Program-made: the position numbers and the translations under genes | Notes under the pieces: model-generated | Told to the model about the DNA's origin: nothing | What the model saw: only the letters and a program-made list of their open reading frames with translations | Databases searched by the model: none | Shown here: piece after piece, positions 1 to 47,137 of the stretch | How the letters are laid out: each line of letters opens with the position of its first letter | Position numbering within the stretch: position 1 is the first letter of the stretch | From: a bacterium | Lineage (GTDB): Bacteria > Patescibacteriota > Patescibacteriia > SBBB01 | Assembly: GCA_005239895.1 (NCBI GenBank) | Contig: SBBB01000016.1 | Location: forward strand, 1 to 47,137 | Direction: 5' to 3' | Length of the DNA stretch: 47,137 bases

Positions 1-1710
1 ACCTTGTTTCGCGAGCAACTCTTCGTGATTGCCATCTTCTATAATTTCACCTTTATCAAGCACAATAATGCGTTTCATTTTTTTAATAGTGCTAAGGCGA
101 TGGGCAATTACCAATGTCGTTCGATCTCGCATTAATTCTTCAAAAGCTTCTTTAATATATTTTTCACTGATAGTATCCAGTGAACTCGTAGCTTCGTCCA
201 AAACTAAAATAGGAGCGTTCTTTAACATAGCCCGAGCAATAGCAATCCGCTGACGTTCACCGCCTGATAATTTAATGCCGCGTTCACCCACAAAAGTAGC
301 ATAACCGTGGGGCAAAGCATTTATAAATTCGTGAGCATGCGCTTTTTTGGAAGCCTCAACTATTTCATCTTCATTAGCTTCAGGTTTGCCGTATCTAATA
401 TTTTCCTCTAAAGAACGATGAAATAAAATTGGATCTTGAGGAACATACGCAATTGATTTTCTAAGATCATCTTGCGTAATAGAAGCAATATTTTGCCCGT
501 CTATAGTGATAGCTCCACTGCTTACATCCGCAAAACGTAGTAATAACTTTGTAATTGTAGATTTTCCAGCCCCAGATAATCCTACCAACCCCACAGTTTC
601 TCCAGACTCAATAATTAAAGAAAAGTTTTTGAATACTGAAAAACCACTTTTATAAGAAAAAGATACATTATCAAAAACAATACGTCCATTTTTAATTTTA
701 GATAATTCTGGTTGTTGAGCATCTAAAACATCGGGTTTAATTTCAAATATTTTAACCATTTCAACTGATTCCGCAAGGTTTTGACTAAATTGAGACACGG
801 ATCTGCCCAAACTCCAGACACCCGCAGCAATACTCCAAAAATAAAACTGGATAATTACAATTGTTCCAATTGAAATATCTCCCCGAAGCCAAAAAATAAT
901 TGCTAAATACAAACCACCAATTTCTAATACTCCAATTAGAATACTTTGTACCATGCTTCTAAAATTATGTAATTTCCCTGCTCTAAAACGAGCCTCATGT
1001 TCACGATTAGTTACATCTTGAAAAGAGCTATATTCTGGCTTAAAAGATGTAAACATTTTTAAATTAAGCATGTTTGTTATTACGTCTGCTAGACGGGCCG
1101 CAACTTCAGAATCTTGAGCAGCTTGCTTAAGATCATAAGGAATAATTTTATTGGTAATAATCAAAACAATAAAAATATATAAAATGGACCATCCTAGAAA
1201 AAACAAACCAATTCTGGGTTCCATAATAAAAAGAGCAATAAAAATTGCTACTAACTCAACTCCGTTTGTCCAAAAAGAAAAAACAAAATGCTCAAACAAA
1301 TGCTCAAATGCTCTAACAAACCGTTTAGTTTTTGCTACTAAAGCTCCGGCAAAATTATTAGCAAAAAATGTATAGGAATGAGAAACTAAGTTTGAAAAAG
1401 CAAAATTATATAATTCCGAAATAATTTTACTTTGAGATTTCAATAAATAATGATCTGAAATTCTAAAAATAACCTCACGACTTACAACTAAAATACTTAT
1501 AGCTAAAGCAATATGAAATAGTACCGAACTAATATCAGGGTAGCCCTGCAAGTTCGTAAAAGCATCTATTAAGTCGCGATACAAAAGTGGACCTAATACT
1601 TTCCAAAATATAATACCAATACCAAATCCTAAAAAGGGAATTGAAATCGAACGTTTATATTTTTTGATAAATGGCCAATAATAGGTCATTACACTTGCTA
1701 GTTTGTGCAT
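1..1710 (-). CDS. ABC exporter, fused permease and ATPase (3' end cut by window edge)
   Basis: This is a type I ABC exporter half-transporter of the MsbA/multidrug family that would export a lipid, drug or peptide across the inner membrane. It starts MHKLASVMTYY at 1710 and is open to base 1 (570 codons seen). Roughly the first 320 residues are membrane-spanning. They are followed by a complete nucleotide-binding domain with Walker A GLSGAGKST, a Q-loop (YVPQDP), the signature LSGGERQR, Walker B ILVLDEATSSLD and a switch histidine (VIAHRLS). The visible end, DGNHEELLAKQG, is near the usual C-terminus, so only a few residues are missing. There is no Shine-Dalgarno. The pyrC terminator hairpin lies just upstream. 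The substrate cannot be told from sequence. Confidence 0.93.
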   Translation of the reverse strand, partial: MHKLASVMTYYWPFIKKYKRSISIPFLGFGIGIIFWKVLGPLLYRDLIDAFTNLQGYPDISSVLFHIALAISILVVSREVIFRISDHYLLKSQSKIISELYNFAFSNLVSHSYTFFANNFAGALVAKTKRFVRAFEHLFEHFVFSFWTNGVELVAIFIALFIMEPRIGLFFLGWSILYIFIVLIITNKIIPYDLKQAAQDSEVAARLADVITNMLNLKMFTSFKPEYSSFQDVTNREHEARFRAGKLHNFRSMVQSILIGVLEIGGLYLAIIFWLRGDISIGTIVIIQFYFWSIAAGVWSLGRSVSQFSQNLAESVEMVKIFEIKPDVLDAQQPELSKIKNGRIVFDNVSFSYKSGFSVFKNFSLIIESGETVGLVGLSGAGKSTITKLLLRFADVSSGAITIDGQNIASITQDDLRKSIAYVPQDPILFHRSLEENIRYGKPEANEDEIVEASKKAHAHEFINALPHGYATFVGERGIKLSGGERQRIAIARAMLKNAPILVLDEATSSLDTISEKYIKEAFEELMRDRTTLVIAHRLSTIKKMKRIIVLDKGEIIEDGNHEELLAKQG

Positions 1711-1720
1711 AAAAAAATAA

Positions 1721-1766
1721 GGCTGCCGCTCAATGGAAATTCTTTTATAATCCACTGAGCGGCTTG
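1721..1766 (-). terminator. Intrinsic terminator of pyrC
   Basis: The arms GCCGCTCAATGGA and TCCACTGAGCGGC pair over about 13 bp with one mismatch. On the minus strand the hairpin lies about 25 nt after the pyrC stop and is followed by a T-rich run (TTATTTTTTT). A closely related hairpin follows pyrD at 4107-4153. Confidence 0.8.
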
Positions 1767-1789
1767 ATTTAACGTAAGTTACTAAAATC

Positions 1790-2839
1790 TTACACAAGTG
1801 TCCATTGAATTTCAGTACCGCCCATAAAAACTGGGATATTGCCAATTTTCTTTGGAATTACTTGGGGTTCGTATCTTATCGTCATAGTTTCTTCACTGGG
1901 TTTAATTCCATAAATGTGAAGAAAATTCTGAGAAAGAAACCTATCAAGATGATGTAAAGCTTTATCTTCATAAAAAACTTGGGTGTACATTTCTACGGGC
2001 TTCACATGAAAAATTCCAGCTGCGCAACCATAACAGCGGGATTTAGCTTTTAAAGGATGAGGCGCTGAATCTGTGCCAGCTCCAAAACGAGAATGACCCG
2101 AAGTTACATATTTACGTACTCGGCGTCTATGTTTTTCGCGCTTTAATACAGGCTTACAATAATTGCCTGGATTCATACCGCCAGAAAACAAAGCATTGCG
2201 ATTCAACATTATGTGTTGAGGTGTTACCGTAGCGTATATATTGTAAGAAGCATCAGCCACAAAATCAGCTGCTCGACCATCAGTTATATGCTCAAACACA
2301 ACTGGCAATCTTGGATGCGCCTTAAGCAATGGCTCCAAATGTTGCTCAACAGAAACAATTTCACGATCAAACTCATCTACACTATCTTCAAAGGCTTCAA
2401 AATGTCCAAGCAATGGAATAGCATGTTCTTCCATAGCTGCAAACACTGGGTAGCGCCCAATCAAATCGGTGACTCCAGCATGAGAACCAGTTGTTCCTCC
2501 TTTTTTGTTTTTATCAACCATGTACATTTTTACTGCGCACCAAACACCTTCTTTAAAACCCCTAACAACTTCATCGGGCTTAATCTCATCTGTTAAATAT
2601 AATGTCATGTAAGGCACAAAATCAGATTCTGGTGGTAATACTGACATTATCTGCTTCTTAAAACTCAATGTTTTTTTAATTGTTGAAGTTTCATTGGGAG
2701 CATCAAGATTGCCCATAATTACTGCTCCAATAGCACGCTGTTTAAGTAAACGCGGAAGAACAATAGGTAGTCTATAATCATCGCGGGGATGATAATGACG
2801 ATCAAACCACCTACGAACAGTTATTGATTCTGGTTCCAT
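1790..2839 (-). CDS. pyrC: Dihydroorotase (PyrC, class II)
   Basis: This enzyme cyclises carbamoyl-aspartate to dihydroorotate in de novo pyrimidine synthesis, in the cytoplasm. The 349 residues match the E. coli-type enzyme in length (348). Metal and active-site residues are visible: HxH at H15/H17 (DRHYHPRDD), the lysine that is carboxylated in this family at K104, H146 (LLGHFE), H184 (VFEHIT) and D257 (GTDSAPH). ATVTPQHIMLNRN is also typical. I chose the start MEPES because AAGGAGG lies 5-6 nt upstream; the frame is open further upstream without such a site. pyrD lies upstream on the same strand beyond the dehydrogenase gene. Strong Shine-Dalgarno and own terminator. Confidence 0.96.
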   Translation of the reverse strand: MEPESITVRRWFDRHYHPRDDYRLPIVLPRLLKQRAIGAVIMGNLDAPNETSTIKKTLSFKKQIMSVLPPESDFVPYMTLYLTDEIKPDEVVRGFKEGVWCAVKMYMVDKNKKGGTTGSHAGVTDLIGRYPVFAAMEEHAIPLLGHFEAFEDSVDEFDREIVSVEQHLEPLLKAHPRLPVVFEHITDGRAADFVADASYNIYATVTPQHIMLNRNALFSGGMNPGNYCKPVLKREKHRRRVRKYVTSGHSRFGAGTDSAPHPLKAKSRCYGCAAGIFHVKPVEMYTQVFYEDKALHHLDRFLSQNFLHIYGIKPSEETMTIRYEPQVIPKKIGNIPVFMGGTEIQWTLV

Positions 2840-2953
2840 TTTAACCTCCTTAACAGTTAATGGTTGTCTAAAAAAAACCAAAACACCTCAATGCTTTTGC
2901 TAATACTAACACAATTATTTAAAAATGCAACCCTAAGACAAAAACAGTAAAAT

Positions 2954-4075
2954 TTATTTATTTAATTTTTCCTCAATTCTAGTTTGCGCGATTTTTAAAG
3001 CAATGTCACGAGGATTTTTATTTGTTCTAATACTTTCTTCTAAAACAATTTTATTTATTTTTATAATTTTGTCTTTTACAAGCTCCAACATTTTTTCTGT
3101 ATTATAACCACGATATTCAGCGTATGAAGATATAACCCCTCCTGCATTAGCTATTAAATCCGGGACAATTAAAAGACCTTTTTTAAATAATTCTTTTTCA
3201 ATATTTTCTCGCATGGGAATATTAGCGCCTTCCACAATAATTTTCGCCTTAATGCTATTTTTATTATTTTCATTTATAACATCTGTAACTGACGCTGGAA
3301 TTAAAATATCAACGGGAAGGCTAAATATTTTATCGTGATTAAGTTTTTTCTTGACAGGGGACTTAATTAAAACCAAATCCTGTTTAGTGATTCCATTTTT
3401 ATTATAAATCGTGCCCTTGGTGTTAGCGATAGCTACAATCCTAGCTCCCATTTCTTGCAAATATTTAAAAGCAAAACTGCCAACATTGCCAAATCCTTCT
3501 ATAGCCACGGTTGCTTTTTTAATATCAATGCGTTTCAAATCAGCCGCAACTTTTGCAGCCTGAGCCACTCCAAATCCTGTGCTTCCTAATTCGTGAGGAA
3601 TGCCACATTTTTTAGATCCATTTACATTTATACAAAAATCGGATGGTTTACCTGTGGCTGAATACCAATTATTAGTTGCTTCTACAAACCACTGCATTTC
3701 CCTGTGGCCCGTATTTACATCTGGGCCAGCTATATATTTTTTAGGTGTAAAAAGTTTAATTAATTTAGCAAAACTTTGAATGTATTGTTTTTTTAATTCT
3801 TCTGAGTCTCCGGGTTTACCCTTCGTAGCTTTAGCAAAGGAGGGCCACACAATCCCAGACTTAGCACCACCAAAAGGAATGCCAACTAGGGCATTTTTCC
3901 AAGTCATGGTGCGCGCTAAACGACATACCTCTTCTTCGGTAACACTAGGTGTCATTCTAATACCACCCTTACCAAGACCTAAGGTAGTATTGTCAATAAC
4001 CAAGAAGCCTTCCATGCCAATACGTGCATCGTACACCTTAATTATATACTCAGGTCCAAATTTATCTTTTTTCAT
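2954..4075 (-). CDS. Glu/Leu/Phe/Val dehydrogenase family protein
   Basis: This is an NAD(P)-dependent amino acid dehydrogenase, most likely glutamate dehydrogenase, interconverting glutamate and 2-oxoglutarate plus ammonia. The substrate-binding half has KGGIRM (residues 36-41), MTWKNAL with K60, PFGGAKSG with K72 and PDVNTG with D119. The Rossmann half has GFGNVG (194-199) and later IVEGANIPM. I chose the start MKKDKFGPEY at 4075: the frame runs on upstream, but only through the pyrD terminator hairpin, so the longer version is not credible. About residues 78-90 (PSFAKATKGKPGD) look like a translated palindromic repeat inserted in a surface loop. There is no Shine-Dalgarno, unlike both neighbours. 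Aspartate or leucine specificity cannot be excluded. Confidence 0.9.
   Translation of the reverse strand: MKKDKFGPEYIIKVYDARIGMEGFLVIDNTTLGLGKGGIRMTPSVTEEEVCRLARTMTWKNALVGIPFGGAKSGIVWPSFAKATKGKPGDSEELKKQYIQSFAKLIKLFTPKKYIAGPDVNTGHREMQWFVEATNNWYSATGKPSDFCINVNGSKKCGIPHELGSTGFGVAQAAKVAADLKRIDIKKATVAIEGFGNVGSFAFKYLQEMGARIVAIANTKGTIYNKNGITKQDLVLIKSPVKKKLNHDKIFSLPVDILIPASVTDVINENNKNSIKAKIIVEGANIPMRENIEKELFKKGLLIVPDLIANAGGVISSYAEYRGYNTEKMLELVKDKIIKINKIVLEESIRTNKNPRDIALKIAQTRIEEKLNK
3819..3846. repeat. Palindromic repeat inside the dehydrogenase gene
   Basis: CCCTTCGTAGC and GCAAAGGAGGG form an imperfect palindrome inside the coding sequence. It is read in frame as SFAKATKGK. A related sequence (CCTCCTTCGCT ... 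GCTACGAAGG) lies between genes at 41622-41686. Confidence 0.55.
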
Positions 4076-4106
4076 ATATTTTTTTAAAATTAAAAAAATT
4101 AAGACT

Positions 4107-4153
4107 GCCGCCCACTGGTAATTATTTCTTTTATAGTCCAATGAGCGGCTTGT
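4107..4153 (-). terminator. Intrinsic terminator of pyrD
   Basis: GCCGCCCACTGG pairs imperfectly with CCAATGAGCGGC. The hairpin starts a few nt after the pyrD stop and is followed on the minus strand by TTAATTTTTTT. It is homologous along its length, including the loop TTTTATA, to the pyrC terminator. Confidence 0.78.
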
Positions 4154-4156
4154 AAA

Positions 4157-5077
4157 TTAATTCTCTTTCTGGAAATTTTTTAGTCTTTGCTCTATTTTAA
4201 CAAACTCGGTTGGCTTCCATGGATTTGTAAAAAGTGTCCACGGTTTTCCTTTGGTTGGCAAATGAATTGTAGCAAAACTAACAGCACTAGCCCCAAAACT
4301 CCTGACTATATCCATATCTTTAAAATCCATAATGCTCGAACCAATTACAGGAAGGGATCCTTGTTTGGCAAGAACCCGCACAGCCTGCCAATTAAATTTT
4401 TGAGCTAGTATGCCGGAAACGCCTCCACCTCCACCGCCAACCTTTTTCTCAAGTCTCCAAAGCGGACTTCTCTCGTTGGGAAATGCTATTTCCCAGGGTA
4501 CGCTGTTGATTGAAATTGCTTCCGCAACTCCTTCTAAGCCACACGCAATGGCAACGTAGTCTTGAGCCACCGAAACCTTAACAATCAATGGATGACGAGA
4601 AACTTTGCGAACTGCTCTTACATCACTAACCACTGTTTCCGCAACATGAATCTGCGCACCACTATTCGGACAAGCTGAATTTACTTCCAAACCAACAAGA
4701 TCAAAAGTATTTAACATTTCTGCCATTTCTACCAATTCATCTTGCGTACCATAAATTGAACCAACTAATGGATTGGTCTGAAAATCAAGATACGGACCAA
4801 TATTTTTACACCACCACTCAATACCCTTGTTGGTCAAACCAACCTTATTAACCGCTCCACCATCAATTAATTTGACGCATTCCCAAGGTTTACACCATCG
4901 TAAATTACCTGGACGTTTATGTCGAGTTAAAGTTTTTAAAACAACTGTAAAAAGTGTTGGGTCAATAATCCCAAACCATACGAAAGGCTTTTCCCATAAA
5001 TAACCTTTACCATCAAAAGCTAAACCACCACTTGCTATCATGTATTCAAAACTATGACCATTAGACAGAGTAATCAT
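4157..5077 (-). CDS. pyrD: Dihydroorotate dehydrogenase (PyrD)
   Basis: This FMN enzyme oxidises dihydroorotate to orotate in pyrimidine synthesis. It has 306 residues, the size of class 1 enzymes. EVNSACPNSG holds the active-site loop with C136, the class 1 catalytic base. K167 (IVKVSV) would contact FMN and the Gly-rich GGGGGGVSG (about 214-222) binds FMN phosphate. There is no membrane-targeting N-terminal helix of the class 2 type. The start is backed by GGAGGG 6 nt upstream. Together with pyrC it gives two consecutive pyrimidine steps; carbamoyl-phosphate synthase, aspartate transcarbamoylase and OMP genes are not in the window. The electron acceptor is unknown and no electron-transfer subunit gene is adjacent. 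Confidence 0.92.
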   Translation of the reverse strand: MITLSNGHSFEYMIASGGLAFDGKGYLWEKPFVWFGIIDPTLFTVVLKTLTRHKRPGNLRWCKPWECVKLIDGGAVNKVGLTNKGIEWWCKNIGPYLDFQTNPLVGSIYGTQDELVEMAEMLNTFDLVGLEVNSACPNSGAQIHVAETVVSDVRAVRKVSRHPLIVKVSVAQDYVAIACGLEGVAEAISINSVPWEIAFPNERSPLWRLEKKVGGGGGGVSGILAQKFNWQAVRVLAKQGSLPVIGSSIMDFKDMDIVRSFGASAVSFATIHLPTKGKPWTLFTNPWKPTEFVKIEQRLKNFQKEN

Positions 5078-5193
5078 GTGGACCCTCCGTTTTTGATGAA
5101 CGCACCAAGCCGCATTCTTAGCTTAATTTCAGGGTATTACATTTATTAAAAAATTACAATCTATTTAATTAAAAAAATTTATTAAAATCATTC

Positions 5194-5222
5194 GAGGCAC
5201 CACTACATTGCAGTGGTGCCTC
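5194..5222 (-). terminator. Terminator-like hairpin after the purC/purE fusion
   Basis: GAGGCACCACT and AGTGGTGCCTC form an 11-bp perfect stem with a 7-nt loop, 44 nt after the stop codon of the minus-strand gene. A T-rich stretch follows at some distance, so termination is likely but not certain. Confidence 0.65.
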
Positions 5223-5265
5223 ATTTAAATTTTTCTAAATAATCACAAAACCAATACAGTAAATG

Positions 5266-6608
5266 TTATATCATCATGAAGTTACATAAACGCTTCTCCT
5301 GCCTCAAACGAAGCTCGGCGTAAATAAGTGGATTACGCATGGCTAAAATTTGAAGCGCATGAAGAACCGCATTCTTTGGTTCAAGAATTGTTGAGACAGG
5401 CACATCGCTTGGCGTTCTAAGCGATGACCACACATCTTCCGGAAATTCTCTCCATGTAGCAGGAACCGTAATTATTGGAACCGTACATTGAGCAGACAAA
5501 GTCGGCCCAGCACCATTACTTCTTCCGCAAAAGACGATAATGACAGAATCCGGAACCTCCTGGACTATCTTCTGTATTTCTTCACAGGCCCGAATAGGTT
5601 CTTTGTGCAAAGAACAAGTTACAACTTTTTTCCTCCAGCCAATATCAGTGTCATACATAGAAGCAGGATCATCAAGTAACTTGATACCACCAGTTTCTGC
5701 TCTTCTCCATGGACAATAATCAGCAATAGCATCATCAAACAATTTCAAGCCGTCGTTCTCCGACGCTCTCCAAAGTATAAGTTGTTGGCGTGGAATATTG
5801 AAACTTCCGGTCAACTCAGATACAAGTCGGTATTTCGTGGTAACAGTGTTGAGATCCACGTTGTCACGATAAAGCTGCTTGTCAATGTACTGCCCATCTT
5901 CGAGCACTCTCCACGAATCGTTAGTTATTTCATCTGCAAGTCTCAATTTGCCATCTGGGTTTATACCAAACTCCACCTTAAAGTCCACTAACCTCCTTCC
6001 AACAAGTTGCCACGCTTTCTCCAAAATAAGAAAAGTTTTAATGGCAATATCACCAATTTCTGTAATCTTATCTGGTGAACCTTTCAAAGGAAAATCGTTT
6101 AAAACATGAAAAGGTGTTTGTTGGTACATGGGCTGATCGGGAAGATAAAGCAGGGCGCGATCTTCTTCAAAAAGCATAAGCGGATCATCCTTAGGAAGAT
6201 CAATTTCTCCATACTTCTTGCCAGAGGTCTTCAAAAAAAACTCCAACAATAATTTTGGAAAAAGGCGACCTTTCTTAAACTCCGGATAACGCTTTAAAAA
6301 CGATCCATGCGCTTCTCTCCTTACAACCACCTCTAAAGAAATCATATCACAACGCTCGGCAGTAAACTGCGTTTCGCTTACTTCTTCAATAAAAGCAACA
6401 GGCAAACCACACTCCTTAAGCAGACGAAAAACATTTGCATTGGTCCTGTTAGAAAACGCAGCCTTCCCTTTAATAACATCATGCTTAGCTCCGTCTCCAG
6501 CAGTCAGATCGTCTTTGGATTGAATAACAACAACATCTGGATTTTCTGACAGTGTGTATATTTTTTTGTTTTTCCTTCGATCAATAATTCTCGTGTGTCT
6601 GTACTCAT
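5266..6608 (-). CDS. Fused SAICAR synthetase - AIR carboxylase (PAICS-like), with apparent frameshift
   Basis: This is a bifunctional purine enzyme joining a SAICAR synthetase (PurC) domain to a class II PurE-type domain, as in animal PAICS. Translation should begin at ATG 6608 (MSTDTRELLIEGKTKK), with GGGGTGA upstream. The frame breaks at the A7 run (6561-6567 on the plus strand). One extra A restores IYTLSENPDVVVIQSKDD, DLTAGDGAKHD and KGKAAFSNRT, all typical of PurC. The uninterrupted frame from there continues to 5266. PurC marks are GSFLKRYPEF and LADEITNDSWR. PurE marks are VFCGRSNGAGP and DVWSSLRTPSD, the latter nearly identical to animal PAICS (DVWSSLRLPSG). The usual MGSxSD loop is replaced by WRASENDG, so the carboxylase activity is uncertain. 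The restored length is about 447 residues (human 425). Confidence 0.85.
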
Positions 6609-6716
6609 CGTCTCACCCCTTTCGTTTAAGTTTATTGTTTTACGTTTACCTTCTGGAAAACTAACCCCTGATTATTCTAATCTAACACTATGCGATTATT
6701 TTGGCAACCCTATTAA

Positions 6717-6792
6717 TAGTTAAAAAGCCGAAAGTAAAAAGTAGAAAGTAGAAAGCCGAAGGTCCCGAGGTACACTGAGGGATCGAAAGTAA
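6717..6792. repeat. Low-complexity AAAAAGTAGAAAGT-type repeat
   Basis: This purine-rich stretch is built of AAAAAG/TAGAAAG units next to a GGTCCCGAGG...GAGGGATC segment. Similar stretches occur at 20140-20200 and 41578-41612. It is intergenic and no gene is seen. Confidence 0.5.
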
Positions 6793-6895
6793 TAAAATTT
6801 ATTTAAAAAATAATGACCTTATGAACTTGATAATTTTATAACTTTATACTAATATGAGCTACAAAGAGGATAATCAAACAAACTACAGGAGAATC

Positions 6896-7315
6896 ATGAA
6901 AGATCATGAACAAGAAAATTTAGACCTAAAACAGATTGCCATAAAGCTACAAAATGAAATTGATAAATATCCCCATGAATTAATTCTTGTAATTTCAGAG
7001 GAATGTGTGTTTTTTCTTGGTTTTCTTGATAGTAGTAAAAAGTTAAAGATTGATGAAATTCACCAAGCCTGCTGGCTACCAACTAATAAGTATATTGGTC
7101 GTCCTTGCATAGATGGACTTAAAATAAATCAAATGATTCGCTATGCAGGCGAGATTATTGTTCCTATAAAACATTTTTCTTCGGATTCCATTAATTACCA
7201 AATCAAAGTAGGTAATAAAGCTGTGACAGATTTTTTTTATAGCCAAGGTGGTGTTTATCTAGAATTGTTTAGACAAACCTTGCACGCTCTCAATAGACTA
7301 AGACTGGGTAGTTAA
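6896..7315 (+). CDS. Hypothetical protein, 139 aa
   Basis: I do not recognise this protein. The frame is open from 6854, but I place the start at 6896 (MKDHEQENLD) because AGGAG lies 5 nt before it, whereas the upstream ATG has no ribosome site. The protein is soluble, mixed alpha/beta in character, with a hydrophobic stretch ELILVISEECVFFLGFL around residues 28-44 and a C-terminal helix. It stands alone between repeat-rich gaps. If the upstream ATG is used it has 153 residues. Confidence 0.7.
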   Translation: MKDHEQENLDLKQIAIKLQNEIDKYPHELILVISEECVFFLGFLDSSKKLKIDEIHQACWLPTNKYIGRPCIDGLKINQMIRYAGEIIVPIKHFSSDSINYQIKVGNKAVTDFFYSQGGVYLELFRQTLHALNRLRLGS

Positions 7316-7390
7316 GGGGTATTACTTACATTTATCTGTAATACCCCGTCAAAACTTTTATTGTTTGTAGTTTTTTAAACTTTTATGAAT

Positions 7391-7608
7391 CCCGTTAGAA
7401 GCCGCGATCGCATATAAAATTAAAAACTATTATTATGACAAAATATCTGAAAAATAATTCTAAAATTATGCAGATTGGTTTGATCGCGACTTGTCCCGTT
7501 TAGAAGTTTATATTTCGTATCTAAATTTTAAAAGTATTTAATATAGTAAATATGAGCAAGAGATCAAACGATCATTATAAGACTTTTACGGGATCTGCTT
7601 CTAGCGGG
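7391..7608. repeat. TIR element copy A (CCCGTTAGAAGC ... GCTTCTAGCGGG)
   Basis: The left end CCCGTTAGAAGCCGCGATC is matched in inverted orientation by GATCTGCTTCTAGCGGG at the right end. A further direct copy of the motif (CCCGTTTAGAAG) lies inside at about 7496. The right end touches the ATG of the HAD gene. No transposase is encoded, so it resembles a non-autonomous element. Confidence 0.65.
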
Positions 7609-8199
7609 ATGAAAGCAATTATATTTGATTTTGACGGTGTCATACATGACACTTTTGAATTTCATAGAAGTAAAATCAATAAATATTGTAAAACAAATTT
7701 ATCAGAACAAAATTATAAAGATATACATAATGGAAATTTTTTTGATAATGCCCCAGACGAACTCAAAAACACAGATTGGATAAAATATAGAGACCTTATT
7801 CACCACGAATTATCTAGTTTAAAAACTAAAAAAGAAATTAAGGCTACAATTTTAAAACTTAATAAAAAATACAAACTATATATTGTTAGTTCAGGAGGAT
7901 CTAATGCCATACTGAACTATTTAATTAAAAACAAAATATCTGTTTTTAAAGAAATCCTGGGAATGGAAAGCCATAGGTCAAAAATAGAAAAATTTAAGTT
8001 TATTTTTGATAAACATAATTTAACCGCCAAGGAATGTGTATTTATAACCGATACTTTGGGTGATATTTTGGAAGCCAATCAAGTTGGAATTAAAACCATT
8101 GCGGTTAGTTATGGTTTTCACCCTAAAGAAACCCTTCAAAAAGGCAAGCCTCATAAAATCATTTCTAGTTTAAACGAATTGTTAGAACTTTTAAATTAA
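7609..8199 (+). CDS. HAD-superfamily phosphatase
   Basis: This is a HAD hydrolase of the phosphoglycolate phosphatase/beta-phosphoglucomutase type, acting on a small phosphorylated metabolite. Motif I is IIFDFDGVIHD with the nucleophile and acid aspartates (about residues 6-10). Motif II is IVSSGG. Motif IV is FITDTLGDILEA, which binds Mg. The helical cap lies between motifs I and II. The frame is open upstream to 7552, but that extension is the end of a repeat (TIR element A), so I take ATG 7609 (MKAIIFDFDG) as the start. The phosphoribosyltransferase gene follows after 5 nt, suggesting co-transcription. Substrate not predictable. Confidence 0.88.
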   Translation: MKAIIFDFDGVIHDTFEFHRSKINKYCKTNLSEQNYKDIHNGNFFDNAPDELKNTDWIKYRDLIHHELSSLKTKKEIKATILKLNKKYKLYIVSSGGSNAILNYLIKNKISVFKEILGMESHRSKIEKFKFIFDKHNLTAKECVFITDTLGDILEANQVGIKTIAVSYGFHPKETLQKGKPHKIISSLNELLELLN

Positions 8200-8204
8200 A
8201 TTTT

Positions 8205-8849
8205 ATGTTCTTTCAAGACAGGTCCGAGGCTGGTAAAAAACTAGCTGAAATATTATTGCCATTTAAAGATAATAATCAGGTAATTGTTTTGGGACTGCCG
8301 CGTGGCGGTGTAATTACAGCTTACGAAGTTGCCAAAAAATTAAACGCAGCCCTAGATATTATTATTGTTCGGAAAATTGGCGCGCCTTATAATCCTGAAT
8401 TCGCTATCGGTGCTATAACTGAAGATGGAACTTTTCTAGTTGATCAAGATATAATGACTTTACATAATATCTCTCCAGAATATATAAATGTACAATTGCA
8501 AAATCATAAACAAGAAATTGAACGCCGGATTTTATTGTATCGTCACAATAAACTGCCATTGAATCTAAAAAATAAAACTGTAATAATTATTGATGATGGT
8601 ATTGCAACGGGATTAACCATATTAGCTTCAATTCAATCTGTAAAAAACCAAAAAGCGAAATGTATTATAGTGGCTACACCTGTGGCAGCTGCAGATTCTT
8701 TAGAAAAAATTAAAAAATTAACGGATAATGTGTTTTGCCTGTACGCACCTATGTTTTTTGGAGCAGTAGGGGAGTTTTATAATAATTTTGATCAAACTAG
8801 TGACGAAGAGGTTATAAAATTATTGCAACAAAACTCAGATATTTTATAA
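8205..8849 (+). CDS. Phosphoribosyltransferase-fold protein
   Basis: This is a PRTase-domain protein of the stand-alone group that begins FxDRxxAGxxLA. The opening is MFFQDRSEAGKKLAE, followed by VLGLPRGGV (the PRPP pyrophosphate loop region) and IIIVRKIGAP. The PRPP-binding motif VIIIDDGIATG is at about residues 127-137. Such proteins are usually annotated only as putative phosphoribosyltransferases; the base substrate is unknown. It is tightly linked to the HAD phosphatase upstream and lies close to the N-hydrolase gene downstream, which suggests nucleotide salvage. No Shine-Dalgarno. Confidence 0.87.
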   Translation: MFFQDRSEAGKKLAEILLPFKDNNQVIVLGLPRGGVITAYEVAKKLNAALDIIIVRKIGAPYNPEFAIGAITEDGTFLVDQDIMTLHNISPEYINVQLQNHKQEIERRILLYRHNKLPLNLKNKTVIIIDDGIATGLTILASIQSVKNQKAKCIIVATPVAAADSLEKIKKLTDNVFCLYAPMFFGAVGEFYNNFDQTSDEEVIKLLQQNSDIL

Positions 8850-8893
8850 CCACTAGTTTTTAAATTTTATCTATTAAGATATAATTATTACTT

Positions 8894-9334
8894 ATGAAAA
8901 TTTATTTTGCAGGATCAATTACAGGTGGAAGGGGTGACAAGGAACTTTATCTTGAAATTATAAACCTACTTAAAAAACATGGAACAGTGTTGACCGAACA
9001 CGTCGGAGCTCAAACCTTATCAGCCATGGGAAATGTTGACTTAACAGATGAATTTACTTATGAACGTTGTATGAATTGGACTAAAGAAGCTGATGTTATT
9101 GTAGCTGAAGTCACCACTCCTAGTTTAGGCGTTGGCTATGAAATTGGAGAAATGTCTGGAATAAAACCCATACTTTGTTTATACAGACTTCAAGATGGAA
9201 AAAGAGTATCGCGAATGCTCACTGGCAATAAAAATTTACAAACTGAAAAATATGAAACAATCAAAGATATTGAAACTATATTAGAAAACTTTTTTAAAAA
9301 CTTTTATGCAAACGACAAAACTAATTTATCTTGA
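8894..9334 (+). CDS. DNPH1/Rcl-like 2'-deoxynucleoside 5'-phosphate N-hydrolase
   Basis: By family this enzyme hydrolyses the N-glycosidic bond of deoxynucleotides and removes modified dNMPs. It belongs to the nucleoside 2-deoxyribosyltransferase fold. The match to vertebrate DNPH1 is clear along the chain: IYFAGSITGGRGDKELY (residues 3-19), GTVLTEHVG (30-38) and ADVIVAEVTTPSLGVGYEIG, which carries the catalytic glutamate region (E72) and the family's GVGYE signature. Length 146 is close to the family (about 170). Its 3' end overlaps alaX by 29 nt, so the two are translated from one message. It ends in TGA, one of few in the window. Confidence 0.88.
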   Translation: MKIYFAGSITGGRGDKELYLEIINLLKKHGTVLTEHVGAQTLSAMGNVDLTDEFTYERCMNWTKEADVIVAEVTTPSLGVGYEIGEMSGIKPILCLYRLQDGKRVSRMLTGNKNLQTEKYETIKDIETILENFFKNFYANDKTNLS

Positions 9335-10052
9335 AAATTTTAATCTTCTCACATCTAACGCTCAAGTTATTGAAATAGTATCAGAAAATAATAAAGAAAT
9401 TATTATTTTAGATCAAACGATTTTTTATCCTCAAGGTGGAGGACAACCTTATGATCAAGGTATGATTGAAGGAAATTCTGCTAAATTTATAGTAGAAGAA
9501 GTGCGTTTTGTGGATGGGACAGTAAAACATATTGGAAAATTTGAATTTGGTAATTTTCAAATTGGCGAAAATGTAAAATGTTTAGTTAATGAAACGCGTC
9601 GCGTACTTAATAGTCGCTTGCATTCAGCTGGACATATTATTGATATGGCAATTACAGATTTAAAACTCAACTGGACTCCTATAAAGGGTTATCATTTCCC
9701 AGATGGTCCGTATGTTGAATATGCCGCAAGTTCTAATGAATTAGATAAGGAAAAATTAAAAATTGATATTGAAAACATGGGTAACAAATTTATAAATGAA
9801 AACCGAGAAACAAAAATTATTTTTATGGATAAAGAAAAAATGAAAGAGGTTTGCCATTTTGTTCCTGAATATATTCCTGAAGGCAAACCAAGCCGAGTTG
9901 TTATGTATGGAGATTTTGGAATTCCATGTGGAGGAACTCATGTGAATCGTCTCGGCGATATTAAAAAACTAATTATTAGAAAAATAAAATCCAATGGCGC
10001 TAATATTCGGGTTAGTTATGATGTTGAAGGTCCTGTAGGGATTGAAAGATAA
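9306..10052 (+). CDS. alaX: Alanyl-tRNA editing protein AlaX
   Basis: This free-standing trans-editing domain, related to the AlaRS second additional domain, removes serine or glycine wrongly attached to tRNA-Ala. It has an N-terminal barrel with FYPQGGGQPYDQG. The zinc and active-site motif HSAGH follows at about residue 106, and the second zinc motif PCGGTHV near the C-terminus. At 248 aa it is of the medium AlaX-M type. It overlaps the DNPH1-like gene by 29 nt. Confidence 0.93.
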   Translation: MQTTKLIYLENFNLLTSNAQVIEIVSENNKEIIILDQTIFYPQGGGQPYDQGMIEGNSAKFIVEEVRFVDGTVKHIGKFEFGNFQIGENVKCLVNETRRVLNSRLHSAGHIIDMAITDLKLNWTPIKGYHFPDGPYVEYAASSNELDKEKLKIDIENMGNKFINENRETKIIFMDKEKMKEVCHFVPEYIPEGKPSRVVMYGDFGIPCGGTHVNRLGDIKKLIIRKIKSNGANIRVSYDVEGPVGIER

Positions 10053-10157
10053 ATTTTTATAATATCTCTCAGGTTTGTTTTTAATCAAATTCTATGTTAT
10101 GGTATTGCTGTGTTTTAACAAGAGTGAAATTGTGATATTGACTATGGGAGGGTCAAA

Positions 10158-10304
10158 ATGAAAATACGAAGAACAATGAAACGTGTGACTGGATGTAAAC
10201 AACGTCAAGGGCTACATTGTATATTTATAGGCGTTATATTGAGTAAAGGTTTTGTAATGCGCATCAACAAGAAAAAAAGAACAAGATACGCACATACTAT
10301 CTAA
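10158..10304 (+). CDS. Small basic protein, 48 aa
   Basis: I do not recognise this protein. The short frame begins MKIRRTMKRVTGCKQRQG after a good ribosome site (GGGAGGG, 6 nt upstream). It contains a short hydrophobic middle (CIFIGVILSKGFV) flanked by very basic ends and finishes KKKRTRYAHTI. A strong 13-bp hairpin follows 23 nt after the stop. The combination of Shine-Dalgarno and terminator makes it a likely real gene despite its size. It may bind RNA or membrane; no function is claimed. Confidence 0.6.
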   Translation: MKIRRTMKRVTGCKQRQGLHCIFIGVILSKGFVMRINKKKRTRYAHTI

Positions 10305-10327
10305 AAATAAAGATGAACTAAATTGGA

Positions 10328-10366
10328 AACGGACTGGTTCAAGCTAAAAATGCGAACCAGTCCGTT
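10328..10366 (+). terminator. Strong hairpin after the 48-aa gene
   Basis: AACGGACTGGTTC pairs perfectly with GAACCAGTCCGTT (13 bp, 13-nt loop). There is no long T-run after it, so it may terminate or simply stabilise the 3' end. Confidence 0.65.
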
Positions 10367-10448
10367 GTGATATTATAAACAATATATTAAATGGCAATAG
10401 AAATTGTAGATCTGCAAACAATAATTTATACGATAGAGTTTATAGAGT

Positions 10449-10649
10449 TTATTGATATTTAGGCTTTAACACCATAGGCATATTTGGCACAGGCTTATTG
10501 TTATGCACAAAACAAAGCCTACCATAAAGCCACTTTAATATATGTATTGAAATACGAAGTTCCTTAGCAGCCTGCCTTTTTACAGTCCATCTTTTTTGAA
10601 TGTGGGGTGCTCGTTCCTGCAAACTCTTTCTATTGTATCGTCTTTTCAT
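10449..10649 (-). CDS. Small basic protein, 66 aa, possible helix-turn-helix
   Basis: Starts MKRRYNRKSLQERAPHIQKR with GGAGG 6 nt upstream. The segment VKRQAAKELRISIHILKWLYG (about residues 23-43) resembles a short helix-turn-helix (AAKELxIS pattern), so a DNA-binding role is possible but unproven. The remainder is basic and proline-rich. It is a single gene flanked by AT-rich sequence, convergent with the 48-aa gene. Confidence 0.6.
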   Translation of the reverse strand: MKRRYNRKSLQERAPHIQKRWTVKRQAAKELRISIHILKWLYGRLCFVHNNKPVPNMPMVLKPKYQ

Positions 10650-10788
10650 CTATACCTCCATTAGGTTAATTGATGCCAACTGTCATTGAATGAGGATGTT
10701 ATTTGAACTATTGTTATTTTTTTATTCTCACAATTAATAGAATAAATAAACTTTTTATAATTGTCAAGGATAAATAATACAAAAAAAA

Positions 10789-12021
10789 TTAAGAGGTTTT
10801 TATCTTTTGTATAATTAAAAACCCAATCAACACTAAAACACCCATTCCTAATAAGCCATAAGAATAACTCCAATTTCCGCTGTCAGCTGTAGCTGCCAAA
10901 ATAATACTCCAAGTAATAGGTCCAATAAAAGTCGCGAATCGTTCCGCCAAAATATAAAAACTAAAAGCCCGGGCTTCTATTTCTTGGGTAGTAAACTCTG
11001 ACACCATAGCTCGGCTAACACCCCACACTGGACCATAAAAAAGTCCAGCTATAAGACAGATAATAGATGCTATGGTTAGTGAAGATGCAAACGCCAGCGC
11101 TGGAAAAAAAATTATCCAAAAAACAAGAATTATAGATAGAGTGAATTTAGTGCCTTTTTTGTCTGTAATTTTTCCAAAAATCAATGACCCAATACCAGAA
11201 AAAACAAGAATTCCAGCCGTGAGATAAGTCTTAATAGTATCACTAGCGCCAAAAACTTTTTCTAAATAAATAGGAAAATTATTTCCAAATGTTAAAAGCG
11301 CGTCACTAAAAAGAAAATAGGCTATAAGCAATAAAGCTAAATTTTTTATGGAAAAAATAGTTTTAGTAGTTTGAAAAACTTTTATATATTCATTTTTTAT
11401 ATTAATTTTTTCTACAATTCGTTCCGTAGACGCTTCTTTATATTTCAAAAGAAGCGGAAGAGCAAAAATCACGAACAATATAAGCGCGGGAATAAAAGTT
11501 TGAACGCGCCCAGATGCGCCAAATAAAGCAATTGCTCCTGTAGCAAATGGTAAGGTTATTAAAAGACCAAAAACTTGTCCAGCATAGTTTGCTCCTATTC
11601 CTAATCCTGAAACCCAACCCCGATTGGCATCCGTAGAAATATCATTGATCATGGGAGTGTAATAAATAAATGTCATTAAATAAAAATACATAGCAAGTGT
11701 AAAACATATTATGGCTAGTAAGACTTGAGATGGAGCAAAAAGCGCAATCAAAGCTGTAAAAAGATAAAAAATAAATGTAATTATTGAGTAAAAACGAACA
11801 CCCCTGAGTTTATGACCAGTTTCGTCTAATCTTTGCCCAACCACGGGAGCAGTTAAAATAAAAAACAGAGATGAAATCACAAGAACTGAATTGTACCACC
11901 AGTCTGGTTTGCCGCTATCAATAACTAACCATTGAGAAAAATAAAAAAGAAACACAATCATAATGATTGAGTTTGCAAAATCATACAAAGCCCAAAGAAA
12001 AATATTTTTTCGTACTTGCAT
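10789..12021 (-). CDS. MFS transporter, Atg22/UMF1-like
   Basis: This 410-aa integral membrane protein has about 12 predicted transmembrane segments. It opens with WALYDFANSIIMIVF, the signature of the UMF1 (Atg22-like) branch of the major facilitator superfamily. A loop GQRLDETGHKLRG between TM2 and TM3 and GKITDKKGTK in the second half are the two MFS A-like loops. Members of the family export amino acids or other small solutes; the substrate here is unknown. No Shine-Dalgarno. It is divergent from yjjX. Confidence 0.9.
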   Translation of the reverse strand: MQVRKNIFLWALYDFANSIIMIVFLFYFSQWLVIDSGKPDWWYNSVLVISSLFFILTAPVVGQRLDETGHKLRGVRFYSIITFIFYLFTALIALFAPSQVLLAIICFTLAMYFYLMTFIYYTPMINDISTDANRGWVSGLGIGANYAGQVFGLLITLPFATGAIALFGASGRVQTFIPALILFVIFALPLLLKYKEASTERIVEKINIKNEYIKVFQTTKTIFSIKNLALLLIAYFLFSDALLTFGNNFPIYLEKVFGASDTIKTYLTAGILVFSGIGSLIFGKITDKKGTKFTLSIILVFWIIFFPALAFASSLTIASIICLIAGLFYGPVWGVSRAMVSEFTTQEIEARAFSFYILAERFATFIGPITWSIILAATADSGNWSYSYGLLGMGVLVLIGFLIIQKIKTS

Positions 12022-12152
12022 ACTGCTAAATTTAAAAAATAAAATTTAGGGTCAATAACTTTAATATAACAAAGGGTTGAATTTTATACAATAGAATTTA
12101 ACTTACACTCTAAATAGTTGATTTTGTCTTAACTTTATAAAAACCCTTAAGC

Positions 12153-12180
12153 GGAGCAGTTGACTAAAATCAATTGCTCC
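12153..12180. promoter_or_regulatory. Hairpin in the divergent MFS/yjjX intergenic region
   Basis: GGAGCAGTTGA pairs with TCAATTGCTCC (10 of 11 bp, 6-nt loop). It is followed by a TATAAT-like box at about 12193, upstream of yjjX. It lies between two divergent genes, so it is not an obvious terminator and could be an operator or 5' leader structure. Confidence 0.4.
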
Positions 12181-12237
12181 TTGCGCGTTATGGTATAATA
12201 TAAAATATATTAAAATATTTATTTAAGATAAATTATT

Positions 12238-12777
12238 ATGACAAAAACTATTATTATTGCTTCTAAAAATCCAGTGAAAATAAATGCCACCCTAAACGGT
12301 TTTCAAAAAATGTTTCCGAAAGAAACATTTGAGATTAAGGGTATTTCTGCTTCTTCAGGTGTAAGTAATCAACCTCAAAGTGATTTGGAGGCGTTTTCAG
12401 GCGCGTGGAACCGAGCTGATAATGCTTCTAAGCAAGAACCAAATGCAGACTTTTACGTAGGTATTGAGGGTGGAATTGAAGAAAATAATTTCGATATGAA
12501 AGCCTTTGCTTGGGTCGTAATCAAATCTAGGGCTAGTGGTTTTGGTAAAGCTAGAACTGGAACTTTTTTTCTTCCACTGCAAATTGCTGAGTTTATTAAA
12601 CAGGGAAAAGAGCTTAGCGAAGCTGATGATATTGTTTTTGGCAGAACAAATTCTAAACAAGAAAATGGCGCGGTTGGTCTTTTAACTGATAATGTAATTG
12701 ATAGAACAAAATATTATACAGAAGCTGTGGTGTTGGCGCTTATTCCTTTCAAAAACAAAAAACTTTATAATTTATAA
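12238..12777 (+). CDS. yjjX: Inosine/xanthosine triphosphatase (YjjX)
   Basis: This housecleaning enzyme hydrolyses non-canonical purine NTPs (ITP, XTP) so that they are not built into nucleic acids. It opens with IIIASKNPVKINAT (residues 4-17), the substrate-binding start of the family. YVGIEGGIEE (about 73-82), FAWVVI and ENGAVGLLT follow, all typical of YjjX/PRRC1-type proteins. At 179 aa it has normal length. No Shine-Dalgarno. Thematically it joins DNPH1 and AlaX as quality-control enzymes. Confidence 0.92.
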   Translation: MTKTIIIASKNPVKINATLNGFQKMFPKETFEIKGISASSGVSNQPQSDLEAFSGAWNRADNASKQEPNADFYVGIEGGIEENNFDMKAFAWVVIKSRASGFGKARTGTFFLPLQIAEFIKQGKELSEADDIVFGRTNSKQENGAVGLLTDNVIDRTKYYTEAVVLALIPFKNKKLYNL

Positions 12778-12811
12778 AAATCCCTTGACCACGTCATTCG
12801 ACATGGCTTGA

Positions 12812-12832
12812 CCCCGTTAGAAGCCACGATCA
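12812..12832. repeat. Single end of the TIR element family
   Basis: CCCCGTTAGAAGCCACGATC matches the left end of the elements at 7391 and 40948. No clear partner end is visible nearby, so this is a solo or decayed copy. Confidence 0.5.
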
Positions 12833-12915
12833 CTCTCTATTTAACATATTAAGCAAACTAAACCAGTAAATAATTTTCAAAAATATTTACTTAAGTATTT
12901 ATAAAATAAAGATAA

Positions 12916-13079
12916 TTATCGGCGGCGGCGAGGGTATGGACCCTTGCCCCATGGATACAGATTATCAATTTTTTTACGATCTTCTCGCATTTCTTCCAAT
13001 CGTTTTTCGCTAGTTCTTCGGGAGTAAATTTTATGCCACCTTCTATATTTTTTTCATCAGGTATTTTTAAATTTTCCAT
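12916..13079 (-). CDS. Small protein, about 54 aa, with apparent frameshift
   Basis: From ATG 13079 the frame reads MENLKIPDEKNIEGGIKF and then TPEELAK. After the A5 run (13005-13009 on the plus strand) the natural continuation is one frame over: RLEEMREDRKKIDNLYPW and then GKGPYPRRRR, stop at 12916. One added A joins both parts into a plausible charged helical protein with an arginine-rich tail. The unshifted frame instead ends as unlikely sequence (CIHGARVHTLAAADNYLYF). Function unknown. Either a missing base in the assembly or slippage during expression would explain it. Confidence 0.55.
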
Positions 13080-13165
13080 AATTTTACTTTAAATTAGTGC
13101 CGTGGTTTTATTATAATATTTTTTACTCTATTGCGCAAAGAGGATTAATAAACTACATTATATAA

Positions 13166-13552
13166 ATGGATACAACTATTTTATTTTCAAAATTAATAGG
13201 TATTTTTTGCTTAGTTATGGGAGTGTCAATGCTCAATCGCAGTAAGATGACTAGTGTGTTTAAAGAACTGTCTAATCAACACGCACTTTCTTGCGTAATG
13301 GGTGTTATAATGCTCATTCTGGGACTAATCATAACATTAACACATTCAAGATGGGAAACCTATCCAGAAAAACTCATCACAATCATTGGTTGGTGGGTAT
13401 GTCTTGAATCTATAGTATTTCTTTTTATTTCTAAAGAAACTTTAGCGCAATGGCTGAATATGATGGAAAATAAAAATGTGTACTATCTGGTTACTTTTGG
13501 TTATTTTTTACTAGGAGTATGTCTTGCTTATAATGGCTTCATTGTGAAATAA
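13166..13552 (+). CDS. Four-TM membrane protein, hypothetical
   Basis: This 128-aa protein has four hydrophobic segments at about residues 8-22, 40-58, 70-90 and 106-125. The opening KLIGIFCLVMGVSMLNR and LSNQHALSCVMGVIMLILGL look like small integral membrane proteins common in this group of bacteria. There is no catalytic motif. It is a single gene with no Shine-Dalgarno. Confidence 0.7.
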   Translation: MDTTILFSKLIGIFCLVMGVSMLNRSKMTSVFKELSNQHALSCVMGVIMLILGLIITLTHSRWETYPEKLITIIGWWVCLESIVFLFISKETLAQWLNMMENKNVYYLVTFGYFLLGVCLAYNGFIVK

Positions 13553-13598
13553 GTTGCATTTTTACTTCTGGTAATTTAAACAATAAATTGTCAAGAAC

Positions 13599-13612
13599 TT
13601 CGCGATCGCGAA
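13599..13612. other. Perfect 14-bp palindrome with GCGATCGC core
   Basis: TTCGCGATCGCGAA is self-complementary and sits in AT-rich intergenic DNA. The same GCGATCGC octamer occurs at 7404 and 40961 in the TIR elements, and GATCGCGA variants occur at 7484 and 15116. It may be a protein or methylase target. Confidence 0.5.
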
Positions 13613-13656
13613 ACGTGTTGACAGTCTCTAAATAATTTAACAAATAAAATGATTTA

Positions 13657-13681
13657 GGCAGGGAGACTGATAGTCCCTGCC
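13657..13681 (-). terminator. Terminator of the paralogous small-gene pair
   Basis: GGCAGGGA and TCCCTGCC form an 8-bp stem with a 9-nt loop, 30 nt after the minus-strand stop codon at 13711. The following minus-strand sequence is AT-rich (TAAATCATTTTATTT). Confidence 0.65.
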
Positions 13682-13710
13682 CATTAAGAATTATTTCTTA
13701 CTTTGTTAAC

Positions 13711-13893
13711 TTAATTAATCGCTGGTTTTTGTCTTTTCTGGATGGCGATCAAATCACCTAGGTTCTTTGCGTATGTCTTAAAAGTGCCTGCTCCACGATA
13801 TTTGAACATGCGCCCTAATATAGCAAGGGAACGATTTGCCCTGAGGAAGATTTCTTTTTGAATCTTAATATCCTTTTCATTATCTTTTGTCAT
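13711..13893 (-). CDS. Small protein, 60 aa, paralogue of the upstream gene
   Basis: Starts MTKDNEKDIKIQKE, with AAGGAGG 10-11 nt upstream. Its central segment FLRANRSLAILGRMF, continuing KYRGAGTF, matches the upstream 73-aa protein (RLRANYSLAVLGESF, VWNGSGKF). This defines a shared motif LRANxSLAxLGxxFxxxGxGxF. The tail is basic. It overlaps the upstream gene by 14 nt, so the two are translationally coupled. I do not recognise the family. Confidence 0.72.
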   Translation of the reverse strand: MTKDNEKDIKIQKEIFLRANRSLAILGRMFKYRGAGTFKTYAKNLGDLIAIQKRQKPAIN

Positions 13894-14101
13894 TTTTAAC
13901 AATTCCTCCTTTTGAAATATGGTGTTTAAGTGAAAACCCTGAATGTCTTATATTCAAAAACTTACCAGAGCCATTCCAAACAAAGCTCTCTCCTAAAACA
14001 GCGAGGGAATAATTTGCTCTCAAACGTAAAGCTGCTTGCATTTCTACATCTTCGGGTTTATCTACAAAACCTACAATTGCCTGTTTTTTTCTAATTTTCA
14101 T
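13880..14101 (-). CDS. Small protein, 73 aa, first of a paralogous pair
   Basis: Starts MKIRKKQAIVGFVDKPEDVE, with AAGGAGG placed well upstream and a consensus-like promoter before it. The middle LRANYSLAVLGESFVWNGSG is the part shared with the downstream 60-aa protein. The ends differ: the N-terminus is basic and then acidic, and the C-terminus is histidine- and lysine-containing (SLKHHISKGG). Two adjacent diverged copies in one operon recall two-subunit small regulators or toxin/antitoxin pairs, but nothing specific supports either. Confidence 0.75.
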   Translation of the reverse strand: MKIRKKQAIVGFVDKPEDVEMQAALRLRANYSLAVLGESFVWNGSGKFLNIRHSGFSLKHHISKGGIVKNDKR

Positions 14102-14125
14102 AGCAGTACCTCCTTCTTAACCAGA

Positions 14126-14155
14126 ATTATACACTGAAAATAACTTAAATAGCAA
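14126..14155 (-). promoter_or_regulatory. Sigma70-type promoter for the small paralogous pair
   Basis: On the minus strand TTGCTA is separated by 18 nt from a perfect TATAAT, about 25 nt before the 73-aa gene's start. Confidence 0.6.
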
Positions 14156-14197
14156 CGAAATATATGACCACCGTATTTTAAAACCCTAATCTCAATA

Positions 14198-14226
14198 TTG
14201 ACTTAACAAATAAGATATTCTAAAAT
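14198..14226 (+). promoter_or_regulatory. Sigma70-type promoter
   Basis: TTGACT, 17-nt spacer, TAAAAT, located about 50 nt upstream of the 14275 gene. Confidence 0.65.
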
Positions 14227-14274
14227 CCAATATTAGTCGTTACAAATCAATGAGTTCATTAAGGAGAGCGAATC

Positions 14275-14766
14275 ATGTTGTTAATTAAAAAGGAAGAAAT
14301 AGGTTGCGAAGAGAGGCAAGCACACTCATTTACATTTTATAGCGAGGAGAAAAGGATATCTATTGGTTTTGCCAAGATTCCAATTAGAATTTTTCTTAAT
14401 AATGTATGGGAAATGTTGTATGACAACATGCATATCTGGAATCACCAACCCTATTGTGAGTTTATCAAACACGTAGGGTCCATCACCAAAATTGGCAAGT
14501 ATAAAATTCAGAGAAAGCGAAGAAAAAATCAAAAAACCACCGACATTAAACAATTTAAAAAGATATTTAATGGTCGTCAACGAGTGCTTTTTGCCGCTAA
14601 GAATGTAATTGTGGTTAAGTACAACGGAATTTACAGCATACCCATTAGTATCTTTTTCTTTGGGGTCACAAAACATGTATTGCACCACCCTGATATAAAA
14701 TTCAATGATCCGCGGATTAAATTTGTTGAGTACGTACAGTCCATAATTCAATTAAAAGCAGCTTAA
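14275..14766 (+). CDS. Hypothetical protein, 163 aa
   Basis: I do not recognise this protein. It starts MLLIKKEEIGCEERQAHSF with AAGGAGAG 7-8 nt upstream and has its own promoter and terminator. It is basic (IQRKRRKNQKTTDIKQFKK at about residues 82-100) and may bind nucleic acid. A hydrophobic strand-rich segment, VLFAAKNVIVVKYNGIYS, follows. The opposite strand also has a long open frame here, but it lacks a ribosome site and its would-be start lies inside this gene. Confidence 0.75.
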   Translation: MLLIKKEEIGCEERQAHSFTFYSEEKRISIGFAKIPIRIFLNNVWEMLYDNMHIWNHQPYCEFIKHVGSITKIGKYKIQRKRRKNQKTTDIKQFKKIFNGRQRVLFAAKNVIVVKYNGIYSIPISIFFFGVTKHVLHHPDIKFNDPRIKFVEYVQSIIQLKAA

Positions 14767-15313
14767 GAAGTTAATCTATCTAAGCATTTTATTAAGGGAA
14801 TTATATAAAATTAGGGCCGAATCGCATTTTCACTCGCGATTCGGCTTTATGTATAAAAAATGGTTGATACTTGTATTTATCTTCCCTAGAATCTTGACAA
14901 AAACAACTAATATTTTATTCGAAATAAATTGTCAAGAACTTAGTAATCGCTGAAAATCTTGACCCTATTTAAAAACTATATTTCATATTTATAGTTAAAA
15001 AAGTTAGTAGTCATAATCCCAAAAAAATAATGTTTAATTATTTTTAATAACTAAACAAATTTTTAGTAACAGCTAAATTATTTTTAAAATCAAAAACCAC
15101 TGTGAGGTTTCGTCACGATCGCGACGAAGCGTCACGCTATAATGTTTTAAAATACTATATATTTAATCAAAACCATAAATATACACTAGTCATTACTCAC
15201 TCTTGACTATTAATTCATAATATTCTAGATTAATAATAATTGACTGCTAATGTCAATTACCACGCACGATGGTTTCGCGAGCTCTCATGTATCAATTAAT
15301 ATAAAGGAGAAAA
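14767..15313. other. Long intergenic region
   Basis: Apart from the terminator at 14816-14845 I see no gene. It contains a gapped palindrome TTCGTC-N8-GACGAA with a central CGATCG at about 15109-15128. The rest is AT-rich low-complexity DNA rich in TTTTTAATAACTAAA-like words. The last 15 nt hold the ribosome site of the next gene. Confidence 0.5.
14816..14845 (+). terminator. Intrinsic terminator of the 163-aa gene
   Basis: GCCGAATCGC and GCGATTCGGC form a perfect 10-bp stem with a 10-nt loop, then TTTATG. Confidence 0.75.
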
Positions 15314-15802
15314 ATGCGCAAACCAGCTAAACCTTATTTGAAGTGGTTAATATTTTTCATGCTTGGTACAACGCTTGGGTTTTTTATTACAGAATATAGG
15401 ATGAAAGATACCATTCCTCCAGTCAACGAATTAATATTAAAATTCTTGCTTGTACAAACCTTAGCACTGGCTATCATATCTTTATTCTTATTATTCTTAA
15501 GAATAAAGGCTTGTAAGGCCAAATTACTAGCCAAACAAATTGCCGCACAAAAATGGCATCTCGTAGAGGCTTATTTGATTCAAAATGAAGAATTACAATA
15601 CCTAGATTCAAAAGGTTGGAGAAAAATTAGCAATAATCATTTCGGGCTTAAAGATGGAAGCGCACTACTTAAATTGTCATCTAAAGATCTACAACGAATA
15701 CCGCTAAAAATCGGCCTCCACCAAATCATCCACTTGCAAAAGCAACAAGTAGTTTTATGTGTTTTCAAACCTTGGAATTTGATTTCATTAATGAAGCCCT
15801 AG
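15314..15802 (+). CDS. Membrane-anchored hypothetical protein, 162 aa
   Basis: Starts MRKPAKPYLKWLIFFMLGTT, with AAAGGAG just upstream. Two transmembrane helices lie at about residues 9-25 and 40-63. A basic linker (RIKACKAKLLAK) and a soluble C-terminal half of about 95 residues follow, probably cytoplasmic given the charge pattern. No family recognised. It has its own terminator. Confidence 0.72.
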   Translation: MRKPAKPYLKWLIFFMLGTTLGFFITEYRMKDTIPPVNELILKFLLVQTLALAIISLFLLFLRIKACKAKLLAKQIAAQKWHLVEAYLIQNEELQYLDSKGWRKISNNHFGLKDGSALLKLSSKDLQRIPLKIGLHQIIHLQKQQVVLCVFKPWNLISLMKP

Positions 15803-15932
15803 AATGTGCTTTCAAAACCGATCTTTGCGCGTATTTGTTGCCAAAAAACTGAATCTATACTAGACAAAAACCTTACATAGAATTTTATTACAATTGATAA
15901 TAAACAATCCTTACATCAACAAATATTAATGA

Positions 15933-15967
15933 GCCCCGACACAGATGCAGTGCCGGGGCGTGCTTTT
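15933..15967 (+). terminator. Intrinsic terminator of the 162-aa gene
   Basis: GCCCCGACAC pairs with GTGCCGGGGC (one mismatch), followed by GTGCTTTTT, a classic Rho-independent terminator. Confidence 0.85.
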
Positions 15968-16017
15968 TAAATTAACTATAAATTGATATAATAATTTAAT
16001 TATAATATCAATTATAT

Positions 16018-16737
16018 ATGGAAAAAACTTTAATTATCGGGGTTGGAGAAATAGGTAAATCTTTGGGACGCGTTCTGTCTGCGTCTTATCAGGTCAGTTA
16101 CAAAGATATTAATAACCATACAAATGGAGAATTCCCGGTTATTAATATTTGCTACCCTTATTCTAAAGATTTTGTTGATATAACCAAAAAATATATTCAA
16201 CAACATAAACCTAAACTAACCTTAATTCATTCCACAATTAAAGTTGGCACAACTCGTAAAATTGGTTTTAATGTTGTTCATACACCGGTTACTGGTAAAC
16301 ACCCATTTCTAGATCAAGGTATTTTAACTTTTACTAAACTTATAGGAGCTCAATCTCCGGATAACGCTCGCGCTGCTCAACTTTTCTTAAAAAAAGCTAA
16401 AATTAAAACCTGTATATTTAGTTCTCCTGAAACCACAGAATTAACAAAAATACTTTGCACAACTAGATTAGGATGGGAAGTAGTTTTTGCCAAAGAAGTC
16501 GCTAAATTATCTAAAAAATACAAAGTGCCTTTTGAAGAAGTTTACACTTTATGGACTTCATTTTATAATGAAGGATATGCGAAATTAAAATCTAGTCATT
16601 TTGTTCGCTCTAATTTAAAATCCATGCCTGGAAAAATTGGAGGTCACTGTGTTATGAGTAATTGCGACTTACTAGATTGCTCTTTAACAAACATTATTAA
16701 AAAATTTAATAAATCGTATAATCAAGTTAAAAAGTAA
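16018..16737 (+). CDS. UDP-glucose/GDP-mannose dehydrogenase-like Rossmann protein
   Basis: This 239-aa NAD-binding protein resembles the N-terminal and central parts of nucleotide-sugar 6-dehydrogenases. It has LIIGVGEIGKSLG (5-17) for the dinucleotide and LIHSTIKVGTTRKI (about 74-87), equivalent to the family's STVPPGTT segment, then NVVHTPVTGKHP. KIGGHCVMSNCDLL near the C-terminus resembles the GGHCIPVDP loop. The C-terminal UDP-sugar domain is absent, so it is much shorter than true dehydrogenases (about 400 aa). Its substrate and activity are uncertain. No Shine-Dalgarno; 30 nt before tmk. Confidence 0.75.
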   Translation: MEKTLIIGVGEIGKSLGRVLSASYQVSYKDINNHTNGEFPVINICYPYSKDFVDITKKYIQQHKPKLTLIHSTIKVGTTRKIGFNVVHTPVTGKHPFLDQGILTFTKLIGAQSPDNARAAQLFLKKAKIKTCIFSSPETTELTKILCTTRLGWEVVFAKEVAKLSKKYKVPFEEVYTLWTSFYNEGYAKLKSSHFVRSNLKSMPGKIGGHCVMSNCDLLDCSLTNIIKKFNKSYNQVKK

Positions 16738-16767
16738 CTTTATAAACTTTTTACTAATTTTTAAACT

Positions 16768-17502
16768 ATGCCAATAAAAAAAGGAAAATTTATTGTCATT
16801 GACGGCATTGACGGCAGTGGTAAGGGAACCCAAACCAAACTTTTGATCAAAGCTTTACGCCGGGATAAACAAAAAGTAAAAATTATTAATTTCCCAGCAT
16901 ATTCGTCTAACTTTTTTGGTAAATTTATTGGACATTGTCTTGCCGAACAGTATTTTAATTTTGTACAAACTCATCCCAAAATTGCCTCCGTGCTTTACGC
17001 CGCAGATCGTTTTGAATCTAAAAATAAAATTGAGAAATGGCTAAAACAGGGTTTTATAGTTATAGCGGATAGATATGTGAGCGCTAATCAAATTCATCAG
17101 GGTGGAAAAATTAATAACCTTAAAAAACGCGCCGCATTTATTGAATGGCTACATGAAATGGAATATAATGTTTTTAAAATTCCAAAACCGCATGCTGTTT
17201 TTTATCTAAACGTACCTCTAGTCATAGCCTTAAAACTTATTAAACAAAGAAGTAAAAATACTGGGAGTAAAAAAGATGTTCATGAAAAAGATATTAATTT
17301 TTTAAAAAATTCTCAACAGAGCGCTTTATGGCTCGCTAAAAATCAAAAAAACTGGATTACGATTAATTGTCTCAAAAATAGAGAGATGGACACACCTGAA
17401 AATATTCATCAAATAATTTATTCTCAGGTCAAAAAATTATTAACAAATAAAATTCAAGCAGGGGATTTTTGCGTTGCGTTGAACAACCCCCTGCTACACT
17501 AA
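16768..17502 (+). CDS. tmk: Thymidylate kinase
   Basis: This enzyme phosphorylates dTMP to dTDP for DNA synthesis. The P-loop is GIDGSGKGTQ (about 13-22). The DRY-type motif is ADRYVSANQIHQGGK. FPAYSSNFFGK holds the substrate-binding Phe-Pro region. A lid segment with RSKNTGSKKDVHEKD follows. At 244 aa it is longer than usual (about 210). The extra C-terminal residues IQAGDFCVALNNPLLH are encoded by the convergent gene's terminator hairpin. No Shine-Dalgarno. Confidence 0.93.
   Translation: MPIKKGKFIVIDGIDGSGKGTQTKLLIKALRRDKQKVKIINFPAYSSNFFGKFIGHCLAEQYFNFVQTHPKIASVLYAADRFESKNKIEKWLKQGFIVIADRYVSANQIHQGGKINNLKKRAAFIEWLHEMEYNVFKIPKPHAVFYLNVPLVIALKLIKQRSKNTGSKKDVHEKDINFLKNSQQSALWLAKNQKNWITINCLKNREMDTPENIHQIIYSQVKKLLTNKIQAGDFCVALNNPLLH
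17457..17495 (-). terminator. Terminator of the 95-aa gene, inside the tmk 3' end
   Basis: AGCAGGGG pairs with CCCCTGCT around a 23-nt loop. On the minus strand it lies 43 nt after the 95-aa gene and is followed by TTGAATTTTATTT. It also codes for the last residues of tmk. Confidence 0.6.
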
Positions 17503-17537
17503 TAAACGACAAAATTACTTATGCTTAACAGCATTAG

Positions 17538-17825
17538 CTAATTGCCAAATATAGCTAAAAAAACACCCTTATCATCAAAAAAGAAATAACCAAGATAACC
17601 ACCGTAGCAAAAACCAGCAATCAAACAGACTGCAACAAAAATCCTGTTAATGATATTGCCTCGAATCTTGCCGGAGTTATTAAAGTAGAAATAATCTATA
17701 GTAAAACCAAAAGATCCACTGACTATAGTAGATACAATGGCACTAACCAGAGCACCCATCAAAACCAAAAACATGCAAAAACCAAACAAAATCCAATTAA
17801 ATATTGTTACGCTAATCACTTCCAT
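17538..17825 (-). CDS. Small membrane protein, 95 aa
   Basis: Starts MEVISVTIFNWILFGFCMFL, with AAGGAGG 6 nt upstream. There are two or three hydrophobic segments (about residues 5-36 and 58-92, the latter glycine/tyrosine-rich: AGFCYGGYLGYFFF). The middle is polar (DYFYFNNSGKIRGN). Family not recognised. It lies downstream of the 37-aa basic gene on the same strand, separated by a hairpin. Confidence 0.72.
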   Translation of the reverse strand: MEVISVTIFNWILFGFCMFLVLMGALVSAIVSTIVSGSFGFTIDYFYFNNSGKIRGNIINRIFVAVCLIAGFCYGGYLGYFFFDDKGVFLAIFGN

Positions 17826-17854
17826 ATCAGACCTCCTTCTGTAAAATGAGTTGC

Positions 17855-17882
17855 TGAAGGGGACTGTGGCTGGCCCCCTTCA
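17855..17882 (-). terminator. Hairpin between the 37-aa and 95-aa genes
   Basis: TGAAGGGG pairs with CCCCTTCA (12-nt loop). It sits 36 nt after the 37-aa gene stop and 30 nt before the 95-aa gene start. It could therefore end the first message or act in the leader of the second. Confidence 0.5.
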
Positions 17883-17917
17883 CCTTTTGTTACCTGAAAA
17901 CAATAAAATAATTGACC

Positions 17918-18031
17918 CTAAAGCCACTTCCTCCTTTCCCTCTTTTTTCTTCCTCTTCGGTTTAACGCTGCACCCTTTACTCCTACCATGGTAAGCGGAG
18001 GTGGTCTCTTGGAATTCTTTTTCTTGATCAT
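17918..18031 (-). CDS. Very basic 37-aa peptide
   Basis: The frame reads MIKKKNSKRPPPLTMVGVKG followed by AALNRRGRKKRERRKWL. It has a GAGG ribosome site 8 nt upstream and a promoter about 30 nt before that. More than a third of the residues are Lys or Arg, as in small ribosome- or nucleic-acid-binding proteins. I cannot assign it to a family. Its gene signals support it more than its length does. Confidence 0.5.
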   Translation of the reverse strand: MIKKKNSKRPPPLTMVGVKGAALNRRGRKKRERRKWL

Positions 18032-18061
18032 CAGAGATCCTCACTTTCAATAAAACATAAT

Positions 18062-18090
18062 ATCATAGTTAATGTTATTAAGCCACTCAA
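18062..18090 (-). promoter_or_regulatory. Sigma70-type promoter for the 37-aa gene
   Basis: On the minus strand TTGAGT, 17-nt spacer, TATGAT. Confidence 0.5.
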
Positions 18091-18183
18091 AATTACAAAA
18101 ATTAAGTTCTGCATTGAAATCCTTGTGTTATTTTTTAATAAGATGTATACTGATAAAAGTTAATTTTTAATAAAAACAGTTTC

Positions 18184-18265
18184 TGTCATTCCCGACCTGA
18201 TCGGGAATCCGGGAGCGCGCACAATTAATAATAAGTCTGGACTCTAGTCAGGTCTAGGCTGACAT
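18184..18265. repeat. GTCATTCCCG-bounded repeat, copy 1
   Basis: Begins TGTCATTCCCGACCTGATCG and ends GGTCTAGGCTGACA. It holds an inner CCCGACCTGATCGGG hairpin. The family recurs at 20071, 29593, 37190 and 42180. Confidence 0.65.
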
Positions 18266-18317
18266 AAAATACATAGATTGTATATTTTTTAGTTTTAATT
18301 TTTAAACACGTAAAAAT

Positions 18318-19466
18318 ATGACAAAAAACACAAAAATAGTGCTTGGTATAGTTTTAGTTTTAATAGTTGTTTTCATTGGGTATAAAATGACAATGAAACC
18401 CGATTCAAAAGATACTAGCATGCCAGCTTCCACTGAACCGATTAAGATTGGATTTATTGGACCACTAACCGGCGATGCAGCTGCTTATGGGGCAGATACA
18501 GCTAGCGCGGCTCAAATTGCATTAAAAGAAATTAATACCGCAGGTGGTGTCAATGGAAGACAAATAGAACTAATTGTAGAAGATGGAAAATGTAATGCCA
18601 AAGATGGTCTTTCTAGCGCGCAAAAACTTATCAATCTAGATAAAGTAAAAATTATTCTATCAGCAAGTTGTAGCGGGGAATTATTAGGTTTTACTAATCT
18701 AGCTGAACAAAATAAAGTGCTGGTATTAAATACCCTAGCTTCAAATCCAAAAATTAGCGAAGCTGGTGATTATATTTTTAGAAACGATCCCAGTGATGCA
18801 GATGGCGGTAAACAATTAGCACAGTTAGTTGTAAAATCTTATAAAAAAGTGTCTATTATAACTGAAAATACAGAATATGCTCAAGGCATTGCAACTGTAT
18901 TTAAGGAAGTATATAAAAATCTTAGTGGTACTATAGTTGTTGATGAAGTTTTTTCTCCAGATATGAAAGATTTCCGTTCCATATTACTTAAAATCAAAGG
19001 AACAGACACTGAGGCAATTTTCTTAAATCCGCAAGCTCCAGCTAATGCAGCTCGGCTTGCAAAACAAGCTCGCGAACTTGGCCTTAATCAACAATTCTAC
19101 GTTGCCTATATGAGCGGACCAGAATTTGCAGCCTCGGGTCCAAGCGCTGAAGGTGCTTATATTATTGATGTTCCCGGACTGGCTACTGGAAAAGGTGCTG
19201 AACTTTTAAAGAAGTTTAAAGATGTTTATAACCGTGAACCTGGTTATCCTTATTTTGTTGGTTCGACATATGATGCTTTGTTTCTTCTGACGGATGCCAT
19301 AAAAAAAGAAGGTGAAAATACAACCAAAATTAAAGATTATCTTTATGCTCTACCAGAATATGACGGAACTGTTGGTAAATATAAATTCGATAAAAATGGT
19401 GATCTGGAAGGTATTGATTTTATAGTTCGAAAAGTAGTTGACCAAAAAGCTACAGAGCTCAAATAA
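18318..19466 (+). CDS. LivK-like periplasmic-type binding protein (Peripla_BP_6)
   Basis: This solute-binding protein belongs to the branched-chain amino acid ABC-transporter family. A single N-terminal transmembrane anchor (about residues 6-24) and a short linker are followed by the type I binding fold. IKIGFIGPLTGDAAAYG (about 42-58), GGVNGRQIELIVEDGKC and ILSASCSGE are the usual start. Then come GSTYDALFLLTDAIKK and YDGTVGKYKFDKNGD near the end. The first residues could be an uncleaved signal anchor. No permease or ATPase gene is near it, so the partner is elsewhere or it works as a sensor. No Shine-Dalgarno. Confidence 0.9.
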   Translation: MTKNTKIVLGIVLVLIVVFIGYKMTMKPDSKDTSMPASTEPIKIGFIGPLTGDAAAYGADTASAAQIALKEINTAGGVNGRQIELIVEDGKCNAKDGLSSAQKLINLDKVKIILSASCSGELLGFTNLAEQNKVLVLNTLASNPKISEAGDYIFRNDPSDADGGKQLAQLVVKSYKKVSIITENTEYAQGIATVFKEVYKNLSGTIVVDEVFSPDMKDFRSILLKIKGTDTEAIFLNPQAPANAARLAKQARELGLNQQFYVAYMSGPEFAASGPSAEGAYIIDVPGLATGKGAELLKKFKDVYNREPGYPYFVGSTYDALFLLTDAIKKEGENTTKIKDYLYALPEYDGTVGKYKFDKNGDLEGIDFIVRKVVDQKATELK

Positions 19467-19552
19467 GCTTCTAAGCTTTTATATAACATTTATTTCATTC
19501 ATATCTACATATTAAAAAGCTAAATTCATTAGCGTTGTTTGGATGCGTTTTC

Positions 19553-19580
19553 TTGACATTTTTAAAGTATGTTGTATGCT
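19553..19580 (+). promoter_or_regulatory. Consensus sigma70 promoter
   Basis: A perfect TTGACA, 16-nt spacer and TATGCT, 70 nt upstream of the first of two small genes. Confidence 0.75.
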
Positions 19581-19649
19581 TAGGAAAGGGTTGTTTTTTC
19601 TTACAAACAACTATTAACCACTAAATAACAAGAAGGATTAAGGAGGATT

Positions 19650-19805
19650 ATGGAACCAATTAGTATAATTGAAGTATTGCAACGCAGGCTTGAAATAGTT
19701 GAAAAAGAGCGCGATGATGCTATACAAAAACTCAACGCAGCTCGCGCAGAAATTGAAACCCTTAAAAAACAAGCTTATGAACGTACACTAGGAGCGCACT
19801 CTTAG
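19650..19805 (+). CDS. Small coiled-coil protein, 51 aa
   Basis: Starts MEPISIIEVLQRRLEIVEKE, with a near-perfect AAGGAGG 4-5 nt upstream. Heptad-like hydrophobic spacing runs through RRLEIVEKERDDAIQKLNA and AEIETLKKQA, so it should form a single coiled coil. Function unknown. It is the first gene of a two-gene unit with its own promoter and a terminator after the second gene. Confidence 0.65.
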   Translation: MEPISIIEVLQRRLEIVEKERDDAIQKLNAARAEIETLKKQAYERTLGAHS

Positions 19806-19844
19806 TAATTTAAACATTTTCTTGGATCAAAATAAGGAGACAAC

Positions 19845-20003
19845 ATGCCTAAAAAACTAGCACCGAAAAAGATCAAAAAAGAAAGCACGTTCGCTGACAG
19901 ATTTAACGCAGACGACCCAAACTACGAAGAAGAGTATGAGTTAAAAAAACCAGACGAAGACGGAAACGATATTATTGAATGGAATCCAGAAAATGGAGAG
20001 TAA
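19845..20003 (+). CDS. Small acidic protein, 52 aa
   Basis: Starts MPKKLAPKKIKKESTFADRF, with AAGGAGA upstream. The first 12 residues are basic and the remainder is strongly acidic (NADDPNYEEEYELKKPDEDG, EWNPENGE) and probably disordered. A terminator follows 17 nt after the stop. It pairs with the coiled-coil gene just upstream. Function unknown. Confidence 0.65.
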   Translation: MPKKLAPKKIKKESTFADRFNADDPNYEEEYELKKPDEDGNDIIEWNPENGE

Positions 20004-20019
20004 AAAAGCAAACAATAAT

Positions 20020-20057
20020 GGCGCTACCAGATATTATCAGTAGCGCTTTCGGGTTTT
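20020..20057 (+). terminator. Intrinsic terminator of the small two-gene unit
   Basis: GGCGCTAC pairs with GTAGCGCT (12-nt loop), then TTCGGGTTTTT. Confidence 0.8.
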
Positions 20058-20070
20058 TAAAAATTATCAC

Positions 20071-20243
20071 CTATCATTCCCGACCTGATCGGGAATCCAG
20101 GTTATCAAATCTTCAGCCCTGAGGTACTTAGAATCGATAGGTTGAAAGTTTAAAAAAATAGTTACTTTATTAACTTTCTACTTATTGCTTTCTACTTTCA
20201 AACCTTAAAGACTGGATCCCCGGGTCACGGCCCGAGGATGACA
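20071..20243. repeat. GTCATTCCCG-bounded repeat, copy 2
   Basis: Left end TATCATTCCCGACCTGATCG, right end CCCGAGGATGACA. The middle holds AAGTAGAAAG-type low-complexity sequence. No coding potential seen. Confidence 0.65.
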
Positions 20244-20263
20244 AATAAAAATACAAACCAGAT

Positions 20264-20479
20264 CTAACGCTTTGATTTTTTTAATTTAAGCATTTCAATT
20301 AAAGCGGAAATAATAAACACAACTTGCAAAGTTGAGAAAATTATATCTTTAATACTTACACTATAAATAAGCAAAGAAACACCTCCGATTATAAACAGTA
20401 GATCTTGTCTTTTTTCAGATTTTATCCAAACTGCAACAGATATAATAATTAAACCAATGATTCCAAAAATTATAAACAT
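20264..20479 (-). CDS. Small membrane protein, 71 aa
   Basis: Three hydrophobic segments fill most of the chain (FIIFGIIGLIIISVAVWI, DLLFIIGGVSLLIYSV, IIFSTLQVVFIISALI). Short lysine-rich turns separate them, and the C-terminus is basic (KLKKSKR). There is no ribosome site. It is a plausible but unproven gene between repeats. Confidence 0.5.
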   Translation of the reverse strand: MFIIFGIIGLIIISVAVWIKSEKRQDLLFIIGGVSLLIYSVSIKDIIFSTLQVVFIISALIEMLKLKKSKR

Positions 20480-20573
20480 AAAGTTAATTTAAGAATTTAA
20501 TTCAATAATAACACAAATTAAATCCATCTAAAATAGTGTATTGTTTTTAAACATCCTTATACTATATACCATC

Positions 20574-20612
20574 GTCTACAGCGATCTGCGATAGCAGAGT
20601 TGTGTAGACACA
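20574..20612. repeat. 40-nt hairpin repeat, copy 1 (upstream of Cas2-like gene)
   Basis: Outer arms GTCTACA/TGTAGAC enclose CTGCGATAGCAG. It ends 30 nt before the Cas2/PaaX-like start codon. The consensus with copies 2-4 is gCGTCTACA-n-CTACGCGATAGCAG-n-TGTAGAC. Confidence 0.75.
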
Positions 20613-20642
20613 GCACGTACAAATATATTATAATATAATTAT

Positions 20643-21119
20643 ATGATGAACAATACAATCAGCGATCATTTAATAGCTTATTTATTATCTTGCCGCTCTT
20701 TAACAATATATAGACAAATATTATGGTGGCGATTGAAAAAAAGACTAGATACCGCTAAACAAAAAAATTTTAGACAAAATCTCTATCGATTAAATAAAAA
20801 AGGTGCTATAAAAATAAACGGCAATCTTATTCATTTAAATAAAAAAGTACTCACTAATTATACAAAAAGAAATAACTTAGTAACGATTAAAAAATATCCA
20901 ATTAAAACTGAAGAAATTTTAATTTCTTTTGACATACCAGAAGACAAAAAGAAGATTAGAGAATGGCTTCGTAGACAAATCAAATATTGGAATTTTAAAA
21001 TGGTTCAAAAAAGCCTGTGGTCTGGATTTGGTCCTGTACCAAAAGACTTTAAAGAAAAACTTAAAGAGTTGGGTGTTGAGAAAAACATTAAAATATTTAA
21101 ACTAAATAAAAAATTATAA
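20643..21119 (+). CDS. Cas2/PaaX-like protein (HTH plus Cas2-type fold)
   Basis: This 158-aa protein has a basic N-terminal half that looks like a winged helix (YLLSCRSLTIYRQILWWRLK and a LYRLNKKGAIKINGN wing). Its C-terminal half resembles the PaaX C-terminal/Cas2 ferredoxin-like domain: EEILISFDIPEDKKKIREWL (first strand with the SFDIPE motif), then NFKMVQKSLWSGFGPVP (the xQxSvwxG strand). Stand-alone proteins of this type occur in Patescibacteria without CRISPR arrays, and no array is present here. The gene is bracketed by hairpin repeats 30 nt before the start and 9 nt after the stop. It could be a repressor or a nuclease acting on those hairpins; neither is shown. Confidence 0.75.
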   Translation: MMNNTISDHLIAYLLSCRSLTIYRQILWWRLKKRLDTAKQKNFRQNLYRLNKKGAIKINGNLIHLNKKVLTNYTKRNNLVTIKKYPIKTEEILISFDIPEDKKKIREWLRRQIKYWNFKMVQKSLWSGFGPVPKDFKEKLKELGVEKNIKIFKLNKKL

Positions 21120-21128
21120 TATTTTGGT

Positions 21129-21168
21129 GCGTCTACAACACTACGCGATAGCAGAGAGTTGTAGATAC
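21129..21168. repeat. 40-nt hairpin repeat, copy 2 (downstream of Cas2-like gene)
   Basis: GTCTACAAC pairs with GTTGTAGAT (one G-T), with CTACGCGATAGCAG inside. It starts 9 nt after the Cas2-like stop codon. Confidence 0.75.
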
Positions 21169-21251
21169 TATCTATCACCTATTGATAAAAAATATTTAAA
21201 TATGTTAAAGTAAATTTGCTTATCCTATCATGCGATAGGACACGTAAAAAT

Positions 21252-21700
21252 ATGGAAATAAAAGATTCACCGCCAAAAATACCTTTCGCCACTTATCAAG
21301 TTGGCTTAAAAATTCTGCTCAAAAAAGAGGACAAGTTTTTATTCCTAATAGATAGTAGTACTGGATTTTTAGATTTACCAGGTGGGCGTATAGACGAAAT
21401 TGAGCACGAAACCCAGCTTACTGAAATTATCGCTAGAGAAGTAAATGAAGAGCTCGGAGAAAACATAAAATACAAATTAGGAAAACCTATTTTTCAATTT
21501 CGCAGGTAGAACAATAAAAAAAGGAATGCACTTTTATTACAGTATACGAAGCTGAATATTTGTCAGGTGAAGTTAAATTATCTCATGAACATAGTAATTT
21601 TCAATGGGTTAATTCTAAAGAAATGAACTGGCCCGCAGATCGCTTTTTTAATAAAGAAGAATATGAAGCTTTTAAAAAATATTTTGAAGCTTTGAGTTGA
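21252..21700 (+). pseudogene. Nudix hydrolase, disrupted by frameshifts
   Basis: The N-terminal part is a good Nudix domain: VGLKILLKKEDKFLFLID, then LPGGRIDEIEHETQLTEII and AREVNEELGE forming the Nudix box with a 3-residue expansion. The frame stops at TAG 21507 after PIFQFRR. The C-terminal half is found one and two frames over: GRTIKKGMH, then FITVYEAEYLSGEVKL, EHSNFQWV and a final FEALS at 21700. At least two indels are needed to restore it, so decay is likelier than a single sequencing error. It probably once hydrolysed a nucleoside diphosphate derivative. The frame is open upstream of 21252, but MEIKDSPPKIP is the natural start. The SDR gene begins 4 nt later. Confidence 0.75.
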
Positions 21701-21704
21701 TTAT

Positions 21705-22451
21705 ATGATTTTAAAAAATAAAAAAATTTTAATAACTGGTGCTTCGAGTGGTATAGGTCAAGCCATAGCTATGGCTTGCGCTCAAAAAAGAGCCACAGTT
21801 ATTATTAATTATAGAAAAAATCTTAAAGGAGCCAAACAAACCTTAGAAGAAGTTGAAAAACACTCTAAAGGATTTATTTTTCAAGCGGACTTAACTAATG
21901 AAAAACAAATTCAAAAAATGTTTACGGGTATTGCCAATAAAACTGGGAAAATAGATATTTTAGTAAATAATGCTGGCGACGCGCAACCTGGAGACTTTTT
22001 TAATAATCAAAACTGGCAAGATCAATTTGAAAATATTTTCTTTTCAGCTTTACATACTTCTCAAAAATTTCTGGGACAAAATAAAAAATCTCCTTTGAGA
22101 AAAATTTTAAATATCACCTCGTACTACGGAACTATTGGTGGAGGTAATCCAGAATTCTTTGCCTATTCTGTAGCTAAAGCTGCCTTAGCAAGTATGACTG
22201 TTGCGCTTGCAAAAACTGATGGTAAAATTTTAGTAAATGCTGTTGCGCCAGGATACACCTGGACTCCACCTTGGGAAGGAATATCTGTAGCTGAAAAGAA
22301 AATTTGCGAAGCAAAAGTAATGATCAATAGATATGTAACTGCGAATGAAATTGCTCACGCAGTGGTTAGTATTCTGGAAAATAATGCTATTACAGGACAA
22401 ATTATTACTGTGGATGGAGGCCTATCTTTACAAAAACTAGAGAAAAAATAA
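21705..22451 (+). CDS. Short-chain dehydrogenase/reductase (FabG-like)
   Basis: This is an NAD(P)-dependent oxidoreductase of the classical SDR family, 248 aa. It has the cofactor motif GASSGIG (about 11-17), the structural motif NNAG (about 88-91) and a catalytic Ser in NITSYYG. The YxxxK pair is in YSVAK, and the C-terminal TGQIITVDGG is typical of FabG and sugar/alcohol dehydrogenases. No lipid-synthesis genes lie nearby, so a 3-oxoacyl-ACP role is not supported by context. No Shine-Dalgarno; 4 nt after the Nudix remnant. Confidence 0.88.
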   Translation: MILKNKKILITGASSGIGQAIAMACAQKRATVIINYRKNLKGAKQTLEEVEKHSKGFIFQADLTNEKQIQKMFTGIANKTGKIDILVNNAGDAQPGDFFNNQNWQDQFENIFFSALHTSQKFLGQNKKSPLRKILNITSYYGTIGGGNPEFFAYSVAKAALASMTVALAKTDGKILVNAVAPGYTWTPPWEGISVAEKKICEAKVMINRYVTANEIAHAVVSILENNAITGQIITVDGGLSLQKLEKK

Positions 22452-22626
22452 AAATTCATATATAAATTATAGGATTGCATGCAATTTCTTATAATCAGAG
22501 AGGTGAAACTAACCACACACCTCCCTTAGTGATATAAAAATGTTCTTGACTTTTTGACAAAAGTGTTAAAATATTTAAACTAAACTAAATAAAAAATATT
22601 ATAGTTCATATAAATATGGTTTTGAT

Positions 22627-22666
22627 GCGTCTACAGTACTAGGCGATAGCAGAACATTGTAGACAC
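22627..22666. repeat. 40-nt hairpin repeat, copy 3
   Basis: GCGTCTACA and TGTAGACAC flank CTAGGCGATAGCAG. It lies in the gap between the convergent SDR and M20 genes, 16 nt past the M20 stop codon. Confidence 0.72.
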
Positions 22667-22682
22667 TAAAATTATCCATTCT

Positions 22683-23774
22683 TCATATCTTCATATTTAT
22701 CTCAACAAATTTTTTAAGCACAATATAAAATTGTTCTAGACTGTTCATATCAACCCATTCATTTTCACTGTGGTGACCTCCACCCCTTGGTCTAGTTAAA
22801 ATTGTTTGAATGCCTTTATCTAGAAAAAATCTAGCGTCGGATGAGCCATGAGAATGAATAAATTTCTGTTTAATCTTAAGCTGATCATATACAATTTTAG
22901 AAAAAGCTTTAATGTAATTATTTTTAATATCAATACTATAATTATTCCCAAATGAAATTTCTTTAATAGTTATGCCTTTATAATTCTTAAGAATGGCCTG
23001 AAATATTTTTTCTAACCTTGGTTTGGAAGAAGCTGAAGCAATGCGAATATCAATCATAGCCGAAGCATAATTTGGTATCTGATTTGTTGATTCTCCTCCT
23101 TTTATTTTACCAATATTAAAAGTATCGTGAATATGATCTTTAGTGCAACAAGGTTCTTTTGGAAATTGTTTCTTAATAATAAACAAAAAATCAATCAACT
23201 CCTCTATAGAGTTTTTACCTGACCATGGACGTGAAGCATGCCCTGATTTTCCTTGACTCTCAATTAATAGGTGCCACACGCCTTTAGCCGACACTTCTAG
23301 TGCAAAATTTTTACCCCCATCTGGTAATATACACAAGTCCGAACTGTAACCACTGGACAGCAAGGCCTTAACACCGTTATGACCTCCTATTTCTTCGTCA
23401 GTTGTAATCATTATTCCTGTACTATATTGTGGCAGCCTTTTCCCCAATTCTTGAAAAAGTTTTAAATAACATGCAATAGCAAATTTCATATCAAAAACAC
23501 CGCGACCATAAATGCAATTGTTTTGTAATTTAGGTTGAAATGTTTTTTCAGAACCATCAACAACATCAAGATGCGCTTGAAGCCACAACTTTGGTTTTTT
23601 TGTTTTTTGGGTAGTAATTAACAAAGATGAAAAATTATTCTTTTTATAATCAGTAATATAAACTGGCACTGTTTTTAATTGAGTTTTTATCCAAGCTATG
23701 GCTTTTTCATTTTCCAAATAATTACCAGTAACAGTTTTAAAAGCTATTAATTTTAGTAATGTTTTAGCTAACAT
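22683..23774 (-). CDS. M20-family metallopeptidase (ArgE/DapE-like)
   Basis: This is a zinc-dependent amidohydrolase/peptidase of 363 aa. It has the first metal motif LQAHLDVVDG, then YGRGVFDMK with the bridging aspartate, then ITTDEEIGGHNG with the catalytic and metal-binding glutamates. The second metal region is DGGKN/SAKG, and the final histidine is in RGGGHHSENEW. The dimerisation lid holds GKSGHASRPWSGKNSIE. It may process an N-acyl amino acid or a dipeptide; no biosynthetic genes are adjacent. No Shine-Dalgarno. Confidence 0.9.
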   Translation of the reverse strand: MLAKTLLKLIAFKTVTGNYLENEKAIAWIKTQLKTVPVYITDYKKNNFSSLLITTQKTKKPKLWLQAHLDVVDGSEKTFQPKLQNNCIYGRGVFDMKFAIACYLKLFQELGKRLPQYSTGIMITTDEEIGGHNGVKALLSSGYSSDLCILPDGGKNFALEVSAKGVWHLLIESQGKSGHASRPWSGKNSIEELIDFLFIIKKQFPKEPCCTKDHIHDTFNIGKIKGGESTNQIPNYASAMIDIRIASASSKPRLEKIFQAILKNYKGITIKEISFGNNYSIDIKNNYIKAFSKIVYDQLKIKQKFIHSHGSSDARFFLDKGIQTILTRPRGGGHHSENEWVDMNSLEQFYIVLKKFVEINMKI

Positions 23775-23857
23775 ATATTATAAATATAAATTATATCTAA
23801 ATTAGATATTACGCTCTTTTATTGTACAAACTGAAACGTGTTTTGTATATAGATTTC

Positions 23858-23887
23858 TTGGGGCATGTACACTCTAACATGCCCCAA
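23858..23887 (-). terminator. Terminator of the 24811 gene
   Basis: TTGGGGCATGT and ACATGCCCCAA form a perfect 11-bp stem with an 8-nt loop, 19 nt after the minus-strand stop. Confidence 0.7.
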
Positions 23888-23905
23888 ATTTACCGGCAAC
23901 CAATT

Positions 23906-24811
23906 TCATTCCACTATAAGCGGCCCACTGACGGTATTCGTCGCTCCGTGTAAACGAAGACTTGGTCCTGCCATCCATAAACCGCCAATACACTTCCATT
24001 GCTCCTTATACTTTTCGCGAATCCGTTGCTCTTTAACTGACCAAACAAAAAACGGCCGATAAATCATCCAGGGATAGTTAGGAAAATCTGTAGACATTGG
24101 TAACAACAAATACTGACAATACATTTGCTGATAAAGATTCAAAGCTTTTTTAATGCGCTCTTTTGTTGAACACCCAAATCTTCGACGAGGGTCCCAAATC
24201 TCCAATCCCAAACATTTACTTCCGCTTAAAGGTTTTAAAGCAAAACCGCGATTCCAAGGGAGATCTTCAAAATCAGAGACACAAACACGATACCAAAAAC
24301 CCATCCTCAGACCATAACCCTTATTACCTTTGGCCTTTAACGAACTAACCGAACAAGATTCTAAATAACTATACTCTGTCTCATCTGGTTCAGCCCTAAC
24401 TAAAACTAAAGATCTGGATGATAAAGATTGTTCAGTCTGAGCCCATAAAGAATCATCTCCGTCCAATGAACGCTTTGGAGAAACAATAACCTTAAACTTG
24501 GGCCAAATACTCTTTGCAATTTCTAATCTGGTTTTAAAATCAGTGTTAATCAAACCACACAATCCAACTCCAGATGGTCTTTCCTCTACCTCATAAATAC
24601 CCAGCTTCCCATTATGAACAACACAATCTAATCTAATAATCAGAGATGGCACATTATACTTTTTTTGAATCCAAGTAGTTTCTCTCTCAAAAAGATCAAC
24701 CCATTGATCGATCATTTCTAGAGATTGCTCAACCAAGTCTTGAGTAAAAACTATGGCTGTAGTTGTGGTTTGTACTTTCCATGTCCCGATCTGAATCATC
24801 TTGATATCCAT
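23906..24811 (-). CDS. Hypothetical protein, 301 aa, weakly ATP-grasp-like
   Basis: Not firmly recognised. I start it at MDIKMIQIGTWKVQ because AAGGAGG lies 8 nt upstream. IIRLDCVVHNGKLGIYEVEERPSG (D and E spaced as in the metal-binding end of ATP-grasp enzymes) and GFALKPLSGSKCLGLEIWDP (lysine plus glycine-rich loop) recall parts of an ATP-grasp fold, but in unusual order. The rest, rich in Trp, Arg and Tyr, has no clear match. It has its own terminator and a structured leader. Confidence 0.7.
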   Translation of the reverse strand: MDIKMIQIGTWKVQTTTTAIVFTQDLVEQSLEMIDQWVDLFERETTWIQKKYNVPSLIIRLDCVVHNGKLGIYEVEERPSGVGLCGLINTDFKTRLEIAKSIWPKFKVIVSPKRSLDGDDSLWAQTEQSLSSRSLVLVRAEPDETEYSYLESCSVSSLKAKGNKGYGLRMGFWYRVCVSDFEDLPWNRGFALKPLSGSKCLGLEIWDPRRRFGCSTKERIKKALNLYQQMYCQYLLLPMSTDFPNYPWMIYRPFFVWSVKEQRIREKYKEQWKCIGGLWMAGPSLRLHGATNTVSGPLIVE

Positions 24812-24841
24812 TCTTTTCTTCCTCCTTAAAAAGGTTAACAA

Positions 24842-24870
24842 AAAACTGGCCTCACCATGAGACCAGTTTT
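24842..24870 (-). promoter_or_regulatory. Terminator-like hairpin in the leader of the 301-aa gene
   Basis: AAAACTGG-n-CTCA pairs with TGAG-n-CCAGTTTT. On the minus strand it is followed by TTTTTTG and sits about 30 nt before the start codon. It could be an attenuator for the 301-aa gene or the terminator of the cutA message from upstream. Confidence 0.5.
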
Positions 24871-24904
24871 AGAAGCAGAAATTTTAATAAAATAATTATA
24901 AATT

Positions 24905-24956
24905 AGTATTACTTCCGCGCCCTAAAGCTAGCCTCAGGAAGAGGCGTAAGTAATGC
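24905..24956 (-). other. Possible structured leader upstream of the attenuator-like hairpin
   Basis: On the minus strand ATTACTT and AAGTAAT could close a stem around a GCCTC-TTCCT-GAGGC hairpin and a GCTTTAGGGCGCGG strand. No known riboswitch class was recognised. The remaining bases up to the cutA stop (24957-25102) are AT-rich with no gene seen. Confidence 0.35.
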
Positions 24957-25102
24957 CAATAACCCAAACAAAGACCGTTTGATTGTAAAAAATTTAATTG
25001 TTTGTTTCCTTTTTCTTTAAACATATAACAATTTATTAATCATAACAAAAACCATAAAAAATGTCAAGACGTGGGTTTTGTAAATATCAAAATTGACTGC
25101 AA

Positions 25103-25426
25103 CTACTTACATTCCTTGTCTATCCACTGTAAATACTTTTCAAAGCCAGAATTTATAGGAATCATAATTATCTCTGGCGTTTCATAATCATGATTAGAAA
25201 TCATATCCTTTTTAACATTTTTATAAAGGGACTTTTTGGTTTTAATGAAAAGCAGTTTTTCGGCAGCAGAATTAACACGACCTTTCCAATGATAATAACT
25301 TTTAATATTTTGCACTTGGGCGCATGCAGCCAAACGTTTGGCAAGCAATGAATCAATAATCTTTTTACCTGTACTTTCTTTGCTAAATGTTGTGACTACA
25401 ATGCAATACTTATTTTTTACAGGCAT
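25103..25426 (-). CDS. cutA: CutA1 divalent-cation tolerance family protein
   Basis: This small trimeric cytoplasmic protein has 107 aa. CIVVTTFSKESTGKKIIDSL, then LLAKRLAACAQV and IKSYYHWKGRV are the family's diagnostic strands and helix, including the conserved ACAQV and the WxGxV turn. EKLLFIKTKKSLY and HDYETPEIIMIPI complete the fold. CutA has been tied to copper tolerance, but its biochemical role is unsettled. It is distant from the copper island at 31-37 kb. No Shine-Dalgarno. Confidence 0.93.
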   Translation of the reverse strand: MPVKNKYCIVVTTFSKESTGKKIIDSLLAKRLAACAQVQNIKSYYHWKGRVNSAAEKLLFIKTKKSLYKNVKKDMISNHDYETPEIIMIPINSGFEKYLQWIDKECK

Positions 25427-25463
25427 AAATTATTTTATTATCTTAACTTAATTATACCAAATT

Positions 25464-25492
25464 ATTGACTAAATATATATTAACCTGTAATG
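25464..25492 (+). promoter_or_regulatory. Promoter for the candidate ncRNA
   Basis: TTGACT, 17-nt spacer, TAATGT (with TAATAT just beyond), reading toward the structured region. Confidence 0.5.
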
Positions 25493-25499
25493 TAATATA

Positions 25500-25713
25500 T
25501 TAGGAGGAGCAGAATATTTATTCTAAACTCTAATGCTACATCAAAATGTAGCCTATTAGGACGGTGAAGGAACTTGATCGTCAAGGGTTTTCCCTCCAAA
25601 GCGTCTACCCTCCAGACGCAAAACACACTCTTGGCGAGTAAACCTTCACCGTCCACCCCCATTATCATTATGGCCATCTCTCTTTCAGCATCAGAGAGAT
25701 GGCCAAGCTTTTT
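25500..25713 (+). ncRNA. Candidate structured non-coding RNA
   Basis: The plus strand between a promoter-like site and a strong terminator folds extensively. The first hairpin is CTAAT-GCTACAT/ATGTAGC-ATTAG (25530-25559). A 12-bp perfect stem GGACGGTGAAGG/CCTTCACCGTCC (25559-25570 with 25643-25654) then closes a junction. The junction holds CTTGA-TCG-TCAAG, GGG-TTTT-CCC, GCGTCT-n-AGACGC and ACTC-n-GAGT hairpins. A terminator ends it: TGGCCATCTCTC/GAGAGATGGCCA plus T5. The plus-strand ATG inside gives only an 8-residue frame. The minus-strand open frame here starts inside the terminator stem without a ribosome site. It does not look like tmRNA, RNase P RNA, SRP RNA or 6S RNA. Confidence 0.55.
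25671..25713 (+). terminator. Strong intrinsic terminator
   Basis: TGGCCATCTCTC and GAGAGATGGCCA form a perfect 12-bp stem with an 11-nt loop, followed by AGCTTTTT. Confidence 0.85.
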
Positions 25714-25741
25714 ATAAATTTTTGCTTTATTTTAAAAACAA

Positions 25742-26086
25742 CTAAACCGAAACAAGTCCAAAAACATCCTTTAAAGCACCAAGTTTCATACGCTTCCCAA
25801 CCCATTCCAGCGCTTCCATACATGTTATGGACTTACGCTCGTCTGTGGGAATAGACATATAAAACGTACCATCTGAGCAACGATACAAATATTCATAAGG
25901 AATACCTGGTGCTTCAAAACTACCAATATATTCTGGATTGTTTTCAGTTGCACGCCTGTACGCAACGCCAGTTTTTTTACAATATAACTTTGTTTTTATA
26001 ATATATGCCCTATATCCTGCTTTGGACATCTTTAGTAAAATATCTTCATTGAGTTGTTGTTCTTCTCTTTTTTCTAAAGTGTTCAT
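25742..26086 (-). CDS. Hypothetical protein, 114 aa
   Basis: Starts MNTLEKREEQQLNEDILLKM, with AAGGAGG 5-6 nt upstream, and has a promoter whose -35 box lies in a repeat end. The chain is soluble and mixed. It has two cysteine-containing stretches (KTKLYCKKTG and YLYRCSDGTFYMSIP) that might bind a metal, and a conserved-looking SITCMEALEWVGKRM. No family recognised. Confidence 0.72.
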   Translation of the reverse strand: MNTLEKREEQQLNEDILLKMSKAGYRAYIIKTKLYCKKTGVAYRRATENNPEYIGSFEAPGIPYEYLYRCSDGTFYMSIPTDERKSITCMEALEWVGKRMKLGALKDVFGLVSV

Positions 26087-26112
26087 CTGAACCTCCTTAT
26101 ACTACTATTATT

Positions 26113-26142
26113 AATTTAGACATAAAAACAGATATCTGTCAA
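26113..26142 (-). promoter_or_regulatory. Promoter with its -35 box at a TIR repeat end
   Basis: On the minus strand CTTCTAACGGGG runs directly into TTGACA, then an 18-nt spacer and TAAATT. It drives the 114-aa gene. Confidence 0.55.
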
Positions 26143-26156
26143 CCCCGTTAGAAGCT
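26137..26156. repeat. Single end of the TIR element family
   Basis: TGTCAACCCCGTTAGAAGCT matches the end of the elements at 7391, 31053 and 40948. No partner end was found nearby. Confidence 0.55.
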
Positions 26157-26240
26157 AAATTCAAATCATAATACACAAAATTGACATTACAATAAAATTA
26201 AAATACCATTTATTTAAAAGAATGAACATGAGACATTAAA

Positions 26241-27311
26241 ATGTTCACAACTATGAACGAAAAAATTCAAAATAGAATTTCGCAAGCTATAGAAAAAAAA
26301 CTATTTCCAGCTTGTGTGATTGGAGTAGTAAAAACTAATGGAAACAGGTTAATTGTGCCCAGTGGTAAATTCACTTTTGACACTAATGCATCTGTAGTTC
26401 AAGAAAACGCGATTTTTGACATTGCTTCTGTCACTAAATCAATTCCAACTTCGTCTTTAGCTCTAAAATTAATTGACAAAGGAAAACTAAATCTAGAAGA
26501 TAAATTAATAAATTTTATTCCTGAGTTTGGCAACTCAGACCGAAGAAACATTTTAATCAAACACTTGCTTACCCAGACCTTAGATTACAATTTTCGTTTG
26601 TCAGACTATAAAGACAAATCACCCGAAGAAATTTTAAATGTTATTTTTACCACTGAATTTAAAAGCAAACCAGGAACTAAATTTTTCTACACCAATGCCA
26701 CTAGCATCTTATTAGGCTTAGTAGTGGAACAGGTTTTTGGCACACCATTGGACCAACTGGCTAGCAAGTATTTTTTTGAGTCACTAAAAATGACACGAAC
26801 CACATTTAATCCATTGCAAAAATTTAAAAAAGAGGAAATTATACCCACTGAAATTCAAGACTGGCGAGGGGGACTAGTTCAAGGAGAAACTCATGACGAA
26901 ACTGCTCACATATTAAATCAAAAAATGATCCCAGGATCAGCTGGAGTATTTTCAACTGTTCCAGACTTATTAAATTTCTTAGAAATGCTATTAAACAATG
27001 GTTCGCTAGCTGGCAAACAATATTTTTCAGCTGAAATTATTAAACAAATACAAACAAATCAATTGTCCGGTATTGGGTACAGTGCTGGTTTAGGATGGGA
27101 ACTAAATCAACCTAGGTATATGGGTAAATATTGTAGTCCTAAAACTTTTGGCAAAACCGGCTTTACAGGTTGTTCTTGTGTATGTGATATTAAAAAGGGG
27201 ATTGGTTTTGTTATTCTATCAAACTATACTTATCCAAATCGCAAAACAGACTTTGCGTCTATCAATAAATTTAGAAGCGACATAGCTGATATTATTTTTG
27301 AAAATTTATAA
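26241..27311 (+). CDS. Serine hydrolase, beta-lactamase/penicillin-binding-protein fold
   Basis: This 356-aa class C beta-lactamase-like or DD-peptidase/esterase protein has the three active-site motifs. SxxK is in FDIASVTKSIPTS (the SVTK tetrad, about residue 67), YxN is in FFYTNATS, and KTG is in FGKTGFTGCSC. The KTG motif is followed by two cysteines. There is no clear signal peptide, so it may be cytoplasmic or use an unusual export route. Such proteins are often esterases or D-amino-acid peptidases; antibiotic resistance should not be assumed. MNEKIQN at 26253 is an alternative start. The EEP gene follows after 3 nt. Confidence 0.88.
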   Translation: MFTTMNEKIQNRISQAIEKKLFPACVIGVVKTNGNRLIVPSGKFTFDTNASVVQENAIFDIASVTKSIPTSSLALKLIDKGKLNLEDKLINFIPEFGNSDRRNILIKHLLTQTLDYNFRLSDYKDKSPEEILNVIFTTEFKSKPGTKFFYTNATSILLGLVVEQVFGTPLDQLASKYFFESLKMTRTTFNPLQKFKKEEIIPTEIQDWRGGLVQGETHDETAHILNQKMIPGSAGVFSTVPDLLNFLEMLLNNGSLAGKQYFSAEIIKQIQTNQLSGIGYSAGLGWELNQPRYMGKYCSPKTFGKTGFTGCSCVCDIKKGIGFVILSNYTYPNRKTDFASINKFRSDIADIIFENL

Positions 27312-27314
27312 AAT

Positions 27315-28088
27315 ATGAAACTTATAACTTTGAACATTTGGGGTGGTAAAATTTTCAAACCCTTAATTGAATTTTTAAAACGCCATGCTGATAATATAGA
27401 TATTTTTTGTTTTCAAGAAGTTTTTCATACTACAACTAATATTACAGAAAGTAATGACGCGCGCACTAATACTTTGAAGGAAATATCTGACATACTGCCA
27501 GATCATATTGGATATTTTACACCTGAACAAAACGGGTTTAACCTCCAAGAAAAAGTAAACTTTGATCTAGTTAGTGGCAATGCGACCTTTATTAGAAAAA
27601 CAACACCTGTTCTGAGTAATGGAAATGTTTTTGTATATGGAAGTCTAAATTCTATGCCCGACCTTACTCAAAAATGGAATCTTATGCCACGAAGCATATC
27701 GCACATCCAATTTCAATCTGGTAATACGCTAACCACTGTTTTTAATTTTCATGGTTTATGGAATAATCTTGGGAAAATGGATACTAACAGCAGATTGCAA
27801 CAATCACAAAAAATCAATGATTACATTTCTAAATTTCAAAACTCAAATATAATTCTTTGCGGTGACTTCAATTTATTGCCAGAAACAAAAAGCCTGTCTA
27901 TGCTTGAAGTGAGTATGAAAAACTTAATAAAAGAATATAATATTACTTCCACTCGAAGTAGCTATTATACAAAACCAAATAAATTCGCAGACTATATTCT
28001 TGTATCGCCACATTTAAAAGTAAATGACTTTCAGGTTTTACAAGATGAAGTGTCAGATCATTTGCCATTATTTTTAGATTTTGAATAA
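27315..28088 (+). CDS. Endonuclease/exonuclease/phosphatase (EEP) family protein
   Basis: This metal-dependent phosphodiesterase or phosphatase has the DNase I/ExoIII fold and 257 aa. It has MKLITLNIWGG (first Asn), DIFCFQEVF (metal-binding Glu), FNFHGLW (catalytic His), IILCGDFNLLPETKS (Asp and Asn) and DEVSDHLPLFLDF (final Asp-His). All catalytic residues are present. The substrate may be nucleic acid, a phosphoinositide-like lipid or a small molecule. It is coupled to the serine hydrolase upstream (3-nt gap). No signal peptide seen. Confidence 0.9.
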   Translation: MKLITLNIWGGKIFKPLIEFLKRHADNIDIFCFQEVFHTTTNITESNDARTNTLKEISDILPDHIGYFTPEQNGFNLQEKVNFDLVSGNATFIRKTTPVLSNGNVFVYGSLNSMPDLTQKWNLMPRSISHIQFQSGNTLTTVFNFHGLWNNLGKMDTNSRLQQSQKINDYISKFQNSNIILCGDFNLLPETKSLSMLEVSMKNLIKEYNITSTRSSYYTKPNKFADYILVSPHLKVNDFQVLQDEVSDHLPLFLDFE

Positions 28089-28120
28089 TAACCAAACCTT
28101 CACAATATTTCACAACTAAC

Positions 28121-28162
28121 AAATGTAAGAAACTAGCGCCATCGCACAAACTTCTTACATTT
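28121..28162. terminator. Long-loop hairpin after the EEP gene
   Basis: AAATGTAAGAA and TTCTTACATTT form 11 bp around a 20-nt loop, 33 nt past the stop codon. There is no clean T-run, so termination is only possible. The rest of the 28163-28523 gap is AT-rich, with the word ATTAAACTTCCGA twice (about 28308-28342) and hairpin copy 4. Confidence 0.45.
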
Positions 28163-28347
28163 ATATAAAAATAATGAAATATAAATATACAAACATTGCA
28201 TCATCTTCAAATTACTATTCTCGCTATATTTTGGTTTATTATTTCAATAAATATATTTAACCGGGCAGTAAGAAAATACGAAAGTTTTAGTTTTATAACT
28301 TTTGGAAATTAAACTTCCGACAATTGGGATTAAACTTCCGATTTGAA

Positions 28348-28387
28348 GCGTCTACAATACTACGCGATAGCAGATGACTGTAGACGC
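28348..28387. repeat. 40-nt hairpin repeat, copy 4
   Basis: GCGTCTACA and TGTAGACGC pair perfectly over 9 bp around CTACGCGATAGCAG. This is the most regular of the four copies. Confidence 0.78.
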
Positions 28388-28529
28388 TAGTAAACAAGAA
28401 ACCAATAGAGATTAGTTATGTTTCTCAAAACACGCAAACCGTGCTATTATTAAAGTAAATCCATTTATAATGGATATCTAAAACCTTATATCTAATTATT
28501 GAAATTTTCAACTATAAAATAACGTGTTT

Positions 28530-29551
28530 ATGCGAGATAAATACATTTCACTAGAAGAATATTCTGATCAGCAAAATCAACCTAAAAATTCACAACAAAA
28601 CACAACAGGCAAAGAAGAGCAACAAACCCCAAACAACAACATAAGTTTAATCAACCTAGATAATATAAAAAATCCAGACAGACTAAAAAGAAGAAAAATA
28701 ATTTTAAACAACCTAAACAAAAATGAACTGATAACTGCCGTACAAGAAGGTATTCAAAAAAAACTAATAGAACACGTGGAAAAAGAACGAGAGCGAGTAC
28801 GCGCAATAGAAGAAACCATAGCCACAAAAGAAAAATACGCACAAAAAAACTAGAAACCGAGCAAGGTGATAGAGAATTTCTTGATTATTTTAAAGCTTTT
28901 AACATAGCCCTAATAGCTAACCAAGAAGCCGTGCGCACTAATCAAAAAGAACTACTTCAAACCAGCAAAAATGATATTTGGGTATTCATGGATAAAATTT
29001 TTAAATACATTGAAAATAAAAAACAAATAAAATACTGGGAACTAGATGCTGTGGAAAATAATGTTGTCAATAAAATTAAAATTCCTGATTTTAAAAAAGC
29101 GGTTCAAGTACGCTTAGCAGCGCTTGAGTTTAAATTCGCAATGTCAAAAATTATCCGAATCGAAAATAAACACGAGCTTGACGCGCCTGATAACACGCAA
29201 ACACAACTCCAGTTAAATAATCAACTAAGAAAACAATACGAAACAGAGGCTCGCTTACAATACAGCAGGAAATATAATATGCAAAATCAAATAGATCAAT
29301 TAAGATTACTTGCCAGTATTAACGAGGAGCTCTCAACAATTTTTACCGTCGTAAAACAAATAAACAGAGGTAAAGAAATAACTGAAGGGGATATATTTGA
29401 CATTCGTACTAGAAGACCAGTTTTAATAAAAATACTCAAAGAAGTAAAAGAACTACGCAAGGCTCATACAACAAAACCAGAAATAGCAACACCAGAAGAT
29501 AGTGTGGTTAAAAAAATTACGCACTTTTTGATAAAAAAACCAAAGCTCTAG
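28530..29551 (+). CDS. Unknown coiled-coil-rich protein, split by an apparent frameshift
   Basis: Two adjacent frames join into one protein of about 340 aa if one A is added to the A7 run at 28843-28849. The first part ends IATKEKYAQK and would continue LETEQGDREFLDYFKAF, then NIALIANQEAVRTNQKELLQ without a stop to 29551. The N-terminus is Gln/Asn-rich and disordered. A charged helix (KLIEHVEKERERVRAIEE) and later helices (RKQYETEARLQYSRKYNMQ) follow. It ends in a basic tail (LIKKPKL). No family recognised. As sequenced, the first frame stops at 28853. GTG 28524 is an alternative start. Confidence 0.55.
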
Positions 29552-29592
29552 TTTCATGACCTTTGGGAATTAAATGCCAGCAAAACCCGTCT

Positions 29593-29675
29593 TGTCATCC
29601 TCGGGCTTGACCCTGGGATCAAGGTTAATTATTAGTGTACACGCTCCTGGATTCCCGTCTTCACGGGAATGACAG
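29593..29675. repeat. GTCATTCCCG-bounded repeat, copy 3
   Basis: Left end TGTCATCCTCGGGCTTGACC, right end ATTCCCGTCTTCACGGGAAT plus GACAG. It is a compact 83-bp copy. Confidence 0.65.
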
Positions 29676-29727
29676 AAGAGGTAATTTTAAATAAAACTAA
29701 ACTATGCTATTATTAATGTAATATTTT

Positions 29728-30900
29728 ATGACTATACAAAAAATTTACATTGGCGGTTGGTTTCAAAGAACTACCCTGCATTTAACCGAAATCTGGGACT
29801 TTCTGGACAAAGGTGAATCTAATCTGGAGTTTTCAAAAGAAGAGCTTAATAAAATACAGAGCTCTTTATCTATTAAGACCATAACTAGAGAAAGCGGGCT
29901 ACTAGAGTATATATCTGTCGAAACCAACCAACAAATCGACTACCGAATATACGAGGATGGATTAATTGTTTTAGAAAAAAACTTTGAAACTTTAAAAAAC
30001 GATTTTGAAGAAATTAAAGATTACTACGACAATAAACTTTCCAAAGCATTGTCTTTTATTTTTAGTAAGGGCGCTCCGGTTCCGAAAGAACTCGCCAATA
30101 TTAAAACCATTTTGCCATATATTATAACTGTAACAGACGCGTCCTCCGAAGAAGTAAAAACAATTTTCAAGGATTTTGATGAAAATGTTTATTCTACTTT
30201 AACCACTAAAAACATAGAAGTATATCGTGCTCCGGGTATAATTTTAATAAATAACCTGCAAGACGATAAACTTGCCAGAAATATTATTGAATCCCAAATA
30301 TTTTTTAGAGAATTCAAATCGCAACTGCACAGATATTTAGCAATTCATAGAATATTGTGGGAAAAAATCAAAACTATTAAGGAGCGAGGCGAGATAAAGG
30401 GGAGTGAAATAGATTTATTAAGAAATGAATTATCAATTTATCAAAAAACAATCAACTTAATTGGAGCTAGAATAGATCAAATGCCGGCTTATGTTCGAAC
30501 CAGACAAAAAATTACAGACGTAGAAAAAATTGACGATTACTTACAACCACTGTTTCAATTTAAATTTGAAACCTTGCTAGATACGCACGAATATATTAAA
30601 CATCTTTGGGGAATGACTAAAAACTATCTTACTTCGGCTCTTGAAATCATTTCTGAACTTCAAGCCAAAAGCACAAAAAACACCATCGCATCTTTGCAGG
30701 TTATTACAACCATTGGAGTTGTAGCTGGAATATTGGGATATCTTGGTAAAGAAACACCGCCTGAATTTACATTAATAGGAATAGCTTATTTTTTAATATT
30801 AATAGCAATGACCTTGGTTATCAATAGCGCGGTTTCAATATTTTTCAAAAATAGAAAATATACTATTAGCGTGAAAGATATAGAAAAAAATATTAAATAA
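29728..30900 (+). CDS. Unknown protein with CorA-like topology
   Basis: This 390-aa protein has a long soluble N-terminal part with extended helices (residues about 1-320), then two closely spaced transmembrane segments (about 322-342 and 350-373) and a short basic C-terminus. That order is the layout of CorA-type transporters. The CorA GMN signature between the helices is missing; the loop here reads LGKETPPEF. It may be a degenerate CorA-fold membrane protein rather than a magnesium channel. Preceded by a repeat; no Shine-Dalgarno. Confidence 0.6.
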   Translation: MTIQKIYIGGWFQRTTLHLTEIWDFLDKGESNLEFSKEELNKIQSSLSIKTITRESGLLEYISVETNQQIDYRIYEDGLIVLEKNFETLKNDFEEIKDYYDNKLSKALSFIFSKGAPVPKELANIKTILPYIITVTDASSEEVKTIFKDFDENVYSTLTTKNIEVYRAPGIILINNLQDDKLARNIIESQIFFREFKSQLHRYLAIHRILWEKIKTIKERGEIKGSEIDLLRNELSIYQKTINLIGARIDQMPAYVRTRQKITDVEKIDDYLQPLFQFKFETLLDTHEYIKHLWGMTKNYLTSALEIISELQAKSTKNTIASLQVITTIGVVAGILGYLGKETPPEFTLIGIAYFLILIAMTLVINSAVSIFFKNRKYTISVKDIEKNIK

Positions 30901-30944
30901 CCAAAACTTCTAGTTTTAATCGCGCATTATGGACAAAATACGGA

Positions 30945-31053
30945 TTGACCCAGTTAGAGATTTATATTTGATACGAATGAATAAACAAGAAAATAATTAT
31001 AATTCAACTTAAAACAATAAAAATACTTCTCAATAATCTCTAACGGGGTTGAC
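30945..31053. repeat. TIR element copy D
   Basis: TTGACCCAGTTAGAGATT at the left is mirrored by AATCTCTAACGGGGTTGAC at the right, giving about 109 bp between the CorA-like gene and the copper island. Confidence 0.7.
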
Positions 31054-31077
31054 TTTGTCAAAAAAACATGTTATAAT
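31049..31077 (+). promoter_or_regulatory. Promoter of the copper island, -35 in a repeat end
   Basis: TTGACT, 17-nt spacer, perfect TATAAT. The -35 box is the last bases of TIR element D. The first gene starts 41 nt further on. Confidence 0.72.
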
Positions 31078-31117
31078 TAGTGTATTAAAATAATTCATCA
31101 AGTTTTCATAACTTTTT

Positions 31118-33373
31118 ATGAATGAAATACTCAATCCATCGCCTAGCCCAGAAAACCAAGCCTCAACAACGCCTCAACAGCCAGCATCTCAACCAACACC
31201 TCAAATAGATTCTAAAATAAAAGGCCATTTTATTATACTGGGCTTTGTTTTATTGTCAATTTTTTTAGTGGGAATGATGTATTTGGGCGGACTTGAGCCT
31301 GACCCAACAGCATCGGGTGGCCAAGCTTATGGGTACTCTACCTGGCTAGTTATTGCGTATTTAGCAGGTCTTTCCATGATTTTTTTGCCCTGCACTTTTC
31401 CACTTGTATTCGTAATTGTTCCACTAGTTCTTAGTAAGGGATATAAAAAAGGCTTTATAATGGCTATTTTATTTGGACTTGGCCTTTCGGTAACTCTTTC
31501 TATTTACGGGGTTGGAATGGCTTATTTAGGACAAAGAATTGGCTTAGATAAAGCAACCGAGGGGTTATTTATTTTTGGAGGTTTATTGGCTTATCTGTTT
31601 GGACTAGCTGAGCTAGGATATATTAATTTTAAAATCCCAACCTATAGCGGAGAACTACCTAAGTTTGTTCAAGCTAAAAATGATTATTTAAAAACATTTT
31701 TTTTAGGTTTATTTTTAGGAAATGCAGGGGTTGGATGCCCTAATCCTTGGTTTTATTTCTTGCTAGCTTATATTACAACTTCCGGCGATGTATTTAAGGG
31801 ACTATCGCTTGGTTTTATACACGGGGTGGGTAGGGCCATACCTTTATTACTACTGGCTGTTTTGGGTTTGGTTGGTTTAAACTACACGAGCAAAATTTTA
31901 ATAAACAAAACCAAAGTGGAAAGAGGCTTAGGGTGGTCTTTGACTTTTATCGGAGCATTTATTTTAGCTAATGGTGTTTTTAGCCACGAATGGTATGTTC
32001 AATCTGGTCTCCATAGTTACTGGGAAAGAATAACAGAATTTGTCATGGGCACTAGATTTGGCGAACGCATTGAACACATTCATGTTGCCATGCAAAGCGG
32101 TTTTTACACTTTAGGAAATTATATTCTGGTTGGATTATTTGTTTTCCCCATGTTATGGTATTTAGCCCGAACCTATATTAAATGCCCCTGGGATATAAAA
32201 ATCTCTGAAATTATATTTAAACTAATGGTAATTGTTATTGTGCTTGGATCTTTCTATCCTTTACTTACACATTTTGACAATGGAACAACCCAGACTATTG
32301 TGAGTAATATCGGATTAATTATTGGTGTTGTTGTGGCTTGGGCGTGGAATAAAAACGACATACTTGGTTTAATTAAAAAAACACCAGCCGCTGCAGAACC
32401 TGTGGTCCTGTCTGCAGAAGACAAAATAAAAACAATGAAAGCTGGCATCACAGCAACTATAAAAGTTATAGTTACAACAATTATATTATTAATGCTTTTT
32501 ACTCAATACTTCCCCAATAGCGTTAAAGACACCGAAGATCACAAAGAATATAAAATAATGTCGGCTGAAGCTGGTTTAAGCAACGAAATAACTATACATA
32601 ATACAAAAATAAAATTAATCCTTAACCCTGAGACTGTTGTGCCCGGCTCTTTAACAACATTTCAATTTCTTTTACTAGATGCTACAACCACTCTCCCCGT
32701 TAAAAACTTGCAAACCATACACACCAAACCAATGCATGTAATTCTAGCGCGAGAAGATCTTAATCATTTCAGCCACTTACATCCCGAATTAATTAATGAT
32801 CAGTACTCGGTTCAACATACCCTACCCGAAGAAGGATATTACAAACTATGGGTAGAATTTACAGCTCATGATATTACTCACTTAGCGGGATTTGAATTCA
32901 AAACCACCAATGTTACAGGTAAAAACAATAATTTACTAGTGCAGGATATGAGCCAAGAGAAAAAAATAGATGAATACTTGGTTAAATTGCAGTTTGGAAA
33001 ATTAACTGCCAACAAGCCCAGCCATTTAACTTTTACGGTCACAGATAGTAATGGCATTGCTGTAAACAAATTTGAAAATTACTTAGGAGCAACAGCGCAT
33101 GTAATCGCAATCAGCCAAGATATGGAAAATTTTGGGCATGCCCACATAGAAAAAAATGACTCCAAGCATGAAGGGGATCATCATGGTTTTAATTTAATTC
33201 CAATTGCGCACGCTGGACCTGGTCATGGTGCTGGCAACGATGATCACAAATCTACTGATTCAAATCTGGAAACTAGTTATACGTTTAAAAAATCTGGAAT
33301 TTATAAACTTTGGTTGCAATTTCAAATAAACCAAAAAGTTATAACTAGTGATTTCATGGTGCGAGTTGAATAA
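31118..33373 (+). CDS. CcdA/DsbD-like membrane protein fused to His-rich copper-type domains
   Basis: This 751-aa protein begins with a proline-rich cytoplasmic tail, followed by a CcdA/DsbD-type transmembrane core. The core has two cysteine sites, FLPCTFPLVFVIVPL (TM1) and GVGCPNPWFYFLLAY (TM4), and IHGVGRAIPL. The cysteines would carry electrons across the membrane. More helices follow to about residue 470. The C-terminal 280 residues form two beta-rich repeats, each with a motif of the type MHVIxxxxDxxxFxHxHxE (MHVILAREDLNHFSHLHPE and AHVIAISQDMENFGHAHIE). A His-rich insert (SKHEGDHHG, GHGAGNDDHK) is also present. It probably faces the outside and binds or reduces metal. It is the first gene of the copper island. 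Confidence 0.85.
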   Translation: MNEILNPSPSPENQASTTPQQPASQPTPQIDSKIKGHFIILGFVLLSIFLVGMMYLGGLEPDPTASGGQAYGYSTWLVIAYLAGLSMIFLPCTFPLVFVIVPLVLSKGYKKGFIMAILFGLGLSVTLSIYGVGMAYLGQRIGLDKATEGLFIFGGLLAYLFGLAELGYINFKIPTYSGELPKFVQAKNDYLKTFFLGLFLGNAGVGCPNPWFYFLLAYITTSGDVFKGLSLGFIHGVGRAIPLLLLAVLGLVGLNYTSKILINKTKVERGLGWSLTFIGAFILANGVFSHEWYVQSGLHSYWERITEFVMGTRFGERIEHIHVAMQSGFYTLGNYILVGLFVFPMLWYLARTYIKCPWDIKISEIIFKLMVIVIVLGSFYPLLTHFDNGTTQTIVSNIGLIIGVVVAWAWNKNDILGLIKKTPAAAEPVVLSAEDKIKTMKAGITATIKVIVTTIILLMLFTQYFPNSVKDTEDHKEYKIMSAEAGLSNEITIHNTKIKLILNPETVVPGSLTTFQFLLLDATTTLPVKNLQTIHTKPMHVILAREDLNHFSHLHPELINDQYSVQHTLPEEGYYKLWVEFTAHDITHLAGFEFKTTNVTGKNNNLLVQDMSQEKKIDEYLVKLQFGKLTANKPSHLTFTVTDSNGIAVNKFENYLGATAHVIAISQDMENFGHAHIEKNDSKHEGDHHGFNLIPIAHAGPGHGAGNDDHKSTDSNLETSYTFKKSGIYKLWLQFQINQKVITSDFMVRVE

Positions 33374-33380
33374 TACGTGT

Positions 33381-33472
33381 CCTGTTAGAAGTATTTAATA
33401 GTCTAACGCTACAACAAACAAATTTAAATAAAAAATATATGAATACAAGTAATGACCAGCCTTCTAACGGGG
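33381..33472. repeat. TIR element copy C, entering the next gene
   Basis: CCTGTTAGAAG at the left is mirrored by CTTCTAACGGGG at the right. A second CTTCTAATGGGG follows at 33493. Both right-hand copies are read in frame in the N-terminus of the next gene. Confidence 0.6.
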
Positions 33473-33939
33473 TGAGTATAGACAACCAAACAACTTCTAA
33501 TGGGGTGAGTAACACGTCAAAAATAGTATTGGCAATTGTGGCTGTAGTTTTAATTGGACTTGGTTATGTGGGTTTAAATAAACTAAATCAAGGAGCCAAA
33601 GAAAGAATGGCTAAAGCTGAACAAGAAATAATTAAACCAAATGGTATTACCAAAGAATTTAATGTCAGGTCTTTTTCTTGGGGATGGAGCCCTGAAATTA
33701 TTGAAGTAAATGCTGGTGATACTGTTAAACTTATGGTTACAGTTGATCCTAATGATCCTAAGGGAGCAGTTGATCATGGTATTGGTATTGACGCTTTTAA
33801 AGTAATGACTTACTTGAAAGTGGGCGTACCAACTGAGGTGACATTTGTAGCATCCAAACGTGGGGAGTTTAAAATCTTTTGCTCAGTAGCTTGTGGAGAA
33901 GGGCATTTTGCAATGAATGGTAAATTAATTGTTAAATAA
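33439..33939 (+). CDS. CuA-type cupredoxin, membrane-anchored
   Basis: This 166-aa protein has an N-terminal transmembrane anchor (about 27-45) and an extracytoplasmic cupredoxin domain like cytochrome oxidase subunit II. FSWGWSPEIIEVNAGDTV opens the fold. A histidine in VDHGIGID and CSVACGEGHFAM (C-x3-C-x3-H-x2-M) supply the full set of CuA ligands. No oxidase subunit I is encoded here, so a role in copper handling or extracellular electron transfer is more likely than respiration. The first 22 codons contain two repeat ends (PSNGVS and TSNGVS). GTG 33472 or GTG 33505 may be the real start. Confidence 0.88.
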   Translation: MNTSNDQPSNGVSIDNQTTSNGVSNTSKIVLAIVAVVLIGLGYVGLNKLNQGAKERMAKAEQEIIKPNGITKEFNVRSFSWGWSPEIIEVNAGDTVKLMVTVDPNDPKGAVDHGIGIDAFKVMTYLKVGVPTEVTFVASKRGEFKIFCSVACGEGHFAMNGKLIVK

Positions 33940-33940
33940 T

Positions 33941-34087
33941 ATGAAAAAAATTGCCATAATTTTTATAGCAGGATTAATTTTTGCCATCTTGATGTTTTAT
34001 TTAAAAGAAATTAAAGGTTTAAAATTTTTTTGTAAATCTGAAAATGATGGTGGTCTAAAAATTTATTGCAATAAAGAAATTAAGTAA
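33941..34087 (+). CDS. Small membrane protein, 48 aa, two cysteines
   Basis: The short frame begins 1 nt after the cupredoxin stop: MKKIAIIFIAGLIFAILMFY, then a loop with FFCKSENDGGLKIYC. It has one transmembrane helix followed by an exposed tail with two cysteines 11 residues apart, which could hold copper or a disulfide. Position inside the copper operon supports it. No family recognised. Confidence 0.6.
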   Translation: MKKIAIIFIAGLIFAILMFYLKEIKGLKFFCKSENDGGLKIYCNKEIK

Positions 34088-34119
34088 TAAACTAATGGTC
34101 CTTAACAGGACATAACAAT

Positions 34120-34539
34120 ATGTCTAAAAATACAATTTTAATAATCGTAGTTGTTGTAATGTTTGTAGGTGGACTAATTTTTAAGCTAACATCTAAAGAT
34201 GGGTCTATAAAAATAGACCGAGCTCCGCAAAAAGTTGCAATCACGATCGTATCCCCCAAAAATCAATGGAAATTTATTCCGGATAAAATCACGGTAAAAC
34301 AATATGACGAAGTAACACTAACCTTAGTAAACGAAGATGAATATGACCATGGAATAGCCATTGATTTACTTGGGATCAATACTCGTATGCCAAGAACTAG
34401 CACCTCCACTGTATCTTTTACAGCCACTAAAACAGGAACTTTTAATTTTTACTGTTCAGTCGCATGTGGAGAGGGAATGGTTGATGGTAAAAAAAGAACC
34501 CACTATGATATGTTAGGATCTTTAATAATTGAACCGTAA
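34120..34539 (+). CDS. CuA-like cupredoxin with expanded ligand loop
   Basis: This 139-aa protein has an N-terminal anchor (about 4-24) and a cupredoxin domain. It shares with the previous cupredoxin the histidine in YDHGIAID and the strand FNFYCSVACGEG. The second ligand loop is longer: CSVACGEGMVDGKKRTHYDM, that is C-x3-C-x11-H-x2-M, where canonical CuA has C-x3-C-x3-H-x2-M. All ligand types are still present. Whether it forms a binuclear centre, or a different copper site, cannot be told from sequence. Confidence 0.82.
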   Translation: MSKNTILIIVVVVMFVGGLIFKLTSKDGSIKIDRAPQKVAITIVSPKNQWKFIPDKITVKQYDEVTLTLVNEDEYDHGIAIDLLGINTRMPRTSTSTVSFTATKTGTFNFYCSVACGEGMVDGKKRTHYDMLGSLIIEP

Positions 34540-34563
34540 ATTACATAAAAAATAAATTTTTCT

Positions 34564-36969
34564 ATGATTGAAAAACTTACTTTAAAAATACGAGGCATGC
34601 ACTGTGCGGCTTGCAGTCAATTAATTGACAAAATGGTGTCTAAACAAGATGGTGTAATTACAGTGGATGCTAATTTTGGATCAGAAAGATTATACATAGA
34701 ATACGATACCGACAAAATAGCATTAATCAAAGTTAAAGAAGTAATGGCAAAAATGGGATATACTTTGGTTTTACCAAATGAAGAAAAAAAACTAGAGGAC
34801 GAACGCGAAGCTAGAGAAAAAGAAATTAAAGAATTAAGAAACATGGCAATTATTAGTTTTTTAATCTCTTCCCCCATTATTATTTATTACATGCTGGTGC
34901 ACATGTTTAATCTGTTTCATGTTCACGAATTTTTCGCAATGTTAGAACAAGCCTGCAAATATCTCGGTATTGAAAACATCCCAGAATTTATAACTAATCC
35001 AAAATATAAAATTGACTTAAATTATATATATTTTGTAATGACTACTCCGGTTCAATTTGGAGTGGGTTGGGTGTTTTTTAGAAACGCTTACACAGCTGTA
35101 AGAGCTGGTTCTAGCAATATGGATGTATTAGTGGTTATAGGAACCGGGGCTGCTTATCTTTTTAGCGCGCTGGGGTTTTTCTTTTTTGAAATTGATCATC
35201 CTTACTGGGAGTCTTCAGCAGCTTTAATCTCATTTATTATATTGGGTCGTTATTTAGAGGTATTAGTAAAAGGTAGAGCTAGTGACGCAATTCGCAAACT
35301 TTTAAATTTAACTCCACCTACGGCTTTTGTAATTAGAAATGATCAAGAGCTAGAAATACCAGTTGATCAGGTTGTTTTAGATGATATTCTTGTAGTACGG
35401 CCCGGAACCAAAGTTCCAGTGGATGGTATTGTTGTAGAAGGAAAATCCTCGATTGATGAAAAAGTTATCACTGGAGAATCTATGCCTGTTGGTAAAGATG
35501 TTGGGGACCAAGTTATTGGAGCAACTATAAATCAATATGGCTTGTTAAAAATAAAAGCTAACAAAGTTGGCAAAGACACTTTATTGCACCAAATTGTGCG
35601 CATGGTTGAAGAAGCTCAGGCTACTAAGGCCCCTATTCAAAGAATGGCGGATTTAATTTCTGAATACTTTGTGCCTATTGTTATTGGCTTGGCGTTTTTG
35701 GCTTTTTCTTATTGGTATTTTATTTTTGGAATTAACTTTAAAGCTTCGTTAATTATAGCTGTGGCAGTTTTAATTATTTCTTGTCCGTGCGCCATGGGAT
35801 TGGCTACCCCAACTGCGATTATGGTTGGCACAGGCAAAGGCGCTGGTTACGGAATTTTAATTAAAGGTGGAGAAGCTCTAGAAAATGCCTATAAAATAAA
35901 TGCCATTGCTTTTGATAAAACTGGCACACTAACTAAAGGCGAGCCTAGTGTTACGGATGTTGTAACTTTTAATGGTTTTCAAGAAAACGATGTTTTGAAA
36001 TTAGCAGGATCAGTTGAAAGCGGTTCAGAACATCCACTTGCTAAATCAGTTGTTAAGGCTTGTGTGGAAAGAAAATTAGAAATACAATCACCCAAAGAAT
36101 TTATAAGCACGCCTGGACTGGGTGTTCAAGCTATATTAAACGAAGGAAGAATAGCTATTGGGAATCAACCTCTTTTAGATTCTCTAAATATTCAAACTAC
36201 AGATAATATAACCAATGAACTGCATAGATTACAGAACGAAGCTAAAACAGTTGTCTTTGCCCTAAAAGATCAACAAATTATGGGGTTAATTGCTATGGCC
36301 GACACTCTAAAAGAGTCCTCTGTAGAAGCTATTGGTACTTTAAAAAAATTTGGCTTAGAAATTGTAATGATTACGGGCGACAATGAAAAAACAGCCCAAG
36401 CTATTGCTAAACAAGTTGGAATTGAAAGAGTAATGTCTCAGGTCTTACCTCAAGACAAAGAAAGAGTGGTTGAAAAATTACAATCTGAAGGGAAGGTAGT
36501 TGCTATGGTTGGCGATGGAGTAAATGATTCTCCTGCTTTAGCTAGGGCTGAAATTGGAATCGCAGTTGGATCAGGAACTGATATTGCTATTGAAACTGGA
36601 AATATTGTTCTTATTAAAGATGACCTTAGAGATGTTGCCACAGCTATTGAACTTTCTAAAGAAACTATCTGGAAAATTAAACAGAACTTGTTCTGGGCTT
36701 TTATTTATAATATTATTGGTATACCTGTTGCTATGGGTGTTTTAATTTTCCTAAGTCAAAAAGGATTCATATCTAGATCTATTGAATCTGGATTGCGACC
36801 TGAAATAGCTGGTTTTGCCATGGCATTCAGCTCTATATCTGTGGTAAGCAACTCGTTGCTGCTAAAATTATACAAACCCAACACCAACCGCATGCGCATC
36901 ATAGATTTAATTTTGGGTTTGTGTTTTATAGCGTTTTTATACTTTTTATATATTAAATTTATACAATAA
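34564..36969 (+). CDS. copA: Copper-translocating P1B-type ATPase (CopA)
   Basis: This ATP-driven exporter of Cu(I) has 801 aa. One N-terminal metal-binding domain carries [10 protein letters not shown] (residues 11-20). Eight transmembrane helices are expected; the ion path carries [12 protein letters not shown] (about 407). The actuator motif is TGES (about 302) and the phosphorylation motif DKTGTLTKG (about 453). The P1B signature is SEHPLA, and the hinge is [13 protein letters not shown] (about 648). CPC and the HMA domain point to copper or silver. The large insert between TM1 and TM2 ([20 protein letters not shown]) is unusual. It is followed after 1 nt by a CopZ-like gene. No Shine-Dalgarno. 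Confidence 0.96.
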
Positions 36970-36970
36970 T

Positions 36971-37183
36971 ATGCAACATTTAACATTAACTATCGACGGT
37001 ATGCACTGCGGATCTTGTTCTGTGTCTATTGAATTATTATTAAACAACACAACTGGGATTAGTTCAGCCCAAGTTAATTTTGAATCTAAAAAAGCTGAAG
37101 TTGATTTTGACCCCAGTAAAATAAATACGGAAACTATTATTAAAAGCATAGAAGAGGTTGGCTTCAAGGCTGAGGTTGTGTAA
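36971..37183 (+). CDS. CopZ-like heavy-metal-associated domain protein
   Basis: This free 70-aa HMA domain would deliver Cu(I) to CopA. It has the metal site TIDGMHCGSCSVSIE (C-x2-C at about residues 13-16) and the typical end IKSIEEVGFKAEV. It begins 1 nt after copA and closes the copper operon. Confidence 0.92.
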   Translation: MQHLTLTIDGMHCGSCSVSIELLLNNTTGISSAQVNFESKKAEVDFDPSKINTETIIKSIEEVGFKAEVV

Positions 37184-37189
37184 ACACCC

Positions 37190-37420
37190 TGTCATTCCCG
37201 CGCAGGCGGAAATCCAGGAGCGCTCCCAAATAATAATAAACCTATATTCTTAATCAAATTTTCAATCCAATAATTCAATCTTTATAAAAGAGATTACTTT
37301 TCTAAGCTGAAATTAAGTTTCAGATTTATATTTCACTTGTTTAATTATTTAAAATATAGAAAAAACATTCTTTAAATAAACCTGAAATAAACCTGGATTC
37401 CCGCCTTCGCGGGAATGACA
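37190..37420. repeat. GTCATTCCCG-bounded repeat, copy 4
   Basis: TGTCATTCCCGCGCAGGCGG at the left and CCGCCTTCGCGGGAATGACA at the right are inverted ends around about 190 bp of AT-rich non-coding DNA. The remainder of the gap up to 37512 holds nothing recognisable. Confidence 0.7.
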
Positions 37421-37512
37421 TAAACTACAGTTATTAATAACCTAGCATAATAAATTTAGAAACGACACTATTCGCATCGGTTCTACAAATATTAAAAATC
37501 TAAACGAACAAT

Positions 37513-37543
37513 CCCCAGGGCGCACACGCGTGTTGCCCTGGGG
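37513..37543 (-). terminator. Hairpin after the 64-aa gene
   Basis: CCCCAGGGC and GCCCTGGGG form a perfect 9-bp stem with a 13-nt loop, 31 nt beyond the minus-strand stop at 37575. Confidence 0.65.
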
Positions 37544-37574
37544 TTAAAAAAATGTAGCCGTATTAAGCTTAATG

Positions 37575-37769
37575 TTATCTAAAATATCTGTCTCTGAAAC
37601 TTCTAAGCCCCGATATAACCGTAATTATCAATATGATTAAGCTCGAGTGATAGATTACTGTAATTTTATCTGGCTCTAACAAAACAACTGTGAATAAAAT
37701 TTTAATTACACCCATTAAAAATACAATCCATAAAAGACTTTCTCCTATTTTTATCACTGTTTTAGCCAT
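37575..37769 (-). CDS. Small membrane protein, 64 aa
   Basis: Starts MAKTVIKIGESLLWIVFLMG, with AAAAGGGG about 6 nt upstream. Two transmembrane segments (about 11-30 and 39-55) are joined by LLEPDKITVIYHS, and the C-terminus is basic (RSFRDRYFR). Unknown function. It has its own hairpin terminator, like other genes of the Shine-Dalgarno class. Confidence 0.68.
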   Translation of the reverse strand: MAKTVIKIGESLLWIVFLMGVIKILFTVVLLEPDKITVIYHSSLIILIITVISGLRSFRDRYFR

Positions 37770-37870
37770 GACATACCCCTTTTCTGTTATTGTTTAACAA
37801 CACGTCTACCATCAACCGAAACACATAAAAACCATATCACAATTACAGGCTTTTGTCAGCCCGGGTTGAC

Positions 37871-38011
37871 CTACTTAACTGTCAATTTAACTCGTCCTTT
37901 GACGCGGCGGCGTTTTAAAACGTTTCTACCAGCAATAGTTCTCATGCGAGATAAAAACCCATGTTTTCTAAATTTTCTTCTAGTTTTAGGCTGAAAAGTT
38001 CTTTTTGGCAT
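37871..38011 (-). CDS. rpmH: Ribosomal protein bL34
   Basis: This 46-aa protein of the large ribosomal subunit starts [20 protein letters not shown] and continues [20 protein letters not shown], the universal bL34 pattern. It is divergent from dnaA, the classic origin-region arrangement. No Shine-Dalgarno. Confidence 0.97.
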
Positions 38012-38047
38012 AAAAAAATATTAAGTTATAAACAAATAATTAACAAG

Positions 38048-38056
38048 TTATCCACT
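38048..38056 (+). promoter_or_regulatory. Near-consensus DnaA box
   Basis: TTATCCACT differs at one base from TTATCCACA and lies between rpmH and dnaA. Confidence 0.55.
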
Positions 38057-38157
38057 GAACCCAATTTAAAACCCATAATTTGCGCGCTCACTTGTTTTGT
38101 AGTAAACTATATTATAATATAGTTTCTAAAAATAAACAATACTCATACAATGTTTTT

Positions 38158-39582
38158 ATGAATAAAATGGACCATGACAAACTATGGGAATCTGCTTTGG
38201 GCGAACTAGAAATGTCTTTAAGCAAGGCTAATTTTACAACCTGGTTTAAAAACACCCACCTAGTTTCTTACAACAATGATGTTGTTATAATTAATGTCCC
38301 TAATTTATTCACTAAAGCTTGGTTTGAAAAAAAATATAATCATACCGTGCTTAAGGTTTTACAAACCATCACCCAGTCCAGAATTAAAGAAGTTGTATAT
38401 ACTATAGATTTAGATAATAAATATCAACCTAATGATTTTTTTAAACATAAAACTGAAAACGACGAACAGGGTTGTGATTACGACAAAACCCAGATCAAAA
38501 CTCAAACCCAAACTCAATTTCAAACCCCGGATAATAACCTAAACAATTTATCATCTAATACGCTTAATCATAAATATAAATTTGAAAATTTTATTGTTGG
38601 TAAGGGTAGTGAATTGGCTCACGCCGCAGCTATGGCAGTTGTAAAATATCCATTCTCAGCTTACAACCCATTATTTATTTATGGAGATGTTGGGCTTGGT
38701 AAAACCCATTTAATGCAAGCCATTGGTCATGGGTTTATCCAACAAAACCCGTCTACCAAGGTAGTGTACGTAACTCTAGAAAAATTTATGAATGATTTTA
38801 TTCAAGCGGTGCGAATGGGGAAAACTGATAACTTTAATAACTTATACCGAAACTGTGATTTGTTATTAATAGATGATATTGAATTTATATCTGGTAAAGA
38901 GGGCACGCAAGACGCGTTCTTTCATACTTTTAACTCCTTATATCAAAACAACAAACAAATAGTGTTAACCTCTGATAGACCACCCAAATCTATTGCCGCG
39001 CTAGAAGATAGGTTGGTATCTAGGTTTGAGTGTGGCATGGTGGCTGATATATCTTCCCCAGACTTTGAAACCCGGCTGGCTATTTTAGATGTAAAGTGTA
39101 AAGACAAGGGTATTAATCTTAAACAAGATGTTATGCATTATGTGGCGTCTAACTTCCAAAACAATATTAGAGAACTAGAGGGGGCGTTAAACCGAATAAT
39201 CACTTACGAACAAATTAATAACGCGCAAGTTGATCTAAATATAGTTGTAGATATTTTTTCTTACATTACCAAACCTAAAAGTAAAAACAACCCAATTACA
39301 ACCAAGCTGGTTATAAACACGGTTATTAATTACTATAATATTGAGTTCGAACAATTAATAAGCAATAGTCGAAAAAAAGAATTGGTTATGCCCAGACAGA
39401 TTATTATGTACTTATTAAGAAAAGAAACCAATATTTCTTACCCTTTAATTGGGAAAGAAGTTGGCGACAGAGACCACACCACAGTGATTCACGCTTTTAA
39501 CAAGATTAATAATGAAATAAACAAAAACGAGCGCTTAAAAACAGATATCAAGAATATTAAAGAAAGGTTATATAGTTATTAG
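38158..39582 (+). CDS. dnaA: Chromosomal replication initiator DnaA
   Basis: This is the AAA+ initiator that opens the origin. I start it at MNKMDHDKLWESALGELE (38158); the upstream extension from 38080 is not DnaA-like. The domain I helix set is followed by a Gln/Thr-rich linker (KTQTQTQFQTPD). The AAA+ core has FIVGKGSELAHAAA, Walker A GDVGLGKTH and Walker B LLLIDDIEF, and the sensor segment includes LTSDRPPK. The DNA-binding domain IV ends with DRDHTTVIHAF. The chain has 474 aa, a normal length. No Shine-Dalgarno. TATAAT lies about 40 nt upstream. Confidence 0.97.
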   Translation: MNKMDHDKLWESALGELEMSLSKANFTTWFKNTHLVSYNNDVVIINVPNLFTKAWFEKKYNHTVLKVLQTITQSRIKEVVYTIDLDNKYQPNDFFKHKTENDEQGCDYDKTQIKTQTQTQFQTPDNNLNNLSSNTLNHKYKFENFIVGKGSELAHAAAMAVVKYPFSAYNPLFIYGDVGLGKTHLMQAIGHGFIQQNPSTKVVYVTLEKFMNDFIQAVRMGKTDNFNNLYRNCDLLLIDDIEFISGKEGTQDAFFHTFNSLYQNNKQIVLTSDRPPKSIAALEDRLVSRFECGMVADISSPDFETRLAILDVKCKDKGINLKQDVMHYVASNFQNNIRELEGALNRIITYEQINNAQVDLNIVVDIFSYITKPKSKNNPITTKLVINTVINYYNIEFEQLISNSRKKELVMPRQIIMYLLRKETNISYPLIGKEVGDRDHTTVIHAFNKINNEINKNERLKTDIKNIKERLYSY

Positions 39583-39787
39583 ATTTACTGTTTATAATAC
39601 CATGAATAAGTTGTTGATTTTTATTTTTAAAAAAAGTAGTCATATAAACATACACACCCCATCAACATTAAACTAACAAGATATGTTAAACAAAAACATT
39701 AATCTAATAACACTATTAAGGTTTATCAACACAATACACATGAATATTATTACTATTATATAAATATATTAAATAAATAATATAAAT
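39583..39787. other. Candidate replication origin (dnaA-dnaN gap)
   Basis: This very AT-rich 205-bp gap contains a DnaA-box-like TTATCAACA at 39723-39731 and ends in an AT-only stretch (ATATATTAAATAAATAATAT). The gene order rpmH-dnaA-dnaN supports an origin here or in the rpmH-dnaA gap. Confidence 0.5.
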
Positions 39788-40933
39788 ATGAAGTTAATAT
39801 GTTTACAAGAAAACTTAAACAATGGTTTAAGTATTGTTAGTAGGGTTGTGCTTAAAAATTCAACCCTACCAATTTTAAGTAATATATTATTCAAAGCTGA
39901 AAATAATAATTTAACCTTAACAGCTGTCAATTTAGAAATAGCTGTTATTTATCAGGTTAGATGTAAAATATTTGAAAACGGTGAAATAACCATACCAGTG
40001 GATATATTTTTTAATTATGTAAACACCATACCTAAAGACAAAATTGAAATTATATTAAATAAAAATTCCCTAGAAATTCAATCTAGTAAATACAAAACCA
40101 CGATTATAGGTCAAACCTCAACTGATTTTCCACCCATCCCCAAGATTAATACAGACAGGTGTTATAGTATTGAGTTAAAACAATTTACCAGGCTTTTAAA
40201 CCAAATAATATTTGTGCCACCAATTAATCATATTAGGCATGAAATTAATGGGGTGTTTTTAAGGTTTGAAAAGGATAAAATAATAGCTGTAGCAACCGAT
40301 GGTTATCGTATTATTGAAAAAACAGTCCCCACAAACAACCCCAATATTTCTAGTGACAAAGTTATTATTCCAACCAAAACCCTACAAGAATTATTAAGAA
40401 TAATTAGCGTTATTCAAAAAGATATTTCCGTATCAGACCAGGATGATAATTTTTTACAAATTTATATTTCAGACACACAGGTGGTTTTTAAATACAATAA
40501 TTTTGAATTGATATCTAAAGTAATATCTGGTATTTATCCTAATTATGAAACTTTCATACCCAAAACACATAATACCAAACTAACAATCAATACTGAAGAA
40601 TTTATTAAGGGAGTAAAAATATCTAGTTTGTTTAGTAAGAATAATTTATTTGATATTGTGTTAGAATTTAATCCTGAATCCGGATTGTTTTTGTTAAAAA
40701 GTTCCAACATTCAAATAGGGGAAAATATAAGTGAATATAAAGATGTTCAGATAGAGGGAGATATTAATAAAATTGTTTTAAATCATAAGTATCTTTTGGG
40801 TGGTTTAACCCACATGGAAAGTGAAAATGTGGATTTGGAAATAACAAACCCCAATAGTCCTTGTTTAATAAGGCCAAGCAAAGAGGATAAAAACGAAAAA
40901 ACGGTTTATATAATTTTACCCCTTAGAGAGTAA
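39788..40933 (+). CDS. dnaN: DNA polymerase III sliding clamp (beta)
   Basis: This ring-forming processivity factor has 381 aa. The three clamp domains are visible from MKLICLQENLNNGLSIVSRV, SNILFKAENNNLTLTAVNLE, GVFLRFEKDKIIAVATDGYR and the typical end YIILPLRE (usually MPMR). The terminal IILPLRE departs slightly from the common MPM end. Standard position after dnaA. No Shine-Dalgarno. Confidence 0.95.
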   Translation: MKLICLQENLNNGLSIVSRVVLKNSTLPILSNILFKAENNNLTLTAVNLEIAVIYQVRCKIFENGEITIPVDIFFNYVNTIPKDKIEIILNKNSLEIQSSKYKTTIIGQTSTDFPPIPKINTDRCYSIELKQFTRLLNQIIFVPPINHIRHEINGVFLRFEKDKIIAVATDGYRIIEKTVPTNNPNISSDKVIIPTKTLQELLRIISVIQKDISVSDQDDNFLQIYISDTQVVFKYNNFELISKVISGIYPNYETFIPKTHNTKLTINTEEFIKGVKISSLFSKNNLFDIVLEFNPESGLFLLKSSNIQIGENISEYKDVQIEGDINKIVLNHKYLLGGLTHMESENVDLEITNPNSPCLIRPSKEDKNEKTVYIILPLRE

Positions 40934-40947
40934 AAATAAATACGAAT

Positions 40948-41059
40948 CCCGTTAGAAGCCGCGATCGCCAGGATATTAAATATATGATACAATATACAAC
41001 AATTTTACAGTTAATTAAAAATAACGCAGTTGCGAGAATCGCGATCTATTTCTAACGGG
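40948..41059. repeat. TIR element copy B
   Basis: CCCGTTAGAAGCCGCGATCG at the left is mirrored by ATCGCGATCTATTTCTAACG plus GG at the right, 112 bp. It begins 14 nt after dnaN, and its right end directly abuts the ATG of the next gene. Confidence 0.72.
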
Positions 41060-41572
41060 ATGAATAATATAAACAAAACACAAAAAGACAAATTAGAGCA
41101 AATTAAAAATTGGGTTATAATCGTTGCGATTGTAGCCTTGGTTTTATTTATAGTTTTTATTATTAAAAATAATAAAAATAGTAGCGTGGCAAGTTTTGAT
41201 CCAACTAAAGAATGCGTTAGTCATGGAAACTTGCTTGTGCATTCACATGTTAATTTAAAAATTATGATTAACAATAAAGAGCAATCTTTGCCTGGTGATA
41301 TTGGTTTTGTTAATCACGCCTGCCTTAGGCCTTTTCACACACATAAAAACGACAATATTTTGCATCTTGAATATCATAAAAATATAGATTTTCAGCTTAA
41401 GGGTTTTTTTGCAGTTTGGGGTAATGTTTTTAACTCCCAACAAATTTTGACTTATAAAATTGACGATAAGCATCGCATTCGCGTAACTGTTAATGAAAAA
41501 GAATCTCAAGATTTTGAAAATATAATTTTAAAAGACAAAGACCAAGTAATTATTTATTACGAGGAAAAGTAA
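41060..41572 (+). CDS. Membrane-anchored protein with His/Cys-rich extracytoplasmic domain
   Basis: This 170-aa protein has one transmembrane helix (about 16-37) and a soluble domain with HGNLLVHSHVNLKIMIN, then FVNHACLRPFHTHKND and HLEYHKNIDFQLKGFFAVWG. The ordered HxH, HTH and FFxxWG features match a widespread uncharacterised family of secreted metal-binding-like proteins. No function is established that I know of. I start at MNNINKTQKD (41060), directly after the repeat end; the frame is open to 41030 through the repeat. Confidence 0.75.
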   Translation: MNNINKTQKDKLEQIKNWVIIVAIVALVLFIVFIIKNNKNSSVASFDPTKECVSHGNLLVHSHVNLKIMINNKEQSLPGDIGFVNHACLRPFHTHKNDNILHLEYHKNIDFQLKGFFAVWGNVFNSQQILTYKIDDKHRIRVTVNEKESQDFENIILKDKDQVIIYYEEK

Positions 41573-41621
41573 TAAATAGTAAAAAGTTAAAAAGTTAGAA
41601 AGTTGAAAGTAATTTAAGATA

Positions 41622-41686
41622 TCCTCCTTCGCTCTGCCGAAGCTCGCAAGAGTGAAGGCGAGCTTCGTCAGGGCTACGAAGGATAA
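41622..41686. repeat. Palindromic repeat related to the insert in the dehydrogenase gene
   Basis: CCTCCTTCGCT ... GGCTACGAAGGA with internal GAAGCTCGC/GCGAGCTTC pairing. It lies next to an AAAAAGTT 8-bp periodic stretch (41578-41605). Confidence 0.5.
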
Positions 41687-41755
41687 ATAAGAGAAGGGTA
41701 AATAAGATTTAAGATATAATTTGTCAAAACAAAGCATAAAATCTACGGCGGGGGT

Positions 41756-41785
41756 TGACAAAACCATATATAGTATGGTAATATG
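41756..41785 (+). promoter_or_regulatory. Consensus promoter
   Basis: A perfect TTGACA, 18-nt spacer and TAATAT. It is preceded by TCTACGGCGGGGG, similar to the repeat-derived promoter context at 31040 and 26150. Confidence 0.7.
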
Positions 41786-41789
41786 TTCT

Positions 41790-42092
41790 GATGTTCAACA
41801 GTGGCGTTTATTATGGCCACCTAACCGAGAGGAGGTGATATCGCTTGTTGATACGAGGACCAGATAAGACACATGAAATGGCAACTGTTTGTGGAACACT
41901 AAGGTTGAGCTTAAAATACGACGCGAAATCGTGACGCCCGAGCGACCGCACTGAACTGGCTGCAGAGTTAGTCTATAGCCACGACCAGAGAAAGGAGGCT
42001 CATGACCGAATTTTTCTCGGGCTTTATCTAGCCCGGTTAACCAATTGATAAGGGTGGAGTCTAAAAAGAAAACCACCTCTACCCTTATCAAT
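41790..42092 (+). ncRNA. Transcript of unknown nature (ncRNA or small-peptide operon)
   Basis: A 300-nt, relatively GC-rich unit is bounded by the promoter above and the terminator at 42044-42092. It contains two strong Shine-Dalgarno sequences. GGAGGTGA at 41831 precedes TTG 41845, which opens a 29-codon frame (LLIRGPDKTHEM...) closed by TGA at 41932. AAAGGAGG at 41991 precedes ATG 42002, which gives MTEFFSGFI only. The first frame stays open beyond its TGA for another 37 codons (RPSDRTELAAELVYSHDQ...), which may be chance, decay or recoding. Local hairpins include GTGGC/GCCAC and GGGC/GCCC. No known RNA family was recognised. Confidence 0.45.
42044..42092 (+). terminator. Strong intrinsic terminator
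   Basis: ATTGATAAGGGTGGAG pairs with CTCTACCCTTATCAAT (one mismatch), followed after a few nt by TTTTTATAAAATTTTATTTTT. Confidence 0.85.
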
Positions 42093-42179
42093 CAAATTTT
42101 TATAAAATTTTATTTTTCAATATTATTTAGTTTTGCAATTTGCAATTTTTAAATATTTTTTTAAATAACTTCAATTATT

Positions 42180-42321
42180 TGTCATTCCCGCGACTTGCCC
42201 TTCGAAGCCTTGCCTGCCCATCGAAGTCTTGACGAAGTTGGGGCGTAGGAGGGAGTCGAGAATCCAGCGTGACAATCACTTAAATACAGCCTGGATCCCC
42301 GGGTCAAGCCCGAGGATGACA
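42180..42321. repeat. GTCATTCCCG-bounded repeat, copy 5
   Basis: TGTCATTCCCGCGACTTGCC at the left and GGTCAAGCCCGAGGATGACA at the right. The inside includes CTTCGAAGCC/CATCGAAGTC repeats and no gene. Confidence 0.65.
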
Positions 42322-42405
42322 GAAAAAATAAACAAACCTCCTACTTTCAACTTTAAAACATTGACAAGCCATTAATACTGGGCTATTATATATTTACATA
42401 ATACT

Positions 42406-42879
42406 ATGATTAATTATGAATTATTATATATTGTTAATAACAAATATTCAGAAGCTGAACTAAAAGAGCTTCAAGAAAGAGTTAATGCGCTTTTGGGCAA
42501 TCATAAAAGTGTTGTCAATTCTCATGTTTTGCTTGATAATCCGCGAAGTTTAGCGTACCAAATAGATGGCATTAAAAATACTCGCTATTTTGTGGCTGGT
42601 TTTGAAACTGAAACCACAGAAATGTCAAAACTCCACCACTCCCTTAGATACAGTAAAGATATTTTAAGATATATCTTAACTAAAAAACCATTTAAGAGCG
42701 CTGCTCGCATTGAAAAAGAAAATATAATGAAAGAAAAAGTATTATTAAAAAAGAGAAACAGTAAGAAACAAAACAAAACCACTACAACAGAAAATATTGT
42801 TGTTGACAGTAAACCAAACCTTAATGCTGAAGAAATGGACGTTAAAATAGACCAAATCCTAAAAGAAGATATAATCTAA
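42406..42879 (+). CDS. rpsF: Ribosomal protein bS6
   Basis: This small-subunit protein pairs with bS18. MINYELLYIVNNKYSEAELK, RSLAYQIDGIKNTRYFVAGF and SKDILRYILTKKP are the bS6 fold. The C-terminal 60 residues are a charged extension beyond the usual 100-aa core (NIMKEKVLLKKRNSKKQNK...). It leads the conserved rpsF-ssb-rpsR order. No Shine-Dalgarno. Confidence 0.95.
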   Translation: MINYELLYIVNNKYSEAELKELQERVNALLGNHKSVVNSHVLLDNPRSLAYQIDGIKNTRYFVAGFETETTEMSKLHHSLRYSKDILRYILTKKPFKSAARIEKENIMKEKVLLKKRNSKKQNKTTTTENIVVDSKPNLNAEEMDVKIDQILKEDII

Positions 42880-42892
42880 TTAAAAAAGATTT

Positions 42893-43318
42893 ATGACTTT
42901 AAATAAAGCTATATTAATAGGAAATTTAACTCGTAATCCTGAAACCAGGACTACAACTTCAGGGCAAAGCGTTACATCTTTTGGTGTGGCTACCAATCGA
43001 TCTTGGACTGATGCTAATGGCATAAGACAAGACAAGGCTGAATTTCATAATATTGTGGTGTGGGGTAAATTAGCCGAAATTTGTCAGCAATATTTAACCA
43101 AGGGTCGCAAGGTTTATATTGAAGGAAGAATACAGAACAGAGAGTGGGAAGACAAAGATGGAACCAAAAAGAATAGATCGGAAATAGTAGCTGAAAATAT
43201 GATTATGTTAGACCGCAGTCCAGATAGTGGTGGGCAGAGGCAACAAACACCTTTCGTATCACAAGAAACTAGTTCAGCCCAAGAAGACGAAATTAAAGTA
43301 GAAGAAATACCTTTTTAG
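42893..43318 (+). CDS. ssb: Single-stranded DNA-binding protein
   Basis: This 141-aa protein has one OB-fold domain: [59 protein letters not shown] and [10 protein letters not shown]. It also has a Gln/Ser-rich linker and the acidic tip EIKVEEIPF, which recruits partner proteins. It starts 13 nt after rpsF. No Shine-Dalgarno. Confidence 0.96.
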
Positions 43319-43366
43319 AGCTTCTTAGCTTCTTAGCTTCTTAGCTTCTTAGCTTCTTAGCTTCTA
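43318..43366. repeat. 8-bp tandem repeat (AGCTTCTT)
   Basis: About six copies of AGCTTCTT start at the ssb stop codon and fill the ssb-rpsR gap. The same 8-bp period on the other strand (AAGAAGCT) resembles the GCTAAAAA array at the window end. Confidence 0.8.
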
Positions 43367-43392
43367 ATTATCTATTAATTTATTATTACTTT

Positions 43393-43650
43393 ATGCCAAA
43401 TTACAAACCAAATTTTAAAAAACCTTTAGCGTCAAAACAGGATCTTCAAAACAGAACCTGTTATTTGTGTTCACACAAACTAGAAGATGTTGATTACAAA
43501 GATGCTACGTTGCTCAGGCAGTTTATATCTGGTTATGCCAAAATAGTAAAGCGTCGGATTACCAAAACCTGCGCTAAACATCAAAGGAAAGTCAGTCGCG
43601 CTGTTAAAAGGGCGCGCATAGCTTCTTTATTACCATTTGTGATTGAGTAG
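43393..43650 (+). CDS. rpsR: Ribosomal protein bS18
   Basis: This 85-aa small-subunit protein is the partner of bS6. It has CYLCSHKLEDVDYKDATLLR, then ISGYAKIVKRRITKTCAKHQ and a basic C-terminus. The C-x2-C plus C-x2-H set suggests the zinc-binding form of bS18. No Shine-Dalgarno. Confidence 0.96.
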   Translation: MPNYKPNFKKPLASKQDLQNRTCYLCSHKLEDVDYKDATLLRQFISGYAKIVKRRITKTCAKHQRKVSRAVKRARIASLLPFVIE

Positions 43651-43716
43651 TGTTTTTAGTTTCAACCTCATCAATATTTTCTAAATTATTTAATATTTTT
43701 AAAATATTTTTAAACT

Positions 43717-44589
43717 ATGAAATTAATTGATGGAAAATTATTAGCTTCTAAAATTAGATATAAAATTAAGAACAGTTTAATTGGTGAAAAAACTAAACCC
43801 GGTCTAGCTATAATTTTAGTTGGCGACAATAAAGCCTCGCGCTTGTATGTTAGTATTAAAGAAAAAGAAGCCCATGGTTTGAGTTTTTATTTTGAAAAAT
43901 ATATTTTTCCAGGAAATACCAAAGAGTACAAAGTATCAAAATTAATTCAGTCTTTGAACCAGAAGCCTAATATTCATGGTATTGTTATTCAATTACCATT
44001 ACCTAAAAAGTTTAATACTGATAGGTTGGTCGCAACGATTGATCCATTAAAAGACGTGGATGGGTTTCATCCTGAAAATGTTAAAAAATTATTACAATTA
44101 AAAAAATGGACTAGTAAGTCTAAAGATGCAATTATAGTTCCAGCTCTTATTTATGGAATTATAGAAATGATTCAAAGTTTAAGATTGAATTTAAAAAATA
44201 AACAAGCTGTTATTGTTAGCAATACCAAAACGTTTTCAGAACCTTTAAAACATATTTTAATCCTAAAAGGATTGTCAGTTAAGGTTTGGATTAGAGGCAA
44301 ACAATCGATAGAAGTTTTAAAAAACATTACTAAGAAGGCTGATTTATTAATTACAGCTGCGGGTAGTAGTAATTTTATAACTCAAGACATGATTAAAACT
44401 AACAGTGTTGTGATTGATGTTGGCATGAATCGGGTTGGTAAGACTGTAAAAGGTGATGTTGATTTTGACGTTGTGTCTAAAATTGTACACGCTATTACAC
44501 CTGTGCCAGGTGGAGTTGGCCCTATGACTGTTGCATGTTTATTGCGCAACACCTTTGTCGCTATGTTAAAAATAGAAAAGATTAAATAG
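43717..44589 (+). CDS. folD: Methylene-THF dehydrogenase/cyclohydrolase (FolD)
   Basis: This 290-aa enzyme interconverts methylene-, methenyl- and formyl-tetrahydrofolate. It has the catalytic lysine region SRLYVSIKEKEAHG, then GIVIQLPLP, DPLKDVDGFHP and PVPGGVGPMTVACLL. All are standard. The cofactor loop, normally like GRSxxVGxP, reads VSNTKTFSEPLKHIL, so NADP binding may be altered. It is convergent with the tsaC-like gene, separated by a 21-bp perfect hairpin. No Shine-Dalgarno. Confidence 0.93.
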   Translation: MKLIDGKLLASKIRYKIKNSLIGEKTKPGLAIILVGDNKASRLYVSIKEKEAHGLSFYFEKYIFPGNTKEYKVSKLIQSLNQKPNIHGIVIQLPLPKKFNTDRLVATIDPLKDVDGFHPENVKKLLQLKKWTSKSKDAIIVPALIYGIIEMIQSLRLNLKNKQAVIVSNTKTFSEPLKHILILKGLSVKVWIRGKQSIEVLKNITKKADLLITAAGSSNFITQDMIKTNSVVIDVGMNRVGKTVKGDVDFDVVSKIVHAITPVPGGVGPMTVACLLRNTFVAMLKIEKIK

Positions 44590-44591
44590 TG

Positions 44592-44638
44592 TTTTGAACC
44601 AATGTTTGGACACTGGATGTCCAAACATTGGTTCAAAA
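44592..44638. terminator. Perfect 21-bp hairpin between convergent genes
   Basis: TTTTGAACCAATGTTTGGACA and its exact reverse complement are separated by 5 nt. T-runs lie at both outer ends, so it can act as a bidirectional terminator for folD and the tsaC-like gene. Confidence 0.8.
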
Positions 44639-44649
44639 GATCGTGCTAT

Positions 44650-45285
44650 TTATTTTTTAGTTTGGTTGTAAATTTTATTTATTTTTTTTTGATCCATAAG
44701 ACCTTGGCGCACCACAACTGGTTTAGATCCCGTAAAATCTACAACCGTTGAAGATATTGAGTCTAGTTCGCCGCCATCCACAACAAGATGAGGAGTGTTT
44801 TTTGATTTTTCAAAATATTTTTTAATGTCACCAACAGTTTGACCTGTGGGTTGATCTGATAAATTAGCCGCAGTTTCAATAAGTGGTAAACCTAGTTTGT
44901 CTATAATATTTAACACAAGATTATTATTTGGTACTCTTAGGGCTATGGTTTTTTGATTTAAATTATTGCGATTATTTTCGTTTTGACAAAAAATTACAGT
45001 TACTTGCCCGGGCCATATTTTTTTTAAAAATTCTACTTTAGAGCCTGGTATATCAGCCAATTCTTGCGCCATGGCTATGTCTTTAACAAAAACTGGTAAA
45101 GCTTTTTTAATAGGTCTATTTTTTAATTGAAATATTTTATTGCGTACGGTTTCGTTATCATATACACCCACCAGACCATAAACAGTGTCAGTTGGCAAAA
45201 CAACCAGTTTTAGAGCTTTTAAAGCCTTGACAGCTAAAATTGCTAAATTATCTATATTTTGATGGGTTATTTTAATAATTTTCAT
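44650..45285 (-). CDS. L-threonylcarbamoyladenylate synthase (TsaC/Sua5 family)
   Basis: This enzyme makes the threonylcarbamoyl-AMP intermediate for tRNA t6A37. It has 211 aa with LPTDTVYGLVGVY (about 30-42), KNRPIKKALPVFV, WPGQVTVIF, IALRVPNN and ETAANLSDQPTGQT. There is no C-terminal Sua5 domain, so it is of the TsaC/YrdC length class. It starts at 45285, divergent from the rRNA promoter. No Shine-Dalgarno. Confidence 0.94.
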   Translation of the reverse strand: MKIIKITHQNIDNLAILAVKALKALKLVVLPTDTVYGLVGVYDNETVRNKIFQLKNRPIKKALPVFVKDIAMAQELADIPGSKVEFLKKIWPGQVTVIFCQNENNRNNLNQKTIALRVPNNNLVLNIIDKLGLPLIETAANLSDQPTGQTVGDIKKYFEKSKNTPHLVVDGGELDSISSTVVDFTGSKPVVVRQGLMDQKKINKIYNQTKK

Positions 45286-45289
45286 ACTA

Positions 45290-45318
45290 TTGACACATAT
45301 TATATATTATTATATCAT
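45290..45318 (+). promoter_or_regulatory. rRNA promoter
   Basis: TTGACA, 17-nt spacer, TATCAT, about 60 nt before the 16S gene and overlapping the start side of the divergent tsaC-like gene. Confidence 0.65.
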
Positions 45319-45340
45319 ATTTTAGTGACAGAAAGTTATT

Positions 45341-45365
45341 TGATAATTAAATAGTGATAAGAAAA
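45341..45365 (+). other. 16S processing stem, 5' arm
   Basis: TGATAATTAAATAGTGATAA plus GAAAA can pair with CTTTC plus TTATCACTATTTAGTTATCA at 47035-47059. This is the long stem that loops out precursor 16S for RNase III-type cleavage. Confidence 0.75.
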
Positions 45366-45378
45366 CATATCAATTCTT

Positions 45379-46936
<1,558 letters not shown>

Positions 46937-47034
46937 CTAAGGAGTATATAAATTTATTGATTTTATCGTAAATTTAACACAGGTCGTTAGATAGAAATAT
47001 CTTTGAGAGAATTTTATGGGAATTGATATTTTAC

Positions 47035-47059
47035 CTTTCTTATCACTATTTAGTTATCA
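47035..47059 (+). other. 16S processing stem, 3' arm
   Basis: CTTTC plus TTATCACTATTTAGTTATCA is the complement of 45341-45365. No tRNA gene is seen between the 16S 3' end and the window end. Confidence 0.75.
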
Positions 47060-47090
47060 ATTTTTGTAAATAATTATTAAATTGTAATTC

Positions 47091-47137
47091 CTAAAAAGCT
47101 AAAAAGCTAAAAAGCTAAAAAGCTAAAAAGCTAAAAA
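47091..47137. repeat. 8-bp tandem repeat (GCTAAAAA), runs off the window
   Basis: About six copies of CTAAAAAG occur in the spacer after 16S. The same 8-bp period is seen at 43318 and, degenerate, at 41578. Confidence 0.8.

Follow-up and report, generated by a model that had tools for sequence, protein, structure and literature searches.

The window, by which we mean the whole 47,137-nucleotide stretch of Patescibacteria DNA analysed here, carries a wHTH-Cas2-like gene that is bracketed by dispersed 40-nt imperfect palindromes (Table 1). The upstream copy lies about 31 nt from the start codon, and the downstream copy follows the stop codon by 9 nt. The original prediction had placed the gene between two copies of one hairpin and had named further copies at 22627 and 28348. 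All four copies were recovered, far above chance (expected matches: 0.24 for GCGATAGCAGA when one mismatch is allowed and 0.00 for the arm pattern).

Table 1. Positions of the gene, its domains, the palindromes and the promoter-like site in the window
Feature	Position	Strand	Remarks
wHTH-Cas2-like gene	20643..21119	+	158 aa; ORF list, PF20803 match and predicted structure
Winged helix, N-terminal half of the protein	about residues 1-80		predicted structure
Cas2-like PaaX_M domain, C-terminal half of the protein	about residues 91-155		D97 within FDIPE
Upstream cognate palindrome, copy 1	20572..20611	+	40 nt; right arm overlaps -35 box of best promoter-like site
Downstream cognate palindrome, copy 2	21129..21168	+	40 nt
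Dispersed palindrome, copy 3	22627..22666	+	between 3' ends of convergent SDR-like 21705-22451 and peptidase-like 22683-23774
Dispersed palindrome, copy 4	28348..28387	+	intergenic, 260 nt past 3' end of ORF 27315-28088
Promoter-like site TAGACA-18-TATAAT	20605..20634	+	consensus match only, 11/12; start codon about 8 nt downstream

The four window copies and three further copies from the same genome form a gapless alignment of 40 columns, with GTCTACA...GCGATAGCAGA...TGTAGA constant and the stretches between arms and centre variable, so that pairing is not always kept there. Of the three sequences that the hairpins were predicted to share, GCGATAGCAGA is indeed common to them, while two window copies lack CTACGCGATAGCAG and one lacks TGTAGAC. 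The centre of the window palindromes is CGATAG, and the rule elsewhere in the family is CGATCG. No terminator-like site was found in 20400-22700, the region around the first three copies. The NUDIX-like gene at 21216-21690 is seemingly frameshifted near 21510.

In a domain profile search the protein matched PaaX_M (PF20803; E 6.8e-10), and a Cas2 domain was matched below the cut-off only. The predicted structure consists of a winged helix and a Cas2-like half, with pLDDT values of 92-97 across most of the latter, and the nearest solved folds in a structure comparison are Cas2, VapD and E. coli PaaX; the HTH-like and Cas2-type halves of the original prediction are confirmed. D97, the Asp that follows the first Cas2 strand within FDIPE, and R106 are invariant in all 80 aligned family rows; a Gln, a Ser and a Trp in a second motif are also conserved, partly as a result of the search pattern. 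Among 61 family proteins, all match PaaX_M, two match PF07848, the N-terminal HTH of PaaX, and some match other wHTH families. Relatives of the window protein were searched for in viral contigs, and none was found there.

The window genome (831 kb in 31 contigs) contains 11 copies of the window-type palindrome, seven of them strong and the remaining four variants that keep its arms. Two variants have the canonical CGATCG centre and one a CGGCCG centre, and these connect the window form with the rest of the family. Contig 6 holds a second PaaX_M gene, which is accompanied by a different palindrome, CTAACTAT..CGCTATAGCG, with one copy upstream and two downstream; this palindrome occurs in up to 15 places (none for the reversed-pattern control), some of which are located where contigs end and may reflect overlaps in the assembly. 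Three Y1 genes are also present in this genome. One of them, a RAYT gene on contig 18 (about 10860-11690; L031 1217-2050), is bracketed by TGTTTAGGAGTTCAACTCCTAAACA hairpins that have many more copies across the genome, and gene and hairpin look like an ordinary REP-RAYT pair. The REP-RAYT-like layout first proposed for the window gene holds, and this genuine RAYT with its own hairpin offers a comparison within one genome. Contigs 17 and 29 share a composite repeat of about 193 bp (L254 1407-1599, L255 1407-1599) that combines the RAYT-type, the window-type and the second PaaX-gene-type palindromes, and several contigs start or end within it.

Relatives of the gene were studied at 80 Patescibacteria loci retrieved by protein similarity alone, and 73 genes were scored for palindromes. 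Palindromes within 200 nt were present on both sides of 28 of the 73 genes and of 1 of the 343 control ORFs of the same loci (Fisher p 1e-22), and on at least one side of 45/73 genes and 30/343 controls; 23 of the 73 genes have none at the threshold used. The link between gene and palindrome is thus supported as real and as recurring across Patescibacteria, and the suggestion that such palindromes would flank relatives of the gene holds. The palindromes measure 34-48 nt and have a C-N4-G centre; at a score of at least 11, CGATCG is by far the most frequent centre (63) and most others are C-N4-G. The downstream palindrome is as regular as the upstream one. Arms differ at 10% of 11 positions between two copies at one gene and at 64% between different genes. 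The trait is present in both main clades of the gene tree, and the coupling of protein distance to arm distance is weak overall (Mantel r up to 0.14), being clear for close relatives only. Thioredoxin reductase, glutaredoxin, LTD-type and enolase-like genes recur as neighbours, judging by eye from their sequences, and no aromatic (aryl-CoA) catabolic genes, the kind that PaaX regulators control, were recognised among them. Neither cas1 nor a CRISPR array was noticed among window ORFs in 15000-32000 or among the recurrent neighbours, and the palindromes are solitary.

An ungapped 40-nt alignment of 50 copies has 92.6% of its cells paired and a covariation of 1.06, compared with 0.14-0.21 when slid. 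The outer arms and the centre are highly symmetric and positions -8 to -6 less so, and G-T accounts for 21 of the 113 non-Watson-Crick cells, with no excess over random mismatches, although these symmetry and G-T figures call for caution as palindromes were picked by Watson-Crick score. Since G-T pairs do not exceed the random-mismatch expectation, symmetry seems to be kept at the level of DNA. No GTAG-type tetranucleotide foot or other shared tag was found in this alignment, where the C-N4-G centre alone is conserved. Judged by their sequences, the repeats behave as DNA palindromes with outer arms and a fixed centre, and not as RNA hairpins.

Across the class, 68 of 381 genomes carry the PaaX_M gene, with up to 12 genes in one genome. 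Palindromes of model R1 were found in 33 of the 381 genomes, 24 of which also carry the gene. With 17 palindrome candidates scored per genome, palindromes are present in 24/68 genomes with the gene and 9/313 without it (p 3e-13), which speaks in favour of the co-variation of hairpin and gene that had been put forward as a check. Among the gene-less genomes with a palindrome, at least two matches resemble ordinary terminators, and another genome holds two copies of one palindrome.

Dispersal away from the gene is evident in several genomes. In G033 an identical 38-bp palindrome occurs at one PaaX-like gene and at several remote intergenic sites, and the same pattern, with other arms, is seen in G126, G100 and G136. 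According to mechanical ORF calls, 31 solo sites fall into 13 convergent, 16 codirectional and 2 divergent gene gaps, compared with 31, 249 and 47 control gaps, respectively, in G100 (convergent excess p 1e-5). This placement is the habit of REPs and not of operators. Perfect palindromes of other kinds, centred on ACTAGT, GTATAC or CTTAAG, are also dispersed in G100 (L190, L207, L218, L231, L239), for example TACCACCATACTAGTATACTAGTATGGTGGTA.

G033 and G100 are congeneric and carry the PaaX-like gene at the same place, between MFS-like and ksgA-like genes. Protein identity between the two genomes is 80% for the MFS-like, 71% for the ksgA-like and 40% for the PaaX-like protein, and the arms at the PaaX-like gene are unrelated on both sides. 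Solo copies mostly match the arms of their own genome, and G100 also retains older copies of the G033 type. At orthologous places in this one genus pair, four solo sites are private to one or the other genome and a fifth is common to both. In DP16D_bin.14 a 144-bp palindrome doublet lies upstream of the gene, and a second copy, 88% identical, lies 2.3 kb away without a gene. Searches for a target-site duplication, an excision product or an exact empty site found none. The gene itself does not appear to be rampantly mobile, because within some clades both it and its neighbours are conserved in place. A PaaX-like gene lies beside a thioredoxin reductase gene in opposite relative orientations in L044 (77-1504) and L050 (2402-4029); inversion of an element at this trxB locus was rejected as proof, L044 having one detectable palindrome and a short contig.

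At the level of sequence, then, the gene is bracketed by palindromes with cognate arms, further copies are dispersed, gene and palindrome co-occur across genomes, protein and arms turn over in concert, and solo copies are present in one genome and absent from another. We consider it somewhat probable that gene and repeat form a pair working like REP-RAYT, in which an unrelated wHTH-Cas2 protein takes the place of the Y1 transposase; what is found in many Patescibacteria looks like an undescribed counterpart of the pairs of REP repeats and transposases. Recognition of the palindrome by the wHTH-Cas2 protein is strongly implied. The protein would dimerize through its Cas2-like halves; its two winged helices would recognise the outer arms of a DNA site with two-fold symmetry, with the Cas2-like dimer placed over the central C-N4-G (usually CGATCG; CGATAG in the window). 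The invariant Asp and Arg106, together with the absence of this Asp from E. coli PaaX, suggest a dimer that has two reading heads and possibly a catalytic centre. Bound upstream, the protein may repress its own promoter, and such autorepression is plausible because copy 1 in the window reaches into the -35 box of the best promoter-like site. We further infer nuclease action and protein-driven spread of the palindromes: the protein may nick or cut the palindrome at its centre, new copies of the palindrome or of a doublet would thereby arrive at other intergenic sites, and the protein would change along with the arms. The bolder claim of a new selfish gene-repeat class, in which a Cas2-fold nuclease reads the palindrome by its winged helix, cuts the centre and propagates the palindrome without Cas1 or HUH transposases, is put forward tentatively. 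Against the REP-RAYT-like reading stand the negative result for a target-site duplication, an excision product or an exact empty site, the low copy numbers, the 23 genes with no palindrome, the clades in which the gene keeps its place, and a presence/absence comparison of a single genus pair. Moreover, not all Cas2 proteins are active nucleases, and no Cas2-fold protein is known to move DNA alone.

The most serious alternative is that the protein is a PaaX-type repressor with no nuclease role and that the palindromes are operators, the upstream copy serving autorepression and the others a small regulon or DNA looping. The winged helix and PaaX_M domain, the overlap with the -35 box and the palindromic dimer sites that such repressors usually have are all in keeping with it. 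We regard it as unlikely, given that only 2 of the 31 solo copies lie between divergent promoters and that they are enriched between convergent 3' ends, that the downstream copy is no less regular than the upstream one, that arms and solo copies turn over together between congeneric genomes, that duplication of a doublet has left the gene out, and that an Asp absent from E. coli PaaX is invariant in the family. Dispersed palindromic sites with the gene of a putative binding protein among them also recall a chromosome-organising or partition-like system such as ParB/parS or MatP/matS, and there are winged-helix matches to AspA and TubR. These matches are weak and generic, however, the family's presence in a minority of genomes and in many genes per genome fits such a role poorly, and arms change within a genus whereas housekeeping sites should stay stable; this explanation is quite improbable.

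Many solo copies lie just past 3' ends, as would be expected if the palindromes were RNA-level elements (terminators or mRNA stabilisers) that lie near the gene by chance. That idea is very improbable and largely refuted, because arms match the gene and palindromes co-occur with it; copies also occur upstream of the gene, G-T pairs are not enriched, the arms are gene-specific and the first three window copies lack a terminator-like site. Finally, the window hairpin could be owned by a RAYT, with the Cas2-like gene as a passenger, in a genome that has three Y1 genes. We give this hardly any credence and reject it: no window-type copy was found near any of the three, and the contig-18 gene is bracketed by its own, different hairpin, with no TCTACA arm in that locus.

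If the preferred reading of a REP-RAYT-like pair is true, an independent repeat system would be added to the roles of the Cas2 fold, which is familiar chiefly from CRISPR adaptation and from toxins, and this would inform ideas on how Cas2 became a partner of palindromic repeats. The family also provides natural protein-site pairs by the dozen, with specificity that is readable in their sequences, and its source is a bacterial radiation with little-studied repeats.

No earlier description of the pairing of a wHTH-Cas2 gene with palindromes was found among the open-access papers searched. Cas2 homologues outside CRISPR have been reported near mobile elements with resolvases or relaxases, in a passage that does not mention such palindromes (PMC3506569). 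The Cas2 and VapD nucleases resemble the window family in fold and in the Asp that follows strand 1, but the window family adds a winged helix, and its cognate unit is a solitary palindrome. PaaX, the repressor of phenylacetate catabolism (E. coli b1399; PDB 8a39), likewise has a winged helix followed by a Cas2-like domain; it is, however, 316 aa long compared with about 160-210 aa in the window family, it lacks the FDIPE Asp, and its gene lacks bracketing palindromes. A study of CGTC-tagged REPs found no transposase for its repeats (PMC3733652), and window copies mostly begin with CGTC. This tag is probably a coincidence because the palindromes of relatives lack it, and membership in the CGTC-REPs was ruled out on the same ground.

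The closest parallel is with REP-RAYT (TnpA-REP) systems, REPtrons and REPINs (PMC2817692, PMC3116915, PMC8266576), which likewise consist of short intergenic palindromes bracketing a dedicated protein gene, with co-evolution of cognate protein and palindrome, doublets, and composites of several palindrome kinds. Unlike REP-RAYT, the window family reaches its dozen genes in a single genome, and its copy numbers of 2-15 per palindrome family are far below those of classical REPs (over 100; PMC2817692). REP-RAYT uses an HUH/Y1 transposase and a hairpin with a GTAG tag, whereas the window family combines a wHTH with a Cas2 fold (PaaX_M/Cas2 matches only) and a DNA palindrome that has two-fold symmetry and a C-N4-G centre.
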